Notes under the pieces: model-generated
What the model was told of the DNA's origin: nothing
The model's input: only the letters and a program-made list of their open reading frames with translations
The model's database searches: none
Program-made: the position numbers and the translations under genes
Source of the DNA: Candidatus Accumulibacter cognatus
Lineage (GTDB): Bacteria > Pseudomonadota > Gammaproteobacteria > Burkholderiales > Rhodocyclaceae
Assembly: GCA_013414765.1 (NCBI GenBank)
Contig: CP058708.1
Location: 801,553-865,552, forward strand
Direction: 5' to 3'
Length of the DNA stretch: 64,000 bases
Shown here: positions 1-64,000 of the stretch, piece after piece
Layout of the letters: each line of letters starts with the position of its first letter
Numbering within the stretch: the stretch's first letter is position 1

Positions 1-1545
1 ACCCACACTGTTGGCCGCCTCTCCGATGAAGCCACAGGTAGCCCCTGTCAGCCGTGCGAGCTCGGCGGCCAGAACATGCAGTTGTGCCGCTTGTGGATGC
101 TGCTCGGCGGCATTGCCGAGGAACACCGCCCGCTTCTCTCCATCGAGCAGACTCCTGGCAATCGCCTGGCAGGTTGCGCAAGGATCGATCGAATCCAGTC
201 CGGCAGGTACGGCCTCGTTTTTCAACTGTGCGGCTGCCTTGACGATCGCAGCCAATGCAAGCGGCAGATTAGCGGGAGAAACGGTCAGCTGCGCATGCAG
301 ATTGATCAGCGAATCGTCGCCACTGGACGAGAGCAAGCTGACCTTGCCCCCTTTCTTGGCCAACTGACGCAAGCGCTGGGCGAACAGCGGATGATCCTTG
401 CGCAGAAAGCTGCCCACCACCAACGCGGCGTCGAGGCTCTTGATTTCGGAGAGCTTGAGTCCGAGCCAGGGGACACCTCCCAGTTTACCGTCGGCCAAAA
501 AATCGCGACGCCGCGGGCGAAAGTCGACGTTGCCGGAACCGAGACCATGCGTCAGTTTCTGCAGCAGGTAGAGTTCTTCGAGCGTCGACTGCGGCGAAGC
601 CAGCCCCGCCAGCGATGCCGCGCCGCTGTTGCTGACGACATCCTTGAGGGCATGCGAAACGTAATCGAGGGCGACATTCCAGTCGACTTCGCGAAGCGCA
701 CCGTCGACACGAATCATTGGCCTGCCAAGTCTGGCCGGAGAATTCAGCGCTTCGTAGGAAAAACGTTCCTTGTCGGAAATCCAGCACTCGTTGACGTCTT
801 CGTTGTCACGCGGCAGAACACGCATCACGACGTTGTTCTTGACCTGCACGGTCAGGTTGGCACCAATGCTGTCGTGCGGGCTGATCGAGCGGCGCCGGGA
901 CAACTCCCAGCTCCGTGCCGAGTAGCGGAACGGCCGTGAGGTCAGAGCACCTACCGGGCACAGGTCGATCATGTTGCCGGAAAGCTCGGAATCGACCGAA
1001 CGACCGACAAAAGTAGTGATCTCCGAATGCATGTTGCGGTTGGCCATGCCGAGTTCCATCACGCCGGCAATTTCCTGCCCGAAGCGAACGCAGCGAGTGC
1101 AGTGGATGCAGCGTGCCATTTCCTGCATCGAGATCAGAGGACCGACATCCTTGTGGAAAACGACTCGCTTGTCTTCCTGAAAACGCGAGGCACTGCCGCC
1201 ATAACCCACCGCCAGGTCCTGAAGCTGGCACTCGCCACCCTGATCGCAGATCGGGCAATCGAGCGGGTGATTGATCAGCAGGAATTCCATCACGCCTTTC
1301 TGCGCCTTGACCGCCAGTTCGGAATGGGTAAACACTTTCATGCCGTTGGTCACCGGGGTCGCACAGGCAGGCAGGGGCTTCGGCGCCTTTTCGACCTGCA
1401 CCAGACACATCCGGCAGTTGGCCGCGATCGAGAGCTTCTTGTGATAACAGAAATGCGGGATATAAGCTCCCACTTGCTGTGCAGCATCCATGATGGTACT
1501 GCCATCGGGTACCTGTGCAACTTTGCCGTCGATTTCGATTTCCAT
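1..1545 (-). CDS. nuoG: NADH-quinone oxidoreductase subunit G (partial, 3' end beyond window)
   Basis: This is the large iron-sulfur subunit of the peripheral arm of respiratory complex I, passing electrons from NuoF/E towards NuoB. The reading frame is open for 515 codons from the ATG at 1545 to the window edge, so the C-terminal part is missing. The N-terminal 2Fe-2S ferredoxin domain shows Cys33, Cys44, Cys47 and Cys61. It is followed by the His-Cys 4Fe-4S motif (His93, Cys97, Cys100, Cys106) and a CIHCTRC cluster that begins the molybdopterin-type region. It starts 11 bp after the nuoF stop codon, in the standard nuo gene order. Identity is certain; the only defect is the truncation by the window. 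Confidence 0.95.
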   Translation of the reverse strand, partial: MEIEIDGKVAQVPDGSTIMDAAQQVGAYIPHFCYHKKLSIAANCRMCLVQVEKAPKPLPACATPVTNGMKVFTHSELAVKAQKGVMEFLLINHPLDCPICDQGGECQLQDLAVGYGGSASRFQEDKRVVFHKDVGPLISMQEMARCIHCTRCVRFGQEIAGVMELGMANRNMHSEITTFVGRSVDSELSGNMIDLCPVGALTSRPFRYSARSWELSRRRSISPHDSIGANLTVQVKNNVVMRVLPRDNEDVNECWISDKERFSYEALNSPARLGRPMIRVDGALREVDWNVALDYVSHALKDVVSNSGAASLAGLASPQSTLEELYLLQKLTHGLGSGNVDFRPRRRDFLADGKLGGVPWLGLKLSEIKSLDAALVVGSFLRKDHPLFAQRLRQLAKKGGKVSLLSSSGDDSLINLHAQLTVSPANLPLALAAIVKAAAQLKNEAVPAGLDSIDPCATCQAIARSLLDGEKRAVFLGNAAEQHPQAAQLHVLAAELARLTGATCGFIGEAANSVG

Positions 1546-1556
1546 CGTCTCGTACC

Positions 1557-2885
1557 CTAAACCGTTGCCGTAAAGAAGCCACTGCCGGCACGCTGCACAT
1601 CAACGGGCACAAGGCACTTCTTGTGTTCAATGTGGTACGCGAACTCGTCGCGATAATGCTTGATGAAGCTCTGCACCGGCATCGAAGCGGCATCCCCAAG
1701 CGCGCAAATGGTGCGGCCCATGATGTTCGTGGTCACACTCTCGAGCAGATCGAGGTCGCCGGGGCGACCCTGGCCATTCTCGATGCGATGCACCACCTTG
1801 TAAAGCCAACTGGTTCCTTCACGGCATGGCGTGCACTGGCCGCAGGATTCTTCGTAATAGAAGAAAGACAGCCGCTCGAGTGCTTTCACCATGCAGGTCG
1901 TCTCGTCCATGATGATGACCGCGCCCGAACCCAGCATCGAACCTGCCTTGCTGATGCCATCGTAGTCCATGGTGGCATTCATCATCGTCGCCGCGGGAAC
2001 GACTGGTGCCGAGGAACCGCCCGGAATGCAGGCCTTCAGTTTCCGGCCACCCCGCATGCCGCCCGCCATTTCAAGCAACGTGGCAAATGGCGTGCCGAGG
2101 GGAATTTCGTAGTTTCCTGGTCGATTGACGTGACCCGAAACCGAGAACAGCTTGGTTCCGCCGTTATTTGGCTTGCCGGCTTCGAGATAGGCCTCCCCGC
2201 CCAGATTCATGATGTACGGGATCGAGGCGAAGGTTTCGGTGTTGTTGATCGTGGTCGGCTTGCCATAGAGGCCGAATGACGCGGGGAAAGGCGGCTTGAA
2301 GCGCGGCTGCCCCTTCTTGCCCTCGATCGATTCAAGCAGTGCGGTTTCTTCGCCGCAGATATAGGCACCGTAGCCGTGATGCGCAAAGAGTTCGAAACTG
2401 ACACCCGAGCCCAGCAGGTCGGAGCCGATAAAACCAGCGGCCCGAGCTTCATCGAGGGCTGCCTCGAAGCGCTCGTAGAGTTCCCAGATTTCGCCGTGGA
2501 TGTAGTTGTAACCCCGCGCAGCACCCATCGCGTAGCCTGCGATGGCCATTCCCTCGATGACCGAATGCGGATTGTAGCGCAGGATGTCGCGATCCTTGAA
2601 GGTGCCTGGCTCGCCTTCGTCGGAATTGCACACCACATACTTGTCGCCGGGAAACGAGCGCGGCATGAAACTCCACTTTAGGCCCGTCGGAAATCCGGCA
2701 CCGCCACGACCGCGCAGAACTGACTTCTTGACTTCGTTGATGACCTCGCTCTGTGGGATTTTTTGTTCGAGAACTCGCCGTAGCGCCGAGTAACCGCCAC
2801 GCTTGACATAATCCGCCAGGTGCCAAGCCTTGTCACCGTCCAGACCGACGCTGAGCATCGGGTTGAGTGCGCCGAGAATCGCCAT
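1557..2885 (-). CDS. nuoF: NADH-quinone oxidoreductase subunit F
   Basis: This is the NADH- and FMN-binding subunit of complex I, which oxidises NADH at the tip of the peripheral arm. The 442-residue protein carries the glycine-rich motif [10 protein letters not shown], an FMN-site stretch with [14 protein letters not shown], and the 4Fe-4S motif [12 protein letters not shown] with the later Cys in TICALGDA. I place the start at the ATG at 2885, because it overlaps the nuoE stop codon as TAATG, which suggests translational coupling. A longer frame reaching 2939 has no support. The length fits the family (about 430-450 residues). Confidence 0.96.
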
Positions 2886-3358
2886 TACTTGAGCTCCGCC
2901 AACAGTTTGTCGATTTGCTCGGGATTCATCCAACTGCACATGCGACGGTTATTGACGATCATCACCGGCGCATCGCCACAAGCCCCCATGCACTCACCCT
3001 CCTTGAGCGTGATCAGGCCATCGGCAGTCGTTTCGTTATAACCGATTCCCAGCTTTTTCTGCAGGTATTCGCCGGCATCGACGCCGCCGCTGAGCATGCA
3101 TGGCAGATTGGTACACACCGACACCTTATATTTGCCAACCGGCTTGAGATCGTACATGTTGTAGAAGGTCGCCACTTCGTAGGCGGCAACCGGTGCCATG
3201 CCGAGGTAGTTGGCCACCGCCTCGATGGCTTCGCTGGAGAGCCAGCCTTGCTGTTCCTGTGCGATGGCCAATGCCGCCATGACCGCCGACTGTTTCTGGT
3301 CAACCGGGTACTTGGCAATTTCGCGATCGATTCTCTTGAGGGATTCTGAAGTCAACAT
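2885..3358 (-). CDS. nuoE: NADH-quinone oxidoreductase subunit E
   Basis: This is the 24-kDa thioredoxin-fold 2Fe-2S subunit of complex I, paired with NuoF in the NADH dehydrogenase module. In 157 residues it shows the usual helical N-terminal half and the four cluster cysteines in two pairs, CTNLPC and CMGAC. The start codon overlaps the end of nuoD at 3358, and its stop overlaps the start of nuoF, so nuoD, nuoE and nuoF form a tightly coupled unit. Confidence 0.95.
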
Positions 3359-4611
3359 CAGCGGTCAATCTCGCCAAAAACAACGTCCTGCGAACCAATG
3401 ATCGTCACCACGTCAGCCAGCATGTGACCGCGCACCATCTCGTCCATTGCCGACAGGTGCACATAACCCGGAGGACGGATCTTCAAGCGATAGGGCTTGT
3501 TGGCACCATCTGAAATCACGTAGATGCCGAACTCTCCCTTGGGGTGCTCGACTGCCGAATAGACTTCGCCTTCAGGCACATGCATACCTTCGGTGCAGAG
3601 CTTGAAGTGGTGGATCAATTCTTCCATGTTGGACTTCATGGCTTCGCGATCCGGCGGCGCAACCTTGTGATTGTCGGACATCACCGGGCCCGGGTTCTGC
3701 CGTAACCAGTCGATACACTGCTTGACGATCCGGTTGGACTGGCGCATCTCTTCCATGCGAACCAGATAGCGATCGTAGGAGTCGCCGGTAACACCGACCG
3801 GAATGTCGAAATCGATCCGGTCATAGACTTCGTAAGGCTGTTTCTTGCGCAGATCCCAGGCGATACCGGATCCCCGCAACATCGGTCCAGTAAAGCCGCG
3901 CTGCAGCGCCCGCTCCGGCGAGACGATGCCGACATTCACCAGACGCTGCTTCCAGATGCGGTTGTCGGTGAGCAACGTTTCGTACTCGTCGAGCAACTTC
4001 GGAAAGCGGCTTACGAAATCGTCAAGAAAATCCAGGAGGGAGCCGCTGCGAACGTCGTTGAAGGGCTTGATCTGGGCAGCACTCTTCCACTTCGATTCCT
4101 TATACTGCGCCATCCGATCCGGAAGATCACGGTAAACCCCGCCGGGCCGGTAGTAGGCAGCATGCATGCGCGCGCCCGAAACTGCTTCATAGGCATCGAC
4201 CAGGTCCTCACGCTCCCGGAAGGCATAAAGCACCATGGTCATCGCACCAACGTCGAGGCCGTGACAACCAACCCAGAGCAGGTGGTTGAGAATCCGGGTG
4301 ATCTCGTCGAACATCACCCGGATATATTGGGCACGGATCGGCACCTCGATATTCAGGAGCCTTTCGATCGCCATGCAGTAAGCATGCTCGTTACACATCA
4401 TCGACATGTAATCGAGGCGATCCATGTAGGGTACCGACTGGATCCAGGTCTTGTTCTCGGCCAGTTTTTCGGTCGCGCGGTGGAGCAGGCCGATGTGCGG
4501 ATCGGCACGCATCACCACCTCACCGTCCAATTCAAGCACCATCCGCAGAACACCGTGCGCTGCCGGATGCTGCGGCCCGAAGTTCAGGGTGAAGTTGCGC
4601 AGTTCAGGCAT
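3358..4611 (-). CDS. nuoD: NADH-quinone oxidoreductase subunit D
   Basis: This is the 49-kDa subunit of complex I, homologous to the large subunit of NiFe hydrogenases; with NuoB it forms the quinone-binding cavity. The 417-residue protein starts with the hallmark [11 protein letters not shown] and contains [11 protein letters not shown] and the MCNEHAYC stretch. The ATG at 4611 is preferred over an upstream TTG at 4617. It lies inside the last codons of nuoC, giving an 8-bp overlap. nuoC and nuoD are separate genes here, not fused as in enterobacteria. Confidence 0.96.
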
Positions 4612-5209
4612 TGTCAACGTTCCCGTAAGTCGCTTCGCGAACGATCCGCGGCGTTATCTCGCGCGGCTCGATAGTCACCGGCTGATAGATGACCCGCTGT
4701 TGTTCCGGGTCGTAGCGCATCTCGACATAACCTGAAACCGGAAAATCCTTGCGGAACGGATGTCCAATGAAGCCATAGTCGGTGAGGATGCGGCGCAGGT
4801 CTTCGTGCCCTGGAAAAACGATTCCAAACAGGTCGAAAGCCTCACGCTCAAACCAGTTGACGCTGTTCCAGACCGAGATGACCGAAGGCAGCGAGGGAAA
4901 ATCGTCATCGGGTGCAAAGCAGCGAACGCGCAGCCGCCAGTTCCTCCTGACCGACAATAGGTGACTGACCGCAGCGAAACGCCGGCCTTCCCGCCGCACA
5001 TTGCCATAGGTCCAATAATCGACGCCACAGAGGTCGATCAATTCTTCGAAACACAGTTCCGGCTCGTCGTGAAGAGTCTGCATCACCGTCAGGTAGTCGG
5101 TGGCATCGACCTCGATGGTCACTTCACCGAGCGCCACCTTCAGGGATTTGACTCGATCACCGAGATGCTTCTGCAAATTCTGGCTAAGCGCTTCCAGCGT
5201 GGCGAACAT
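4604..5209 (-). CDS. nuoC: NADH-quinone oxidoreductase subunit C
   Basis: This is the 30-kDa subunit of the complex I peripheral arm, involved in assembly and quinone-site architecture. The 201 residues end in the family-typical block around [25 protein letters not shown] and SGYVEMRYD. The start at 5209 lies 23 bp after the nuoB stop and is preceded by a purine-rich GAGAG. The reading frame overlaps nuoD by 8 bp. Confidence 0.94.
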
Positions 5210-5232
5210 GGCTCACTCTCGGTTGGTTGTTT

Positions 5233-5709
5233 TCAGCGGGCGATGGTATTAGTCCGGCGAATCTTGTTCTGTAGCTGGATCAGGCCATAGATCAGCGCCT
5301 CGGCAGTCGGGGGACAACCCGGAACGTAGATGTCGACCGGAACGATCCGGTCGCAACCCCGCACCACGGAGTACGCATAATGATAGTAACCGCCACCATT
5401 GGCGCAGGAACCCATCGAAACCACCCAGCGCGGCTCGGCCATCTGATCGTAAACCTTACGCATGGCCGGCGCCATCTTGTTGGTCAGCGTCCCGGCAACA
5501 ACCATCACATCGGACTGGCGCGGGCTGGGGCGGAAAACGATTCCGAAACGATCCAGATCATAGCGCGAGCAACCCGCATGAATCATCTCGATGGCGCAGC
5601 AGGCGAGCCCGAAGCTCATTGGCCAGATCGAACCCGTACGCACATAATTGATCAGCTTGTCGGCCGTGGTGGTGACGAAGCCTTCCTGAAGAATACCTTC
5701 AATGCCCAT
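5233..5709 (-). CDS. nuoB: NADH-quinone oxidoreductase subunit B
   Basis: This complex I subunit binds cluster N2 (4Fe-4S), the last redox centre before ubiquinone. The 158 residues show the tandem cysteine motif [10 protein letters not shown], then SMGSCA and VPGCPP, which together supply the N2 ligands. I use the ATG at 5709, four bases past the nuoA stop codon; a GTG directly upstream at 5712 is an alternative. The length fits the family. Confidence 0.96.
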
Positions 5710-5712
5710 CAC

Positions 5713-6087
5713 TCACTCCCAATCCAGAGCACCCTTGGCCCAGGCGTAGATGTAACCCACGACGAGGATGGCAATAAACACCAGCATCTCGATGAAACCG
5801 AACCACCGAACCGAATCTGTTTGTGTGATTTCCTTGAAGATCGTTGCCCAGGGCAGGAGAAAGGCCACTTCAAGGTCAAACAGGATGAAGATGATGGCGA
5901 TCAGGTAATAACGCACATCGAACTTCATGCGCGCATCCTCAAAAGCCTCGAAACCACATTCGTAAGGGGAGAGCTTTTCGCTGTCCGGGCGATGCGGCGC
6001 AACCACCAGACCAGTCACGACGGGCGCAATACCAAAGGCAATGCCAACCAGTATGAAGACAAATACCGGGAAATAACTTTCCAGCAT
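5713..6087 (-). CDS. nuoA: NADH-quinone oxidoreductase subunit A
   Basis: This is a small membrane subunit of complex I with three predicted transmembrane helices: residues about 5-27, about 60-85 after a hydrophilic loop holding [20 protein letters not shown], and about 90-112. It sits at the membrane/peripheral arm junction. The start is the ATG at 6087 (MLESYF); a GTG 12 bp upstream gives a less typical N-terminus. It is the first gene of the nuo operon, 59 bp from the tRNA-Leu gene, so the operon promoter may lie near or upstream of that tRNA. Confidence 0.94.
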
Positions 6088-6145
6088 GATCCGCCCCACA
6101 AGTGCTTCATTTCAGACTACAGCCACCCAATTGAATGGCTTTTCC

Positions 6146-6230
6146 TGGTGCCGACGATGAGACTCGAACTCATACGACCGAAGTCACTACCCCCTCAAGA
6201 TAGCGTGTATACCAATTTCACCACGTCGGC
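6146..6230 (-). tRNA. tRNA-Leu (anticodon GAG)
   Basis: On the minus strand the sequence folds as a class II tRNA. The acceptor stem GCCGACG pairs with CGTCGGC, the anticodon stem CTATC/GGTAG encloses the loop TTGAGGG (anticodon GAG), the long variable arm contains GTGACTTCGGTC, and the T-loop is GTTCGAGTC. The gene encodes its own CCA end (6148-6146). Its position between secG and nuoA is a recurrent arrangement in proteobacteria. Confidence 0.95.
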
Positions 6231-6294
6231 ACGACAATGGCAGCAGGCGAGTTAACTAGGAACCCTTCTCTCTTGCCGCTGCCTTGAAACCAGA

Positions 6295-6666
6295 TTACTT
6301 GGGAATATCCTTGGCTTTCGAATCGGGATTCGCCGGGCTTGTTCCCTGCTCAACACTACCCGCAGGCTGCGCTGAAACAGGGGCAGAGTTTACCGCATCC
6401 TGCATCACACTGCCAGTCGTTTTTGGTTTGCTTGAAGCCAGATAGGTGAGTGACAGGCTGGTCACAAAAAATGCTGTCGCCAGGATAGCCGTAGCGCGAC
6501 TCAGGAAGTTGGCCGAACCAGTGGCGCCGAACAGGCTACCGGAAGCACCGCTGCCAAAAGCCGCGCCCATGTCGGCACCTTTGCCGTGCTGCACCAAGAC
6601 TAGGCCGATGATGCCGATTGCCGCCAAAATGTGCACTACCAGCACCACAGAAAAAAGATAGTCCAT
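6295..6666 (-). CDS. secG: Preprotein translocase subunit SecG
   Basis: This is the auxiliary inner-membrane subunit of the SecYEG translocon. The 123 residues contain two transmembrane helices (about 3-23 and 52-72) flanking the signature loop [20 protein letters not shown] with [12 protein letters not shown], followed by a low-complexity polar tail. The start at 6666 has a GAGGTG ribosome-binding site six bases upstream; the longer frame to 6753 is unsupported. In many relatives tpiA lies immediately upstream of secG. Here that side is occupied by insertion-sequence debris. Confidence 0.94.
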
Positions 6667-6815
6667 ATCACCTCTTGTTCGACCCGGCGCCACGCTGTCG
6701 CAGGCTGGGCCACGCCGAAAAAACCTGCAGATTATAGCCAGTTCGGTCAGCATGGGTCAATTGACATCTCCCAGAAGGGTGTGATTCAAAGTGATGCGTC
6801 GTTGAGATGACCCCT

Positions 6816-7087
6816 TTATGCGGCTTCTTTTTCGACACCCCGCCAATAGGCGTCCCATTCCCGGTTGGCCCGGTTAAGCCGTAGGGCTAACATGGTCTCG
6901 ATATGATCTGGTGACCACCAAGCACCGGGAAGCTTGATCCGCTCCTGGATAACGTAGCGGTGGGCGCTCTCGATTTCCCCCGACCCAATGGGTAGCCCCT
7001 GCTTGATCGCGCCTTGGTAGTCCAGTTGATCCCGGCGGTTACGAATAGAGGAGGCCCCGGAAATTCGGACAGGAGGATAAGTGCTAG
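6816..7087 (-). pseudogene. Transposase C-terminal remnant (ISKra4-like, tentative)
   Basis: Only the last 75-90 codons of a transposase remain, ending at the stop at 6816. The recognisable part holds QGLPIGSGEIESAHRYVIQ followed by LPGAWWSPDHIETMLALR. It resembles the C-terminal end of ISKra4-type transposases, where a GxPIGSG motif precedes the catalytic glutamate. The N-terminal catalytic part is absent; the fragment is cut off where the IS1182 element begins (7083-7088). Family assignment is tentative. Confidence 0.6.
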
Positions 7088-8632
7088 CAGCCTGTCGGCC
7101 TTTGGGCCCGCTCGCCGCCAAATATGCTAAAATCATATGGATTAGCGCAACCGGGGTTCGGCATGTCCCAATTCATTGTCACCGACCGCAAGACAGACTA
7201 CCTGCTGCCCCCGTCAGTTGACGATTGGCTGAGCCAAGATCACTTGGCCCGGTTCATCGTGGAGGTGGTGGACCAACTCGACCTGTCGAACCTGACCCGG
7301 CAGTACGCTGGGCGCGGATCGAAGGCGTACCATCCGGCGACCCTGCTGTCGATTATGGTCTATGGCTACAGCACGGGAATCTTCTCGAGCCGCAAGCTGG
7401 AGCGGGCGACCTACGACTCGGTGGCGTTTCGCTACATTGCGGCGGGCAGCCATCCGGATCACGACAGCTTGGCGACGTTCCGGAGGCGTTTTCTTGACGA
7501 ACTGAGCGACCTGTTTGTACAGGTCCTGGAGATGGCCAAGGAAATGAAGCTGCTGAAGCTGGGGACCGTTTGTCTTGATGGGACGAAGATCGAAGCGAAC
7601 GCTTCGAGGCACAGCGCGCTCTCGCATGGACACCTCGAAAAGCTGGAAGCGCAGCTCAAGGCCGAGGTACAGGAGCTCTTCGCCCTGGCGGAGCAGGCCG
7701 ACCAGGCGGACGTTCCGGACGGGGTGAGCCTCCCCGAAGAAATCAAGCGTCGCGAAGACCGGCTAGCGGCGATGGCGGCGGCCAAGGGGAAGATTGCTGC
7801 TCGGGCCGAGGAGCGCTATCAGCGAGAGAAAGCCGAGTACGACGAGAAGATGGCCCGGCGTAAGGCCAAGGAAGAAGTCACGGGCAAGAAAACCGGCGGC
7901 AGGCCGCCGAAGGCGCCCAAGCCGGGAGCGCGGGACAGCGACCAGATCAACCTGACCGACGAAGAATCGCGGATCATGCCGGTGGCCGGTGGCGGCTTCG
8001 AACAGGCGTACAACGCGCAGGCTGGGGTTGATGCAGCGACGATGCTGGTCGTGGCGGTCGGCGTAACGCAAGCCCCCAATGACAAGGAGCAGGTCGAGCC
8101 GATGCTGGCGACGCTCAAGGCACAAGCCGAGGTTCTGGGGACTGTCGAAACGCTGATCGCCGACAGCGGCTTCTGCAGCGAGAAGAACGTCAACGCGTGC
8201 GCGGCGGCCGGCATTGATCCGGTGATCGCGCCGGCTCGCGACGAGCACCACCCGGACTGGCGGGAGCGACACAGCGAACCGGCAGCGCTGCCGGAGAACG
8301 CGACCCCCGTACAAGCCCTGTCGCATCGCTTGAAGACCCAAGCGGGGCGCGCCCTCTATGCCTTGCGCAAGCAAACCGTCGAGCCGGTCTTCGGCATCAT
8401 CAAATCGGTCATGGGTTTTCGCCGGTTCTCGCTGCGGGGCTTGAAAAAGGTCACCGGAGAGTGGACGCTGGTTTGCTTGGCGTGGAACTTGAAGCGTATG
8501 GCCAAGTTGCGCCCACAGTAGGGAAAAACGGCAGAAAAACCTTGCGATAGGACTGAAAACCAACCCAATCCAGCACTTTCATTCCGTATCGTGAAGCTTG
8601 GCGGGGCTTCAGACGTCAAGTCCGACAAGCTG
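7088..8632 (+). mobile_element. IS1182-family insertion sequence, apparently complete
   Basis: The element is bounded by inverted repeats CAGCCTGTCGG at the left and the complement of CAGCTTGTCGG at the right (one mismatch). Both sides carry the tetranucleotide CTAG (7084-7087 and 8633-8636), a plausible 4-bp target duplication. It encloses one intact transposase gene. The size of about 1.55 kb fits the family. It separates the ISKra4-like remnant from the IS3 remnant. Confidence 0.75.
7163..8521 (+). CDS. IS1182-family transposase
   Basis: This intact 452-residue DDE transposase is the only gene of the surrounding element. The N-terminal region (MSQFIVTDRKTDYLLPPSVD) and the HPDHDSLATFRRRF block are typical of IS1182. 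Acidic catalytic candidates lie in VCLDGTKIEANASRHSA, LIADSGFCSEKN and the C-terminal VEPVFGIIKSVMGFRRFSLRG. A charged, coiled-coil-like insertion rich in Lys and Glu spans roughly residues 160-250. I start at the ATG at 7163, since the first 13 codons of the longer frame look non-coding. Confidence 0.88.
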   Translation: MSQFIVTDRKTDYLLPPSVDDWLSQDHLARFIVEVVDQLDLSNLTRQYAGRGSKAYHPATLLSIMVYGYSTGIFSSRKLERATYDSVAFRYIAAGSHPDHDSLATFRRRFLDELSDLFVQVLEMAKEMKLLKLGTVCLDGTKIEANASRHSALSHGHLEKLEAQLKAEVQELFALAEQADQADVPDGVSLPEEIKRREDRLAAMAAAKGKIAARAEERYQREKAEYDEKMARRKAKEEVTGKKTGGRPPKAPKPGARDSDQINLTDEESRIMPVAGGGFEQAYNAQAGVDAATMLVVAVGVTQAPNDKEQVEPMLATLKAQAEVLGTVETLIADSGFCSEKNVNACAAAGIDPVIAPARDEHHPDWRERHSEPAALPENATPVQALSHRLKTQAGRALYALRKQTVEPVFGIIKSVMGFRRFSLRGLKKVTGEWTLVCLAWNLKRMAKLRPQ

Positions 8633-8685
8633 CTAGCCTTGCCCCCAGGAACGGCTGCGGAAGCAGCCCCCACAGGAGCAAGAGG

Positions 8686-8991
8686 ATGACCAGAAGGACG
8701 AGGCGGAACTTCACCCCCGCATTCAAGGCGCCAGTGGCACTGGCAGCGCTGAAGAGCGACAAGACGCCAGCGGAGCTGGCGCAGCAGTATGACATCCACC
8801 CGAACCAAATCACCGACTGGAAGCGACCGTTGACGGCGCGTGCAGTGCAGGTTTTTGGAGACACCGGCAGTCCCGCGAGCAGTGATCCCGACCTGACGAA
8901 GCAGCCTGCCAAGACCGGCCCGTTGACGCTGGAAAACGATTTTTTAGAACATGCGCTCACCCAGGCGGGCCGGTTGAGCGCAAGACGATGA
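8686..8991 (+). CDS. IS3-family transposase OrfA (possibly decayed)
   Basis: The product is a 101-residue helix-turn-helix protein of the OrfA type, which in IS3-family elements is joined to OrfB by frameshifting to give the active transposase. The N-terminus (RRTRRNFTPAFK, then ELAQQYDIHPNQITDWKR) is clearly IS3 OrfA. The central and C-terminal parts have drifted. A ribosome-binding site GGAGCAAGAGG precedes the ATG. The partner OrfB downstream is broken, so the element is not expected to move by itself. Confidence 0.75.
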   Translation: MTRRTRRNFTPAFKAPVALAALKSDKTPAELAQQYDIHPNQITDWKRPLTARAVQVFGDTGSPASSDPDLTKQPAKTGPLTLENDFLEHALTQAGRLSARR

Positions 8992-9549
8992 TTAACCGCC
9001 ACCCCAAGCTCCCCGTATCGCATCCGTGCCTCCTGCTGGGGCGGGCGCGTTCGACCGCCTACGATACCCCGCGCGCGGTTTCGCCCGAAGACCTGGCGCT
9101 GATGCGCCGGATGGGCGAGTGACCCCTCGAACACCCGCTCGCCGGCGCCCGCATGCTGCGCGATCTGCTGCGCCCCGAAGGCTTCCCGGCCGGGCGCAAG
9201 CCCATCGGCACCCTGATGGCGCGGATGGGGATCGAAGCCCTCTATCGGAAGCCCAACCCCTCTCGTCGGCAGCGGAGGGATGAAATCCCTCCCTCCTGCG
9301 CGATCTCGCGATCGAGCGACCCCATCCGGTGTGGGCAGCCGACATCACCTACCTCCCGATGCGCCGGGGCTTCCTCTCCCTGTTTGCCGTGATCGACGGG
9401 TATTCGCGCCTGGTACTCGCCTGGCGGCTCTCAAACCCTGACGACCGACTTCTGCCTGGACGCGGTACGCAAAACCCTCCACCGCGATGGTTGCCCGGAG
9501 AACTTCAACACCGATCAGGGTTGTCAATTCACCAGTGGCGAATTAACTA
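8988..9549 (+). pseudogene. IS3-family transposase OrfB, N-terminal part, frameshifted
   Basis: The frame opens at the ATG at 8988, overlapping the end of OrfA, and reads MINRHPKLPVSHPCLLLGRA before a stop at 9121 in front of what should continue as EHPLAGARMLRDLL. Further shifts follow: near 9285, after ALYRKPNPS, and after WAADITYLPM and AVIDGYSRLVLAWRLSN near 9430. The last piece, NTDQGCQFTSGEL, ends at the IS630 insertion point and resumes after it at 10690. Several independent frame breaks make this a dead gene. Confidence 0.8.
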
Positions 9550-10689
9550 GTGTCTAATTGCATTATTAGCTAGTAGTAATATGATACCTCCCCATGCTTT
9601 TCTGGTGGGAGAAGGAAATGGGACGTGTGGCGGTAGCACTGTCCTGCACAGCAGAGGTAAAGAGGGAGTTGGAACGAATGTCACGCAGTCGCAGCGGCGA
9701 GGTTCGTTTGGCCGAGCGAGCGAGGATCGTCCTGGGCTGTTTGCAGGGTCTGCAAAACGAGGAGGTCGCCCGCGAAGTCGGGGTACGGCCGAACACCGTG
9801 GGGTTGTGGCGTCGGCGCTTTGCCGAGCAGGGCTTGTCCGGGTTGCGTGATGCGGCTCGGTCGGGCAAGCCGGCGAAGTACGGGAAGGATCTGCGCGACC
9901 GTATCCTGACGCAGCTGGAACTGACTCCTCCGGAGGGGAGGGCGAGTTGGGATGGGGGGTCATTGGCGAAGGTGCTGGCGGTGTCGGACGACGCCGTATG
10001 GCGCGTATTGCGTCGGGAGGGCATCCAACTGCAGCGCCATCGCTCCTGGTGTGTCAGCACGGACCCCGATTTCGCGGCCAAAGCCGCGGATGTCATTGGA
10101 CTGTACCTGAACCCACCGGAAAAGGCGATGGTTCTGAGCGTCGACGAGAAGCCCTCGATCCAGGCTCTGGAGCGCCGACGCGGCTATGTCCAGACCAGTA
10201 GCGGGAAGGTGGTCCAGGGACTCCAGAGCACCTACAAGCGCCATGGCACCGTTAATCTGTTCGCCGCCCTGGAAGTAGCCACCGGCGTCATCCGCGGCAA
10301 GACCACACCAACCCAGAAGCGCGCCGACTTCCAGGCCTTCATGGCGGAGGTTGTCGCTGACGAACCCGCCGACCGTGAAATCCACGTCATCCAGGACAAC
10401 CTCAATACGCACCAGAAGAACGACGAGTGGCTGGCTGCCCACCCCAACGTCACCTTCCACTTCACACCCACCAGCGCCAGTTGGCTTAACCAAGTGGAGA
10501 TCTGGTTCGGCATCTTCCAACGCAAGACGCTGCGAAATGCCAGCTTTTCAAGTGTCGATCAACTCGTTGAGGCCATTCACCAATTCACCACCGCTTACAA
10601 CCAGAACGCCGCTCCCTTCGTCTGGCGAAAGCGCGAGGTCAAAGGCACGCAGTTACGGAATACTATTGTTAACCTATGCAATTAAACAC
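9550..10689 (+). mobile_element. IS630-family insertion sequence nested in the IS3 remnant
   Basis: The ends are GTGTCTAATTGCAT (from 9550) and the complement of GTGTTTAATTGCAT (to 10689), matching in 13 of 14 bases. The element is flanked on both sides by TA within the context CTAG, the target typical of IS630 transposition. Removing the element and one TA restores a continuous reading across the junction (GELT-SLLKAHD) in the host IS3 orfB, which fixes both boundaries and the order of insertion. Confidence 0.9.
9618..10685 (+). CDS. IS630-family transposase
   Basis: This intact 355-residue DDE transposase has an N-terminal winged-helix/homeodomain-like DNA-binding region (about 10-130; EVAREVGVRPNTVGLWRRRF). 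The RNase H-fold catalytic core carries the triad Asp in VLSVDEKP, Asp in VIQDNLNTH and Glu in NQVEIWFG. The start at 9618 has the strong ribosome-binding site GGAGAAGG; the upstream ATG at 9594 lacks one. The stop codon lies inside the right inverted repeat. Confidence 0.93.
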   Translation: MGRVAVALSCTAEVKRELERMSRSRSGEVRLAERARIVLGCLQGLQNEEVAREVGVRPNTVGLWRRRFAEQGLSGLRDAARSGKPAKYGKDLRDRILTQLELTPPEGRASWDGGSLAKVLAVSDDAVWRVLRREGIQLQRHRSWCVSTDPDFAAKAADVIGLYLNPPEKAMVLSVDEKPSIQALERRRGYVQTSSGKVVQGLQSTYKRHGTVNLFAALEVATGVIRGKTTPTQKRADFQAFMAEVVADEPADREIHVIQDNLNTHQKNDEWLAAHPNVTFHFTPTSASWLNQVEIWFGIFQRKTLRNASFSSVDQLVEAIHQFTTAYNQNAAPFVWRKREVKGTQLRNTIVNLCN

Positions 10690-11010
10690 TAGCCTCTTGA
10701 AGGCGCACGACCTCCGGATCAGCATGGACGGCCAGGGGTCCTGGCGGGAAAACAAGCGAAGCGCAGTTTTGCGAGCCGATAGGCGAGAGGGCGAGGCCCG
10801 TCACAACGTCTTTGTCGAGCGCCAGTGGAAAAGCGTCCAGTACGAAGAGGGGTATCTCAAGGCCTACGACCGCGTCGCCAATGCGAAAGCCCATTGGCCA
10901 CGTATTTGCACTTCTACAACGAGCGACGACCCCCTCGCTCCTTCGATGGCAGCACACCGGACGCGACTGACTTCGCGGTACTCGCGGCCGCCAAGCGACC
11001 GGCGGCGTAA
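10690..11010 (+). pseudogene. IS3-family transposase OrfB, C-terminal part
   Basis: This continues the split OrfB: SLLKAHDLRISMDGQGSW, then NVFVERQWKSVQYEEGYLKA, and in a shifted frame LHFYNERRPPRSFDGSTPD up to 11010. It therefore contains the third catalytic region of IS3 transposases. About 54 bases (near 10755-10809) interrupt the normally contiguous DNVFVER region without breaking the frame. A single-base shift near 10893 separates the last part. The gene is non-functional. Confidence 0.8.
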
Positions 11011-11073
11011 GGCATGAGCAAGGGGCTCCGTGGATTTGTGGACGATGCGCTGCCGCGCACCGGGCCGCTTGCC

Positions 11074-11099
11074 GTGGAAAAGTCTGACGACTTTTCCAC
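11074..11099. repeat. Perfect 11-bp inverted repeat (hairpin) downstream of IS3 remnant
   Basis: GTGGAAAAGTC and its exact complement GACTTTTCCAC are separated by TGAC. The hairpin lies 64 bp after the end of the IS3 orfB remnant and has no T-run on the plus strand beyond TTTT inside the stem. It may be part of the IS3 terminal region or a transcription-blocking hairpin. Confidence 0.6.
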
Positions 11100-11242
11100 C
11101 ACGCGTCCCTTCGCCCACCAGCTCCACCGAGCTCTATTCGTTTTGTATAGAATCCAGGAAAGTCAAAACCCACCGCGATACCGGTCAATCGACCACAAGA
11201 CCACAACCTGCAGGGCTCCACTTATCCAGGAGCATTTCCTGT

Positions 11243-12377
11243 GGCGTTGGTGTAGTATATTGACATGAGCCCCCCCGGAGTTCGGGGTCTGGCGGCAAGA
11301 AGAGGTGCGAGATGGCGATGCGGGTGAACCCGGAGACGGGCGAGGTGGGGCTGAAGCAGCGGTATCGGGTGACGAACTGGTCGGAGTACGACCGAGCGCT
11401 GGTCAACCGCGGCAATCTGACGATCTGGTTCGACGATGAAAGCCTTCGGGACAAGTGGACGCCGCCGCCGCCGGTAGGGCGTGGCACCCCGGGGCGGTAC
11501 TCGGACGTGGCGATCCAGACCTGCCTGACGATCAAGGGACTGTTTCAGTTGCCGTATCGGGCGACGGAAGGCTTGGTGAGGTCGCTGATGGGCCTGTGCC
11601 ACCTGGATCTGCCGGTGCCCGACCACAGCGACCTGTCGCGACGGGCGGCGGAAATTTCGGTGCAGATTCCGCGGCGGCCGCGCCAGGGGCCGACGCATGG
11701 GGTGGTCGATTCGACCGGGCTGAAGATATTCGGTGAAGGCGAATGGAAGGTGCGCCAGCACGGGGTGGGCAAGCGGCGCACCTGGCGCAAGATCCATTTG
11801 GCCGTAGACGAAACTGCCAAGGACATCATCGGCATTGAAGTGACCACGGCCGAGTGGGGCGACAGCGAGATCCTGCCCGGTCTGCTCGACCAGGTCGAAG
11901 GCGAGATCGCCCAAGTCTCAGCCGATGGCGCCTACGACAGCCACGGCTGCCACGCGGCCATCGCCGAGCGGGGCGCTCGTGCCACCCTTCCCCCTCGGGA
12001 AGGGGCCGTCGCTTGGGGAGACCATCATCCCCGCGATGCGATCCTCCAGGAGATCGAAGCCAAGGGAAGCCGCGGCTGGAAGAACGAGAGCGGCTACCAC
12101 CGGCGCAGCATCGCCGAGAACATGATGTACCGGCTGAAGCAATTGGGTAGCAGCCTGTACTCCCGGACCTTCGAGCGGCAAGTCACTGAAGCTCATGTCC
12201 GAGCCGCGATCCTCAACACCTTTACCTATCTCGGCATGCCGGCATCTGTCCGGGTAGGGCAAATTGCGCCTGCCGCATGAGAAAGGACGGGAAAAGAGGG
12301 AGTGCTTGCCGAAAACCAGGAATATAGCCATATGGGAGGCGACTCTAGGGATTATGCCAATATACTACACCAACGCC
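11243..12377 (+). mobile_element. IS5-family insertion sequence with perfect 20-bp inverted repeats
   Basis: The left end GGCGTTGGTGTAGTATATTG (11243-11262) is exactly complementary to the right end (12358-12377). The 1135-bp element contains one intact transposase gene. I see no convincing target duplication in the flanks. It is the last element of the IS island, and its right end lies 79 bp upstream of the COG3014/MORN gene, so it may influence expression of that gene. Confidence 0.92.
11312..12280 (+). CDS. IS5-family transposase
   Basis: This is an intact 322-residue DDE transposase. The catalytic core includes VVDSTGLKIFGEGEW, the mid-domain WRKIHLAVDE and VSADGAYDS, and the C-terminal YHRRSIAENMMYRLKQLGS, where the glutamate of the DDE triad lies (YREK-like region). 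The ATG at 11312 follows a purine-rich AGAGGTGCGAG. The length fits the IS5 family. Confidence 0.92.
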   Translation: MAMRVNPETGEVGLKQRYRVTNWSEYDRALVNRGNLTIWFDDESLRDKWTPPPPVGRGTPGRYSDVAIQTCLTIKGLFQLPYRATEGLVRSLMGLCHLDLPVPDHSDLSRRAAEISVQIPRRPRQGPTHGVVDSTGLKIFGEGEWKVRQHGVGKRRTWRKIHLAVDETAKDIIGIEVTTAEWGDSEILPGLLDQVEGEIAQVSADGAYDSHGCHAAIAERGARATLPPREGAVAWGDHHPRDAILQEIEAKGSRGWKNESGYHRRSIAENMMYRLKQLGSSLYSRTFERQVTEAHVRAAILNTFTYLGMPASVRVGQIAPAA

Positions 12378-12456
12378 CCTCTATAGGGTAGTCACCGGGA
12401 TCTGACAGTCCCATTACCCCAGAGACATAATTACAAACACCATCGGGGAGACAACC

Positions 12457-14457
12457 ATGAAGCAGATTTCCTATACCTGTGCATTGCTGTTACTAATGCT
12501 TGGACTACCTTCCATCGGCGTCGCGGGCATGTTTCGCCAATACTCCGATGCGCTTAACGAAACCGTCACACTGGTGAAAACAGGCGAACTCAAACAGGCT
12601 GTGGCAAAGATCGAAAACTTCAACGAGGGCAATGACAAAGACATCCTATACTTTTTCGAAAAGGGGGAACTACTGAGTCTCGGCAGCAACTTCATCAGCA
12701 GTCGCGAAACCTGGATGAAAAGCGACGAGATCATTCAGGCGTGGGAAAACGAATTTCGTAGCAATCCATCAAAGATATTTGGTGACATTGGCAGTTTTCT
12801 AATTAGCGACAAGACCCGTCGTTATGATGGGCAGGACTACGAAAAGGTGCTGCTCTCGACGCGCCTGACCATGAATCACATCATGCTCGGTAATTTCGAC
12901 CATGCCCGCATCGAAATGAAGAAGACCTATGAACGTGAAAAACTGATCGAGGCTTTCCGAGAAAAGGAGTACGACGCGCTCAAGGTTGAGTCGAACAAAC
13001 AGGATGCCGGTCAGGCCAGCAATCTTGAGGGTTATCCGATGCAGGAACTCGACACTCCGGAAGTTCGCGAGCTGAAGAACGGTTTTCAGAATGCCTTTGC
13101 ACACTATCTGGCCGGTTATTTCTTTGAGGTCACCGATGAACCCTCTCTGGCCGAGCCAGGTTACCGTAATGCGCTGCAACTGGCACCTGGCAATACCATG
13201 ATTAAGACTGCCCTCAATGAGATTGGCAAACGCGTGCCTGGCCTAGGCGAGACCGACGTGCTATTCGTCTTGGAGACCGGATTTGCGCCGCGCATCGACT
13301 CGTTGAATATTTCGATCCCCATCATGCGCAAGGGAGGAATAGTCATTACCCCACTCTCTTTCCCGCTACTCAAGGTTTCAGAACAAGTGCCAGTACCTTC
13401 CTCGCTAGCAGTTGCCGGGGGTCGATATCCGGTCGAAACGCTAACCAATATCGACACCATGGCACGGCGTCTGCTCAAGGATCAAATGCCGGGAATCATC
13501 TTGCGCACGGTTATCCGGGCGGGACTCAAATCGGTCGTTCAGGAACAAGCCAACAAGGCGCACTGGGTCGCCGGGCTGGTTGCCAATGTCGTATCTGCAA
13601 GTACCGAACAAGCCGACGACCGCAACTGGCGTACCCTGCCAGAACGTATTTCGATCGCTCGTGCCATGCTCCCGCAGGGTCGGCAAGTCATCGAATTCCA
13701 GACCCCAGCTGGTATCTACCGTACTGAAGCAGATGTCTCCGGTCGTTTCACGATTGTGCCGATCCGTATCACTGGGAATGCGGTCTATGTTGGACAACCG
13801 AACCGTGCCAAGGATATTTCCCCTGGATTGCTGCCCGACAAAATGATTCCCCCTGGCCACCTTGTTCCGCCTGCGCCTGACTCCAGTCGATCTTACGTGG
13901 CTGCCGCCTCATCCGTTGCACCCGTTGCACCCGTTGTACCTGTAGCACCTGTAGCACCGGCGATGCAGCCAACCGCGGACCTAGGCAAGCGTGTGCAGGT
14001 CGGCGATACTACCTACATTGGCGACTTTCGCTTTGCCCAACCCAGTGGGCTACCCAGTGGCAAGGGGGTAATCGAGTGGCAGAACGGACACCGCTTTGAA
14101 GGGCAACTCGTGAACGGTGTCAAGCAAGGCCATGGTGTCTTCATCGCACCGGGGAGTTTTCGTTACGAAGGCAATTGGGAGTCCAACAAACAGAACGGCA
14201 AGGGAAAAACAATCTTTGACAACGGGGATGTGTACGAAGGCGAAATACTGGACGGCGAATTCCACGGTCAAGGCAGTTACACGACAAAGGATGGTTACCG
14301 CTACGAAGGTTCCTGGAAAAAAGGCGTCAAAGAAGGACCGGGAAAACTGATTTTCCCCGATGGCGATTTCTGGGAAGGAATCTTCAGCAACGACCAACGG
14401 ACAGCCCAGGGGAAAATGACCTTTGCGCCCAAGCCTGACATTAGAGCAAGGCAGTAA
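12457..14457 (+). CDS. COG3014-like secreted protein with C-terminal MORN repeats
   Basis: The protein has 666 residues. A signal peptide (about 1-23, ending GVAG) precedes a TPR-like helical region (about 25-260) seen in COG3014-type proteins. Then come a conserved beta-rich part (about 265-450), an Ala/Pro/Val linker (about 480-515, repeated VAP units) and about five MORN repeats (about 530-650; units such as YEGNWESNKQNGKGK and YEGSWKKGVKEGPGK). It is a clear paralogue of the lipoprotein at 26830, which lacks MORN repeats and has a lipobox that this one lacks. It faces the CsgG-like operon convergently. MORN repeats often contact membranes or partner proteins; the function here is unknown. 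A GGGGAG site precedes the start. Confidence 0.8.
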   Translation: MKQISYTCALLLLMLGLPSIGVAGMFRQYSDALNETVTLVKTGELKQAVAKIENFNEGNDKDILYFFEKGELLSLGSNFISSRETWMKSDEIIQAWENEFRSNPSKIFGDIGSFLISDKTRRYDGQDYEKVLLSTRLTMNHIMLGNFDHARIEMKKTYEREKLIEAFREKEYDALKVESNKQDAGQASNLEGYPMQELDTPEVRELKNGFQNAFAHYLAGYFFEVTDEPSLAEPGYRNALQLAPGNTMIKTALNEIGKRVPGLGETDVLFVLETGFAPRIDSLNISIPIMRKGGIVITPLSFPLLKVSEQVPVPSSLAVAGGRYPVETLTNIDTMARRLLKDQMPGIILRTVIRAGLKSVVQEQANKAHWVAGLVANVVSASTEQADDRNWRTLPERISIARAMLPQGRQVIEFQTPAGIYRTEADVSGRFTIVPIRITGNAVYVGQPNRAKDISPGLLPDKMIPPGHLVPPAPDSSRSYVAAASSVAPVAPVVPVAPVAPAMQPTADLGKRVQVGDTTYIGDFRFAQPSGLPSGKGVIEWQNGHRFEGQLVNGVKQGHGVFIAPGSFRYEGNWESNKQNGKGKTIFDNGDVYEGEILDGEFHGQGSYTTKDGYRYEGSWKKGVKEGPGKLIFPDGDFWEGIFSNDQRTAQGKMTFAPKPDIRARQ

Positions 14458-14484
14458 AACCAAATCGAGGCAGCTTCTGCCGAT

Positions 14485-14520
14485 AAAAAATGGCTGGTCG
14501 GGGATATCCCATCCAGCCAT
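14485..14520 (-). terminator. Rho-independent terminator of the CsgG-like operon
   Basis: On the minus strand ATGGCTGG (14520-14513) pairs with CCAGCCAT (14497-14490), with a further inner palindrome GGGATATCCC, and is followed directly by a run of T (14490-14485). It lies 42 bp beyond the stop of the last repeat-protein gene (14562) and just past the stop of the convergent COG3014/MORN gene. Confidence 0.85.
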
Positions 14521-14561
14521 CATTGGTAACTGGCAGGCCATAAAGGCCATGTGCCAGTGGA

Positions 14562-14903
14562 TTACTTGCCGCCGATAACGCCAGCCTCGTTGGCAGCGGT
14601 GTTGTTTTTGCCCACTGCAACGGCCGTTGCGTTCTTTTGCGATGCCTGGATTTTGGTGTTGCCCTGAATCTGGGTCCCACCCTTGATGGCACCGGTCGTG
14701 TTCTTCGCGGTGTTGCCTTCACCAACAGCAACCGCTGTTACGTTCTCGTTTTTAGCCTTGATGTCGGTATTGCCCTGAATCTGAACACCTTGAGCATTCG
14801 GCGAGGACATGCTGCCCTTTGGGCCAGTCTGGGAAGCTTGACCGAAAGCAGCGGTAGAGATGACAGCCGAAGCCAGAGCGATGATAGCGAATTGAGTACG
14901 CAT
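14562..14903 (-). CDS. Secreted curlin-like repeat protein (copy 1)
   Basis: This is a 113-residue protein with a signal peptide ending near AAFGQA. The mature part consists of two ~37-residue units rich in Asn, Gly, Thr, Ala and Val, each with the pattern QIQGNT, a charged stretch, then TAVAVG and an Asn-rich turn (unit 1 IKAKNENVTAVAVGEGN; unit 2 IQASQKNATAVAVGKNN). Such strand-turn repeats recall CsgA/CsgB curlins without being the canonical SxQxGxxNxA motif. The start at 14903 has a GGAGGAAAC ribosome-binding site. The last 76 residues differ from the neighbouring copy at one position (Thr for Glu). It is the last gene of the operon. The amyloid role is an inference. Confidence 0.7.
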   Translation of the reverse strand: MRTQFAIIALASAVISTAAFGQASQTGPKGSMSSPNAQGVQIQGNTDIKAKNENVTAVAVGEGNTAKNTTGAIKGGTQIQGNTKIQASQKNATAVAVGKNNTAANEAGVIGGK

Positions 14904-14953
14904 ATTTGTTTCCTCCATTATGGAAATGATGAACTATGGGCAGGCGAGTATTC

Positions 14954-15268
14954 TTACTTACCGCCGATGACGCCTGCTTCGTTGGCAGCGGTGTTGTTCT
15001 TGCCCACTGCAACGGCCGTCGCATTCTTCTGCGAGGCCTGAATCTTGGTGTTACCCTGAATTTGGGTTCCACCCTTGATGGCACCGGTAGTATTCTTGGC
15101 TTCATTGCCTTCGCCGACAGCGACCGCCGTCACGTTTTCGTTTTTAGCCTTGATGTCGGTATTGCCCTGGATCTGCACGCCCTGGGGGTTGCTGGAACGC
15201 TGGGTTTGTTGAGCGAAAGCCGGGGAGGCAACGATGGCAGCAGCAATCATCATAGAAATCAGACGCAT
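14954..15268 (-). CDS. Secreted curlin-like repeat protein (copy 2)
   Basis: This is a 104-residue protein with a signal peptide (MRLISMMIAAAIVASPAFAQ) and the same pair of ~37-residue repeats as the gene 50 bp downstream (VQIQGNTDIKAKNENVTAVA and TQIQGNTKIQASQKNATAVA). Only the signal peptides and short linkers differ between the copies, which points to recent duplication or gene conversion. An AAGGAGAC ribosome-binding site precedes the start. It probably encodes an exported structural subunit; curli-like assembly through the CsgG-like protein of the same operon is a hypothesis. Confidence 0.7.
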   Translation of the reverse strand: MRLISMMIAAAIVASPAFAQQTQRSSNPQGVQIQGNTDIKAKNENVTAVAVGEGNEAKNTTGAIKGGTQIQGNTKIQASQKNATAVAVGKNNTAANEAGVIGGK

Positions 15269-15307
15269 GTGAGTCTCCTTGTTCAGTATAAAAGTACGAC
15301 GAAAGAA

Positions 15308-15919
15308 TCAACCAGTTACTACCTTGAATACGACGCGACGATTTTTCGGATCGCGCGCGTCGAGGTTCGGCATCGTTTCGGTCGAGCCCTTGCCGACTGG
15401 CACAAAGCGCTTCCGATCGATTCCGTTTCGGGTGGAGATGAAATTCACCACCGCATTAGCGCGGTCGCGAGACAGCGCCATGTTCTTGTCAAAATTACCA
15501 GCCACGTCGGTGTGTCCTTCGACGATGACACAGCGATCCGGTGACAGCGCCAGGACTTTGGCGATCTGGTTCAAGGTGCCTTCAGAAGCAGCAGAAACCA
15601 TTGCACTACCCGCATTAAACTGGATGGCAAAATCCACTCCCACCGTGCGCACATCAGGAGGTAGCGAGCCGCAATCTCGTGAGCCTGCAGTCGAGGCAGC
15701 AACTTGAGCAGCGGGCTCGGCCGCTGGAGAGGTGGATTGCTGTTGATTGTCAAAAACAATTGCGCGGGTACGCTTCTGCTGTGGCATGCCTGTTTCGGAG
15801 GGCATGCTCATCGCGCGCTCCAGTTCCCTGAGCTTCTCTTCATCCGAGGCAGCCTGGGATAGACCCACGCCGGAGAGCAACATCAAGCCGATCAAAACCC
15901 TGGAAATGTTGTTATTCAT
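15308..15919 (-). CDS. OmpA-family peptidoglycan-binding protein
   Basis: The product has 203 residues: a signal peptide (about 1-23, VGLSQA), a variable Gln/Ser/Ala-rich linker (about 25-85), and a C-terminal OmpA domain (about 95-200). The domain includes FAIQFNAGSAMVS, VEGHTDVAGN with the peptidoglycan-contacting Asp, and LSRDRANAVVNF with the matching Arg, ending DPKNRRVVFKV. It lacks an N-terminal beta-barrel and lipobox, so it is probably a periplasmic cell-wall anchor. Its place between small secreted proteins suggests it ties the exported structure or its machinery to peptidoglycan. Confidence 0.85.
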   Translation of the reverse strand: MNNNISRVLIGLMLLSGVGLSQAASDEEKLRELERAMSMPSETGMPQQKRTRAIVFDNQQQSTSPAAEPAAQVAASTAGSRDCGSLPPDVRTVGVDFAIQFNAGSAMVSAASEGTLNQIAKVLALSPDRCVIVEGHTDVAGNFDKNMALSRDRANAVVNFISTRNGIDRKRFVPVGKGSTETMPNLDARDPKNRRVVFKVVTG

Positions 15920-15926
15920 TGTGATC

Positions 15927-16241
15927 TCACTTGCAAACGTTGATGACTTCTTTGGTTGTTACAACAATGTCGTTTTTGCGACCGCCCCGGTTATCGTTGG
16001 GTTGTGTCGTTCCGACATTGACATTACAGGTGCCTTGCTTCTTGCTGCCGACATTGACGACCTGCTTCTCATCAGTCGGTGTCTTCTGGCCTTTGGCCTG
16101 TTCAGACCAGCGTTTAGCCATCGCACTATTGACTTTTTGATTTCCATGCGCGTCCAGACCCTGAACAGCATAAGCATCGAGCATGCTGAAAGTCATCGCA
16201 GAGGCGATGGCAAGACTCATCAGTAGCTTATTTGCAATCAT
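15927..16241 (-). CDS. Small secreted protein with paired cysteines, unknown
   Basis: The protein has 104 residues with a signal peptide (about 1-24, MLDAYA). The mature part has a basic, Gln/Lys-rich middle and a C-terminal block, CNVNVGTTQPNDNRGGRKND followed by IVVTTKEVINVC, whose two cysteines could form a disulfide. I place the start at the ATG at 16241, where the coding region overlaps the upstream repeat-protein gene by 14 bp, indicating tight coupling. No family is recognised. Confidence 0.6.
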   Translation of the reverse strand: MIANKLLMSLAIASAMTFSMLDAYAVQGLDAHGNQKVNSAMAKRWSEQAKGQKTPTDEKQVVNVGSKKQGTCNVNVGTTQPNDNRGGRKNDIVVTTKEVINVCK

Positions 16242-16539
16242 CACTGACCACTCCTCCAATATTGGTACAAGCTTTTCTGTTTCGCCCAATGGCAACCGTC
16301 GTCACGTTGCCGGCAGCGACATTCACTTTGGTGCTGGTCTTCTGGTCACCCTGAATCACACCAACCCGATTCTTGGCAACGTTGTTGTCTCCAGAGGCAA
16401 CCGCAGTCATGTTTTTTGTGGTTGCATTGATTTCAGTATTGCCCTGAACCTTGGTCCGCTGACTGGTCTGCGCGAAAGATGAACCGGCGAAGATGGTCAA
16501 AGTTGTCAAAGCAATTATGGTCAGGCCAAGCATTTTCAT
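16228..16539 (-). CDS. Secreted repeat protein, divergent curlin-like
   Basis: This 103-residue protein has a signal peptide ending GSSFAQ. The mature sequence has two units of the same type as the twin genes at 14562 and 14954 but strongly diverged: KVQGNTEINATTKNMTAVAS with GDNNVAKNRVGVIQG, then TKVNVAAGNVTTVAIGRN. Two cysteines near the C-terminus (KACTN, DDCK) are not found in the twins. It could be a minor or nucleating subunit, as CsgB is to CsgA; this is inference from operon position and repeat divergence. Confidence 0.6.
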   Translation of the reverse strand: MKMLGLTIIALTTLTIFAGSSFAQTSQRTKVQGNTEINATTKNMTAVASGDNNVAKNRVGVIQGDQKTSTKVNVAAGNVTTVAIGRNRKACTNIGGVVSDDCK

Positions 16540-16553
16540 TTCATGCCTCCCGG

Positions 16554-17444
16554 TTAGCGCAGGGGTAATCGGATGGGCGGACTCCCGCGACGAAATGTTT
16601 CTCGCATCGATTGCAATTCCGCATCTGAAACACCGAGCTTGCGAGCACTGAATGATTTGGGATCCGGCGTGAACATCAGATATGCCTGCATTTCGTTGAT
16701 CAGGAGTTCCTCGTGATTAACCGCATAATTGAAGTTCATGAGAAACCGCTTGAAAAGTTCCCTCTGATATTCCGTCAAGGTTTCGTGCCAGAAACGCTGG
16801 CAGTATTTGGCGTAATGCGGGTTTGTATAATACTCGCCGTGGGCAAGTTCGTGCAACAGAATGGCATAGCGTGCGCCTGGTGACACCATCGGCTCACCCA
16901 CTTTCCGGTCCTGAGTCTGCGGTATGGCAAGCACGACAACGCCCGGTTTCATGGCTTGGTAAAAACCCCGCCAGAAACGCGCCAGACCCTGTTCAATCAG
17001 GAACTCGCGAATCGCAATTTCTTCAGGGTTCAGTTCGATCTTGTCACGTAATGAAAAATTGAAGAACTGCACCAGTTCGGAGATCAGGACGTCATGACCG
17101 AAAGCAAAGTCGGCCTGTGTGCGGCGTGCAGCCTCAACATAGCGAGCCAACTCCTGATTGCCGAGCACCTTTGGATAAGCCTCTGTGGTCTGTTGTTCAG
17201 TAAATTGGGTAATGCGGTTGAAACTGCGGCCCTGATAGGTCAAACCTGGAAAATCGAATATGTAAATGTCGGGATTATCGGCGATCTGCCAGACTGTCAG
17301 CTCTCCACTGCGGGTCTCGAGAACCTGCGTAAAGTCGCCCTGCACGGCGTCCAGCGCCAAAGCCGATTGCAACATGGCCATGAGCACGCTGGCTCCGAGC
17401 AGTTTCCTGATGTATCCGGCAGTGTTGTCAAATCCAGATTTCAC
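16554..17444 (-). CDS. Secreted zinc metalloprotease (HELAH motif)
   Basis: The protein has 296 residues with a GTG start and an N-terminal signal sequence (hydrophobic core about 14-31). The zinc-protease signature HELAH is at 198-202 (AILLHELAHGEYY), giving His198, Glu199 and His202; a third-ligand candidate is Glu251 in NEMQAY. The flanking residues (HYAKYCQRFWHETLT) are conserved-looking but I do not recognise the exact family. It sits between small secreted genes of the CsgG-like operon, so processing of the exported subunits or the cell wall is plausible. The GTG start has only a weak ribosome-binding site. Confidence 0.65.
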   Translation of the reverse strand: MKSGFDNTAGYIRKLLGASVLMAMLQSALALDAVQGDFTQVLETRSGELTVWQIADNPDIYIFDFPGLTYQGRSFNRITQFTEQQTTEAYPKVLGNQELARYVEAARRTQADFAFGHDVLISELVQFFNFSLRDKIELNPEEIAIREFLIEQGLARFWRGFYQAMKPGVVVLAIPQTQDRKVGEPMVSPGARYAILLHELAHGEYYTNPHYAKYCQRFWHETLTEYQRELFKRFLMNFNYAVNHEELLINEMQAYLMFTPDPKSFSARKLGVSDAELQSMRETFRRGSPPIRLPLR

Positions 17445-17573
17445 TTGTCAATTCCATTCGGATCGTTCGAGAAGTTGTCCCGCGCAGTACAAAGCAAAGC
17501 AACTTGGGTATGATTATCGTAGCGTAGTTCTGGTGCGTGTCAGCTATCAGCAACTATGGGTTTATTGGAAAAC

Positions 17574-17936
17574 CTATTCACGGGGGATGAGGCGATATGC
17601 CTGGGCACGTGATATATTGTTACGAACTTCGACCTGCCGCAAGGAAGTCGGCGCACCAATCGAGCCCGATACCCACGGATAAACCAGCAAAGCACCTGTC
17701 CGTGGACGGTCCTGGTTGTAAACACGCCATGCGTTGCTTCTCTGCATGAGATAGCCCGGCTCTGTCTGCGCAAGGGGAACGAAGCGTGACGTTAACCCCC
17801 CAGGAGGTGGCGGCATCACGACATTATAATCGACAGCATTATAATCAACGATAATTACCGCCTGAGCCGAAGATACCAGCAAGCTCATGGTAAAAATGCC
17901 CAATAGGCTATTTTTCATGAATTGCGACATTGCCAT
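17574..17936 (-). CDS. Small secreted protein, unknown
   Basis: The protein has up to 120 residues: a signal peptide (core NSLLGIFTMSLLVSSAQA) and a short mature part with a repeated VDYNAVDYNVV, a PPPPGG turn, and a C-terminal region rich in Arg, Tyr and Asn (RSNAWRVYNQDRPRTG). The start could be 17936, 17930 or 17918; the first overlaps the upstream gene by 29 bp. It resembles no family I can name. It lies within the operon, 129 bp before the metalloprotease gene. Confidence 0.5.
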   Translation of the reverse strand: MAMSQFMKNSLLGIFTMSLLVSSAQAVIIVDYNAVDYNVVMPPPPGGLTSRFVPLAQTEPGYLMQRSNAWRVYNQDRPRTGALLVYPWVSGSIGAPTSLRQVEVRNNISRAQAYRLIPRE

Positions 17937-18219
17937 CTTTTCCCCACTTGATTACATAGGTTTTGCCTGACTTCCTGGAGGTATAGGGTGATTTTCCTTT
18001 TGGGACCTTTTCCCCATCCACAAATACCTCCCCATTAATCACGGCAACACCCTCCATCTGTACATCCGGGTCAATGGTGCCCGCCGTGTTGCTGGCAACC
18101 GAACCACCCTTTCCTGTCTGAACTTTCACGCCAAGCCCGGACACATCAACAGATACTTGCGCCTGTGCAACCATTGCAACACCGAGAATGGCAAGAGAAA
18201 GGAGCGCCCACCATTTCAT
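17908..18219 (-). CDS. Small secreted protein, unknown
   Basis: This 103-residue protein has a signal peptide (MKWWALLSLAILGVAMVAQA). The mature part begins QVSVDVSGLGVKVQTGKGGS and continues with short beta-like strands (VAVINGEVFVDGEKVPKG), ending in a basic domain YTSRKSGKTYVIKWGKDGN. I choose the ATG at 18219 because GGAG lies seven bases upstream; a longer start exists at 18231. No family recognised. Confidence 0.55.
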   Translation of the reverse strand: MKWWALLSLAILGVAMVAQAQVSVDVSGLGVKVQTGKGGSVASNTAGTIDPDVQMEGVAVINGEVFVDGEKVPKGKSPYTSRKSGKTYVIKWGKDGNVAIHEK

Positions 18220-18288
18220 TAATATCTCCATATTTCACATCTATTAATCGTATAACGCATTGGGCAAGTGTTCGGTTGACATGAAAGT

Positions 18289-18873
18289 TCACCTACAACG
18301 AACTTTGACTTGCTGCCCATTGCGAAAGATATGCACGATGCTGCCTGATATGGTGTCGTCCCCAATTCTCCCGGAAACATTGTCGACATCATGGCAAGTC
18401 ACCAGAGGAATACCGTCCCGACCGACGTGGCTCAAATCGATGTCCTGAGCGTTCCCCGTTCCGGTATAGGCACGTGCGCGATTGCGTTGCTCAGTTTGGC
18501 GCGGTTGGCCGCCATCGAATCCGGCAACCCCGGAAGAGGATGGTGGTGGCGTAGGATTGTCACTGCCTGATTGATATGCCCTAGCCTTGTTGCGGTTTTC
18601 GAACGCTTTCTCTTCTATTGGTGCGCCGCCACGAGGAGCAAGAATCCCGACTCCCTCATCCTCCGGGTTTGCCGGTGCTTCGCCCTGATAGCGCACTGCC
18701 TTCTCACGCTGCGATTGCGAAGTCGATTTCGAAGGGGTCTTCTCCGGCCCAATGATCAATTCTGCTAACAGCCAGGCCTTCTCCGCCTGGCTCTCTGACG
18801 CCATGGCCATGGGTACCAGAATTGGGAGGATCAATGCACTGTTCAGGAGAAGTCTGTTGACCAGGGAGGACAT
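18289..18873 (-). CDS. Secreted protein, unknown, second gene of the operon
   Basis: The protein has 194 residues with a signal peptide (about 1-25, VPMAMA). The middle is a disordered-looking region rich in Ser, Pro, Gly, Gln and Arg, with two similar KARAY/RARAY segments (RNKARAYQSGS and RNRARAYTGTG), and a more ordered C-terminus (DGIPLVTCHDVDNVSGRIGD and GSIVHIFRNGQQVKVRCR) with two cysteines. It follows the CsgG-like gene by 14 bp. No family recognised. Confidence 0.55.
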   Translation of the reverse strand: MSSLVNRLLLNSALILPILVPMAMASESQAEKAWLLAELIIGPEKTPSKSTSQSQREKAVRYQGEAPANPEDEGVGILAPRGGAPIEEKAFENRNKARAYQSGSDNPTPPPSSSGVAGFDGGQPRQTEQRNRARAYTGTGNAQDIDLSHVGRDGIPLVTCHDVDNVSGRIGDDTISGSIVHIFRNGQQVKVRCR

Positions 18874-18887
18874 GGCGATCTCGTCGA

Positions 18888-20462
18888 TTAGCGGGTAACC
18901 GTGATGTCGACGTAACTGCTCATGGCAGTCGGGTTACCTTGACGGTACTGGCTCACGACTTCATCCAGCGAGCGAACAGGCAAAGGAGCCAAATCCCGGG
19001 CACCTTTCAGGTTACCCGGGACAACCAGTTCACGGTCAGCACCGATACAGGCAACCCGCTCCTTGCCAGGTTGATCGAAGCGAATCCGGAACCCGCCGCT
19101 GGGAAGCCTGACGGTGCTGCCAGAGCGCAAGGTCGGATTGCCAAAGAACTGGTTGGGAAAAATCCGTGCCACGGAACGATTGATATCTTCGTAGTAGCAA
19201 TATACCGTGCCATCTCCCGTCAAGGATAGCGACATATTCAGGAACTCTCCGACCTTGTAGCTTGGCTTGGAACCTTTGTCGCTGTCGAGATTGACCCGGA
19301 ATGCAGCGGCGGGGACAGCCTGCGGCGGGGGAAGTGCTACCGGCGCAGGCGCAGGCGCAGGCGCAGGAATCGGCCGGGCAGCCGCTGTTTTAGCCGGTGG
19401 CGTGCTGGGCACATAAGCCAGGTTGTTCTGGATGTCATCGAGCAGGCTGGCGTAAAGATCGAAGCTGATTCGCCCATCCGCCACCAGATTGTTCTGTGCC
19501 TGGTATTCAAGGATGGCATCCTTCAGCGTGTCATTCATCTTGCCGTCGATCGGGCCATTGTAACGGTTCATGCTGCCACCCAGCTTGCGCTGAACAAAAG
19601 TGATCCTTTCGTTTTCTTTCAGCGTTTCGTAGGTTTCCAGTGCCTGCTCGCGGATCACCGGATTGGTGATGTCCGCATCCAGGCAACGCCAATAAGGCAC
19701 CTGGGTGAATTGACCAAGGGTTTCGATCAGGCCGAGCTCAAGCAGAGTCCGCGTCGTCGCACCCAGGCCTTCCGAGCGGCTGAAGTCGAGATTGAAAGAG
19801 AGGCCAACCTTACCCAATTTACCTCCCGCTTCACCGGATTTGCCGGTTTTGATAATGACCATCGTATTGGAAGTGCTGGTTTGCGGAAGAATCTTTCGAG
19901 TGGCCGCATCGCCGATACTCATGTCCATGCTGATCAGGTCATAGGAGGCATCGGAAGAGAAACCAAAGTCGAAGAAAGCGGCCGCCAAACCGAAACCACT
20001 GTTCTTGCGAATGGTATTGTCATCCATCTGGGTGATCGATCCCCGAATGTAGTAATCGGGGATTTTCATCATGGACTGGCCCTTGGTGTCGAAAAGTCGT
20101 GCCAAGTCGTCTCCGCCGCCATGAAAGTCGATAAACTCAAAGGCGTTGCTCTTGACCGTCATTTTGGCGATGGCGGTAATCAGCATTTCCTTGGTACCTG
20201 TGCGCACCTTGCCGGTCTCATCCGGGATGCCGGTCGAGGTCACGACGATGCCGTTCTTGCCATAGGCGAGGAACAATTCATCCATGCATCGCAAGGCCTG
20301 GGAAAAATTGGTCACCGTCTTGATGGCCGGGGTCTTCGGGGCGGCAGCGTTGGAAACGGTTGCTGCCGGGTCTTGCGATTTGCCGAGCACGTCCTGCGCA
20401 GAAGCAAGGTTGCAGAACAGCGCCAGTGGAATCATCGTTAAACCGGGGATCAGTTTCGACAT
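18888..20462 (-). CDS. CsgG/HfaB-like outer-membrane secretion protein with PG-binding and DUF4384-like domains
   Basis: The protein has 524 residues, signal peptide about 1-23 (ASAQ, no lipobox). Residues about 45-275 resemble the CsgG/HfaB fold that forms curli or holdfast-anchor secretion channels: DYYIRGSITQMDDN, then a Gly/Phe-rich SGFGLAAAFFDFGFSSDAS and a helix TTRTLLELGLIETLGQF. Then follow a peptidoglycan-binding-1-like domain (about 300-360, NGPIDGKMNDTLKDAILEYQ), a Pro/Ala linker (about 372-395) and a DUF4384-like domain (about 400-500, GTVYCYYEDINRSVARIFPN). The start at 20462 is preceded by AAGAAGG. It heads a ten-gene operon of exported proteins. A small palindrome CGCAAT/ATTGCG lies 34-53 bp upstream of the start. 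Loss of the usual lipid anchor is unusual for CsgG. Confidence 0.65.
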   Translation of the reverse strand: MSKLIPGLTMIPLALFCNLASAQDVLGKSQDPAATVSNAAAPKTPAIKTVTNFSQALRCMDELFLAYGKNGIVVTSTGIPDETGKVRTGTKEMLITAIAKMTVKSNAFEFIDFHGGGDDLARLFDTKGQSMMKIPDYYIRGSITQMDDNTIRKNSGFGLAAAFFDFGFSSDASYDLISMDMSIGDAATRKILPQTSTSNTMVIIKTGKSGEAGGKLGKVGLSFNLDFSRSEGLGATTRTLLELGLIETLGQFTQVPYWRCLDADITNPVIREQALETYETLKENERITFVQRKLGGSMNRYNGPIDGKMNDTLKDAILEYQAQNNLVADGRISFDLYASLLDDIQNNLAYVPSTPPAKTAAARPIPAPAPAPAPVALPPPQAVPAAAFRVNLDSDKGSKPSYKVGEFLNMSLSLTGDGTVYCYYEDINRSVARIFPNQFFGNPTLRSGSTVRLPSGGFRIRFDQPGKERVACIGADRELVVPGNLKGARDLAPLPVRSLDEVVSQYRQGNPTAMSSYVDITVTR

Positions 20463-20665
20463 AGTTAAACCTTCTTGATGAAATCGATCGTTCAGCGCAA
20501 TCGAAAAAAATTGCGTCCAATAGCATACTCTACCACCAAGAGATAGCCGTCTAACAAGGAAATATTTCACGATTTGTTTGTATCAGAACGACCCAGACGG
20601 GTCTTCCGTACTCGGCAAACCGTCTTCGAGAGCTTGCCATCCCGCTGCCCGGGGGGAATCGATCG

Positions 20666-20689
20666 ACTGCTGTCGTGAGCGACAGCAGT
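20666..20689. repeat. Perfect 10-bp hairpin between two minus-strand operons
   Basis: ACTGCTGTCG and its exact complement flank TGAG. The hairpin lies 18 bp past the stop codon of the kinase/phosphatase gene, so it may terminate that operon; no T-run follows, so this would be weak or factor-dependent. Confidence 0.55.
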
Positions 20690-20706
20690 GCGTGGAGTGG
20701 GAGTAT

Positions 20707-22389
20707 TCAGCGTGTCAGCAGCATCAGCATCAGCAGATTGGCGAAAAGCGATATGCTGGCAATGATTCGCCAGGTGAGCAACGGGTTGCGTAGAGCCAGC
20801 GGAGTCACTGGAGGTCGGTTGAGCGGTCGGGTGGCACCGCGTTCGAGCGCCAGCAGGAATTCTTCAGCGGTTTCGAAGCGCTGCGCGGGATCTTTCGCAA
20901 CCGCCTTGAGCAAAATGTTCTCCAGCCAGCCTGGGATATCCGGACGGTAGCGCGTCGGCGCCAAGGGTTCGCCAAATTTTGGGTGCTGAAAGGGTTCGAC
21001 CTCGCCATAGGGATATTTGCGGGTCAGCAGATGGTAGAGCACGACACCGGCGGCATAGAGGTCATGCGTGGTACTTGCCCTTCCACCCGAAAAGAGTTCC
21101 GGCGCCATGTAGCTCGGTGTGCCAGGATTGCCTCTGTCGATTTCGTCTTCGGACAAACTGATCGCAACGCCGAGATCGAGAATGCGCAGGCGGCCGTCAC
21201 GCCCGAGGTGAATGTTTGCGGGCTTGATGTCACGGTGGGCGACGTCGAGGCGGTGCAGCGCCGAGAGGCCCTTTATTAAACGGATGCCATGCAGGACGGC
21301 ATCCGCAACGGTAAAATGCATGTCGGCATCAAGCATCCGCTGCAGCGTCCCACCCTCGTGCCAAGTCTGCAGGTAATACAGGCAACTGCGTCGTTCGGCC
21401 GGGAGCAGTTGCGGGAAGAAAGGCGAGACGATACGCCGGGCACGCCATTCTTCCATGATCAATGCTCGAATTTCGTCGGCATCATCGGCGAGTTCTGGAC
21501 GCAGTGTCTTGAGCACCAGAGGTTGGCCGGACAACAGGTCGGTGACACGGTAAAGCAGGGTTGCTCGCGAGTCGTGCAGCACTTCGTCGATGCGCAGACC
21601 ATCGAAGGTCTGCCCAGGCTTGAATCGGGGCGGCAAGGGCAGGCGCGACGTGCCTTCGAGCGAGTCACGCAGGTTTTCCGCAGGCAGTTCGGCGACGCGC
21701 AAGACCACGGCGCTGGCATTGTCCTGGCTGCCCGACGCCAGCGCCAGGCTGGTTAGCGATGCGGCAGCCTGCTGCGCGTCGGGATGTGCGATCAGCACAC
21801 CACAGATGCGCTGCTTGTCGAGTACGCCCCAGACGCCGTCGGAGCAAAGCAAGAAACAGTCTCCCTCCTGCAGTTCGCCGTCAACAAAATCGAGATGGAA
21901 GTGACGGTCGAGGCCAACTGCCCTTGACAGAACGTTCCTGAGTTCGGGGTGCTCCCATACGTGGTCGGTTGTCAAGCGCCGGCAGACGCCATCGCGCAGC
22001 AGATAGAGGCGCGAGTCGCCGACATGTGCGCACACGTAACGTCGGCCGCGCAGCACCAGCGTGGTGAGTGTCGTCGCCATACCGGCGAGTTCGGGTTGCC
22101 GGCCGGCTTCGGCCATGACCCAACGGTTGAGCGGAACGACGACCTTTTCCAGCGCATGCGGCACGCTCCAGGTCTCGGGTGTCGCGTAATAGTCGGAGAG
22201 CAGGCTACGTACGGTGTACTCGGCGGCCTCGCGCCCGCCCTTGTGACCGCCGATGCCGTCGGCAACGGCCGCGATCAGGCCCTTGTTCTCAAGATCTGCG
22301 CCGTACGGGGTGACCATGCCGCAGAAGTCCTCATTACGTTCGCGAGGACCGGTCAGCGAGGAGTGACCAACGTCGACAGTCAGCGGCAT
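20707..22389 (-). CDS. PP2C-type phosphatase / Ser-Thr protein kinase fusion
   Basis: This 560-residue bifunctional regulator has a PP2C phosphatase domain (about 5-240) with RNEDF, ADGIGGHKGG, HVGDSRLYLL, LLCSDGVWG and SQDNASAVVL. A Hanks-type kinase follows (about 265-520) with the Lys in LVLKTL, HRDIKPANIHL and PSYMAPE. The magnesium-binding motif is DLG, not DFG, and a canonical glycine-rich loop is not evident. A C-terminal transmembrane helix (about 535-558, ASISLFANLLMLML) anchors it. It follows the nitrate transporter gene by about 75 bp. Fusions of this type are known beside nitrate assimilation genes in beta-proteobacteria. A role in controlling transport or nitrate use is inferred from position. 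Confidence 0.9.
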   Translation of the reverse strand: MPLTVDVGHSSLTGPRERNEDFCGMVTPYGADLENKGLIAAVADGIGGHKGGREAAEYTVRSLLSDYYATPETWSVPHALEKVVVPLNRWVMAEAGRQPELAGMATTLTTLVLRGRRYVCAHVGDSRLYLLRDGVCRRLTTDHVWEHPELRNVLSRAVGLDRHFHLDFVDGELQEGDCFLLCSDGVWGVLDKQRICGVLIAHPDAQQAAASLTSLALASGSQDNASAVVLRVAELPAENLRDSLEGTSRLPLPPRFKPGQTFDGLRIDEVLHDSRATLLYRVTDLLSGQPLVLKTLRPELADDADEIRALIMEEWRARRIVSPFFPQLLPAERRSCLYYLQTWHEGGTLQRMLDADMHFTVADAVLHGIRLIKGLSALHRLDVAHRDIKPANIHLGRDGRLRILDLGVAISLSEDEIDRGNPGTPSYMAPELFSGGRASTTHDLYAAGVVLYHLLTRKYPYGEVEPFQHPKFGEPLAPTRYRPDIPGWLENILLKAVAKDPAQRFETAEEFLLALERGATRPLNRPPVTPLALRNPLLTWRIIASISLFANLLMLMLLTR

Positions 22390-22464
22390 GCGGGCTTGGC
22401 TCCGGAAAGGAAAGGGCGGCAGGTCGCAATGTACCGTGCCGCCCGCGCGAAGAAAACCACCGGT

Positions 22465-23676
22465 TCAGATTTTGGCTGCCGTCAGGTGCGCAGCACCCCA
22501 AGTCGTGCGCCAGCGGTTCTTGACCCCCGAAAGGCCGGCGAAAGCCAATAGAGCCAGTGCGGCAAAGATCAGGAAGCCGATCTGATAGCTGCCGGTGATC
22601 TGCTTAGCGTAACCAAGCGACGATGCCAAGTAGAAGCCGCCGACACCTCCGGCCATGCCGACCAGACCGGTCATGACACCAATTTCCTTGCGGAAGCGCT
22701 GCGGCACTAACTGGAAGACGGCACCGTTGCCCATGCCGAGCGCCAGCATCGCGCCGACGAAAGCAAGCAGCGCCATCCACGCCGTCGGCAGGCCCATGCT
22801 GACGACGCCGAGGAAGGCCGCCGCCAGAAGGTACATCACCGACAGGCTCTTGATGCCGCCGATGCGGTCAGCGACGTTGCCGCCAATCGGTCGCACCAGT
22901 GATCCGGCAAATACGCAGGCGGCAGTGAAGAAGCCGGCGGTCTTGGCGTCGAGCCCGTACTGGATATTGAAATAGATAGTCAACGACGAGGCGAGGCCGA
23001 CGAAACCACCGAAGGTTACCGAGTAGAAGAACATGAACCACCAAGCGTCGGTGTCCTTGAGTACTTTCAGGTATTCGGCCAGTGATTTCGGTGCCGGGCA
23101 CTCGGGCGCGTCCTTGGCGGCGACCAGATAGAAGATGAAGACCAGAACCAGAGGGATCAGCGCCAGACCGAAAACGTTGCTCCAGCCAAAAGCAATCGCC
23201 AGGCTCGGTGCGATCAGCGCCGCGAGCGCCGTTCCCGAGTTGCCGGCACCGGCGATCCCGAGTGCCGTTCCCTGATGCTCGGGCGGATACCAACGAGAAG
23301 CAAGCGGCAGTGCGACCGCGAAAGAGGCACCGGCGACACCGAGGAACACGCCGAGGATCAGCGTCTGCTCGTAGCTGTGGATACCGAAATACCAAGCGAA
23401 GAACAGTGCAACGATGACGATCACCTGGCCGATGGCACCGGCCAGTTTCGGTTTCAGGTGGTCGACGAGAATGCCCATGAAGATTCGCAGAATGGCACCA
23501 GCGAGAACCGGAGTGGCGACCATCATCCCTTTCTGTGCGTGCGTAAGGCCAAGATCCTTGGCGATCTGCACGCCCAGAGGTCCGAGCATGACCCAAACCA
23601 TGAAGGCCAGGTCGAAATAGAGAAAAGCTGCCAGCAACGTCGGCCGATGCCCCGCCTTCCAGAATGTCTTGTCCAT
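22465..23676 (-). CDS. nasA: Nitrate/nitrite MFS transporter
   Basis: This 403-residue major facilitator protein of the NarK/NasA nitrate-porter group has 12 hydrophobic segments. Family features include FDLAFMVWVMLGPLG in the first helix and the Gly-rich nitrate-signature-like stretches GVAGASFAVALPLAS and GIAGAGNSGTALAALIAP. It lies 17 bp after nirD, in the order nirB-nirD-nasA-kinase. It should import nitrate for assimilation, or export nitrite; the direction cannot be read from sequence. No nitrate reductase (nasC/narB) gene is inside the window. Confidence 0.9.
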   Translation of the reverse strand: MDKTFWKAGHRPTLLAAFLYFDLAFMVWVMLGPLGVQIAKDLGLTHAQKGMMVATPVLAGAILRIFMGILVDHLKPKLAGAIGQVIVIVALFFAWYFGIHSYEQTLILGVFLGVAGASFAVALPLASRWYPPEHQGTALGIAGAGNSGTALAALIAPSLAIAFGWSNVFGLALIPLVLVFIFYLVAAKDAPECPAPKSLAEYLKVLKDTDAWWFMFFYSVTFGGFVGLASSLTIYFNIQYGLDAKTAGFFTAACVFAGSLVRPIGGNVADRIGGIKSLSVMYLLAAAFLGVVSMGLPTAWMALLAFVGAMLALGMGNGAVFQLVPQRFRKEIGVMTGLVGMAGGVGGFYLASSLGYAKQITGSYQIGFLIFAALALLAFAGLSGVKNRWRTTWGAAHLTAAKI

Positions 23677-23693
23677 GCTTTTATCCCTTCAAT

Positions 23694-24002
23694 TCAGAGT
23701 TGTAGAAAAACCGTTCCGCTGTCGATACGGACGGGGTAGCGACGTGTGCAGCCTTCGTCGGGAGCCACCGCTTCACCTGTATCGAGGCGCAGTTTCCAAC
23801 CGTGCAGCGGGCAGGTCACCTGGTTGCCATGTACGAGTCCCTGCGACAGCGGCCCGCCCTTGTGCGGGCACTGATCGCGCAGTGCAAACACCTCACCGCC
23901 CGAGGTGCGGAAGATGGCGATATTGCCGCTGGTCGAGCGCACTACGCGGCTGCCCATGCGCGGGATTTCGTCAAGCTCACAGATCGATTTCCATTCAGCC
24001 AT
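23694..24002 (-). CDS. nirD: Nitrite reductase (NADH) small subunit
   Basis: The product is a 102-residue Rieske-type 2Fe-2S protein, the small subunit of assimilatory NADH-nitrite reductase. The ligands are in CPHKGG and CPLHGW. I use the ATG at 24002 because GGAGA lies six bases upstream; a longer frame to 24023 would overlap nirB. It lies directly downstream of nirB. Confidence 0.93.
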   Translation of the reverse strand: MAEWKSICELDEIPRMGSRVVRSTSGNIAIFRTSGGEVFALRDQCPHKGGPLSQGLVHGNQVTCPLHGWKLRLDTGEAVAPDEGCTRRYPVRIDSGTVFLQL

Positions 24003-24019
24003 TTCTGTTCTCCAATCCT

Positions 24020-26464
24020 TCATACCGAAAGCAGTTCATACTCGTTGTGCTCGACACCGGCAATACGCTCGGCCCAGGGATCCTTGGCATCCTTCAACTC
24101 GGCCAGCAAGCGCCCGTACAGCGCCCGGCGGTTCTCTTCGTCCTCGACGACGCGCTGCTTGGCGTGGTCGAGTCCGACACGTTCAAGGTAATGGCAGGTT
24201 CGTTCGAGGTAGAAACCTTCTTCGCGGTAGAGCTGCAGGAAAGCGCCGGCGTACTCCATCACTTCTTCATCACTCCTGACCTTGACGAAGAACTGCGCGA
24301 CCTCGGTCTTGATTCCGCCGTTGCCGCCGACGTACAGTTCGTAACCCGAATCGACGCCGATCACGCCGACGTCCTTGATACCAGCCTCGGCACAGTTGCG
24401 CGGACAGCCCGAAACTGCCAGCTTGACCTTATGCGGTGCGTACATGTCGAACAGCATCTTCTCGAGCTTGACGCCCATGGCCATCGCCAGTTGCGTACCG
24501 AAGCGGCAGTGCTCCAGACCAACACAGGTCTTGACGGTGCGAATCGATTTACCGTAGGCGTGCCCCGAGGGCATGTCTAGATCCTTCCAGATGCTGATCA
24601 GGTCTTCCTTCCTGATCCCGAGCAGGTCGATGCGCTGGCCACCGGTGACCTTGATCGTCGGCACTTGGTACTTGTCGGCAACATCAGCGATTCGGCGCAA
24701 CTCAGCCGCCGTGGTTACCCCCCCCCACATCCGTGGCACCACCGAGAAGGTGCCGTCCTTCTGGATATTCGCGTGTGCCCGTTCGTTGATCAGGCGTGAG
24801 CGTGGATCGTCCTTAACCTCTTTCGGCCAGGTCGAGATCAGGTAGTAGTTCAGCGCCGGACGGCACTTGTCACAGCCGTCAGGCGTCTGCCATTCGAGGA
24901 AGCGCATGACTGCGTCAATGCTCAGCAAGTGCTGCGCACGAATCGCGTCGCGCACTTCCTGGTGTGAGTAATCAGTACAGCCGCAAACCGCTTTTCGGTT
25001 CGAAGCCGCCGGGGTATAGGCTCCGCCAATCGTCGCCGAGAGGATCTGTTCGCAGAGGCCAGCGCAGGAGCCGCAGGACGATGCTGCCTTGGTGTGTTTC
25101 TTGATGTCGTCAAGCGTGAACAGCCCCTTTTCCTTGATCGCCTTGACGATGCTGCCCTTGCTGACGCCGTTGCAACCGCACACTTCGGAGCTGTCGGCCA
25201 TGGACGCCGCTTTGCTGTGACCCTGATGACCGACATCGCCGACATGTGACTGTCCGAATAGCAGATGATCGCGAATCTCATGGATGTCCTGGCCGTCGCG
25301 CAGCAACTGGAAGTACCAAGGACCATCGGCGGTGTCCCCATAGAGAACTCCACCAACCAGTTTGTTGTCCTTGATCACCAGTTTCTTGTAAACGCCACCT
25401 GCGGCATCATTGAGGACGATTTCCTCGCTATCGTGACCGCCAAAAAAGTCACCGGCTGAGAACAGGTCGATACCAGTGACCTTGAGCTTGGTCGATGTGA
25501 CCGATCCGGTGTAGCGGCTGATCCCGTAATTGCCGAGATGGTTGGCTGCAACCTTGCCCTGCTCGAAAAGCGGCGCGACGAGTCCGTACGCAACCCCACG
25601 GTGTGCAACACATTCCCCGACGGCGTAGATTTTCGGGTCGTAGGTTTGCATGGTGTCGTTGACCACGATACCACGGTGGCAATAGATGCCTGCCGATTCG
25701 GCCAGCGTCGTATTCGGGCGAATGCCCACAGCCATCACCACCAGATCGGCAGGGATCTGCAGACCATCCTTGAGGCGGATGGCGGCGACGCGCCCGCTCT
25801 CACCGGCGATCAACATTTCAGTCTGTTTTCCTAGCAGGAACTTCAGACCGCGATCTTCAAGCGATTTTTGCAACATCCAGCCGGCGGTCTGGTCGAGCTG
25901 GCGTTCGAGCAGCCAGTCGGCGAGATGGACCACCGTCACGTCCATCCCACGCAGCTTGAGTCCGTTGGCCGCTTCGAGACCGAGCAGGCCGCCACCGATC
26001 ACCACTGCATGTCGGTAGCGGCGCGCGGCGTCGATCATCGCGTCGGTATCGCCGATGTCGCGATAGGAAATGACCCCCGGCAGATCATTGCCGGGCACCG
26101 GCAGGATGAACGGGTTCGAACCGGTAGCCAGCAGCAGGCGGTCATACGGCGCTTCGGTGCCGTCCTCGGCGATCACCCGGCGCAGAACGCGGTCGATCCT
26201 GCTCACTTTTTTGCCGAGGTGCAATTTGATACCGTGCTCAGCGTACCAGCTATGATCGTTGAGAATGATGTCCTGGATCGTCATTTCGCCGGCCAGCACC
26301 GGCGAAAGCAGGATGCGGTTGTAGTTGGGGTGCGGCTCGGCACCGAAAACAGTGATATCGTACTGATCGGGGGCGATCTTCAGCAATTCCTCAAGCGTGC
26401 GTACGCCAGCCATCCCGTTGCCGACCATCACCAGATTTTTCTTGCCCATCTTCATGGCTCCCAT
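24020..26464 (-). CDS. nirB: Nitrite reductase (NADH) large subunit
   Basis: This enzyme reduces nitrite to ammonium with NADH. The ~814 residues contain an FAD/NADH oxidoreductase domain (about 5-300; VMVGNGMAGVRTLEELL, YAVGECVAHRG) and two BFD-like 2Fe-2S regions (about 420-470 and 490-540; CGCNG/SCGSCAGLC and CGCTD/GCDKC). A siroheme/4Fe-4S sulfite/nitrite reductase half (about 560-790) has the cluster motif CVGLEHC and SGCPRNC. Several ATGs are possible; 26464 has AGGA seven bases upstream. It is first in the operon, so regulation by nitrogen or nitrate signals would act in the 26465-26829 region. Confidence 0.95.
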   Translation of the reverse strand: MGAMKMGKKNLVMVGNGMAGVRTLEELLKIAPDQYDITVFGAEPHPNYNRILLSPVLAGEMTIQDIILNDHSWYAEHGIKLHLGKKVSRIDRVLRRVIAEDGTEAPYDRLLLATGSNPFILPVPGNDLPGVISYRDIGDTDAMIDAARRYRHAVVIGGGLLGLEAANGLKLRGMDVTVVHLADWLLERQLDQTAGWMLQKSLEDRGLKFLLGKQTEMLIAGESGRVAAIRLKDGLQIPADLVVMAVGIRPNTTLAESAGIYCHRGIVVNDTMQTYDPKIYAVGECVAHRGVAYGLVAPLFEQGKVAANHLGNYGISRYTGSVTSTKLKVTGIDLFSAGDFFGGHDSEEIVLNDAAGGVYKKLVIKDNKLVGGVLYGDTADGPWYFQLLRDGQDIHEIRDHLLFGQSHVGDVGHQGHSKAASMADSSEVCGCNGVSKGSIVKAIKEKGLFTLDDIKKHTKAASSCGSCAGLCEQILSATIGGAYTPAASNRKAVCGCTDYSHQEVRDAIRAQHLLSIDAVMRFLEWQTPDGCDKCRPALNYYLISTWPKEVKDDPRSRLINERAHANIQKDGTFSVVPRMWGGVTTAAELRRIADVADKYQVPTIKVTGGQRIDLLGIRKEDLISIWKDLDMPSGHAYGKSIRTVKTCVGLEHCRFGTQLAMAMGVKLEKMLFDMYAPHKVKLAVSGCPRNCAEAGIKDVGVIGVDSGYELYVGGNGGIKTEVAQFFVKVRSDEEVMEYAGAFLQLYREEGFYLERTCHYLERVGLDHAKQRVVEDEENRRALYGRLLAELKDAKDPWAERIAGVEHNEYELLSV

Positions 26465-26829
26465 TGATACGTCCTGATGGCCAACCTCTAGCAACAACCG
26501 TGCCCGAAATTTCTGCGCTGATTTTTCATGCCTTTTGATCTACCCTGCACCACCGCCGATGATGCGACGCACAATTTCAGGGCATGCTGCTGCATTCTGG
26601 TGCGGTGATGTAGGTGGTTGCCGGCATACGACAGTGGCAATCGCCGGGCATGCGGGTTGGCAGGATGTCGACCGCAGCCTACGCTTCGGGCCACCACTAA
26701 AAGGCAACTTTTTCACGTCCGCACAGGACATATCCGGTTAAAATCTTTTTTGGGTTGATCGTATTGTCGGATATGCTGTCCGGCTTGCCGGTGCAGCCGG
26801 CAGCCATTGGAAAAACCGGGAGGGAATCA
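26465..26829. other. Divergent intergenic region between nirB and the COG3014 lipoprotein gene
   Basis: These 365 bp should hold the promoters of both the nirB operon (minus) and the 26830 gene (plus). I see no open frame with coding character. A sigma-54-like site on the minus strand was considered but its spacing is off by one base. The plus-strand gene has a clear GGGAGG ribosome-binding site just before 26830. Confidence 0.5.
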
Positions 26830-28290
26830 ATGAGTCGAGTCTATGCCGCGGCAGCGTTGACGCTGCTGGTGACGCTGCTGGCCGGCTGCGCCGCCAATCC
26901 GATGCGACAATATGACACCGAGCTCAAGGAAACCGTGAACCTGGTGAAAACCGGCGCCGTCAAGCAGGCGATCGAACAGGTCGAGAAGAACAACACCACT
27001 GGCCCGCTGACCCAGGACAAGGACATTCTCTACTACTTCGAAAAGGGCGAACTCCTCAGCCTGGACAAGGACTATGCCGGAAGTCGCGACACCTGGCTGC
27101 AGGCCGACGCCATCATCCAGCAATGGGAAGACGAATACCGTACCAATCCACAGAAGCTATTCGGTGATATCGGCAGCTACCTGATCAGCGACAAGACGCG
27201 TCGCTACGACGGTCAGGACTACGAGAAGGTCATGCTGTCGACGCTACTCACCCTCGACCATATTCTCCTCGGCAACGCCGATCTGGCTCGCATCGAAATG
27301 AAGAAGACCTACGAGCGCGAGCAGTTGATCAAGTCTTTCCGCGAGAAGGAATACGACAAGCTCAAGGAAGAGGGCGACAAGCTCAAGGTTGATAACGACC
27401 CCAAGCGTCTCAAGGATTATCCGCTCGCCGAACTCGACACACCGGAAGTCCGCGATTTGAAGAATGGCTACCAGAATGCCTTCGCGCACTTCCTTGCCGG
27501 CTACTTCTTCGAAGTCACCGGCGAACCTTCGCTGGCCGAGCCGGGCTACCGCAATGCGCTGCAACTTTCACCGAACAAGCTGCTCATCCAGAGCAGCCTG
27601 AAAAACGTCGGCAAGCGCAAACCTGGGCCGCGCGAGTCGGACGTGCTCTTCGTCGTCGAATCGGGATTCGCGCCGTCGTGGAAGTCGATCACCCTCCCGA
27701 TTCCGGTGCCACGCAAGAACGGCTTGGTGGTCACGGCACTCTCGTTCCCGACCCTCAAGGCGGAAAACCGCGGCTTCGTTCCCCCGGTATTGACGGTCGC
27801 CGGCCGCCAGTTGCCGGTCGAAACGCTGAGCAACCTCGACACCATGGCGCGTCGGCTGCTCAAGGATCAGATGCCGGCGATCATTCTGCGCACGATAATC
27901 CGTGCTGCGCTGAAGGCCGTCGCCGAGGACCAGGCGAACAAGGCGTCGCCGATCCTCGGTCTCGCGGTTGGCGTGACTTCCGTGGTTACCGAGCAGGCCG
28001 ACGACCGCAGTTGGCGCACCCTGCCAGAGCGTATTTCGGTGGCGCGCGCGATCCTGCCACACGGTCGACAAACGGTCGAGTTCCAGACCGGCGCCGGCGC
28101 TTACCGCACCGAGGTCAACATCGGCAGCCGCTTCACCATCGTTCCGATTCGACTCACCGGGGGTGCCGTCTATGTCGGGCAGCCGAACGTCGCCATAGAA
28201 AGTGCTCAGTCGACCAGTAGCGCTCCCGATGCCCGTCCCCAGGTGCGTGGCGTTCGCGGGAAGCCGGCCAAGGCGGCGGCAACCCAGTAA
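26830..28290 (+). CDS. COG3014-like lipoprotein
   Basis: This 486-residue lipoprotein has the lipobox LLAGC (Cys20). The N-terminal helical, TPR-like region (about 30-260) and beta-rich central part (about 265-440) are closely similar to those of the MORN-tailed protein at 12457; shared blocks include SDKTRRYDGQDYEK and RIEMKKTYERE. It ends without MORN repeats in a short basic tail. It is the first gene of a plus-strand set with a caspase-like protease and two LpoB/CsgG-fold proteins, so it probably acts at the outer membrane or cell wall. Function unknown. Confidence 0.8.
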   Translation: MSRVYAAAALTLLVTLLAGCAANPMRQYDTELKETVNLVKTGAVKQAIEQVEKNNTTGPLTQDKDILYYFEKGELLSLDKDYAGSRDTWLQADAIIQQWEDEYRTNPQKLFGDIGSYLISDKTRRYDGQDYEKVMLSTLLTLDHILLGNADLARIEMKKTYEREQLIKSFREKEYDKLKEEGDKLKVDNDPKRLKDYPLAELDTPEVRDLKNGYQNAFAHFLAGYFFEVTGEPSLAEPGYRNALQLSPNKLLIQSSLKNVGKRKPGPRESDVLFVVESGFAPSWKSITLPIPVPRKNGLVVTALSFPTLKAENRGFVPPVLTVAGRQLPVETLSNLDTMARRLLKDQMPAIILRTIIRAALKAVAEDQANKASPILGLAVGVTSVVTEQADDRSWRTLPERISVARAILPHGRQTVEFQTGAGAYRTEVNIGSRFTIVPIRLTGGAVYVGQPNVAIESAQSTSSAPDARPQVRGVRGKPAKAAATQ

Positions 28291-28307
28291 TCCCGCAGGA
28301 GGTTCTC

Positions 28308-29690
28308 ATGAGACGCATTTTCCTTATCGCCATCAGTCTGGTTTTAGCTCTCGCTGCCACCGGCAACGCGCTGGCCGCAACTGAACGGCGCGTTGCGCTA
28401 GTGATTGGCAACAACGACTACCAGAACATTACCAAGCTGGAGAAGGCGGTCAATGATGCCAATTCCGTGGCTCGCGAACTCAAGAAGATCGGCTTCGAAG
28501 TGATGGCCTACAACAACGTCGGCCAGAAGAAGATGAACCTGGCGGTCAACGAGTTCGTGCAGAAGATCTCCGGCGGCGGGATCGGGATTTTTTTCTTCGC
28601 TGGACATGGCTTGCAGGTCAACAACCAGAATTTCCTGGTGCCGGTCGACATGGATTCCCCGCGCAACGAAAACGACCTCGCCGACCAGGCGGTGAGCGTG
28701 CTGGCGATCCAGGACAAGATCGCCGACGCCAAGGCCAAGTTCACCCTGCTCGTTCTCGACGCCTGCCGCGACAATCCCCTGCCGAAGAAATCCGGCACGC
28801 GCTCGATCGGCGCCACGCGCGGTCTGGCACCTCCACAGGCGCCCAACGGTCAGATCGTTCTCTATTCGGCGGGCGCCAACCAGCAGGCGCTCGACAAGCT
28901 GGGCGACAACGACAACAACCCGAACGGCCTGTTCACCCGTGAGTTCCTGCCATCGATCACGCAGCCGGGAATCAGCGCTACTGATGCGATGCGCAGGGTA
29001 CGCAGCACGGTCACCCAGAAGGCGAAGTCGGTCGGCCACGACCAGCAGCCGGCACTCTACGAACAGACAGACGGCGATTTTTATTTTGTCGCCGGCCCGG
29101 CACCGAATGCCACCGGTAAGCCGACAACAACGGTGGTGCAGACGGTCGACCCCAAAGCGGTCGAACTGGCGTTCTGGGACAGTATCAAAAACAGCAACAC
29201 GCCGGATGATTTTAGCGATTACCTCAGCAAATATCCGGACGGGCAATTTTCCGCACTCGCCAAGCGGCGCCTGGGCGCCACCAACTCGACAGCGACCCGC
29301 GGCGGCGACTCCCCGGCCACTGCACCAGCACCGACCCAACTGGCGCTCAGCCAGCCACGACCAGTACCCGAAACTGGGCCGAGCATCGCCAGCAAGATCG
29401 AGGAACTGGGCAAGATGGTTTCCCTCACGGTAAGCGACCTGCGCGCCACCCGGCGTGATAACCTGCTGCGCATCCAGGTCGAGATCACCAACACCAGTTC
29501 CAGCAACCAGCAGCTCTACTATCGCTTCAAGTGGCTCGATCGCGATGGCTTCTCCGTCTGGGACGATGAGCCATGGAAACCGCTGCTGGTCTATGGCCAA
29601 CAGAAGCAACTGATCAATGTGGTCGGACCGACCTTCAAGGCGACCGACTTCCGACTAATCCTGCAAAGCCCGAACAACATCAGCAACTGA
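28308..29690 (+). CDS. Caspase-like protease fused to a YcfL-like domain, secreted
   Basis: The protein has 460 residues with a signal peptide (about 1-24). A peptidase C14 caspase-like domain (about 28-250) has the catalytic pair His100 (FFFAGHG) and Cys153 (LVLDACRDN). A short linker motif follows (FSDYLSKYPDGQFSALAKRR, about 300-322), as seen in bacterial caspase homologues, and then a Pro/Ala-rich stretch. The C-terminal domain (about 365-460; LLRIQVEITNTSSSNQQLYY and KWLDRDGF) resembles YcfL/DUF1425. In E. coli ycfL neighbours lpoB; here an LpoB-like gene is next downstream, which supports the domain call. AGGAGG precedes the start. The substrate is unknown. Confidence 0.8.
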   Translation: MRRIFLIAISLVLALAATGNALAATERRVALVIGNNDYQNITKLEKAVNDANSVARELKKIGFEVMAYNNVGQKKMNLAVNEFVQKISGGGIGIFFFAGHGLQVNNQNFLVPVDMDSPRNENDLADQAVSVLAIQDKIADAKAKFTLLVLDACRDNPLPKKSGTRSIGATRGLAPPQAPNGQIVLYSAGANQQALDKLGDNDNNPNGLFTREFLPSITQPGISATDAMRRVRSTVTQKAKSVGHDQQPALYEQTDGDFYFVAGPAPNATGKPTTTVVQTVDPKAVELAFWDSIKNSNTPDDFSDYLSKYPDGQFSALAKRRLGATNSTATRGGDSPATAPAPTQLALSQPRPVPETGPSIASKIEELGKMVSLTVSDLRATRRDNLLRIQVEITNTSSSNQQLYYRFKWLDRDGFSVWDDEPWKPLLVYGQQKQLINVVGPTFKATDFRLILQSPNNISN

Positions 29691-29771
29691 GTCGTAGTAG
29701 GCCGGTAGCGGTGAGCGCTCCTGCCCACGGCCATGGCTTTCCCAGGCGCCACCGATCATGAATCTTGACCG

Positions 29772-29806
29772 TTTCCCGTACCCGCTCCTCTCTTGCTTAC
29801 GGGAAA
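29772..29806. repeat. 9-bp inverted repeat in the gap before the LpoB-like gene
   Basis: TTTCCCGTA and its exact complement TACGGGAAA are separated by 17 bases rich in C and T. It lies in a 240-bp gap between the caspase-like gene and the LpoB-like gene, so it may be an intercistronic processing or attenuation hairpin. Confidence 0.45.
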
Positions 29807-29930
29807 GAGGCGAGGCATGAGTCGCTGACGCGACTTGCATCGCCAACTGGCCGGGCACCGCCACCCCGCCAGACCATTTCGCAACGCGACCGCTCGCAGG
29901 TCGCCAACATCGCCATCAGGAGGTAACGCA

Positions 29931-30551
29931 ATGCAAGGTCAATTCAAGTCCGAAATCCGCTTCACCCTACTTGCCAGCACACTCGTGCTGGCCTTGGCCG
30001 GCTGTACGACGATTTCTTCACCGACAGTGGGGGGTGGCAATGTCAGCTACGGCGACGCCAAGGCTGTCGAAACGGTCACCACTGACCTCGGGTCGACCGA
30101 CATCCAGATGATTTCGGAAAAAATGACGCAATCGCTGATTCAGCACCCGCTGATCCAGGACCTGATCCGCAAGCGCCAGTTGCTGATGGCCTCGCCAGTG
30201 AAGAACAAGACCAGCGAATACTTCGACACCCGTCTGATCACCGACACCATCCTGACGCAGTTGCAGAAGAGCGGTGTCCGCTACGCGATTGAGGGCGAGG
30301 ACATGCAGAACCAGGTCGATGAACTGCGCCGGCAGAACCAGAGCGGTCTCTACGACAAGGGTAAGTCGGTCAAGATGGGTAAAATGCAGGGCGCGAAATT
30401 CCGTATCGACGGCAGCATCTCGTCGATCGTGAAGAAGAATGCAGACATCAAGGACGTTTACTACAAGATGAACCTGCGTCTGGTCGAGATCGAAACCGGC
30501 ATCGTCGAATGGTCCGACGAGAAGGACATCCGCAAGTCAGCCAGACGCTAG
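29931..30551 (+). CDS. LpoB-like penicillin-binding protein activator lipoprotein
   Basis: This 206-residue lipoprotein (LALAGC, Cys25) has an LpoB-type domain: TDIQMISEKMTQSLIQHPLI, then VKNKTSEYFDTRLITDTILT and the terminal VEIETGIVEWSDEKDIRKS. LpoB is an outer-membrane lipoprotein that activates the bifunctional synthase PBP1b in E. coli; that role may not carry over. It is preceded by AGGAGG and follows the caspase/YcfL gene, matching the E. coli ycfL-lpoB order. Confidence 0.8.
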   Translation: MQGQFKSEIRFTLLASTLVLALAGCTTISSPTVGGGNVSYGDAKAVETVTTDLGSTDIQMISEKMTQSLIQHPLIQDLIRKRQLLMASPVKNKTSEYFDTRLITDTILTQLQKSGVRYAIEGEDMQNQVDELRRQNQSGLYDKGKSVKMGKMQGAKFRIDGSISSIVKKNADIKDVYYKMNLRLVEIETGIVEWSDEKDIRKSARR

Positions 30552-30585
30552 ACGCTCACCCAGTCAAGGCCCAGGAGAACCTGAG

Positions 30586-31419
30586 ATGAATCTCATCCAC
30601 CTTGCCCGTGCGGGCGTCATCGCGCTCATCGCGGCCAGCTGCCTCGCGGTTGCGGCACCGCAGCCCAAGGTCGCCGTAACCGACCTCGCTTATGAGGAAC
30701 GTGTCAGTGAGTATTTTCGCGTTGTTTCGGCTTCCGAGAAGTCATCGTTACGTGCTTCCGGCCGCGAAAGTGAGCGCGAATCCGATTATGGCTATGCACG
30801 GCGCAGCAGCGGTTCGCTGAACGCCAAATCGGAGAAGAACTACTACGAAGCGGAAGGCACTTACAGCTACATCGATCGCGGCGAGTTACGCAAATTTACC
30901 GCGGACATCAAGGGCGAGATGCTCAAGTCAGGCCGCTTCCAGTTGGTGCAGGGCAAGCCTTTCACCGACAGCAAGCATATCGAAAGGCTGTACGACATCA
31001 TCGCTCGCGTCAAGCAGGGCATGTATCCGGGTGCCGACTATGTCCTCTTCGGCTCGATCAACAGTCTGGAATTCCGCCAGGAAGCCAATCCGATCGACCA
31101 CACCAACACCGTTTCGCATACGCTCAGCCTGGAACTGGTCGCTGAATTCAGCCTGATCAGCACGCGCGACTACAAGATCAAGGCGGCTTTCAGCGCGATG
31201 GGTACCGGCCAGGATGTCAAGCTGCTGAGCAGCCGTGGCGGCCGCGTCGTACTCAACCGGGGCAAGGTCGTTTCCGAAGTCTCGAAGAGCCTCGGTGAGG
31301 ATGCCGCCCGTCAGCTCGACGAGCAATTGGGCGGTATCCGCAGCGACGATGTGCGCGGCGAAGGCAGCTATCGAATGCGGGAAGAACAAAACCGCGAGGA
31401 AGTGATCATTTTCCGCTGA
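30586..31419 (+). CDS. LpoB/CsgG-fold periplasmic protein
   Basis: The protein has 277 residues with a signal peptide (about 1-24, VAAPQ) and no lipobox Cys at the cleavage site. An Arg/Ser/Glu-rich, possibly disordered insertion (about 45-95) precedes a CsgG/LpoB-like domain (about 100-250): LRKFTADIKGEMLKSGRFQL, GADYVLFGSINSLEF and the strand LVAEFSLISTRDYKI. The C-terminus is charged. It follows the LpoB-like gene by 34 bp with AGGAG as ribosome-binding site. It may be a partner or paralogue of that lipoprotein. Confidence 0.65.
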   Translation: MNLIHLARAGVIALIAASCLAVAAPQPKVAVTDLAYEERVSEYFRVVSASEKSSLRASGRESERESDYGYARRSSGSLNAKSEKNYYEAEGTYSYIDRGELRKFTADIKGEMLKSGRFQLVQGKPFTDSKHIERLYDIIARVKQGMYPGADYVLFGSINSLEFRQEANPIDHTNTVSHTLSLELVAEFSLISTRDYKIKAAFSAMGTGQDVKLLSSRGGRVVLNRGKVVSEVSKSLGEDAARQLDEQLGGIRSDDVRGEGSYRMREEQNREEVIIFR

Positions 31420-31466
31420 GCAGCCGTTCCCGATGATTGTGCGTCATGCGCTCCCCAGTTGGCGCA

Positions 31467-32264
31467 TCATTGACCCGGAGAGCGCTTCTGTTGCAACAGA
31501 CAGAAGGCCAGTGCGTTTTCATGTTCGGCAGAAAGTGTCTGATCGGCACGGACGAAATGTAAGCGAAAGGCCTTTCGTGAAGCTTCCGGCGTCCTAGGGT
31601 CATAGCCGATGGCGGTGAGTGCGAGCGCCAGATCGAAGCCAACCGGAGCGGGCGGCAGCGGTGCCTCACACCACAGGCCAAAGCCCTGCTCGGCCAGCCG
31701 TTGCCAGGGAAACCAGGCGCTCGGATCGTCCTTTCGGGTTGGTGCAACATCGGCGTGACCGATGAAATTGGCCCGAGGAATCTTGTAGCGCTCCCGGATG
31801 TCCGCCAACAGGGTGAGCAAGGCTTCCATCTGAGCGTCCGCAAAGGGTTCGTGGCCATTGTTATCGAGTTCGATACCCAGCGACACCGAATTGATATCGG
31901 TGAGCCCGCCCCACCACGATTGGCCGGCATGCCAGGCGCGAGCATTTTCCTCGACCAGCTGGAAGATCTCGCCGTCACGGCCAATCAGATAGTGCGAACT
32001 GACCTTACGTTCAGGAGAAGTGAGCGTGTGCAGCGCCTGTGCAAGCGTGGAGTTGCCGGTGTGATGAATGATCACCAGATTTGGCCTGCGACCATCGAAG
32101 TTGGGCGACGCCCTCCAACCCGCCTGCATTGCCGTTTTCGGCGGCAGTGGCGCACAGGCAGCGAGGATGGCCGCCATCGCCGCTGCGAGGAGGCGAAGGA
32201 GCAGAAGATGGCGTCTCAAAGCGGGTAGTCTGGTCTGAGTTGTCTGGTCTTCATGGGGGGTCAT
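31467..32264 (-). CDS. N-acetylmuramoyl-L-alanine amidase lipoprotein
   Basis: This 265-residue lipoprotein (lipobox LAAC, Cys37) has an Amidase_2 zinc domain (about 60-215). Zinc ligands are expected in VIIHHTGN (His67 or 68) and HADVAP; the DDPSAW segment carries the second-shell acid. SSHYLIGRDGEIFQLVEE and GLTDINSVSLGIELDN are typical of AmpD/AmiD-like enzymes that cut the muramyl-peptide amide bond. The lipid anchor points to an AmiD-like outer-membrane enzyme. It converges on the LpoB-like genes, again linking this region to the cell wall. Confidence 0.88.
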   Translation of the reverse strand: MTPHEDQTTQTRLPALRRHLLLLRLLAAAMAAILAACAPLPPKTAMQAGWRASPNFDGRRPNLVIIHHTGNSTLAQALHTLTSPERKVSSHYLIGRDGEIFQLVEENARAWHAGQSWWGGLTDINSVSLGIELDNNGHEPFADAQMEALLTLLADIRERYKIPRANFIGHADVAPTRKDDPSAWFPWQRLAEQGFGLWCEAPLPPAPVGFDLALALTAIGYDPRTPEASRKAFRLHFVRADQTLSAEHENALAFCLLQQKRSPGQ

Positions 32265-32468
32265 CTTCTCGGACGGGTTGAATGCAGAGGGAAGCGCCAG
32301 CGTCAGCGGATGATACAACTTGTGATGGTCGATGCGGGGTCAGAAAGCGCAGGAGATGCCCCATGGCTGCTGCGGTGTCGCCGACAAAACGTTCCAGCAA
32401 GCGATCCGTGACCGGCGGCGGCACGGTGCTCATCCGCCGGCTAAATAGGAACGACACAAGGGGGGCTT

Positions 32469-33730
32469 ATGCAGCGCCTGGTGATCCGCCACCGCGGCGC
32501 CGAATCGGGCGGCGGTTTCGAAGTTCAGCGCGTCGATGGCCGGGGCGCCAAGACGGCACCGGCGGTGCCACTGGACGATCCGCTGTCGCGCGCGCTGCCC
32601 GATACCGCGGCCCGCCTCGGCGAAGAACTCGTCTGGTACCTCGAAAGCTACCTCGACTATCCCTACGGTCCCCACCAGAATCGCGCCGAGCGCGTGCAGG
32701 CGGCGCTGCAATGCTGGGGCGAGGAGACCTTCACGACGCTGTTCGGCCAGGGCCAGGCGCGCGACGATTACCGCGATGCGACGCGCCACGGCCACGGCGA
32801 ACTGCAACTGGCGATCGTCAGCGACACGCCGCGCATTCTCTCCTGGCCGTGGGAAGCGCTGCGCGACCCTCAGGTCGGCGACCTCGCGCAGCACTGCCGC
32901 ATCGATCGCCAGCTCGACAGCGTCGCCGACCCGCCACTGCCGGCCGGCCTGTCGTCCGAGCGCGTCGGCATCCTGCTCGTCACCGCCCGGCCCTAGGCGG
33001 GCGACATCGCCTACCGCAGCATCTCGCGTCCGCTGGTCCAGCTCATCCACCAGGAAAATCTGCCGGCGGCGGTCAAGGTTCTGCGCCCGCCGACCTTCGA
33101 CGCCTTGCGGCGCGAACTGCAGGCGCGCCCCGGTACCTACCACATCGTCCACTTCGACGGCCACGGCGGCTTCGGCCTGATCGGCGTCGGCGGAGCCGAC
33201 CAGTTCAAGGGGCCGCAAGACAGGACTGGCTGGTGCCGCTGCTCTACCAGCATAACCCGCTGCCGCTCTCGTTCGTCACGCCAGCGCGCCGTTCGACACC
33301 CGCCCCGGCACCGGCCAGCGAGCTGCCGGAGGAAGTGCGCCTCGCCGCCAGCCATTCGCCGCACAGCGTCATCGGCCGCGACAGCGCCGTGCTGGGCCTC
33401 GAACGCGCCAGCCGCCGCGCGCCGGCCTGCTGCTGCACGGCCTCGGCGGCGCTGGGACTTCGAGCAGTACATACCGCAGGCCGATAGCGACGACCCGGTC
33501 GAGCAGTGCCTGTACGCGACGCTGCGCTACGTCGAAGAGGGACCGCCCGCGGCGCTCAGGTTACTGCTCCATCCGATCGGGCTGCACGCGGGCCACGTCG
33601 ACGCTGAATACCTGGCCGCCATGGCCGGCGAAGCGCAGCAGCCGTTCAGCGCCGGAGAGACGCGGCAGACGCTCGAGCGCCTGGAGGCCACGTGGCTGCG
33701 CGGGCTGGGCAACGGGATATCATTGATTGC
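32469..33730 (+). pseudogene. CHAT-domain / NTPase protein, decayed
   Basis: The first 175 codons encode the N-terminal part of a CHAT-type protein and stop at an in-frame TAG (32994), after VGILLVTARP. The same frame then continues without change as AGDIAYRSISRPLVQLIH and YHIVHFDGHGGFGLI, where the CHAT histidine would be. A deletion/shift near 33220 joins this to DWLVPLLYQHNPLPL (the usual C-terminal end of CHAT domains). A further frame change near 33420 leaves a corrupted P-loop (LLLHGLGGAGTS). A last fragment runs to about 33715. CHAT proteases are relatives of caspases, often in defence or signalling proteins; this one cannot be made. Confidence 0.75.
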
Positions 33731-34124
33731 AGGTAACCAAAGTCATTCCGCACCCCTTGACTGCGCCACGATCAAAGGTCACCGTCGTGCCGCAGCCTGC
33801 TGCTGCTGCCGATCGCTCGATCAGGCAATCGGCAAGGTCTGCATTGGTCCGCTGAAAGATGCGCAAGGCCTTCCAGACGGTTTCCGCGCGCTCCACCACG
33901 ATCTCCTTTGTGCGCAACAGCGCTTCGAAAGCGTCGGCGATCTGTTGTCGATCAAGGTCGTAAGCTGCGTTCAGCACCCAGCCGAGTTCAACGACAGAGA
34001 CCAGCGCCACAAACCCCGGCGACTCGACCGAAAGCGACTCGACGAGCCGAGTAGACAGCAGTGACTGCTCGGGATCGTCCTGCATGATGTAGCGCACGAG
34101 AACATTGGTGTCCAGGCCAATCAT
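33720..34124 (-). CDS. PIN-domain toxin (VapC-type)
   Basis: The 134-residue PIN ribonuclease carries acidic active-site residues in MIGLDTNVLVRYI, in the helix with VVELGWVL, in NADLADCLIE, and in TVTFDRGA. The ATG at 34124 overlaps the antitoxin stop as ATGA, typical of coupled toxin-antitoxin genes. The target RNA is unknown. Confidence 0.88.
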   Translation of the reverse strand: MIGLDTNVLVRYIMQDDPEQSLLSTRLVESLSVESPGFVALVSVVELGWVLNAAYDLDRQQIADAFEALLRTKEIVVERAETVWKALRIFQRTNADLADCLIERSAAAAGCGTTVTFDRGAVKGCGMTLVTCNQ

Positions 34125-34363
34125 CGGGCGGCGGCACCACGTTTGGCGATCACCGCGTTCATCTCCTCGATCGACACCGTCTTCCGAGGCTGGCCGAACA
34201 TGCCTTTCAAGGCCGTTACGGATCGCGTCGCAGCGATGAACTCGTAACGTCCGGCGGCAATCTCGACGAACTCCACGCGGTCTCCAACGCCAACGCCCAG
34301 CGCCGCTCGCACAGCGGCTGGAACAGTAATCTGGCCTTTGCTCGTAAGGGTTGCGGTGCTCAT
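34121..34363 (-). CDS. AbrB/SpoVT-type antitoxin
   Basis: The 80-residue swapped-hairpin DNA-binding protein begins with the family hallmark LTSKGQITVPAAVRAALGV. Its C-terminal tail should neutralise the PIN toxin encoded 4 bp overlapping downstream. The pair probably represses its own promoter in the AT-richer 34364-34438 segment. Confidence 0.9.
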   Translation of the reverse strand: MSTATLTSKGQITVPAAVRAALGVGVGDRVEFVEIAAGRYEFIAATRSVTALKGMFGQPRKTVSIEEMNAVIAKRGAAAR

Positions 34364-34438
34364 GGTCGTACCCTGATTGAAGTTTCCTTACTTTAGTGCA
34401 AGGGACTTGTCTACGCAAGCTCGGTATCAGCAAGGCAA

Positions 34439-35170
34439 TCAGCAATTCCTTGCGGCAGCTTCCGGCGTCTGCTGACTCTCTACCGACGAGCATGCCTGGA
34501 GCGCCGCCTCGGCGCGCCCCATCAATCTACTCACATACGAAACGGACAAGCCCATCTCCCGAGCAATCGCCGTCATGCTGATGCCGCTCTGGGTATGCGC
34601 GCACAGTAATTCCTGGGCGCGGCTTTCGCTGCTGCCGAGCCACTGGCTCAGAGTCAGGAGCTGGCTTCGCTGCGGCCTGGGCACATCGCGCGAGACCTCT
34701 TGCTGCGGCACCGACAGCGCCTGCATCCGTTCGACAAAGGCCTCGTCACCGAAATAGATCTGCTGGCGCAGTGCCTCGTCCCACAGGCGTACATCGCGGC
34801 CGGCGGCAACCAGGGCAACGTAACCTTGCATGGCACGCCGTTCGTCGGCCACGCTGCACACCGGGTGTCCGAGCAGGTAGGCGTGCAGACCAGCACTGTC
34901 CAGCCACGCCGGCACCGGCACCTGCCCCACATGCGCACAGTAGCTGGACCAGGCCCATTGCGCTGGCTGGTCGACCATGCCCGCGCGCACAGGGTTCAGC
35001 TCTACATACCGACAGACCTCCAGCAGGTAGGCATCGCGGTCTACCAGAATGGCCTTGAAGCGCCCCTGCGGCAGATGCCCGACCTTCGCATGGCGCCGGT
35101 TGAAGGCTTGCGTGTAGACGCCATTGACGTGTCGCATCAGTTGTTCCCGCTCGCCCCGTCCAAAAAACAC
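34439..35170 (-). pseudogene. RAYT-type (REP-associated tyrosine) transposase, N-terminally truncated
   Basis: The remaining 243 codons contain the C-terminal half of a Y1-transposase-like protein: LMRHVNGVYTQAFNRRH, GHLPQGRFKAILVDRDAYL and VCRYVELNPVRAGMV, followed by a helix-turn-helix-like domain (about 165-225, GISMTAIAREMGLSVSYVSR). The N-terminal region with the HUH catalytic histidines is missing, so it is probably inactive. A REP-like hairpin lies nearby at 35400. Confidence 0.7.
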
Positions 35171-35633
35171 ATGAGTGACAGAGACCTCGGACGACAGGAG
35201 CCCACGCCTTCCCTCCGATATCGCGCCGCTGCTGCAAACGCATCAACCATGGCAGAAGGGAGCGCATCGGCCTGAAAAATTCAAGATCCAAATAATTGAG
35301 ACATCACGCAAAGTCAACAAGGAAAAACTTGAACATCGAGTGACAAGAGTACATGAACCCTCCTCAAACAGTGCCCATTTGATTTCCGGCGAGCGGGAAG
35401 TCCGGCATGGCCGGACCGGGTGGTTTCGTTCACACCGCTGAGTGAACCGGAACGAGCGCGAAAACAGGCCGCCAGCCCATGACCGAACTGCCCCCGCGCC
35501 GCCTTTGCACCCTCCACGGCCTTTAGACGACGATGGACTCCATGCCGAAACCGGGCGCGGACCGATCTTCCCGCACCCATGGCGGGGCCGTATCCCCTTC
35601 GATCGAAGATCGCTTGCCAGGAGAAATCACATC
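35171..35633. other. Intergenic region with a REP-like hairpin at 35400-35416
   Basis: I see no gene in these 463 bp. The stretch nearest 35170 may hold lost N-terminal RAYT sequence. At 35400-35416, GTCCGGC and its complement GCCGGAC flank ATG, a short GC-rich palindrome of the kind RAYT proteins act on; no second copy was confirmed. The start of the SPFH gene is preceded by AGGAG at about 35619. Confidence 0.45.
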
Positions 35634-36917
35634 ATGTCACCACGGATCAAGGAAATCGTCGAATCCATTCGCCACACCTTGGGTCTCGCGGCAGCCCGCG
35701 TGGCCCCCGGCGCCGCCCGCTGCGGCAAGGCCCTCCAGCATCGTGGCGTCGGCCTGATGGCGCTGGCCATGCTCGCGGCCGGCGGCTACACGATCTACGC
35801 ACATCCGCCATTGCAGAGCATCGGACGTGGCGAAATTGGCCTGCGCGTAAACCAGTTCACCGGCGGCTCGACCGAGGTTCGTGCGGGCGCGGTGCTGATC
35901 ATTCCGCATCTGCACGAACTGCGCCGCTTCTCTCTGCGAGACCAGGTCTACCACCCGACCGGCGGCATCAGTGCCAGCGGCCCGGCGGCTTTTCAGTCGG
36001 TGGAAGGGCTCTCGCTCGGGGTGGACATTTCGATACGCTACTCGCTCGACCCGCAGCAGATTTCGGTGATGGCCAGAACCCTGCCCCAGGACATCAACGG
36101 GGAAATCGTCGAACCGGTCGTCCAGGGCGTGCTCTACAAGACCCTTGCTCGTTACACGGTGCGCGAAATCTTCTCCAGCAAACGCCAGGAGATCCAGCAA
36201 GCCATCGAAGCCGAGTTGAAACCCCGCCTGGCCACCGACGGGATCACTCTGGAATCGGTGACCATCGGTAAAGTGGACCTGCCTTCCGATTACAAGGCCG
36301 GGATGGAAAATCTGCTCGCCGAAGAACTGGCGACCGAGAAGATGCGCTACACACTGGAACTCAAGGATAAACAGGTGAAACAGAGCGAACTCGAAGCGCA
36401 AGCCGAGAAGGTCCGCCGGGAGAAAGCCGCCGAGGCTGCGGGCGAAGAGCAGATCATCGCCGCCCGGGCGCAGGCGGAAGCGATGAAGCATGTGCTGCCG
36501 TTCAAGCAGAAGCAGATCGAGCAGCGCGGGCTGGAAGCCGAGGCAGAGAAACTGGCGCGCATCAAGGGGGCCGAAGCGAGCGCCCAGGCGCGTCGCATCG
36601 AGGCGGCCGGCGAGGCCGATTCGCGCCAGAAACTGGCCGACGCCGAAGCCTATCGCCAGGAGCGCATCGGCAGGATCGCCAGCGAGCAACTGGCACGCGA
36701 TGGCGCGCTGATCTCGAAGAATCCCTTGCTGATCCAGAAGACGCTGGCCGACAAGCTCTCCGACAAGATCTCGGTCATCATTGCGCCGCCTCCCACTGAC
36801 GGCGGCTTCATCGGCGCCACTCTGCTCGGCAGCGGCAGGAACGGGCGTTCCCAGGCAGCGAGCCAGGCGGTGTCAGACGCCCAGGGCGCGGAAGAAAGCG
36901 GCGAGGGTGGACAATGA
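35634..36917 (+). CDS. SPFH/prohibitin-like membrane protein
   Basis: This 427-residue protein has one N-terminal transmembrane helix (about 40-60, GLMALAMLAAGGYTIYA), an SPFH/PHB domain (about 65-225; GLRVNQFTGGSTEVRAGAVL, GLSLGVDISIRYSLD) and a long Ala/Glu/Lys/Gln-rich coiled coil (about 225-380), then a Gly/Ser/Ala tail. Such proteins form large ring assemblies in the membrane (stomatin, prohibitin, HflK/C-like). The ATG at 35634 has AGGAG upstream. Its stop codon overlaps the next gene as ATGA, so the two products are probably made together. Confidence 0.85.
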   Translation: MSPRIKEIVESIRHTLGLAAARVAPGAARCGKALQHRGVGLMALAMLAAGGYTIYAHPPLQSIGRGEIGLRVNQFTGGSTEVRAGAVLIIPHLHELRRFSLRDQVYHPTGGISASGPAAFQSVEGLSLGVDISIRYSLDPQQISVMARTLPQDINGEIVEPVVQGVLYKTLARYTVREIFSSKRQEIQQAIEAELKPRLATDGITLESVTIGKVDLPSDYKAGMENLLAEELATEKMRYTLELKDKQVKQSELEAQAEKVRREKAAEAAGEEQIIAARAQAEAMKHVLPFKQKQIEQRGLEAEAEKLARIKGAEASAQARRIEAAGEADSRQKLADAEAYRQERIGRIASEQLARDGALISKNPLLIQKTLADKLSDKISVIIAPPPTDGGFIGATLLGSGRNGRSQAASQAVSDAQGAEESGEGGQ

Positions 36918-38353
36918 GCCTGCTCGCCACCGCGCTCACCGTCGTTGCCATCGTTACCCAGGACCAGACCGCCCTGCGCGCCGCGCCCAGGGAATCGGCC
37001 GTCCAGCAGACCGTCCTGTGGCAGGGTGACTCGCTCGAAATCCGCGCCACCAAGGGCGATTACCTGCAGGTCTATGATCATCGCCGGGAGCGTGCCGGTT
37101 ACATCCGCGCGAGCCAGGTTCGCCAGCAGGCACTGCAACCGGAAAATGCTTCCGAGCTGCTGGCGATCATCCGCTTCCTGCGCGACACGCCGGGAGCGGA
37201 AGCACTGGGAATCGGCTATGCCGCCGCCTATCTCAAGGCGGCGCCAGCCGATGCGATCAACGCAGAGGTCTTCGACGCGCTCGGGACTTTCGCCGAACGT
37301 CTGGCCAAACGCGCCACCGTTCGCCAGGGGAAAGCCCCCGATACCAGCGTCGGTGCGCACCTCGAAGTCGCCGCGGCCTATGGTGTGCGGATGGTCAGCT
37401 TCGAGCGCGAAGAACAGGTTCAGATCTGCTACAACGGCGATGCTTTCCGACGCGTTCTCGCGTTGCCGGCGAGCGACCAGCAGAAGGCCCTGGCGGCACT
37501 GGCACTGACCCGTCACGATTGCGTTGCCCCGGCGCTGACCCCAACGGAACGCCTGGCGGTTGACCACTGGCGTGCCGAAGTGCTCGATCGGGTCGAAACC
37601 ACTCGCCTGCCAGAGGTTCTCAAGAACCGCCTGCACCTGCGCCGGGCCGGCGTATGGGCCAGTCTCGCCTGGCAACGGGCGAGGCGCTCGGAAGCGGGCG
37701 CCGGGCCAGTCACTGCGGCGGGCAAGCGTGCGGTCGATGAACTCGAGGCGATCAACCGGAGCGAGCTGGCCGAGACGGATGCGGCCACTTACAGCGACGC
37801 CGCGATTCGCGTCGGCGCTTCGCGCTGGGCAGCCGAACCGGCAGGCGCCGTGCTTGCGGCGACGGCCCCCGGCAGTCTCGGGATCGCCACCAGTCCCGGC
37901 CAGCCTGGGGAAACCTGCGTGCACCTCGTCGACTCCCGGCACGACGCCAAGCATTCCCTGCTGACGCGTTGTACCTACGGCATCGTCTGGACCGCGTCGG
38001 CCGCCGCGCACCCGCAGGGAACGGCTCTGGCGCTGGCCGTCCAGCCGCTCGATGGCTGGCGCGAGATGTGGGTTTTTCGTCAGGAAGCGACTGGTTGGAA
38101 GGTCGATGTCGTTCCGCCGGCGACGGTGCAACCGACCCTCGGCTATGTCGAATTCGCCGGCTGGGTGCCCGGCAGCGGACAGATGCTCACCGCTCGCGAG
38201 GCGAAAGTGGACGGCCGCTACAAGCTCAGTTTCGAACTGCTCAACCCGGCCACCCTCGAGATCGATCGCTGGGCCGACAAACCGGCTTCGCTGTCTGCCT
38301 TCCAGCGCTGGCAGGCGCCAGCATGGAAGGCGCGGACGGTGAGCATTCGCTGA
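36914..38353 (+). CDS. Protein with N-terminal SH3-like domain, unknown function
   Basis: This 479-residue protein starts with a hydrophobic stretch (MSLLATALTVVAIVTQ) that may be a signal peptide. An SH3b-like segment follows (about 20-75: ALRAAPRESAVQQTVLWQGD, LEIRATKGDYLQVYD, RAGYIRASQ), then a largely helical region (about 80-290) and a beta-rich C-terminal half (about 300-479) with a Cys pair (GETCVHLVD, LLTRCTYGI). It overlaps the SPFH gene by four bases, implying a joint role. Family not recognised. Confidence 0.7.
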   Translation: MSLLATALTVVAIVTQDQTALRAAPRESAVQQTVLWQGDSLEIRATKGDYLQVYDHRRERAGYIRASQVRQQALQPENASELLAIIRFLRDTPGAEALGIGYAAAYLKAAPADAINAEVFDALGTFAERLAKRATVRQGKAPDTSVGAHLEVAAAYGVRMVSFEREEQVQICYNGDAFRRVLALPASDQQKALAALALTRHDCVAPALTPTERLAVDHWRAEVLDRVETTRLPEVLKNRLHLRRAGVWASLAWQRARRSEAGAGPVTAAGKRAVDELEAINRSELAETDAATYSDAAIRVGASRWAAEPAGAVLAATAPGSLGIATSPGQPGETCVHLVDSRHDAKHSLLTRCTYGIVWTASAAAHPQGTALALAVQPLDGWREMWVFRQEATGWKVDVVPPATVQPTLGYVEFAGWVPGSGQMLTAREAKVDGRYKLSFELLNPATLEIDRWADKPASLSAFQRWQAPAWKARTVSIR

Positions 38354-38412
38354 TGACGGGTGAAGTTCCGATGGCGCTGTCCAGTGTGGGCTTGCTCATT
38401 CTCACCACGCGA

Positions 38413-39138
38413 TCACCACTCGATTGCCTGGCCATCGCGGAAGAACCCTCCGCTCGGGCCGTCGTCCGGCAGCAGTGCCGCCCAGACGATTCCTCGAGCG
38501 CCTTCCTCGGCACTGCGGGTGGCGTTCTCGCCCCCCATGCCGGTACGGCACCAGCCGGGGCAGACCGAGTTGATCTTGATCGGAGTGCCTTCCAGCTCCT
38601 TGGCGGTGAGGCGGGTCAGCGCGTTCAGCGCCGCTTTCGACATCCGGTAACCCGGCCAGTAGCCACCCATCTGGGCCAGTTGTCCCATGCCGGACGAGAC
38701 GTTCACAATTCGCCCCCAGCGATTCTCGCGCATCAGGGGAACGATGACCTGAATCAGGCGCAGCGGTGCGAGTGTGTTGCAGGCGTGCGTCGCCGCCACC
38801 AGATCCGGATCGACCACCATCACGCTGGCCGCCTGCGGAACCTGGAAATCCGGGGCTTCTAGGAATACGCCGGCATTGTTCACCAGGATGTCGGCGCGGC
38901 CGAACTCGCGGCGCAGACGGGCGCCCAGGGCGGCGACGGCGCTGGCATCGGTGACATCGGCCACATGCGGCATCACCTCGTACCCACTCGCGCGCAGTTT
39001 TTGGGCAGCGTCCTCGATCGCTTCCGCGCCGCGCCCGACCATCAGCACCATGCACCCGGCGGCGGCCAGATCGCGCGCCACGGCGAGGCCGAGGCCGCGC
39101 GCGGCACCGGTCACGACGGCCAGTTTCTGAGCTAGCAT
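38413..39138 (-). CDS. Short-chain dehydrogenase/reductase
   Basis: This 241-residue Rossmann-fold oxidoreductase has the coenzyme motif TGAARGLG (about 11-18), the NNAG motif (DILVNNAGVF), the catalytic Ser in IVNVSSGMG and the catalytic YxxxK in YRMSK. The arginine after the second strand (LMVGRG) suggests NADP(H). It could be a 3-ketoacyl-type or sugar-type reductase; the substrate is not predictable. It reads towards the SH3-like gene and is back-to-back with the BtuF-like gene. Confidence 0.88.
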   Translation of the reverse strand: MLAQKLAVVTGAARGLGLAVARDLAAAGCMVLMVGRGAEAIEDAAQKLRASGYEVMPHVADVTDASAVAALGARLRREFGRADILVNNAGVFLEAPDFQVPQAASVMVVDPDLVAATHACNTLAPLRLIQVIVPLMRENRWGRIVNVSSGMGQLAQMGGYWPGYRMSKAALNALTRLTAKELEGTPIKINSVCPGWCRTGMGGENATRSAEEGARGIVWAALLPDDGPSGGFFRDGQAIEW

Positions 39139-39174
39139 GCTTGTCTCCTGTTATTTGAACGTAGAGCCCTCATC

Positions 39175-39975
39175 ATGCAATGGTCTGACGCGCTCGGCAA
39201 GCCGCACACTCGCTTTTCCGGCATGCCGCGCATCGTCTCGCTGGTACCCAGCCTGACCGAGTTGCTGGTCGACCTCGGCCTCGGCGAGCGGCTGGTCGGC
39301 CGCACCGGTTTCTGCATCCATCCGCGGCCGGTCGTCCGGCGGGTGCCGAAGCTCGGCGGCACCAAGGGTTTCGACATCGACAAACTGCGTGCGCTGCAGG
39401 CAACGCATGTGCTGGTCAACATCGACGAAAACCGTCGCGAGGAAGTCGAAGCCCTGGCTGATTTCGTTCCACACCTGATCGTCACCCACCCGCTGGCCGC
39501 CCGCGACAACCTCGAACTCTACCGCCTGCTGGGCGGGATTTTCGGGCGCGAAAAAGAGGCCGAGGCCCTCTGCGCCGACTTCGAACGTGCCTGGGCGGCG
39601 CTCGGCACGCTGGCCCATGGGCGACCACGGCAGCGGGTGCTCTACCTGATCTGGCGCGAACCCTGGCTCAGCGTCGCCCGCGACACCTACATCTCGCACA
39701 TGCTGGCTGCCGCCGGCTGGGATACGCTGCCGCAGACAAGCGCCATCCGCTACCCGGAGGTCGATTTGCCGGGGCTGGCGCGGGCGGCCGAGATCGTATT
39801 TCTTTCCAGCGAACCCTACCCCTTTCGTGCCCAGCATCTGCGTCAGTTGACAGAACGACTGCCGGGCATCCGCGCGGCGCTGATCGACGGCGAAATGGTT
39901 TCCTGGTACGGTAGTCGGGCAATCCGCGGGCTCGCCTATCTGCGCGAGCTGCGCGCCAGTCTGGACGAATCCTGA
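39175..39975 (+). CDS. BtuF-like helical-backbone metal/cobalamin-binding protein
   Basis: This 266-residue Periplasmic-binding-2 protein resembles BtuF-type receptors: PRIVSLVPSLTELLVDLGL at the start, VNIDENRREEVEAL, and RVLYLIWREPWLSVARDTYI in the C-terminal lobe. No signal peptide is visible, so it may act in the cytoplasm or have a different start. Cobalamin is a likely ligand, which fits with the B12-dependent ribonucleotide reductase in this window, but no transporter genes are adjacent. It is convergent with glpK. Confidence 0.75.
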   Translation: MQWSDALGKPHTRFSGMPRIVSLVPSLTELLVDLGLGERLVGRTGFCIHPRPVVRRVPKLGGTKGFDIDKLRALQATHVLVNIDENRREEVEALADFVPHLIVTHPLAARDNLELYRLLGGIFGREKEAEALCADFERAWAALGTLAHGRPRQRVLYLIWREPWLSVARDTYISHMLAAAGWDTLPQTSAIRYPEVDLPGLARAAEIVFLSSEPYPFRAQHLRQLTERLPGIRAALIDGEMVSWYGSRAIRGLAYLRELRASLDES

Positions 39976-39982
39976 CGACTCT

Positions 39983-41515
39983 TCAGGACACGCCGGGGGC
40001 ATCCCCCTCGTCATCCAGCGCCCAGCCCTGGCTGCGCTCGACCGCCCGGTGCCAGCGCCGGAACAGGCGTTGGCGCCCGCTCTCGTCGAGGTGCGGCGTA
40101 TAGCGGTTGTCGAGCTGCCACTTCTCGGCCAGTTCCACGCGACTGCTCCAGAAACCGGTGGCCAGCCCGGCCAGATAGGCGGCACCCAGGGCGGTGGTCT
40201 CGACGATCCGCGGCACCTCCACCGGCACCCCGAGAATGTCGGCCTGGAACTGCATCAGCAGACGGTTGACCGAGGCGCCGCCATCGCAGCGCAACTCCTT
40301 CAGGGTGATTCCGGAATCGCGCTGCATCGCCTCGATCACGTCGCGCGTCTGGTAGGCCATGCTCTCGAGCACGGCCCGCACGAGGTGGCCCCGGGTGGTG
40401 CCGCGGGTGATGCCGATCAGCAGGCCGCGGGCATAGGGGTCCCAGTGCGGCGCGCCCAGACCGACCAGCGCCGGCACGAAATAGACGCCTTCGTTGTCCG
40501 GCACCGACCGCGCCAGCGCCTCGACTTCGGACGCCGAGCGGATGATTCCGAGACCGTCGCGCAGCCACTGCACGGCTGCGCCGGTGATGAAGATGGCGCC
40601 TTCCAGGGCATATTCGACAGGCTCGTCGCCAATTCCCCAGGCGATGGTGGTCAGCAGTTTCTCCTTGCTGAGGACCCGCTGGGTACCGGTGTTCATCAGC
40701 ACGAACGAGCCGGTGCCGTAGGTGTTCTTGGCAAGACCCGCACCGTGGCAGGCTTGCCCGAACAAGGCTGCCTGCTGGTCGCCGGCAACGCCCGCGACGG
40801 GGATGCCGTGCGTCCCGAAGAACATCTCCGGATCGGTCGACCCGAAAATGCACGCAGACGGCCGGACTGCGGGCAGGATTGCCTTGGGGATGTCGAGCAG
40901 TTCGAGAATTTCTTCGTCCCAGCAAAGTTCCTGAATGTTGTACAGCAGCGTGCGCGAGGCGTTGGAGTAGTCGGTGGCATGCGCCTTGCCGCCGGTCAAC
41001 TGCCAGATCAGCCAGCAATCGATGGTGCCAAACGCGATTTCGCCGCGCCCGGCGCGTTCGCGCAGACCGTCGACCTGGTCCAGCAGCCACTTGACCTTGG
41101 TTCCGGAGAAATACGGGTCGATCACCAGGCCGGTCCGGTGACGGATCATTTCCTCCAGGCCTCGCGCTTTCAGCTCGTCGCAATGGCGGGCGGTTCGACG
41201 ATCCTGCCAGACGATCGCCCGGGCCACCGGTTTGCCGGTGGCCCGGTCCCAGAGCACGGTCGTCTCCCGCTGGTTGGTGATCCCGATGGCGTGCAGATCG
41301 GTGGCCCGGACACGCGCGCTACGCAGGGCCTCGCCGATGACCTTGAGCGTCACCTGCCAGATTTCCTCGGCGTCGTGCTCGACCCAGCCCGGTCTGGGAT
41401 AGTGCTGGGTGAACTCGGAATAGGCCCGACCCTTGACCTGACCGTCGTGGTCGAAAATCAGCACCGTCGTACCGGTGGTGCCCTGGTCGATCGATAGAAC
41501 GTAGCCTGCCCTCAT
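39983..41515 (-). CDS. glpK: Glycerol kinase
   Basis: This enzyme phosphorylates glycerol to glycerol-3-phosphate with ATP. The 510 residues match the FGGY family throughout: [44 protein letters not shown] and [16 protein letters not shown] use the ATG at 41515, which gives the usual N-terminus; the frame is open to 41593. No glpF or glpD is adjacent. Confidence 0.95.
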
Positions 41516-41642
41516 GGTTCGAGAGTCTAGGCAAGAGTCGACAGCCAGGTCAAGCGCCATCGGTCTGTGCAGTGCGATCCGCTGGAACGGCATGGCGCTG
41601 TTAGAATCTGGAATTCAACAATTTCCTTTGCCAGGTGCAGGC

Positions 41643-42677
41643 ATGAAGATCACCCTTACCCGCCCCGATGACTGGCACCTCCATCTGCGCGATGGTGCGG
41701 CGCTGGCCGCCGTCCTGCCGCACACCGCGCGCCAGTTTGCGCGCGCCATCGTGATGCCCAATCTGCGCCCGCCAATCACGACCGTCGCCGCTGCCGAGGC
41801 GTATCGTGCGCGCATCCTGGCCGCGCTGCCGCCGGGTATGACGTTCGAACCGCTGTTGACCCTTTACCTGACCGACCATACACCCGCCGATGAAATCCGA
41901 CGGGCCGTCGATAGCGACTGCGTGCACGCCGTCAAGCTTTACCCGGCCGGCGCGACAACCCACTCCGACGCGGGCGTGACGGAGATCGGTCGATGCGCGC
42001 CTGCGCTGGAGGCAATGGCCGAACTGGGGATGCCGTTGCTGGTGCACGGCGAAGCGACTGACCCGGCGGTTGACATATTCGACCGCGAGCGGGTGTTCAT
42101 CGAGTGCGTGCTGCGGCCTCTGCTGGCGCGGCACCCACAGCTCCGGGTCGTTTTCGAGCATATCACGACCGCTGACGCCGCCGACTTCGTAGCCGCTTGC
42201 GGACCGAATGTTGCGGCAACGATCACCGCTCACCACCTGCTTTACAACCGCAACGCCATTTTTGCCGGCGGAGTGCGTCCGCATTACTACTGCCTGCCGC
42301 TCCTCAAACGCGAGCGGCATCGCCAGGCCCTACTGCGCGCGGCCACATCCGGCAACCCGAAATTCTTACTCGGCACCGATTCCGCGCCACATGCGCGCGC
42401 CGGCAAGGAAGCCGCCTGCGGTTGTGCGGGTTGTTACACGGCGCATGCGGCACTCGAACTCTACGCGACCGCCTTTGAGTCGGCCGGCGCGCTCGACCGG
42501 CTGGAGGCCTTCGCCAGTTTTCATGGCCCCGACTTCTACGGCTTGCCGCGCAATGGCGGTCAGGTGACACTCGCACGGCAGGACTGGCGAGTCCCCGAAA
42601 CCTTCGCCTACGCTGATGACGATCGGCTGATCCCACTAGGGGCTGGCGAATGGCTGCACTGGCGGATGCTGGACTGA
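41643..42677 (+). CDS. pyrC: Dihydroorotase
   Basis: This zinc amidohydrolase (344 residues, E. coli PyrC-type) cyclises carbamoyl-aspartate to dihydroorotate in pyrimidine synthesis. Metal ligands and active-site features are visible: HLHLRDG, the carboxylated Lys in [27 protein letters not shown] and [10 protein letters not shown]. The start at 41643 gives [18 protein letters not shown], typical of the family. Confidence 0.95.
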
Positions 42678-42717
42678 GTTTGCCGCCTTTTTTCCAAATT
42701 CACCGGAGGAAATTCCC

Positions 42718-43146
42718 TTGCCACTGAAAAGGCTGCTCCCCTGCTTGCTGCTGCCGCTGCTGGCGGCCTGCTCGGATCAGCGCGCGTCTTTCGAGATCGC
42801 CTCGCGCCAGCATTCGCTGACGCTGATTCGTGTGCAGAACGTCTTCTGGGATAAGACCGCCAAGTATGCGATCGTCGCAGCGCGCATGCCCGATTGCATG
42901 CGTCGGCACGAGCTGGGACCGGGAGGCGCTGAAAGCAAGGTCGAGGTCTATGCGCCGGGAAACGATGCCTGGATTCTCAAGCAGGGCAAGCGCATGTTTG
43001 TCGTCGAGACGCGCAGTTGCGAGGGTTTTGCCAAGCTTGACGGCGAACCCGAGGGCGGCATGGGCCCCTTGCAGGGAACGTTCCAGATGCGCAGCGGAAC
43101 CCTGACCTTTGTCGCCGCCCCGCGCGAGGCCCCCGCGGCGCAGTGA
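42718..43146 (+). CDS. Small lipoprotein, unknown function
   Basis: This 142-residue lipoprotein has a TTG start and the lipobox LLAAC (Cys18). A ribosome-binding site CGGAGGAAA precedes the TTG. The mature part has a beta-rich look with two cysteines (PDCMRRHELG and RSCEGFAKL) and an acidic, Gly/Pro tail. No family recognised. It follows pyrC by 40 bp in the same direction. Confidence 0.75.
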   Translation: MPLKRLLPCLLLPLLAACSDQRASFEIASRQHSLTLIRVQNVFWDKTAKYAIVAARMPDCMRRHELGPGGAESKVEVYAPGNDAWILKQGKRMFVVETRSCEGFAKLDGEPEGGMGPLQGTFQMRSGTLTFVAAPREAPAAQ

Positions 43147-43201
43147 GCGACCCGCCGCGCGCCTGAATCACAGGCACACGACCGGAGGGCTTCAGCGCCG
43201 C

Positions 43202-43912
43202 TCAGCAGGCGTCTGCCAGCACCTTGTTCAGCCAGGCCTCGATGTCACGCAATTCCTCAAGGCACACCGTATGCTCGGCGGCGTAGCCATGCCACTGCAC
43301 CGGGTAGTCCGCGGCCTTGAGCAGCTTGGCGGAACGTTTGCCGAGGTCGTAGGGAATGACCGGGTCGGCACGCCCATGCGCCATGAAGATCGGCACATCG
43401 CGGTTCGCCTGCTGCGCTTCTTCAGCCAGGGTCTCGGCCATCGGCAGATAGCACGACAGCGCCAGAATCCCGGCCAGGCGCCGCGGGTGACGCAGGCCGG
43501 TGTGCAAGGCGATGACTCCGCCCTGCGAAAAACCGGCCAGCACGATGCGCGCATCCGCGATGCCCCGTGCATTCTCACGGTCAAGCAGGGCTTCGATCTG
43601 TTGCGCGGATGTGCGCACGCCCTCCGCCTCCTCGCGCCCCGGTGCAAAATCGACTGAGACGATGTCATACCAGGCGCGCATCACGTAGCCCGCATTGATG
43701 GTCACTGCCCGCATGGGCGCGTGCGGAAAGACAAAACGCAGCGCCGGCAACTGATCAAAATCGAATTCGTCTACGATCGGCTCGAAGTCATGCCCGTCGG
43801 CACCCAGGCCGTGTAGCCAGATGATCGCGCATTTGGGGGACTCGCCGGTTTGCCGCTCGACGGTCGGCAGCAACTGGCCAGCAGCGGTGGCGGGGGGCGG
43901 TTTGACGGTCAT
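43202..43912 (-). CDS. Carboxylesterase/phospholipase, alpha/beta hydrolase
   Basis: This 236-residue alpha/beta-hydrolase of the bacterial carboxylesterase family has the oxyanion-hole segment IIWLHGLGADGHDF, the nucleophile elbow GFSQGG, Asp in HGRADPVIPY, and the C-terminal His in AEHTV. It should act on short-chain esters; the natural substrate is unknown. The ATG at 43912 is preferred over distant upstream starts that run into unrelated sequence. Confidence 0.9.
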   Translation of the reverse strand: MTVKPPPATAAGQLLPTVERQTGESPKCAIIWLHGLGADGHDFEPIVDEFDFDQLPALRFVFPHAPMRAVTINAGYVMRAWYDIVSVDFAPGREEAEGVRTSAQQIEALLDRENARGIADARIVLAGFSQGGVIALHTGLRHPRRLAGILALSCYLPMAETLAEEAQQANRDVPIFMAHGRADPVIPYDLGKRSAKLLKAADYPVQWHGYAAEHTVCLEELRDIEAWLNKVLADAC

Positions 43913-44039
43913 GGTAGGGATCCTTGTTCTTGTGGGGGGCGCCATTGTAGCAGTCACTCCCCCTGCATCGACCCGACGAGCCGGCCGCATGTACCGGCAC
44001 GACGCGACAGGAGCGCGCATGCCGGTTTACCGTAGTTGA

Positions 44040-45134
44040 TCAGACCTTGCGAATCTGGGTCATGATCGCTTTGGCAATGGCCGCCGTGCCGTCCTCGCCG
44101 CGGAATTCGATCGGACAGACCACGGTCAGCGCCTTTTCAACCGCACGTTCCAGAATTCGTGCGCCATGTGCCAGCCGGGGTTCACCATGCTGGTCGGCCA
44201 GCCAGTCCAGCATCAGCGCCGCCGACAGGATCTGGGCAACCGGATTGGCGATGCCCAGACCGGCCATGTGGGGCGCACTACCGTGCGCAGGCTGAAAAAC
44301 CGCATGCTTTTCCCCGATGTCGGCCGACGGCGCCAGACCGAGGCTGCCCACGACACCGGCCGCCAGGTCGGAAAGAATGCCTCCGAAAGCGTTCTCGGTC
44401 ACCAGCACGTCGAAGTCCCACGGCGCCCTGACCAGATTCATGGCCATCGCGTCTACGTAGACGTACTCCGACTTGATCTCAGGGTGTTGGGCGGCTACCT
44501 CGGCGAAGACCTTGCGGAAGAAGGCCATCGAAGAGAGTACATTGGCCTTGTCGATGCAAGTAACCTTGCCCGTACGCCGCCGGCTCTTGGCGCGTCGAGA
44601 AGCAATACGGAAAGCAAACTCGGAAATCCGGCGGCTGCCGTGGCGCGAGACCTTCATCGTCTCCCAGGCGAGCTGGTCCTCCTCCACCGTCCCTCGCCCG
44701 CGCGAGTAGAAAAGCCCTTCGCTCTGCTCGCGAACGATCACCAGATCGATCAGCGCCGCACGCTTGTCGGCCAGTACGCGCGGCAGGCCAGGATAGCTTC
44801 GGATCGGGCGCAGACCGGCGTACAAATCCATTTCAACCCGCAAATCGAACTGCGTCGAGATTTCCGTCCCATCGGGGTAACGGACATCCGGCAGGCCAAA
44901 AGCGCCCAATAGAACGGCATCGGCTTTCTTGCACACGGCCATGCTTTCATCGGAGAAGGCGGTGCCGGTTTTCTGGTAGAAACCCGCACCACCTTCGAGT
45001 TTGCGGTAGTCGAAACCGATGCCGCCCAGGCGCTCCTGCAGGATGTCCAGCACTTGCAGGCAGGCAGCCACGATTTCAGGGCCAATGCCGTCGCCGGGAA
45101 TGACAGCGATGTGAAAGCGCGAATCTCTTTTCAT
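44040..45134 (-). CDS. Isopropylmalate/tartrate dehydrogenase-like oxidoreductase
   Basis: The protein (364 residues) belongs to the isocitrate/isopropylmalate dehydrogenase family: IAVIPGDGIGPEIV, a conserved RSEGLFY-like region (REQSEGLFYSRGRG), metal-binding EYVYVDAMAMNLV and NAFGGILSDLAAG, and the NAD-binding HGSAPHMAG. The substrate-loop residues differ from those of plain LeuB, so tartrate/malate or 3-isopropylmalate are alternatives. No leuC/leuD genes are adjacent. The ATG at 45134 has a weak ribosome-binding site. Confidence 0.8.
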   Translation of the reverse strand: MKRDSRFHIAVIPGDGIGPEIVAACLQVLDILQERLGGIGFDYRKLEGGAGFYQKTGTAFSDESMAVCKKADAVLLGAFGLPDVRYPDGTEISTQFDLRVEMDLYAGLRPIRSYPGLPRVLADKRAALIDLVIVREQSEGLFYSRGRGTVEEDQLAWETMKVSRHGSRRISEFAFRIASRRAKSRRRTGKVTCIDKANVLSSMAFFRKVFAEVAAQHPEIKSEYVYVDAMAMNLVRAPWDFDVLVTENAFGGILSDLAAGVVGSLGLAPSADIGEKHAVFQPAHGSAPHMAGLGIANPVAQILSAALMLDWLADQHGEPRLAHGARILERAVEKALTVVCPIEFRGEDGTAAIAKAIMTQIRKV

Positions 45135-45506
45135 GGGTTCGGTTGTCCTGGAGGTGCAGCAATGCGGATGCGGTGATCGACAGGTTTTGGCCAACACAAT
45201 CAGGAGGTCGATGCCTGGCCAGGCAAGTAGCCAGCCCTGCGTCAACTGCAGAGGTCATGCCTGCCTCCTCGCTGTCCACAACCATGCACACTTTAATTAA
45301 ACACGCCGCGCGGTCAAGGGCTTTTTGCTGCCGGCATCAAATTTGATGGCCCTGGGCACCGAGTGTCGCCCCCGACGCATGCGCCGGAATCGCCACTCGA
45401 TCCCGCACCCCTATTCCTGCCGGGGCGCGTGGGTGTGCCCTCGTTGCGCCCGACCTACGGCACATGCTAGGGTTGTTTCCCCAATCATCCGTCGGAGGAC
45501 CATCCC
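45135..45506. other. Divergent intergenic region upstream of the dehydrogenase and PLP-enzyme genes
   Basis: These 372 bp contain no gene I can support. AT-rich sequence near 45290-45305 (TTTAATTAAA) could serve promoters in either direction. CGGAGGACC at about 45493 is the ribosome-binding site for the PLP enzyme. Confidence 0.4.
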
Positions 45507-46715
45507 ATGGCGTTCAATCCCGCATCGCGAGTTCAGGACTATCTGGTATTCGGAGAATTCGGGGATGTCAATCCGTCGATCACCGACTCTTCCACCTATA
45601 CATTCCTGAGCCCGGAACGAATGGCGGAGTTGTTCGAGCACGAGATCGAAGGCTGCTTCCTCTACTCGCGCCACTTCAACCCGACCAACAAGTACCTGGC
45701 CAGCGCGCTGGAAAGGATGGAGGACGGTGAAGCGGCGCAGGTCATGGCCTCCGGAATGGGGGCGATCAGCACCACCTTGATGACCCTGTGCGGAGCGGGC
45801 GACGAGATCGTCTGCGGCCGCAGCATATACGGCGGCACCTATGCGTTGCTGAAGAACCTGCTGCCGCGCTTCGGCGTCAACACGCGCTTCGTCGACCTCT
45901 GCAATCACGACGCCGTCCGTGCCGCGATGACGCCGCGCACGCGCGTCCTCTACTGCGAGTCGCTCAGCAACCCTCTGCTCGAAGTCAGCGACCTGCCGGC
46001 ACTGGCCACCATCGCGCACGAGAACGGTGCCCGCCTGGTGGTGGACAACACCTTCACGCCGATGATCCTGTCGCCGCTACGCCACGGCGCCGACGTCGTG
46101 GTGCACAGCCTGACCAAGTTCGTCAACGGCACCAGCGACTGTGTTGCCGGCTGTGTCGTCTCGTCGCGTGACTTCATTGCCCGGCTCAACGACATCAATG
46201 CCGGACCCAGCATGCTCCTGGGGCCGGTGCTCGACAGCACGCGCGCGGCGAGCATCCTCAAGAACCTGCACAGTCTGCACATCCGACTTCGCCAGCACGG
46301 CAACAACGCGCTGTATCTGGCCAACCGGCTCGAAACGATGGGTTATACGGTGCATTACCCCGGCCTCACCCGCCATCCGCAGCATCGGCTGCTGGCCCGG
46401 CTGATGAATCCCGGTTATGGCTGGGGGGGAATGCTCACCTTCGACGCTGGCGATCACGCCGCCGCCAATCGCCTGATGACGCTGATGCAACGCGACAAGG
46501 TCGGCTACCTGGCCGTCAGCCTCGGCTACTTCAAGACCCTGTTCACGACTCCTGGCCATAGCACATCGTCCGAGATCCCGCTCGAGGAACGCCAGGCCGC
46601 CGGCCTGCACGACGGGCTGATACGCTTTTCGATCGGACTTGACGAAGATATCTCGGAGACGATGGCGCGCATCGAACGCTGCCTTGGCGAAGCCGGCATC
46701 CAACCCGGCAGGTGA
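45507..46715 (+). CDS. Cys/Met-metabolism PLP-dependent enzyme
   Basis: This 402-residue fold-type I PLP enzyme belongs to the cystathionine gamma-synthase/methionine gamma-lyase family. Landmarks are YSRHFNPTNKYLASALERME, ASGMGAISTTLM, LVVDNTFTPM with the PLP-binding Asp, and the Schiff-base Lys in VVHSLTKFVNGTSD. Members cleave or form C-S bonds in methionine, cysteine or homocysteine metabolism; the precise reaction cannot be assigned. It stands alone with its own ribosome-binding site. Confidence 0.85.
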   Translation: MAFNPASRVQDYLVFGEFGDVNPSITDSSTYTFLSPERMAELFEHEIEGCFLYSRHFNPTNKYLASALERMEDGEAAQVMASGMGAISTTLMTLCGAGDEIVCGRSIYGGTYALLKNLLPRFGVNTRFVDLCNHDAVRAAMTPRTRVLYCESLSNPLLEVSDLPALATIAHENGARLVVDNTFTPMILSPLRHGADVVVHSLTKFVNGTSDCVAGCVVSSRDFIARLNDINAGPSMLLGPVLDSTRAASILKNLHSLHIRLRQHGNNALYLANRLETMGYTVHYPGLTRHPQHRLLARLMNPGYGWGGMLTFDAGDHAAANRLMTLMQRDKVGYLAVSLGYFKTLFTTPGHSTSSEIPLEERQAAGLHDGLIRFSIGLDEDISETMARIERCLGEAGIQPGR

Positions 46716-47075
46716 GCGACATCGCTCAACCCTGTACCAGTCTGTCTCCGGCAGGCCAGGCGGGCGTCTGCCTCAGGGGGAAGGCGACGGCCATGCCCCC
46801 GAAAAATTTTTTTCCGCCGCCGATGCGCCGCAAGCCAGTGATTTCACGGCTTTTCCGGAAGTCTGCAGGGCTGTCGGCGAATAACTACATATAGTCTCAT
46901 GGTTGCCTTTAAACACTATATGCAGTAGCTTTACGTCTGTCCCGCCCTGCAGCCACCGGCTTTTCCGAGCCTGGATCTGCACGTTCAGGCACGCCCATCA
47001 GCCGCACCGCGTCGATCCAGCTGGTGCCGGCCAGCCGCACCCATTTCTTTGCATCCATCCTATGGAGGACGACCC
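46716..47075. other. nrdJ upstream region
   Basis: Apart from the NrdR boxes, these 360 bp hold no gene. I looked for a cobalamin riboswitch, since the enzyme needs adenosylcobalamin, but found no convincing B12-box (GCCACTG) on the plus strand. A GGAGGA ribosome-binding site lies at 47062. Confidence 0.5.
46882..46928 (+). promoter_or_regulatory. Two NrdR boxes upstream of nrdJ
   Basis: Box 1 (46882-46897) contains ACTACATATAGT and box 2 (46913-46928) reads ACACTATATGCAGTAG, both close to the NrdR palindrome ACACTATATATAGTGT. Their starts are 31 bp apart, three helical turns, as is typical for NrdR tandem sites. They lie about 150-195 bp before the nrdJ start. NrdR represses ribonucleotide reductase genes when (d)ATP is high; its own gene is not in the window. 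Confidence 0.85.
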
Positions 47076-49985
47076 ATGAGCCAGCTCGTACATCAGCTTC
47101 CCCTGTCCGAAGTCGCCGAAGCTCCCGCGATCGTGCCACTCGCCGAACAGGAAATCGCCGCCGAAGTACTCGTCGAAAAATATGCCAAGGGCCATGAACT
47201 AACGGTTCACGACGTGCGCCGCCGCGTTGCCCGTGCCCTTGCCGCTGCCGAGGAAGAAAAGCAGCGCGCGCACTGGGAAGCGCGCTTCCTGTGGGCGCAG
47301 GAGAACGGCTTCGTGCCGGCCGGACGCATCAACTCGGCCGCCGGCACGACGCTCGCGGCGACCCTGATCAACTGCTTCGTGCAGCCGATCGGCGATTCGG
47401 TGGTCGAAATCGTCGATGGCAAGCCCGGCATCTACAGTGCCCTGGCCGAAGCCGCCGAAACCATGCGGCGGGGCGGTGGCGTCGGTTACGACTTTTCGTC
47501 GATCCGCCCGATCGGCGCGCTGGTCAAGGGCACGCAGTCGCGTGCCTCCGGTCCGGTATCCTATATGCGCGTTTTCGACCGCTCGTGCGAGACCGTCGAA
47601 TCCGCCGGCGCCCGCCGTGGTGCGCAGATGGGCGTGCTGCGCTGCGACCACCCGGATATCGAAGTTTTCATCCACGCCAAGGACCATGGCGACCTCTCCA
47701 ACTTCAACGTCTCGATCGCCGTCACCGACGCTTTCATGCAGGCCGTCGAAACCGATGGCGAAGTCGAACTGACGCACCGCGCCGAGCCCAGCCTGGACAT
47801 GAAGCGCGACGGTGCCTTCCAGCGCGAAGACGGCGTCTGGGTGTACCGCCGCGTGCGCGCCCGCGACCTCTGGGACCAGGTGATGAAATCCACCTACGAC
47901 CACGCCGAACCGGGAATCCTCTTCCTCGACCGCATGAACAAGGACAACAACCTCTACTACTGCGAAGTCATCGAGGCCACCAACCCCTGCGCTGAACAAC
48001 CGCTGCCGCCCTACGGCTGCTGCTGCCTGGGATCGATCAACCTGACCCTGTTCGTCCGGGACGCCTTCAGCGCGCTCGCCGAGTTCGACTTCGACGCCTT
48101 CGGCGAAGTCATCGAGGTGTCGACACGCATGCTCGACAACGTCCTCGACGTCACCGCCTGGCCGCTCGCCCGCCAGCGCGAGGAGGCCGCCAACAAGCGC
48201 CGCGTCGGGCTCGGCTTCACCGGCCTCGGCGACACCCTGTGCATGCTGCGCCTGCGCTACGACCGCCCGGAAGCGACCGCGATGGGCGCGCGCATCTCCG
48301 AATTCATGCGCGACACCGCCTACCGCGCGTCGGTCGAACTGGCGAAGGAACGCGGCGCCTTCCCGCTGTTCAACGCCGAACTCTACCTCTCGGGCGGCAA
48401 CTTCGCCTCACGCCTGCCCATTGAAATCAAGAACGAGATCCGCAGGCACGGCCTGCGAAACTCGCACCTGCTGTCGATCGCGCCGACCGGAACGATCTCG
48501 CTGGCCTTCGCCGACAACGCCTCGAACGGCATCGAACCGCCGTTCTCCTGGACCTACAGCCGCAAGAAGCGCATGGCCGACGGCACGCTCAAGGAATACG
48601 CCGTCGAGGATTATGCCTGGCGCCTCTACAAGCACCGCGGCGGCGATGTCGAAAAGCTCCCCGACTACTTCGTCACCGCGCTTGAAATCTCGGCACAGGC
48701 GCACAAGAACATGGTCGCCGCGGTTGCCCCGTACATCGACACCTCGATTTCCAAGACGGTCAATGTGCCGGCCGATTACCCCTATGAAGACTTCCAGGAC
48801 CTCTACCTGAGCGCCTGGAAATCCGGCCTCAAGGGGCTGGCCACCTACCGCCCGAATACCGTTCTCGGGTCGGTGCTGTCGGTCGGGTCACCGTCCGGGT
48901 CACCATCCATTGCGCAGAAACAGGCCGAAGACAAAAAACAGCCGCAGGATTTCGTCACCGGCGACGCCAACCGCCGCCTGACCATCAAGACCCTGCCGGC
49001 GCCAGTACTCGCCAGCCTGCGCTGGCCGAACCGCCCACACCTGCCGGAGGGCAACATGGCCTGGACCTACATGATCGAGCACACGCACGGCAAATTCGCA
49101 CTCTTCGTCGGCCAGGTCGATCAGGACGAGCGCCGCTGGCCCTTCGAAGTCTGGGTCAATGGCCCGGAACAGCCGCGCGGTCTCGGCGCCGTCGCCAAGA
49201 CGCTGTCGATGGACATGCGCGCCAACGACCACGGCTGGCTGGCGCTGAAACTCGAGTCGCTGGCCAAGACCGCCAGCGACGAGAGTTTCGAGATGCCTTT
49301 CCCGCCGCATGGCGAACGCAAGCGCATGCCCTCGGTGGTCGCCGCCATGGCCCGACTGATCCAGTTTCATGTCGAACGCCTCGGCGCTTTCGAGTACGAA
49401 GGCACGACACCGGTGCTCGACGCGATGTTCAGCCTCAAGGAACCCAAGACCGGCACCGACGGCACCTTGTCGTGGACCGTCGATGTCTATAACCCGGCGA
49501 CCAGCGAAGACTTCGTCCTCGGCCTCAAGGAAATCACCCTGCCCAACGGCGTCACCCGCCCCTACTCGGTGTGGCTCTCCGGCCACTACCCGCGCGCCCT
49601 CGACGGCCTGACCAGACTCCTGTCGCTCGACATGCGCGTCATCGACCCGGCGTGGATCGGCATGAAGCTGCGCAAACTCCTCGACTACCCCGAACCGCTC
49701 GGCGACTTCATGGCCTTCATCCCCGGCACTCGCCGCCAGACCACTTACCCCTCGACGGTCGCCTACCTCGCGCAACTGATCATCCACCGCTACGCGATGC
49801 TCGGCATCCTCGACGAGAGCGGCCTGCCCAGGCAGCAGATGGGGATTCTGCAGACGCCGGCAGGCCGCACGGCCACGCAGCCGACCCCCGGAAAACTATG
49901 TAGCGAGTGCGGGAATCTGACGGTGATCCGGAAGGACGGGTGCGATTTCTGTACGGCTTGCGGGGCGGTGGGGAGTTGTGGCTGA
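47076..49985 (+). CDS. nrdJ: Adenosylcobalamin-dependent ribonucleotide reductase (class II)
   Basis: The enzyme (969 residues) reduces ribonucleotides to deoxyribonucleotides using vitamin B12. The active-site motif [12 protein letters not shown] holds the Asn-x-Cys-x-Glu residues. [12 protein letters not shown] and NLRNSH-like regions fit the class II core (about 30-600). The C-terminal part has two TSCPD/RNR-associated segments (about 640-740 and 790-930) and a final cysteine-rich tail ([23 protein letters not shown]) for reductant transfer. The start at 47076 follows GGAGGACGACCC. It is under probable NrdR control (see 46882). It allows dNTP synthesis with or without oxygen. Confidence 0.94.
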
Positions 49986-50437
49986 GGGGGTGCAGGTACG
50001 GCAGGGGGCACTTGCGGGGCTCCTGGTCCCGTCCAGGGGTCGACCAGATTGAGGCGCACCGTGACGCAATTACCGATATTCTTAGTGAATACACAAGGGA
50101 GTACTTGAATGGTTTTTCAACAGATTTTCTGGATGCAAAATGCGCGCAAAAGGGCTGCTGACGCAAAGTGTTGCGTCAAGTAGGGTTGCTACATCACGTT
50201 GCTCGAGAAAGGTGGCTGCGTTGATGGACGCAACGGGCAAGGGTATAGCTAGCACATCGGCGTGGGCTGTATAAAGCGTGGAAAATCTGCTAATAAGCGA
50301 AGTGTGTACTGAGCGGATGTATAACGCGAGCGTTCATACACACGCCCAGCGCACACTTCGGAGTCAAGCAGATCCCTCTTGGTGGGTCGTTCGGCGGTGG
50401 GCATGGAGACCTTTCGGCTTCCCCTGCCCCCTTTCCC
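49986..50437. other. Segment between nrdJ and the cassette array
   Basis: No gene is supported here. It holds a perfect palindrome, TGACGCAA-AGTG-TTGCGTCA (50159-50178), and the long imperfect hairpin at 50298-50360. No integrase gene or attI-like site is recognisable. A minus-strand reading frame from 50776 runs into it (to 50249), but that part crosses an attC site. Confidence 0.5.
50298..50360. repeat. Long imperfect inverted repeat (30/31-bp arms)
   Basis: The arms start CGAAGTGTG and end CACACTTCG, and pair over about 30 bp with roughly five mismatches and one bulged G, around a two-base centre GA. The inner part is TGTAT-AACGC facing GCGTTCATACA. It is too long for a simple terminator and has no T-run. 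It could be a decayed attC-like or REP-like hairpin at the edge of the cassette array. Confidence 0.6.
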
Positions 50438-50504
50438 GTTCAACGCGTCGCTGGAGCACACTCGCCGCCTTACGGCGTCAAGGTGCTCACCTCCAACGTT
50501 GGGC
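50438..50504. other. attC site 0
   Basis: R'' GTTCAAC (50438-50444) and R' GTTGGGC (50498-50504) enclose arms GGAGCAC/GTGCTC and GCCG/CGGC around a CTTAC-like loop. The 67-bp length is normal for attC. Confidence 0.75.
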
Positions 50505-50776
50505 CTCTCAAGATCCTGCCAAATGGCGTCTAACTCGTCGCTATCCATCGTAGCCGCCTCAATCAGCGCCCGGTACTCGGCGTGCGGAATTCCCGCTTCC
50601 TCACGGGCTCTGTGCATGAAGGCATGCTGGCTGGTATGCCCAAGTTCGTTCCACTCCTGCCCTGCCGGCCAGTTTCCGGCCTGCACTTCCGGCGTGGCGT
50701 TTGCGTCCGCAAGGTGGCGCTTCGCCAGCGTCACCAGCGCCCGAACAAGCCATTTTGTTTCGTTATTCGTGCTCAT
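50505..50776 (-). CDS. Reverse-oriented cassette gene, unknown product
   Basis: The reading frame starts at 50776, 14 bp from attC site 1, on the minus strand. It encodes about 90 residues up to attC site 0: a mainly helical protein beginning MSTNNETKWLVRALVTLAKR and containing HTSQHAFMHRAREEAGIPH and MDSDELDAIWQDLER. The frame has no stop before attC site 0 and continues through it to 50249, so the C-terminus may be longer or the gene may have lost its stop. No family recognised. It is the only clear gene in this cassette. Confidence 0.5.
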
Positions 50777-50789
50777 GTTTCCTCCCGAG

Positions 50790-50860
50790 GCCCAACAACC
50801 ACATCGAGAGGGACGTCAGGCGATGAACCCGCCTGCCGCCCCTCATGCGGAACGTTAGAC
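50790..50860. other. attC site 1
   Basis: R'' GCCCAAC (50790-50796) and R' GTTAGAC (50854-50860). The arms GAGGGACGTCAGGCG and CGCCTGCCGCCCCTC pair at 12 of 15 positions. It precedes the RelA/SpoT gene by 26 bp. Confidence 0.8.
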
Positions 50861-50885
50861 ACCCGAACACAAATCGGAGCCAAGC

Positions 50886-52199
50886 TTGGATCTCATCTCT
50901 CAGTTTGTTGCGCGATATCGGAAGGAATACGATTTCTACGAGCAAGCGTGCCGAATGACAGCACAGGTACTCGACTCGAACCTTCAGTCCGCAGGGGTAC
51001 GTGCGATCGTCACCTCGCGCGCCAAAAGCCCTACGCGCCTTGAAACAAAGGTGCGTCAGCGTGCGGTCAAAACACCCTACGCCACTGTTGAGGGCATCTA
51101 CGACGACATCGTTGACTTGGCGGGCGTTCGGGTTGCGCTCTACTTTCCAGCCGAACGAGAAGAAGTTGGCCGAGTCATCAAGTCGCTCTTCGTGCCCGTT
51201 GCCGAACCAAAGGAATTTCCAACCGCAGCGCAGCCAACCTACAAGAAGCGATTCTCGGGCTACTGGGCAACGCACTACCGGGTTCGCTTGCCAGAGACCC
51301 TGCTGAACGAATCTCAGAAGAGATACACAGAAGCGAAAGTAGAGATTCAGGTTGCTTCTGTGCTGATGCACGCTTGGTCAGAAGTTGAGCACGATCTGGT
51401 CTACAAGCCCATGCAAGGCAAGCTCTCACCAGACGAGTACGCCATCCTCGATGAGCTAAATGGTCTGGTGCTGGCAGGAGAAATTGCACTAGAGCGCTTG
51501 CAACGAGCCGGCGAGTTGCGCGTTTCGGCACATGATCGCGAGTACACAAACCACTACGATCTGGCTTCGTCTTTACTGGAGATGGCGCGCGAGAAACTGG
51601 CTGGCCTGAATATCCATGATTCGGCGCTCGGGCGCGTCGATCTTCTTTTTGAACTTTTACAGCAGCTGGAGCTAAACACACCAGATCATCTGACCCGCTA
51701 TGTCACGGCTCTACATTCAGATTTCGAGCGTAGGCCACTTGCGGAACAAGTAATCGACCAAGTCCTGTCGGAAGACAGCACCCGATATGCAATCTTCGAG
51801 CAAATTCGAATGCTCGACGTGCCGGCCTTCTCACTGACAACTTCGGACGTCGGTCGGGTGAGTCAAAGCGACGCAATAGGGCAGTTCATGTCCTTGTGGA
51901 TCGACTACGAGAAGATGATCCGGAGCTATGCAGCTTCGAAAGGCGCTGGTGGCCAAGGCGTGCCCTCGATGCGGATACTTCGACTTGTCGAAGACGTACC
52001 CCCTGATGTTCACGAAGCCGCTGAGAGACTTCGCCGCTTTCGTAACCAACTAGTGCACGGCATCGAAGTCCCCGACGCTGACTACATCCGGGTGCAGGCA
52101 ACCGAACTTCGACACTTGGTTGAACGAGTTCAACAGATCATCGGGCCCAAGCCGAAACCAAAGCCAAAGCGAAAACCTGCGAGGAAAGCATCACCTTGA
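50886..52199 (+). CDS. RelA/SpoT-like nucleotidyltransferase with C-terminal HEPN-like region
   Basis: The protein has 437 residues. Residues about 20-200 match the RelA/SpoT synthetase fold: RAKSPTRLETKVRQR, YDDIVDLAGVRVALYFP, YWATHYRVRLP and KVEIQVASVLMHAWSEVEHD. A helical central region (about 210-320) follows. Near the C-terminus RRFRNQLVHGIEVPD carries Arg-x4-His (RNQLVH), the catalytic pattern of HEPN ribonucleases. A basic Lys/Pro/Ala tail ends the protein. Synthetases of this type make (p)ppGpp or toxic (p)ppApp, or modify RNA; HEPN domains cut RNA. The start GAGCCAAGC TTG-like stretch gives an ATG at 50886 just after attC. It may be a phage-defence or toxin gene; no antitoxin is adjacent. 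Confidence 0.75.
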   Translation: MDLISQFVARYRKEYDFYEQACRMTAQVLDSNLQSAGVRAIVTSRAKSPTRLETKVRQRAVKTPYATVEGIYDDIVDLAGVRVALYFPAEREEVGRVIKSLFVPVAEPKEFPTAAQPTYKKRFSGYWATHYRVRLPETLLNESQKRYTEAKVEIQVASVLMHAWSEVEHDLVYKPMQGKLSPDEYAILDELNGLVLAGEIALERLQRAGELRVSAHDREYTNHYDLASSLLEMAREKLAGLNIHDSALGRVDLLFELLQQLELNTPDHLTRYVTALHSDFERRPLAEQVIDQVLSEDSTRYAIFEQIRMLDVPAFSLTTSDVGRVSQSDAIGQFMSLWIDYEKMIRSYAASKGAGGQGVPSMRILRLVEDVPPDVHEAAERLRRFRNQLVHGIEVPDADYIRVQATELRHLVERVQQIIGPKPKPKPKRKPARKASP

Positions 52200-52245
52200 G
52201 CGTAAAAGTCTCACCACATTCATCAGCATTGGCTGGCACGCAGGT

Positions 52246-52314
52246 GTCTAACCCTTCCATCAAGAGGACCCGCCCCGGCAAGCCGGGGCGGGCCTCTCAT
52301 GTCAAACGTTAGAG
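52246..52314. other. attC site 2
   Basis: R'' GTCTAAC (52246-52252) and R' GTTAGAG (52308-52314). The arms AGAGG-A-CCCGCCCCGGC and GCCGGGGCGGGCCTCT pair perfectly apart from one extrahelical A, the hallmark that lets the integrase choose a strand. Confidence 0.9.
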
Positions 52315-52322
52315 CTAATCTC

Positions 52323-52976
52323 ATGAATTCCGCCACTGCACTGATCGCTCGGGTTGATTCAATTCTTGAACAGTTCACTCCAGTCGACCAGTCATGGAAG
52401 TACAGCCAGAGTTTAGGCGGTTGGTTCGAGGATAAGACGGGGTATGAGTCTTTGATGACTGAGACCCTTTCTCTTCTTGAGCACATCTATGGGAAGAGCC
52501 ACCCTCACTTTCAGCGAGCTGTATATTGGTACAACCAGCATTCCCGTGAAGGCTTAAGGTCAATACAGGGGATCGTCCAAGGTACGCGAGCAAATATTGA
52601 GTCTGGCTTTCTCATCAATCTGGAAATCAAGATCACGATAGACATAAAAACAGACTTCCTTGCAACGGCGAGAGAGTTTGCCGACGCTGGCGACAAAGAC
52701 CCAGCAGCAGTTCTTGCGTCGTGCGTTTTGGAGGACTCGCTGAAACGCTTGGCGAACCGTCACAATCTTGAGAAATTAAAGAACCAAGAAATGTCGGTTG
52801 TAGCGAACGGCCTTTTGGCGGAAAAGATCATTGAAAAATCCACACTATCCTCGCTACTTGGTTTTCGCAATTTGCGTAACGCGGCGTTCCATGCTCAGTG
52901 GCATGAGGTGTCGCTGGAGTCTGTAAACATGCTGCTCATGTTCTTGCCCGTGTTTATAGAGAAACATGGCGTATAG
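52323..52976 (+). CDS. HEPN-like protein with DUF4145-type appearance
   Basis: This 217-residue, mostly helical protein ends in a segment that contains RNLRNAAFHAQWHEVS, giving Arg-x4-His (RNAAFH), the HEPN ribonuclease pattern. The preceding helix AAVLASCVLEDSLKRLANRH also fits DUF4145/HEPN-like folds. The N-terminal half (about 1-120) is of unknown fold. The start ATG at 52323 lies 9 bp after attC site 2; an upstream ATG at 52299 is inside the attC site. The stop codon is directly followed by the next attC site. A defence or toxin role is possible. Confidence 0.65.
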   Translation: MNSATALIARVDSILEQFTPVDQSWKYSQSLGGWFEDKTGYESLMTETLSLLEHIYGKSHPHFQRAVYWYNQHSREGLRSIQGIVQGTRANIESGFLINLEIKITIDIKTDFLATAREFADAGDKDPAAVLASCVLEDSLKRLANRHNLEKLKNQEMSVVANGLLAEKIIEKSTLSSLLGFRNLRNAAFHAQWHEVSLESVNMLLMFLPVFIEKHGV

Positions 52977-53066
52977 CTCTAACACGGCAGTCGAGCGGGA
53001 CAGCCACAAGCTGCGCTTGTGGTTCCCTTCGCTTCGCTCCGGCTGCCCCTCACCTCCACGTTGGGC
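52977..53066. other. attC site 3
   Basis: R'' is CTCTAAC (52977-52983), diverged in its first base, and R' is GTTGGGC (53060-53066). The hairpin CCACAAGC-TGC-GCTTGTGG forms the centre. The outer arms GCAGTCG-AGCG and GCAGCCGGAGCG (complement) match with one unpaired base. 90 bp long. Confidence 0.75.
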
Positions 53067-53110
53067 CTTTCCATCCACCGGCTTTTGCGCCATCCATATG
53101 GGAGCTATGA

Positions 53111-54979
53111 ATGAAGGCTGATGCAGTCCCACTACTCGCAATATTCGAGAAGAAGATGCGATTGGAGGTTCCTCTGTTCCAGCGGCAGTACGTCTGGAGT
53201 AAGGAACAGCAATGGGAGCCTCTCTGGGAAGACATCTCCCGAAAGTTCGCCGAGTATTTGGAAGACCGCAAGGATGCCCCAGTCCACTTCCTTGGTGCGA
53301 TGGTCTTGGACCAGAAGCAAACACCGACGACGCATGTCGAGAGACGCCAAGTAATCGATGGACAGCAGCGCCTCACAACATTGCAAATCTTCATCGCATC
53401 CTTTCGTGATTTCTGCCGAGCGCATGAATGCGAGGAACTTGCCAAGGAGTGCGACGCTTTTACGCTCAACAAGGGCATGATGGCCGATCCGGCTATCGAC
53501 AAATTCAAGGTCTGGCCCACGCAGCTTGATCGCGGCCAGTTCATGGACGTGATTTCGTCAGGCTCTCGAATCGGCCTGGAGAAGAAACATCCACTGGTGT
53601 ACAGAAAGTACGCTCGAAGGCCAGAACCACGGCCGCGGATGGTCGAGGCATACCTCTTCTTCTACGAACAGATAGCGGATTTCTTCAACGGCAGCGGAAC
53701 AGACGAGCCCCTGGCCGCCGAAGTACCAGTAGGGCAACGACTGGAAGAATGCTTTCAAGCGCTCAAGAATGCCCTACAGGTTGTCGCCATCGACTTAGAC
53801 CACGATGACGATGCACAGGTGATCTTCGAGACCCTGAACGCTCGCGGCGAGCCCCTGCTTCCTGCTGACCTGCTTCGCAATTTCATCTTCCTACGTGCCG
53901 CCCGAAAAGGGGAGCCTCAGGAAACGCTGTACAACGACTACTGGCGCCACTTTGACGACCCATTCTGGCGCGTTGAAGTGAAGCAAGGTCGGCTTCTACG
54001 CCCTCGGAGCGACCTGTTCATGCAGCACTTCCTTTCGAGCCGGCAGGGCGTTGACATCCCAATCAAGCACCTCTTCGTCGAGTACAAGTTCTGGATTGAG
54101 CGCCAACAGCCTTTCGCCACCGTTACCGATGAACTAGCGACTCTATCAAGGCAGGGCAACGACTTCCGCAGAATAATCGAGCCCAAGACAGGCGACCCGA
54201 TTTGTTCTCTGGCGGTCTTCCTTGACACGTTTGATGTCCGCACCTGCTATCCGCTACTTCTCGCAATTCTGGATGTGGGGATCGACGACGAGGAATGGCG
54301 GAAGATTTCATCGACATTGGAGTCTTACATCCTTCGTCGTGCGGTGTGCGGCCTTACTACAAAGAACTACAACCGCACGTTTTTGTCGCTAACGCGGAAT
54401 CTCCGGCGCGACGGCCTGACTCACGCCAACCTCGTGAAGCAACTGTCCGAACAGACCGGCGAATCCGCAGAATGGCCAACAGATGCTGCTTTTGGCGAAG
54501 CGTGGCGCTCGAAGCACGTATATCAAACGCTCAATAACCCCAAGGTAGTACACATCCTCAAGCGATTGAACGCAACATTCCTTGGGAGTAAGAACGAACT
54601 CGTGTCCGTCGATGGAGCACTGACCGTCGAGCACATCCTGCCGCAGAACTGGATCGAACATTGGCCTTTGCAAGATGGGAGCAAGGGCTTAACGGGAGCC
54701 GACCTGTGGACCGCAGAGCCACAAGACGCGAGGGCTACTGCCACTCGTATCCGGAACGCGATACTTCAGACTTTCGGCAACCTCACGATTCTTACGCAAG
54801 CGCTAAATTCCGCGGCTTCCAATAGCCCTTGGTCGGAAAAGAAAGCCGAGTTGCTACGACATTCTTTGCTACCGATCAACCAGCAATTGCATGGCATCGA
54901 CGTATGGGACGAAGGGACGATTGCAGATCGGGCGAATGCCCTGCTCAAGCGAGCGTTGGAGCTGTGGCCAAGGACATGA
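53111..54979 (+). CDS. GmrSD-type DUF262/DUF1524 protein
   Basis: This 622-residue protein has an N-terminal DUF262 ParB-like/GmrS domain (about 10-200) with VPLFQRQYVWS and the signature VIDGQQRLTTLQIF. A helical middle follows, with FETLNARGEPLLPADLLRNF. The C-terminal DUF1524/GmrD HNH-type nuclease region (about 490-620) has LTVEHILPQNW and FGNLTILTQALNSAASNSPWSEK. GmrSD systems are type IV restriction enzymes cutting modified (for example glucosylated hmC) phage DNA, and some homologues recognise other modifications. It is the only gene in its cassette. Confidence 0.85.
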   Translation: MKADAVPLLAIFEKKMRLEVPLFQRQYVWSKEQQWEPLWEDISRKFAEYLEDRKDAPVHFLGAMVLDQKQTPTTHVERRQVIDGQQRLTTLQIFIASFRDFCRAHECEELAKECDAFTLNKGMMADPAIDKFKVWPTQLDRGQFMDVISSGSRIGLEKKHPLVYRKYARRPEPRPRMVEAYLFFYEQIADFFNGSGTDEPLAAEVPVGQRLEECFQALKNALQVVAIDLDHDDDAQVIFETLNARGEPLLPADLLRNFIFLRAARKGEPQETLYNDYWRHFDDPFWRVEVKQGRLLRPRSDLFMQHFLSSRQGVDIPIKHLFVEYKFWIERQQPFATVTDELATLSRQGNDFRRIIEPKTGDPICSLAVFLDTFDVRTCYPLLLAILDVGIDDEEWRKISSTLESYILRRAVCGLTTKNYNRTFLSLTRNLRRDGLTHANLVKQLSEQTGESAEWPTDAAFGEAWRSKHVYQTLNNPKVVHILKRLNATFLGSKNELVSVDGALTVEHILPQNWIEHWPLQDGSKGLTGADLWTAEPQDARATATRIRNAILQTFGNLTILTQALNSAASNSPWSEKKAELLRHSLLPINQQLHGIDVWDEGTIADRANALLKRALELWPRT

Positions 54980-55001
54980 AGAGATATTCTTCGGCCGCAA
55001 G

Positions 55002-55070
55002 GCCCAACCCGGCGGTCCACCGGACGCTGCGCGATAAAGCCGCGCAGCGCCGGTGACCTCTACGTTAGGA
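55002..55070. other. attC site 4
   Basis: R'' GCCCAAC (55002-55008) and R' GTTAGGA (55064-55070). The arms CACCGG-A-CGCTGCGCG and CGCGCAGCGCCGGTG pair perfectly around one extrahelical A. Confidence 0.9.
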
Positions 55071-55077
55071 CTCTGCA

Positions 55078-55212
55078 ATGCCGCAGCTTCCCGATCTAGT
55101 CGTTGGTGCGTTTCTCGCGTTGCTTGGCGTCCTTGTTTCGCAACTCGTAGCCATGATCCAAGCGCGCCTAGAACGCGAGCACAAACGAGACGTGCTCTTG
55201 CGAACCAAGTAA
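55078..55212 (+). CDS. Short membrane protein at the start of a cassette
   Basis: This 44-residue protein begins 8 bp after attC site 4. It has one transmembrane helix (about 8-26, VVGAFLALLGVLVSQLVAM) and a basic C-terminal tail (RLEREHKRDVLLRTK). It is shorter than many cassette membrane proteins of this type, which often have a longer cytoplasmic part, so it may be truncated. Confidence 0.55.
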   Translation: MPQLPDLVVGAFLALLGVLVSQLVAMIQARLEREHKRDVLLRTK

Positions 55213-55411
55213 GCGCTCAGCAAAAAGTCATCCGATAATCAGAGCCGAAGCCAGTGTGCGCAGGGTCAAGTCTTGCAATGACGCAAGTCAACTGCTGCCG
55301 CAGCGCGCTGTGGTTTGGGCAACAGCGGTAACCATTGCAGAACCATTGGAACCGTGTGAACAACGGATGGAGAGCGCCCTGTAGTCGTGTCCATCCTTAT
55401 GGGTCAGCCTT

Positions 55412-55732
55412 TCAGTCGACGGCTACCTCCACGTAGCCACCCGGAGTGGCGCCGTTGATAGCTGCAACGACTACCGGCATTGCACGCTGGATGCGAGGCC
55501 AGCTTGTAGAACTCAAGACGACAATGGACAGGCTTCTCGCAGCAAGGTTCTGCTGGTACTTCAGGTTCCTGTCTGTGGTCACGAAGACCGCGAAGCCAGC
55601 TTCTTCCGCCAAAGAGATGAGCTCGCCGTTCTTCAACTTCGCCCGGCCCAGCTCAAAGGCTGTTTCGACCAAGTGCTCGGTGAGCGAATGCCGTAGCGGT
55701 GCAGGCGTTCCTTGGTCGAACAAGACTCGCAT
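55412..55732 (-). CDS. DUF5615-type PIN-like toxin
   Basis: This 106-residue protein starts MRVLFDQGTPAPLRHSLTEH, with the first acidic residue (Asp6) of a PIN-like nuclease, and has the conserved FVTTDRNLKYQQNLAARSLS segment with a second acid. Such proteins pair with a DUF433-type antitoxin, which is encoded directly upstream. It is reverse-oriented within the cassette region. Confidence 0.75.
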   Translation of the reverse strand: MRVLFDQGTPAPLRHSLTEHLVETAFELGRAKLKNGELISLAEEAGFAVFVTTDRNLKYQQNLAARSLSIVVLSSTSWPRIQRAMPVVVAAINGATPGGYVEVAVD

Positions 55733-55954
55733 TCACGCAACCGCCAACGCGCTTCGCGCTGCATGTTCGAGCACGGTACGCGCTTGCTCCATGCTGACCC
55801 CGGGGAACCACTCGACAAATTGGGGGACTGAAGCGCCGTCCTCAAGATTCTCGAACAGAGCGGCTACCGGCACTCGAGTGCCACGGAAGAGCCATGCACC
55901 GCTGACGCGTGCCGGGTCTCGCTCCACTGCAGGACAGGTAGACCAGTCGATCAT
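55733..55954 (-). CDS. DUF433-type antitoxin
   Basis: This 73-residue winged-helix-like protein has CPAVERDPARVSGAWLFRGT, RVPVAALFENLEDGASVPQF and the helix MEQARTVLEHA, as is usual for DUF433. Its stop codon is directly followed by the start of the toxin gene. Confidence 0.78.
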   Translation of the reverse strand: MIDWSTCPAVERDPARVSGAWLFRGTRVPVAALFENLEDGASVPQFVEWFPGVSMEQARTVLEHAARSALAVA

Positions 55955-56087
55955 GACCGCAATCGTAGCACCGATGGGCGCTGCTGATACCGGCTGATGC
56001 AGAGTTGCCGTGGCGACAGTGTGGCGACGGAGGCCCTGACTGTTTCGCTCGTGGCTTCCTGGAGGATGAATGGCGCGAGGAAGCTAG

Positions 56088-56924
56088 GGCGTGTCATCAA
56101 TTGCTGGGTCATGCGCGTTGCGCGCTGCCGAACCGGCGAAGGATGGAGCGATGAAACAGCGACACGCACTGAGAGACGACCCATGGGACCGCATCCAGGA
56201 TCGGCTGCCTGGACGTGCTGGGCACGTGGGGGTCACTGCCGCAGACAAGCGCCTGTTTGTGAAAGCCGTGCGGTACCATATCGAACCGGCATCCCGTGGC
56301 GCGCCCTGCCCGAACGTTTCGGGGATTTCCGCGTGGTGCACCTCCGGTTCTCTCGCGGGAGCCAGTCGGGGGTGTGGAAGCGCGTGTTTAGCGGATGGGC
56401 GGAAGAGGCGGACAACGAGTGGGTCAGGATGGATTCTTCCCTCGTTCGTGCTCACCCGCACCGTGCCGGTGCCCTCAGGAAGGGGCCTGAAGTAGGCCAG
56501 GCCATCGGACGTCGCCGCGGTGGACTGGGCACGAAGATCCACGCCACGGTGGACGCTCTGGGCAATCCGACCGGGTTTCACCTCCCCCCCGGCCAAACCC
56601 ACGACCTCGTCGGCGCCGATGTCTGGCTGCCGAACTCCCCGGCGGATGCCGTCCTGGCGGAGCAAGCCGATGACGCGCAAAAGCGGTTGATTGAGCCGTT
56701 GGAAAACGCGGGCAAACCGATCGTGATCCCTTCACGCCGCACCTACCTGATCCAGCGCCCCTTGGACAGGCACCGGTATCCGGCGCGCCATCTGATCGAA
56801 AACTTTTTTCGCCAAGCTCAAGCAGTTCCGTGCCATCGCCACCCGTGACGACAAAACTGCTCGCAATTTCCTCGGCGCCATTCATTTGGCGGCCTCCCTC
56901 GTCTGGCTCAATTGATGACACGCC
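56088..56924 (+). mobile_element. IS5-family (IS427-type) insertion sequence
   Basis: GGCGTGTCATCAATTG at 56088-56103 and its exact complement at 56909-56924 bound an 837-bp element. CTAG lies on both sides (56084-56087 and 56925-56928), a probable target duplication of 2-4 bp. It is inserted directly against the truncated end of an IS110 remnant. Confidence 0.88.
56151..56915 (+). pseudogene. IS5-family transposase, frameshifted
   Basis: Reading MKQRHALRDDPWDRIQDRLP begins at 56151. A frame change near 56275 is needed to reach RTGIPWRALPERFGDFRVV and the catalytic parts MDSSLVRAHPHRAG and GLGTKIHATVDALGN. A second change at the T-run near 56806 is needed to read KLKQFRAIATRDDKTARNF and the end at 56915. 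IS427-type elements can use programmed frameshifting, but the early shift looks like mutation, so I call it inactive with moderate confidence. Confidence 0.75.
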
Positions 56925-56928
56925 CTAG

Positions 56929-57690
56929 CCCGGGGTCAGGCCGATCCAGGCGGCGACCTGGCGACCGTTCTGGAAGTCATGCCCGTTGCCGATACTGCTC
57001 AGCAGCGCGCCGGCGGTCACCGGAGCGAGGCCCTGCAACGTCATCAGGCGCCTGCTGCGCGCGTCTTCGCTTGCCGCTTGGGCGATGAGCCGGTCGTATT
57101 CTTCGATCCTCTGGTCGAGTGGGTCGGCGTGCGCCAGCAGGTCGCCGACGCACAGCCTGGAATGGCCCGGCAGGCCTTCGAGCTGGGCGCCGATCTGTCG
57201 ACGAAGGCAGGCGACCTTCTGTGGCAGGACGATGCCGAGTTCGGCGATCAGCCCGCGCAGCCGATTGTAGGTGGCCGTGCGTTCCTCGACAAAGCCCTGC
57301 CGCGTGCGGTGCAGACCCCAGATGATCCGCGGGGGCTCTTCCTTGACCGGGACGAAGCGCACGTGTGGTCGCTGGACGGCTTCACAGGTGGCGGCGGCAT
57401 CGGCGGCGTCGTGCTGGCCACGCTTGCCGCTCATCCGGTAGGGGGCGACAAACTTCGGCGCCATCAACTTCACCGTGTGGCCGAACTGGCGGAATTGCCG
57501 TGCCCAGTGGTGCGCGCCCGAACGCGCTTCCATCCCGGTCACGCACGGCGGCAATTGCGCCACCAGCTCCAGCAATTTGTCGCGAGGAACCTTCGGTTTG
57601 ACGAGAACTGCCTTGCCGTTCTCATCGACGCCATGGACGGCAAACACATTCTTGGCAAGATCAATGCCAACCGTTACGATGCGCAGGGAC
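56929..57690 (-). pseudogene. IS110-family transposase, truncated at both ends
   Basis: On the minus strand the sequence reads TVGIDLAKNVFAVHGVDENG, with the first catalytic Asp of the DEDD nuclease, then SGAHHWARQFRQFGH, RGQHDAADAAATCEAVQRP and, in the C-terminal domain, LAPVTAGALLSSIGNGHDF with IGLTPG. It stops there, where the IS5 element begins; the usual serine-containing C-terminal end is missing. The expected start ATG appears as AAG (no start codon within the open stretch before GIDLAKN), so translation would have to begin at an internal GTG. Confidence 0.8.
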
Positions 57691-57890
57691 TTCCCCTTTC
57701 GTGGTTTTCAAATGGCTGACGCTACCCGCTCCATTTCGGCACTTCGTTGCCGCTCGCGGCTTCCACCGCACCCTCGGGACGGGGAAGTCCCTTTCGTTCG
57801 TTGGGTGTCATCGGCATGGTAGCCACGATAACCCGACATCTTGGCCCTGCGTAGCATTCGACTGTGAAACCTTCGCAAAGGGAGCCCCGA

Positions 57891-58898
57891 ATGAGGAGCG
57901 GCAAGGTAATCCATATAGGCGCAATGTTCGTCACGATGTTCCTGACAGCATTGCCAGCGCTTGCACAAGATCGCAGCGATGTATCGGACAATCCCGCAGC
58001 ATCGGACGCGTCGTTTCCAATGTGGGCCTATCCCTGGGATCCGAAGGTGAAGTTGCCTCCCGGCGATCATGTGCCGCGGAGTGTCCCAGGCAGTTCGGCT
58101 ACTTTCTCAATGGCACAGGCGCAAGACCTGTATTTCGCACCCGACTGGCATCCGGATGACCATCCTCCCATGCCCGAAATTGTGGCGCGAGGTAGAAAGC
58201 CCGAAGTGCGTGCCTGTGGGTCCTGTCACCGCGCGGAGGGAACGGGTGGGCCTGAAAACGCGAGCCTCGCGGGTTTGCCAGCTCCCTACATCGTGCAGCA
58301 GGTCGCGGACTTCAAGAGTGGAGCGAGGAAAGCGTCAGGCCCAGCGAGAGGCCCAGTAAATTTGATGCTGCAAAACGCGAAGGCGCTCACCGATGCAGAA
58401 GTACAGTCCGCAGCCGAATATTTTTCTCGGTTGAAGCCTAAGGCACTGATCAAGGTGGTTGAAACTGATCTTGTGCCGATGGTCCGTCTGAATCGAAATC
58501 ACTATGTCGCTTTGAAATCTGTCGACAAAGAGCCGATCGGACTGCGTATCGTCGAGGTACCGGCAGATGCGGAGCGATTTGAACTTCGTGATGCACGTTC
58601 GCCATTCATCGCGTATGTCCCGACTGGAAGTATCGGCAGAGGGGAAGCCTTGGCGAAGACGGGTGGTAGCGGCACGACCGTCCCGTGCGCGACGTGTCAC
58701 GGCTCTGACCTCAAAGGCGTTGGACCAATACCTTCAATTGCCGGCCGGTCGCCCAGTTACCTGGTCCGGCAGCTCTATGACTTCAAGCAAGGCGCGCGTG
58801 CGGGTAGTCTGAGCCCCCTTATGAGGCCCACTGTTGAGAAGTTGGCCGTCGAAGACATGGTGGCCCTTGCGGCATATCTGGCGTCGCTGGCCCCGTGA
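57891..58898 (+). CDS. Secreted di-heme cytochrome c
   Basis: The protein has 335 residues with a signal peptide (about 1-26, LPALAQ). Two class I cytochrome c domains each have one heme motif: CGSCH (about 109-113) and CATCH (about 262-266). Distal Met ligands are plausible in each domain (for example NLMLQNAK and LSPLMRPT). A spacer with beta character links them. It could shuttle electrons in the periplasm; relatives are found with alcohol or other dehydrogenases. The ribosome-binding site is GGGAG, and a longer start at 57864 lacks a signal-peptide-like N-terminus. It ends 55 bp before attC site 5, so it is part of the array. Confidence 0.85.
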   Translation: MRSGKVIHIGAMFVTMFLTALPALAQDRSDVSDNPAASDASFPMWAYPWDPKVKLPPGDHVPRSVPGSSATFSMAQAQDLYFAPDWHPDDHPPMPEIVARGRKPEVRACGSCHRAEGTGGPENASLAGLPAPYIVQQVADFKSGARKASGPARGPVNLMLQNAKALTDAEVQSAAEYFSRLKPKALIKVVETDLVPMVRLNRNHYVALKSVDKEPIGLRIVEVPADAERFELRDARSPFIAYVPTGSIGRGEALAKTGGSGTTVPCATCHGSDLKGVGPIPSIAGRSPSYLVRQLYDFKQGARAGSLSPLMRPTVEKLAVEDMVALAAYLASLAP

Positions 58899-58953
58899 AG
58901 ATTCGCGTCGCGGGACCTATGGCAATCTCGAGGGGTGTAGTCGACGTGACGAC

Positions 58954-59031
58954 GCCCAACCCCGCAATGAACCCGTTTTCGCGAAGCGTGCTGCGCCCGC
59001 CCCGCTCGGCGGGTTATTGCGAGAATTGGGC
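58954..59031. other. attC site 5 (degenerate R')
   Basis: R'' GCCCAAC (58954-58960) pairs with ATTGGGC (59025-59031), where the usual first G of R' is A. The arms CGCAAT-G-AACCCG and CGGGTTATTGCG pair perfectly apart from one extrahelical G. The changed crossover base may make it recombination-poor. Confidence 0.75.
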
Positions 59032-59045
59032 CTCAGGAGAGTAAC

Positions 59046-59636
59046 GTGACAGAATCGCTACAGAAACTGCTTGTTGAACTCGAACAGTTTGGCTTGAGCA
59101 ACGATGCCACCATTGCCGATCGGCCTCAGCGGATGCTTAACATTACCCGAGACACTGGAGAATTTCTTTCGGTGCTGGTGCGTTCCATGAATGCTCAACG
59201 TGTCCTTGAGATAGGAACGTCTAACGGTTACTCAACCCTTTGGCTAGCCTTTGCAGCCAGGGCGGTGAAAGGACACGTTACCACCGTTGAGCTATCTGAT
59301 TTCAAGCTTTCCCTCGCAGCGAAGAACTTCGAGCGATCCGGCCTTGCTCCGTTCATTACCCAGGTTAAGGGTGAAGCCGGTGCCATGCTTAGGGGCGCTT
59401 CCGAATCGAGCTTCGATGTTGTTTTTCTCGATTCCGAGCGCTCTGAGTATCTGGGATGGTGGCCCGACATCAAGCGAGTTCTTCGGAAGGGAGGACTTCT
59501 TGTCGTCGATAATGCCACCTCCCATTCTGCCGAGATGGGGCCCTTTGTCGAAACGGTTTCAGCAGATGCCGACTTCACCACATGTACTGTGCCGGTCGGA
59601 AATGGTGAGTTTTTGGCTACTCAGGTTTCTCCATAG
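59046..59636 (+). CDS. SAM-dependent O-methyltransferase
   Basis: This 196-residue protein starts with GTG after AGGAGAG, 15 bp past attC site 5. The class I methyltransferase core has motif I VLEIGTSNGYSTLWLA, then VTTVELSDFKLSLAAKNF and FDVVFLDSERSEYLGWW with GGLLVVDNATS, as in catechol O-methyltransferase-like enzymes. The substrate is unknown. Confidence 0.85.
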   Translation: MTESLQKLLVELEQFGLSNDATIADRPQRMLNITRDTGEFLSVLVRSMNAQRVLEIGTSNGYSTLWLAFAARAVKGHVTTVELSDFKLSLAAKNFERSGLAPFITQVKGEAGAMLRGASESSFDVVFLDSERSEYLGWWPDIKRVLRKGGLLVVDNATSHSAEMGPFVETVSADADFTTCTVPVGNGEFLATQVSP

Positions 59637-59653
59637 CCTGTCTAGCCGGCACT

Positions 59654-60070
59654 ATGTCTCTGTTGTTTTCGATGCTTGATGAGCAGCAGATAGAAAAGCG
59701 CAGACCAGTGTGGGTGGTCCTCTCCGAGCTTTGGCTAGACACCGAGCTGGCTACCGAGGACCTGGAGCGCATCGCTCGTGTCATGGCGGACTCTGGCCTC
59801 ACTATCCAGGAGTTGCGGCAGGTTTATCTTGTCGAGGTTGCACCAGTTGTCTCACCCAATTTGCTCACTGTTGCCGGAGAGTGGGCAGGATTCGACGAGG
59901 AGTGGTTGTGCTCGCAGATTGTCTGCAACCTGCGTGAGCGACCACGACGCACGAGATTTTGGTCGTGGTTTCCGCTTACGCGTGGGCCGATGCTCTACGC
60001 GACCGAGCGACACTGGACGAGCCTGGTCGAGTTCGTTCACAGATTGAGAGATGACGACCGTGCCGCCTAG
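59654..60070 (+). CDS. Small conserved protein of unknown function
   Basis: This 138-residue protein starts 17 bp after the methyltransferase stop, so the two share a cassette. It is acidic and helical, with RRPVWVVLSELWLDTELATE, GLTIQELRQVYLVEVAP and a WAGFDEEWL segment. It resembles small proteins (possibly DUF7079) common in cassette arrays; I am not certain of the family. Its stop codon lies within the R'' box of attC site 6. Confidence 0.6.
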   Translation: MSLLFSMLDEQQIEKRRPVWVVLSELWLDTELATEDLERIARVMADSGLTIQELRQVYLVEVAPVVSPNLLTVAGEWAGFDEEWLCSQIVCNLRERPRRTRFWSWFPLTRGPMLYATERHWTSLVEFVHRLRDDDRAA

Positions 60071-60157
60071 CCATGCGCTGTAGCGAACGGCAGCGGGCCA
60101 TCGCAGTTGCAATCGGCGCGCCTCGTGGCCGCCGTCGCCGAACTCGGGTCGTTAGGC
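60065..60157. other. attC site 6
   Basis: R'' GCCTAGC (60065-60071) and R' GTTAGGC (60151-60157), six of seven complementary. The arms hold GCGAACGGC against GCCGTCGC, matching apart from one extra A. 93 bp long. Confidence 0.75.
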
Positions 60158-60492
60158 CGCACACTACATGCCCGAGCACAGCCTTCGCTTCGGCGGTGAA
60201 TGTCAAGATAGTTGTCGCGTGAACTCATGCTGCCATTGGCATATTTTTTCCACTGGTCGAAGGGTCCGGTTTGGCAGGATTCCGGTCGGGGTTGAGAGTG
60301 ACGTAGCCGGCAGGAGTCCAGTTGCAAGCGCGGCCGGTCCAGCGAGCAGGATTGGCGTTGCACGCGGCTTGGTAGAGCTGCTGGCGGCGATTTCAGAGGA
60401 CGAGGAGCAGCGGCGGCATGCGCCTCGCGCGCCGGGAGTGGTGTTGCTGGGCTGCGAAAATTTTGCAGGGCCGACTAAACAAGCTACTCTTG
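60158..60492. other. Region between last attC site and glycosylation cluster
   Basis: I see no convincing gene in these 335 bp. Open frames occur on both strands but lack family features and overlap each other. It may be the remains of a last cassette without its downstream attC site. Confidence 0.4.
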
Positions 60493-62286
60493 TCAGCGGG
60501 GGCAACCCCTCGTGTATCGTTTGCTCCCATTTCTGGCTTCGTAGATTAGGCAGGAAGTCACAGGCCCCCCCTCGCGATGAACCTGCCAAAGGCTAATACC
60601 ACCACCAGACAAAAAGACAATTTCTCCCGAGATATATGGCCGAGGATCAAGATCAAACCACTTGTACTGATTATCAACAAGATCGGATAAGTCAAAGGGA
60701 ATCACCAGGACCTCGCCCTCGCCGGTGCTCAGTCTCAACTCGGCCAGACCCGGATTCTTTCGCCTAAAGGTACCGAACATGATACCGATGCGTTTCAGCG
60801 CAGATGGCCCATACATTTGTTTTTGATCAAGGCTCAACGCCAATGATCCACCGCTTGTCGCAGGCAGGCTGGCTCGCATCTCAAACTTCGCCATCTCGGG
60901 CTGTTCGGCGGAAAGATAATATCTCATCAGCAACAAACTGGTGGTGTTAAATGCAGAGAACAAAAACAAGGCGGCCAGCAAGAGCGGGCCGATAAAAAGA
61001 CGCGATTCGGCCCGGCTACCTCCCTCAAGCGCATAGGCAACGAGCAGGGCGGGAACCATGAAATAACGACCTTGCACTCCTTTAATGATGCTTGCCGGGT
61101 GTACACTCCAGGACACGAGCAACGCAAAGAAAACCAGTAAAGATGCGCCGAGCGCACAACACACCAACAGCAATCTTGCCGGCCATTCCTCCTCGATGTG
61201 TTTGAATGAGGTAGAAAAGAGGGCTGTCAGGACAACAAGGGCATAGAGGCCGGTGTAAACATCCTCCGGGAAAGGAGCATCCAGCCAACCGATAATACCC
61301 AGGAAGGATTGCCCATAGAATCTCAACAGTTCCTCATCGGCGAGCGTTGCCAGCAGCACCCTGACAAAAGAAAGAGGGTTCAGCAGATAATGCTGAATTA
61401 TTCCTGAAACAGGGAAGCCTGTGACGACTCTGATATCAATCGTGGTCTTAAAAGCGACCGTCAGCCACAGCATAATGGAGATCGAGGCTATGCCGCCAGC
61501 AATCAGGCCACTCTTCCTTCTGGTAAAAAACACGGAACCAAAAATCAGAAGCACCAATGGCAACAAATGTATTCTGCATGACACGACAACGATCACGCTG
61601 GCGGTCAGAACATACAACAACCATGGTTTTGTTAATTCCTTATCAATGGCCATCCGCATGAATACGGAAATGATCAGGATCGCTCCAGCAGTCGATATGC
61701 CATCCAGACTGGCCGAAGAGAGCTGAAAGAAACTCATCGGCAGAACGAGCAGTGCGGCCGCCAGAGGAGACGGGCGATGAATCATGAAAGCAATGCTCAG
61801 GATCAAGGAAGCGGACGCCAGAACGACAAATCGCGCCAGTCGATAGGACCCATTTACCGAAAGGCCCAGCATCTCTCCGATGATCAGACCCGTGGCCTGC
61901 GGGACATAAATCAGTGGGAAATAATATCCGGTACCCGGAGCAGGACTGAACTCCTGGTCCCCCGTCCAGCGGATGTTATTTGCTTCATCGAGTTCGGCGG
62001 CCGAAAGTTTTCTATCCGGATCAAACGGCAGACGGCCATAGGCGTTCATGTAGGCTGCCAGACCGGTATCCATCATGCCGCCCGACGATTTTCCTGTGGG
62101 CGTATCGAGAATGACCTGGCCTCTCGTCAGAAAATAAGCGCGTTTGACATGATCAAACTCGTCCGGCGACTGGAATGGCGGGATGATCGCGGATAATAAA
62201 AAACATGCCAGAAATACCAGGACTGGAAACAGCGGCCATCCGGCATGCGCAGAGAAATGGCACATGCCATTGTTGATGATTCTCAT
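60493..62286 (-). CDS. DUF2142-family membrane protein
   Basis: The 597-residue integral membrane protein has about 10-12 hydrophobic helices and a large periplasmic loop early on (about 35-115), with IPPFQSPDEFDHVKRAYFLT carrying the acidic motif typical of DUF2142/GT-C-like proteins, and GTGYYFPLIYVPQATGL. A C-terminal soluble beta domain (about 500-597) follows. Such proteins are suspected glycosyltransferases or O-antigen/teichoic-type modifiers that use lipid-linked sugars. Its ATG overlaps the stop codon of the upstream small membrane protein as ATGA. The long frame beyond 62286 is not coding. Confidence 0.8.
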   Translation of the reverse strand: MRIINNGMCHFSAHAGWPLFPVLVFLACFLLSAIIPPFQSPDEFDHVKRAYFLTRGQVILDTPTGKSSGGMMDTGLAAYMNAYGRLPFDPDRKLSAAELDEANNIRWTGDQEFSPAPGTGYYFPLIYVPQATGLIIGEMLGLSVNGSYRLARFVVLASASLILSIAFMIHRPSPLAAALLVLPMSFFQLSSASLDGISTAGAILIISVFMRMAIDKELTKPWLLYVLTASVIVVVSCRIHLLPLVLLIFGSVFFTRRKSGLIAGGIASISIMLWLTVAFKTTIDIRVVTGFPVSGIIQHYLLNPLSFVRVLLATLADEELLRFYGQSFLGIIGWLDAPFPEDVYTGLYALVVLTALFSTSFKHIEEEWPARLLLVCCALGASLLVFFALLVSWSVHPASIIKGVQGRYFMVPALLVAYALEGGSRAESRLFIGPLLLAALFLFSAFNTTSLLLMRYYLSAEQPEMAKFEMRASLPATSGGSLALSLDQKQMYGPSALKRIGIMFGTFRRKNPGLAELRLSTGEGEVLVIPFDLSDLVDNQYKWFDLDPRPYISGEIVFLSGGGISLWQVHREGGPVTSCLIYEARNGSKRYTRGCPR

Positions 62287-62633
62287 GCCCTGACCGCAAC
62301 AATGATCCCAATCATGATCAGGGCAACCCCAATGAAATATTGAGCCTGAAAGCGCTCGCCAAAAACAAAGTGGCTGCCAATCGGGACCAGGATGAAGGCG
62401 AGCGCCATCAGTGGATAGACTCTCCCGAGTTCTACTTTCTGTAAAATCCAGACCCAAACGACAGAAGTAACTCCATAGATACACATGGCAGCAAGCAGTG
62501 CGATGGCCGCTTTCGGTGAAAAAATGGAGCCGCTGGCCGTTATTTCGGCAGCGCTCACCTTGAACAAGATTTGTCCAATCGCCAGGCCCACGACGCAAAG
62601 GAGCGCAATCACATATACCGTCATTACCCGCAT
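62283..62633 (-). CDS. Small EamA/SMR-like membrane protein
   Basis: The ~116-residue protein has four transmembrane helices (for example VYVIALLCVVGLAIGQILF, AIALLAAMCIYGVTSVVWVW and FIGVALIMIGIIVAVRA). It resembles SMR/EamA and ArnE/F-type proteins, which flip lipid-linked sugars. An ATG at 62624 that overlaps the methyltransferase stop as TAATG is an alternative start. In this cluster it is a candidate flippase subunit. Confidence 0.75.
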   Translation of the reverse strand: MRVMTVYVIALLCVVGLAIGQILFKVSAAEITASGSIFSPKAAIALLAAMCIYGVTSVVWVWILQKVELGRVYPLMALAFILVPIGSHFVFGERFQAQYFIGVALIMIGIIVAVRA

Positions 62634-63349
62634 GTCCGCTTGTTGGCGATTGCATGAAATGCGAAGAATAAATTCAGATCGATCGATGGAACCGGAAATG
62701 GCCACCATGCTTCCTTGGCATCATTGAAATAATGACGTAAAAGCGCAACCAGGTTGTGGCAGGAGTTTACATGCTCTCTGGCCATGATATAGTCGTACGG
62801 AATTCCCTTCGCCATCGCTTGCTTGCGCGGCCCCAAATGCCTTCCCAAGCGCCACGCCAGTCCGGGATCGGTAGGAATCAGGATCGACAGGACACCGCCA
62901 GGCTTGAGAACCCTGAGCCATTCTTTGAGCGCGAGGTGTGGCTGGTAAATGTGTTCCAGGACATGGGTGGCCAGTAGCCTGTCAAAAGTATTATCTGCAT
63001 AATCCAGATGGCTGCCTGTCTGCGTTGCGTAGCGCAATTTTCCTGCATGCATTCCGGAAAATTTATTCATGGCTACTTCCAGGGTCTTCCGATCCTGATC
63101 AGAAAGGATGTACTCATCAAATCTGTGGCGAACGAAGTGAAGGTGTTCGCCAGTTCCTGCACCAACCTCGAGAATGCGACCAAAATATGTCTGCTCATCG
63201 AATGCCTTTTCTACGAGCCTGTGACTGGCTCGCATGACCGATGACTGGAGTGGGCTCGAATAGTTTGCATCGTCATAGACTGTTGAGAATCTTTCCCGGT
63301 ATTCAATCCATTCCTTATCTTCACACTGCATCTTTGTATCCATTTTCAT
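62624..63349 (-). CDS. SAM-dependent methyltransferase
   Basis: The protein has 241 residues. The Methyltransf_11-type core includes RILEVGAGTGEHLHFVRHRF, then YILSDQDRKTLEVAM, LDYADNTFDRLLATHVLEHI and LRVLKPGGVLSILIPTDPG. The start overlaps the end of the glycosyltransferase gene by 29 bp. It may modify a sugar or a lipid carrier in the surface-glycan pathway of its neighbours. Confidence 0.85.
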   Translation of the reverse strand: MKMDTKMQCEDKEWIEYRERFSTVYDDANYSSPLQSSVMRASHRLVEKAFDEQTYFGRILEVGAGTGEHLHFVRHRFDEYILSDQDRKTLEVAMNKFSGMHAGKLRYATQTGSHLDYADNTFDRLLATHVLEHIYQPHLALKEWLRVLKPGGVLSILIPTDPGLAWRLGRHLGPRKQAMAKGIPYDYIMAREHVNSCHNLVALLRHYFNDAKEAWWPFPVPSIDLNLFFAFHAIANKRTCG

Positions 63350-64000
63350 TGGCTCGAAAATGAAAATTTCTTCTTTTTAGATGAATTGGCTTGCTCGGAA
63401 CCGATCTGATGTCGTAACTCAGGAAGGCCAGGATCAATTGCAAACCGACGATCACCGGCAAGGCCGAAAGCATTACGGTCCCTGCGGAAGCAGCCAGACC
63501 CGAGTTGATGGAGGACATCCATTGACAAGCGCCAAAAAAACCTCCAAACAGAAACATGGCTACCCCAAGTGGAAGTTCAATCGAGGCAATCGACATGCCT
63601 CTTAGATAATAGCTATAAAAAATTCTTTTCAGAAAATTTCTGAAATGCTTGACGAGAAACTCGCCAATGACCCTGGAGATCTTGAGATTGCTCACTTCAT
63701 TCCCATATCTGGCGTTCATCGGTATATCCACAACCACGGCATGCAATGTATTGAGCCTGAATAGCATGTCGCTTTCAAAAAAATAACGGCGGCTTATTTT
63801 ATCCAATGGCAATTGCCGAGCGACATCCCGATGGATCGCGGTATAACCATTGGTCGGGTCAAACAAATCCCAGTACCCGGTCGAAATCTTGCTCAGGAAG
63901 GATAGGGCTGCGTTACCAATCAGGCGCATCTTCGGCATTGCTCCAAGTTCTTCGAGATAATAAAAGCGATTTCCCTTGGTGTAATCGGCTTCGCCCTCCA
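63321..64000 (-). CDS. GT2-family (DPM1/GtrB-like) glycosyltransferase, partial
   Basis: The frame is open to the window edge, so the N-terminal catalytic part is missing. The visible part reads YTKGNRFYYLEELGAMPKMR, then LSKISTGYWDLFDPTNGYTA, which is typical of polyprenyl-phosphate sugar synthases, and two C-terminal transmembrane helices (VAMFLFGGFFGACQW and TVMLSALPVIVGLQLILAFL). Such enzymes make the lipid-linked sugar donor that GT-C or DUF2142 proteins use. Confidence 0.85.
   Translation of the reverse strand, partial: EGEADYTKGNRFYYLEELGAMPKMRLIGNAALSFLSKISTGYWDLFDPTNGYTAIHRDVARQLPLDKISRRYFFESDMLFRLNTLHAVVVDIPMNARYGNEVSNLKISRVIGEFLVKHFRNFLKRIFYSYYLRGMSIASIELPLGVAMFLFGGFFGACQWMSSINSGLAASAGTVMLSALPVIVGLQLILAFLSYDIRSVPSKPIHLKRRNFHFRANENGYKDAV

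Follow-up and report, generated by a model that had tools for sequence, protein, structure and literature searches.

The question raised by this locus is whether ten adjacent genes of Candidatus Accumulibacter cognatus encode a dedicated exporter of small repeat proteins and, if so, how that exporter relates to curli. The genes lie in a 64,000-nucleotide stretch of contig CP058708.1, the whole of which is referred to here as the window. An initial annotation of the window had proposed one minus-strand operon that ends in a strong terminator. The operon is real, with the coordinates and contents first described: ten closely spaced or overlapping ORFs occupy 20462-14562 on the minus strand, with intergenic gaps, from the exporter gene to curA1, of 14, 57, -29, 129, 14, -14, 7, 39 and 50 bp. 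The terminator folds at -38.1 kcal/mol (z -4.54), and equal stability was reached by 0/200 shuffles; a simple hairpin scan did not list it, probably because its rule is restricted to unbranched, uninterrupted stems and loop sizes of 3-8. A signal-like N-terminal stretch was recognized by eye on 10/10 operon products, including the small proteins for which signal peptides had been claimed. Chance origin of the gene set is very unlikely because the set is conserved across genomes. In the features listed below, locus counts were obtained with iterated home-made profiles, which may drift, over 80 loci (the best 80 of 81) drawn from one conserved-peptide pattern.

14485 to 14558, minus strand: operon terminator, two hairpins, the second leading into six T (folding energy against shuffles)
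14562 to 14903, minus strand: curA1, repeat protein of 113 aa with two 37-residue copies
14954 to 15268, minus strand: curA2, repeat protein of 104 aa with two 37-residue copies (AF2 model, repeat comparison)
15308 to 15919, minus strand: OmpA-C-type peptidoglycan anchor, 203 aa (Pfam OmpA, E 1.4e-15)
15927 to 16241, minus strand: secreted accessory protein, 104 aa, C-terminus KEVINVCK (45 of the best 80 of 81 loci)
16228 to 16539, minus strand: curA3, repeat protein of 103 aa with a C-terminal cysteine pair
16554 to 17444, minus strand: HExxH metalloprotease-like secreted protein (HELAH), GTG start (conserved motif)
17574 to 17936, minus strand: secreted accessory protein, 120 aa (23 of the best 80 of 81 loci)
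17908 to 18231, minus strand: secreted accessory protein, 107 aa (34 of the best 80 of 81 loci)
18289 to 18873, minus strand: secreted accessory protein, 194 aa (profile best match above 25 bits in 36 of the best 80 of 81 loci)
18888 to 20462, minus strand: CsgG/HfaB-like candidate outer-membrane exporter subunit, 524 aa (Pfam, AF2 model with Foldseek, hhalign)
19038 to 19262, minus strand: DUF4384 domain of the exporter, residues 401-475 (Pfam)
19449 to 19601, minus strand: PG_binding_1 domain of the exporter, residues 288-338 (Pfam)
19704 to 20324, minus strand: CsgG-like core of the exporter, residues 47-253 (AF2 secondary-structure order, alignment to CsgG)

The predicted fold of the window exporter is CsgG-like, as had been proposed for this protein. 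In a Foldseek search with its AF2 model, ranks 1-19 were all CsgG (best E 3.9e-7, probability 1.00), aligned at an rmsd of 8.4-14.9 A and a TM-score by target of 0.43-0.56, and hhalign matched the exporter to E. coli CsgG with probability 89.9 and E 1.7e-6. The Pfam CsgG model was sub-threshold for the window protein (E 0.13, 12.0 bits against a cut-off of 20.8) and matched 16/61 exporter rows at E <= 0.01 (best 2.2e-5), and in a sequence-profile search of solved structures CsgG came after peptidoglycan-binding matches, at no better than E 0.15. The two added domains named in the initial annotation, PG_binding_1 and DUF4384, both exceed Pfam cut-offs; across the exporter rows the former occurs in 54/61 (E <= 0.01) and the latter in 61/61. 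The presumed membrane hairpin regions, at about residues 148-172 and 206-222, have low confidence in the AF2 model (overall pTM 0.50); the stretch spanning both CsgG hairpins aligns in hhalign and MAFFT with no more than small gaps, and by eye its hydrophobic and polar residues alternate. The constriction loop of CsgG carries Tyr51, Asn55 and Phe56, and at this loop hhalign leaves a 12-residue gap in the exporter alignment, with the MAFFT gap falling elsewhere; a shortened loop is supported by the former alignment and not by the latter. CsgG is a lipoprotein, whereas by eye the signal peptide of the window exporter contains no lipobox. A rough regex found a lipobox in 48/79 exporter loci, and on a 61-row exporter tree the lipobox label switches only twice (four labels were altered by eye against the regex).

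The candidate cargo had been described as three strand-turn repeat proteins like curlins. Three repeat proteins are indeed encoded, but kinship with curlins was not detected. The 37-residue copies are identical at 22/37 positions in curA1 and 21/37 in curA2, and the curA3 repeat is a diverged version of the same repeat. The AF2 model of curA2 is all-beta with two copies, with a pLDDT of about 89-95 in the repeat body; its nearest structural neighbour is the CsgA fibril, at a level that is not significant (E 0.85, probability 0.04). FapC fibres were also among its structural neighbours, not significantly. The strict curli repeat, X6QXGX2NX10 as defined in the available text of PMC3521004, was found in 0/51 curA rows, compared with four in E. 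coli CsgA by the same script. Pfam Curlin_rpt was not among the families matched by the 51 rows at E <= 0.1, profiles of the curA proteins aligned with E. coli CsgA and CsgB in signal-peptide stretches only, and a sequence search of solved structures returned one irrelevant match (E 0.39). None of these four comparisons detected curlin homology. The curA repeats have a G-x-x-N-x-A core, an echo of the curlin G-x-x-N.

At 97% exporter identity, the host falls in Candidatus Accumulibacter or very close to it. Co-occurrence was assessed in 150 genomes, the genome of the window included, searched whole with protease and curA profiles built from operon members. The exporter was present at >=49% identity in 15/150 genomes (9/28 within the genus Accumulibacter, own genome included), the metalloprotease in exactly the same 15, and the repeat proteins in 14 of these; at E <= 0.001 neither the protease nor the repeat proteins were found elsewhere. 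Because exporter, protease and repeat proteins co-occur, the view that they form a self-contained set is supported. As to the rest of the earlier claim of a separate exporter of an amyloid or fibre, export and fibre or amyloid formation are inferred from a structure model and gene association. Gene order is also kept outside the genome of origin, with exporter, protease, curA3 and OmpA collinear in 29 of the best 80 of 81 loci and the curA genes on the opposite strand in 5 further ones. One collinear operon is that of Giesbergeria anulus ATCC 35958 (L065), and another locus lies in Rhodocyclus purpureus DSM 168 (L095). A curA relative is absent from the fetched stretch in 42 of these 80 loci (best 80 of 81), among them 22/22 loci in Azospirillum and a few that are clipped by contig ends, so the exporter can occur without curA cargo. 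Two neighbouring genes were rejected as parts of the operon: relatives of the convergent MORN-repeat gene (12457-14457) were found in 3/80 loci and of the upstream phosphatase-kinase gene (20707-22389) in 2/80, again for the best 80 of 81.

Other repeat proteins also lie beside some of the more distant exporters. ORFs with at least two matches to a simple motif numbered 80/3942 near exporters versus 11/3942 in shuffled sequence and 6/2186 farther off. At alphaproteobacterial loci a related three- to four-repeat family adjoins the exporters and matches the curA profile at E 8.2e-7; its seven proteins matched neither the CsgA/CsgB profiles nor Pfam, and the strict curli repeat occurs in 1/7 rows. 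At one locus (L052) an exporter paralogue is flanked by repeat proteins, one with two copies and the other, 1010 aa long, with multiple copies. A 703-aa repeat protein (L053) looked similar by eye, yet it reached only E 0.08 with the curA profile and was rejected as a curA relative, as was a 518-aa protein beside a diverged exporter (L050), in which only the signal peptide aligns.

The remaining products add a putative protease, a putative wall anchor and four small proteins with apparent signal peptides. The HELAH motif of the metalloprotease-like protein, noted at the outset, is present, and across 32 aligned rows H198, E199 and H202 never vary, nor do N250, E251 and Q253-Y255; E251, which sits in NExQAY, may be the third zinc ligand of this putative metalloprotease. 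The window protein matched no Pfam family at E <= 1 and gave no useful match among solved structures, and one of the 32 rows touches Peptidase_M90 (E 0.049). The OmpA-type anchor was likewise found where it had been placed, and an OmpA-profile match lies within the fetched stretch of 67/80 loci (best 80 of 81). PADLOC matched the OmpA domain only, via MotB-like ZorB models; we take this to reflect a domain in common, and a defence system was rejected. By eye, NRxxARxY-type motifs recur in the 194-aa protein, and its C-terminus contains Cys. The 120-aa protein is the rarest member of the set across loci, and the gene for the 104-aa accessory protein overlaps curA3 by 14 bp.

With curli, the operon has in common a predicted CsgG-like fold in which both presumed hairpin regions align, and small secreted proteins with imperfect repeats encoded next to the exporter. 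It differs in the peptidoglycan-binding and DUF4384 domains of its exporter, in its OmpA and metalloprotease partners, in cargo repeats that have neither the curlin Q-x-G-x-x-N nor a profile match to CsgA/CsgB, and in having no recognizable CsgE, CsgF or curlin repeats. Over the whole genome, CsgE and curlin-repeat models gave nothing at E <= 1 and the CsgF model gave a single sub-cut-off match outside the operon (E 0.238), with E. coli controls positive, in agreement with the earlier statement that classical CsgE and CsgF are not recognizable.

We consider it fairly likely that this operon specifies a dedicated outer-membrane exporter of CsgG/HfaB type, that its cargo is small beta-repeat proteins, and that its partners and subunits are new. 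All ten products would reach the periplasm through their apparent signal peptides (by eye), where the CsgG-like protein may form a ring pore in the outer membrane, held to the cell wall both by a peptidoglycan-binding domain of its own and by the OmpA-type partner. The likely cargo, curA1, curA2 and curA3, would pass through this pore and, once outside, stack as a beta-solenoid fibre or coat serving adhesion or matrix building. Among the least certain steps, the four small proteins might take the CsgE/CsgF jobs of guiding, gating and nucleation, and the HELAH metalloprotease might trim or clear subunits. Such a system would resemble the Fap functional amyloid of Pseudomonas in having secreted repeat subunits and dedicated export; Fap export uses FapF, a different barrel.

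An unlikely but credible alternative is a holdfast-type anchor, in which the CsgG-like protein delivers the curA proteins to the surface to form a base that ties exopolysaccharide to the cell, as in Caulobacter HfaABD, and make no free fibres. HfaB is the NCBIfam exporter model most often matched by the exporter rows (45/61 at E <= 0.01, best 1.1e-7), the NCBIfam CsgG model reaches only E 0.11 for the window exporter, and the wall-anchoring domains are compatible with such a role. In the available text of PMC6707917, HfaA resembles CsgA, HfaB resembles CsgG, and HfaB acts with a small CsgA-like surface protein. The window exporter, however, scores 18.3 bits with HfaB, far under the cut-off of 300, and its partner set differs, comprising a protease, OmpA, four small secreted proteins and three repeat proteins.

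Rather improbable is an envelope-stabilizing complex that exports nothing, a periplasmic ring like those of FlgT, PelC or GNA1162-like proteins that joins the outer membrane to the peptidoglycan, while curA polymerizes in the periplasm. Two of the proteins have wall-binding domains, which would suit this arrangement, as would the missing lipobox in the window clade, and FlgT, GNA1162 and PelC, which have the same fold, appear in the exporter's Foldseek list. Their E-values (8.5e-4 to 3.9e-3) are weaker than that of CsgG by at least two orders of magnitude, the alignment and, by eye, the residue alternation of the presumed hairpin stretches count against this reading, and the 703- and 1010-aa multi-repeat proteins beside exporter paralogues suggest surface structures. 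As GNA1162 in the Foldseek list indicates, the operon does share a fold family with CsgG-GNA1162-COG3014 lipoprotein clusters; Pfam scans of the operon proteins found no GNA1162 family, and the convergent MORN-repeat gene is one that we take to be COG3014-like. Ordinary curli with CsgA, CsgE and CsgF altered beyond recognition would fit the exporter fold, the G-x-x-N echo and the absence of csgE and csgF from about half of curli-bearing alphaproteobacterial genera (available text of PMC3521004), but is very improbable given 51/51 curA rows without the strict repeat, the additional protease, OmpA partner, DUF4384 and wall-binding domains, and curlin repeats in only 1/150 genomes, that one with a strong CsgG match.

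The preferred reading, a dedicated exporter of beta-repeat proteins, matters for Accumulibacter because this granule former is a main phosphate-removing organism of wastewater plants. In the available text of two recent studies of its matrix, curli are reported only from flanking bacteria, as a Flavobacterium protein (PMC12019908) and as Kaistella transcripts (PMC12016536). The former study also describes an unassigned group of secreted Accumulibacter proteins at 10%. The published curli models, applied to metagenomes for CsgE, CsgF and CsgH according to the accessible part of PMC3521004, would probably miss the operon. The initial description of the operon as undescribed holds within the open-access full text searched, among the matches listed. 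Since the Pfam CsgE, CsgF and curlin-repeat models miss it, the operon provides a named gene set for candidate Accumulibacter matrix fibres. More tentatively, and somewhat short of an even chance, it may represent an outer-membrane secretion route distinct from curli and holdfast: a wall-tethered CsgG-fold channel (in Rhodocyclales, Rhodospirillales and Lysobacterales, among others) with its own beta-repeat cargo, no CsgE/CsgF and metalloprotease control, supplying matrix fibres of wastewater granules in Accumulibacter, and with a repeat that can be transferred as a module, attached to FecR-domain proteins and, in longer arrays, making up proteins of 700-1000 residues. The operon would further indicate that the CsgG fold was combined with other cargo and helpers on more than one occasion.

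The initial annotation had read window 14562-20462 as one minus-strand operon built around a CsgG/HfaB-like protein, and this anatomy proved right: its ten genes all lie on the minus strand and are closely spaced, with intergenic gaps of -29 to 129 bp. They are listed from the upstream end; the names curA1, curA2 and curA3 were coined in this analysis, and signal peptides of the operon proteins were called by eye.

20462-18888, minus strand: CsgG-like protein (exporter), 524 aa
18289-18873, minus strand: small secreted protein, 194 aa
17908-18231, minus strand: small secreted protein, 107 aa
17574-17936, minus strand: small secreted protein, 120 aa
16554-17444, minus strand: HExxH protein (protease), 296 aa
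16228-16539, minus strand: repeat protein curA3, 103 aa
15927-16241, minus strand: 104-aa protein
15308-15919, minus strand: OmpA-type protein, 203 aa
14954-15268, minus strand: repeat protein curA2, 104 aa
14562-14903, minus strand: repeat protein curA1, 113 aa

The strong terminator proposed earlier is also real: downstream of curA1, two hairpins run into six T (-38.1 kcal/mol, z -4.54), and 0 of 200 shuffles were as stable. No operon promoter was established, two promoter-like sites being found versus more in shuffled sequence. By eye, short NRxxARxY-type motifs are repeated in the 194-aa and 120-aa proteins and their relatives. A PP2C phosphatase-protein kinase fusion immediately upstream (20707-22389) has relatives in two of the best 80 of 81 loci and is not conserved alongside the operon. 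A convergent protein with four MORN repeats and a signal-like start (12457-14457) has a relative in three of the same 80, and a transposase-like gene near the operon end (11312-12280) is presumably of the IS5 type.

The operon genes occur together elsewhere. Among 150 genomes, including the host's own (a single contig of 5.17 Mb), 25 matched the exporter at E <= 0.001; in 15 the match was full-length at >=49% identity, the others being diverged or partial. The protease was confined to these very 15 genomes, and the repeat proteins to 14 of them; the sole exception, G006, has a contig that stops inside the protease gene. There are about 1.6e20 ways of picking 15 genomes from 150, related genomes not being independent. 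Within the genus, 9 of 28 genomes carry the exporter at >=49% identity, and a thin phylum sample gave matches at E <= 1e-20 in 19 of 398. Of 81 loci in genome_contigs, the best 80 were taken into profile searches, which (counting top matches of more than 25 bits within the fetched stretch) found the exporter in 79, an OmpA-profile match in 67, the 104-aa protein in 45, curA in 38, the 194-aa protein in 36, the protease in 35, the 107-aa protein in 34 and the 120-aa protein in 23; the closest named record for the exporter was Candidatus Accumulibacter vicinus (97% identity). Gene order is conserved outside this genome, with exporter, protease, curA and OmpA following one another on one strand in 29 of these 80 loci. 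Five loci have curA genes on the opposite strand (L093, L095, L096, L098, L119) and two are rearranged (L097, L099). Of the remainder, contig ends truncate L070, L078 and L088. Two more, L076 and L082, represent additional exporter copies whose assemblies carry a complete operon as well, and L090 pairs the exporter with the 194-aa protein alone. In Azospirillum the exporter is usually accompanied by an OmpA gene, and curA is absent from 22 of 22 loci; Lysobacterales loci combine the 104-aa protein, exporter and OmpA. Hosts of exporter, protease, curA and OmpA together include Rhodocyclales, Giesbergeria, Rhodoferax, Gallionella, a Desulfobulbaceae MAG and Terasakiella. Horizontal transfer is likely, because the exporter tree departs from taxonomy in places, although MAG binning errors may contribute.

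The exporter matched Pfam DUF4384 (E 1.1e-12) and PG_binding_1 (E 1.7e-5) past cut-off, with only a hint of CsgG (E 0.13); a Pfam CsgG search of the whole host genome gave no match. Across 61 aligned exporter rows, DUF4384 matched 61, PG_binding_1 54 and CsgG 16. The AlphaFold2 model built from this alignment (mean pLDDT 75.0, pTM 0.50) was good in its core and poor in the hairpin regions. CsgG chains took Foldseek ranks 1-19 for this model, the best at E 3.9e-7, with target-length TM-scores of 0.43-0.56 and rmsd of 8.4-14.9 A; HpaA came next, and FlgT, GNA1162 and PelC ranked further down. Compared by profile with CsgG of E. coli K-12, the exporter reached a probability of 89.9 (E 1.7e-6, residues 62-204), a sequence-profile search of solved structures reached CsgG at E 0.15 only, and direct alignment with CsgG crossed both hairpin regions with few gaps. 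Because of the Foldseek ranking, the profile comparison and the alignment through the hairpins, the predicted exporter fold is CsgG-like, which bears out the link to CsgG first drawn. Opposite the CsgG constriction loop, hhalign placed a 12-residue gap; the MAFFT gap falls elsewhere.

Unlike CsgG, the window exporter has no lipobox by eye. With a rough regular expression, a lipobox was found in 48 of 79 loci and was missing from 24 of 35 protease-bearing loci (both from the best 80 of 81). On the 61-row tree the lipoprotein label switches just twice, the labels of L079, L081, L117 and L128 having been reset by eye against the expression and the window's assigned by eye. The clade that contains the window exporter has 30 rows and support 100/99, and apart from two Giesbergeria rows all of it is labelled lipobox-less. 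The lipid anchor was thus likely lost in this clade, judging from these sequences, and wall-binding domains may have replaced it.

The operon differs from curli in its repeat proteins, which lack the curlin Q-x-G-x-x-N, and in that CsgE and CsgF went unrecognised: as first reported from the window, the CsgE, CsgF and CsgB genes of classical curli are not recognisable, models for curlin repeats, CsgF and CsgE finding nothing above cut-off in the whole host genome, with an E. coli control positive for each. Curlin repeats (E <= 0.001) occurred in one of the 150 genomes, and CsgG is strongly matched there too. Other kinds of Pfam CsgG-family protein occurred in 35 of the 150, at least four of which (G007, G030, G054, G055) also match this exporter family; CsgG-family membership alone therefore says little. 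The host itself encodes a second, shorter CsgG-like protein (L055:8881-9987, G000:C1 about 2.05 Mb; 368 aa, apparent lipobox), seemingly without the DUF4384 part and adjoining a 1672-aa protein, with a similar-looking pair in L054. Near the exporter in Azospirillum (L118:13373-19345) and Skermanella (L126:14144-18114) lie a second protein that weakly matches the exporter profile and, by eye, a caspase-like protein.

The curlin-like repeats of the initial annotation held up in design. A 37-residue unit occurs twice in curA1, where the copies share 22/37 residues, and twice in curA2, where they share 21/37; at least two G-x-x-N-x-A copies occur in 47 of 51 curA rows. Predicted curA2 is all-beta, with two matching four-strand copies (repeat-body pLDDT about 89-95); its structural neighbours began with the E. 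coli CsgA fibril, with FapC third and fifth, but even the best (E 0.85, probability 0.04) fell short of significance. Curlin repeats containing Q-x-G-x-x-N were found in 0 of 51 rows, and the curA profile aligned with CsgA and CsgB in the signal peptides only. The curA proteins are curlin-like in design, and neither motif nor profile supports curlin membership.

These proteins are likely cargo of the exporter, because related repeats recur beside some other exporters of the same family. Locus L052 has a paralogous exporter flanked on one side by a two-repeat protein (6012-6323) and on the other by a multi-repeat protein of 1010 aa (8022-11054) that matches the curA profile (E 1.3e-7; hhalign E 1.9e-6); L052:6012-11054 forms a minimal paralogous cluster of these three. 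Alphaproteobacterial loci L113, L115, L125, L127 and L128 have nearby three- to four-repeat proteins of N-x-A-A-G-x-x-N-x-A-x-Q type, whose family profile matches curA at E 8.2e-7. ORFs with at least two simple-motif matches numbered 80/3942 near the exporter versus 11/3942 shuffled and 6/2186 further away, the scanned ORFs including frames that overlap as well as the curA genes of the operon itself. Counting against curA as cargo, 42 of the best 80 of 81 loci show no curA relative in the fetched stretch. At L053:6445-9892, a CsgG-like paralogue with a peptidoglycan-binding domain precedes a protein of 703 aa in which similar motifs are numerous by eye, although it does not match the curA profile (E 0.08). 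Another genome of the genus has, next to a diverged exporter, a repeat protein of 518 aa that starts signal-like and in which Q residues recur (L050:11779-13335); its curA match is restricted to the signal peptide, and it has no Pfam match. Several operon-bearing genomes have additional curA genes elsewhere. Away from the operon in two such genomes, FecR-domain proteins end in one curA-type repeat (L202:3446-4240, L203:3323-4258). The curA-type repeat may act as a portable module for export or docking.

The gene set, domains, predicted fold and co-occurrence are what the data show. On this basis, signal peptides would route the operon proteins to the periplasm, the exporter would assemble into a ring-shaped outer-membrane pore, and PG_binding_1 and OmpA would tether the complex to the wall; curA would pass through the exporter and stack outside the cell, with four small proteins as putative helpers and the protease trimming or clearing. 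The main rival is a holdfast-type anchor for polysaccharide, because HfaB, of the HfaABD system treated in PMC6707917, is the nearest curated exporter model, NCBIfam HfaB matching 45 of the 61 rows.

Among the papers listed by searches of the open-access literature, none describes this operon, in keeping with its having been called undescribed. A curli survey places CsgG in a larger family and notes two systems among Betaproteobacteria, both from Burkholderiales (PMC3521004), and Accumulibacter matrix studies report curli from flanking bacteria only (PMC12019908, PMC12016536). The operon is a real, conserved variant of CsgG-type secretion, undescribed as far as searched, and it is plausible that its products form fibres.
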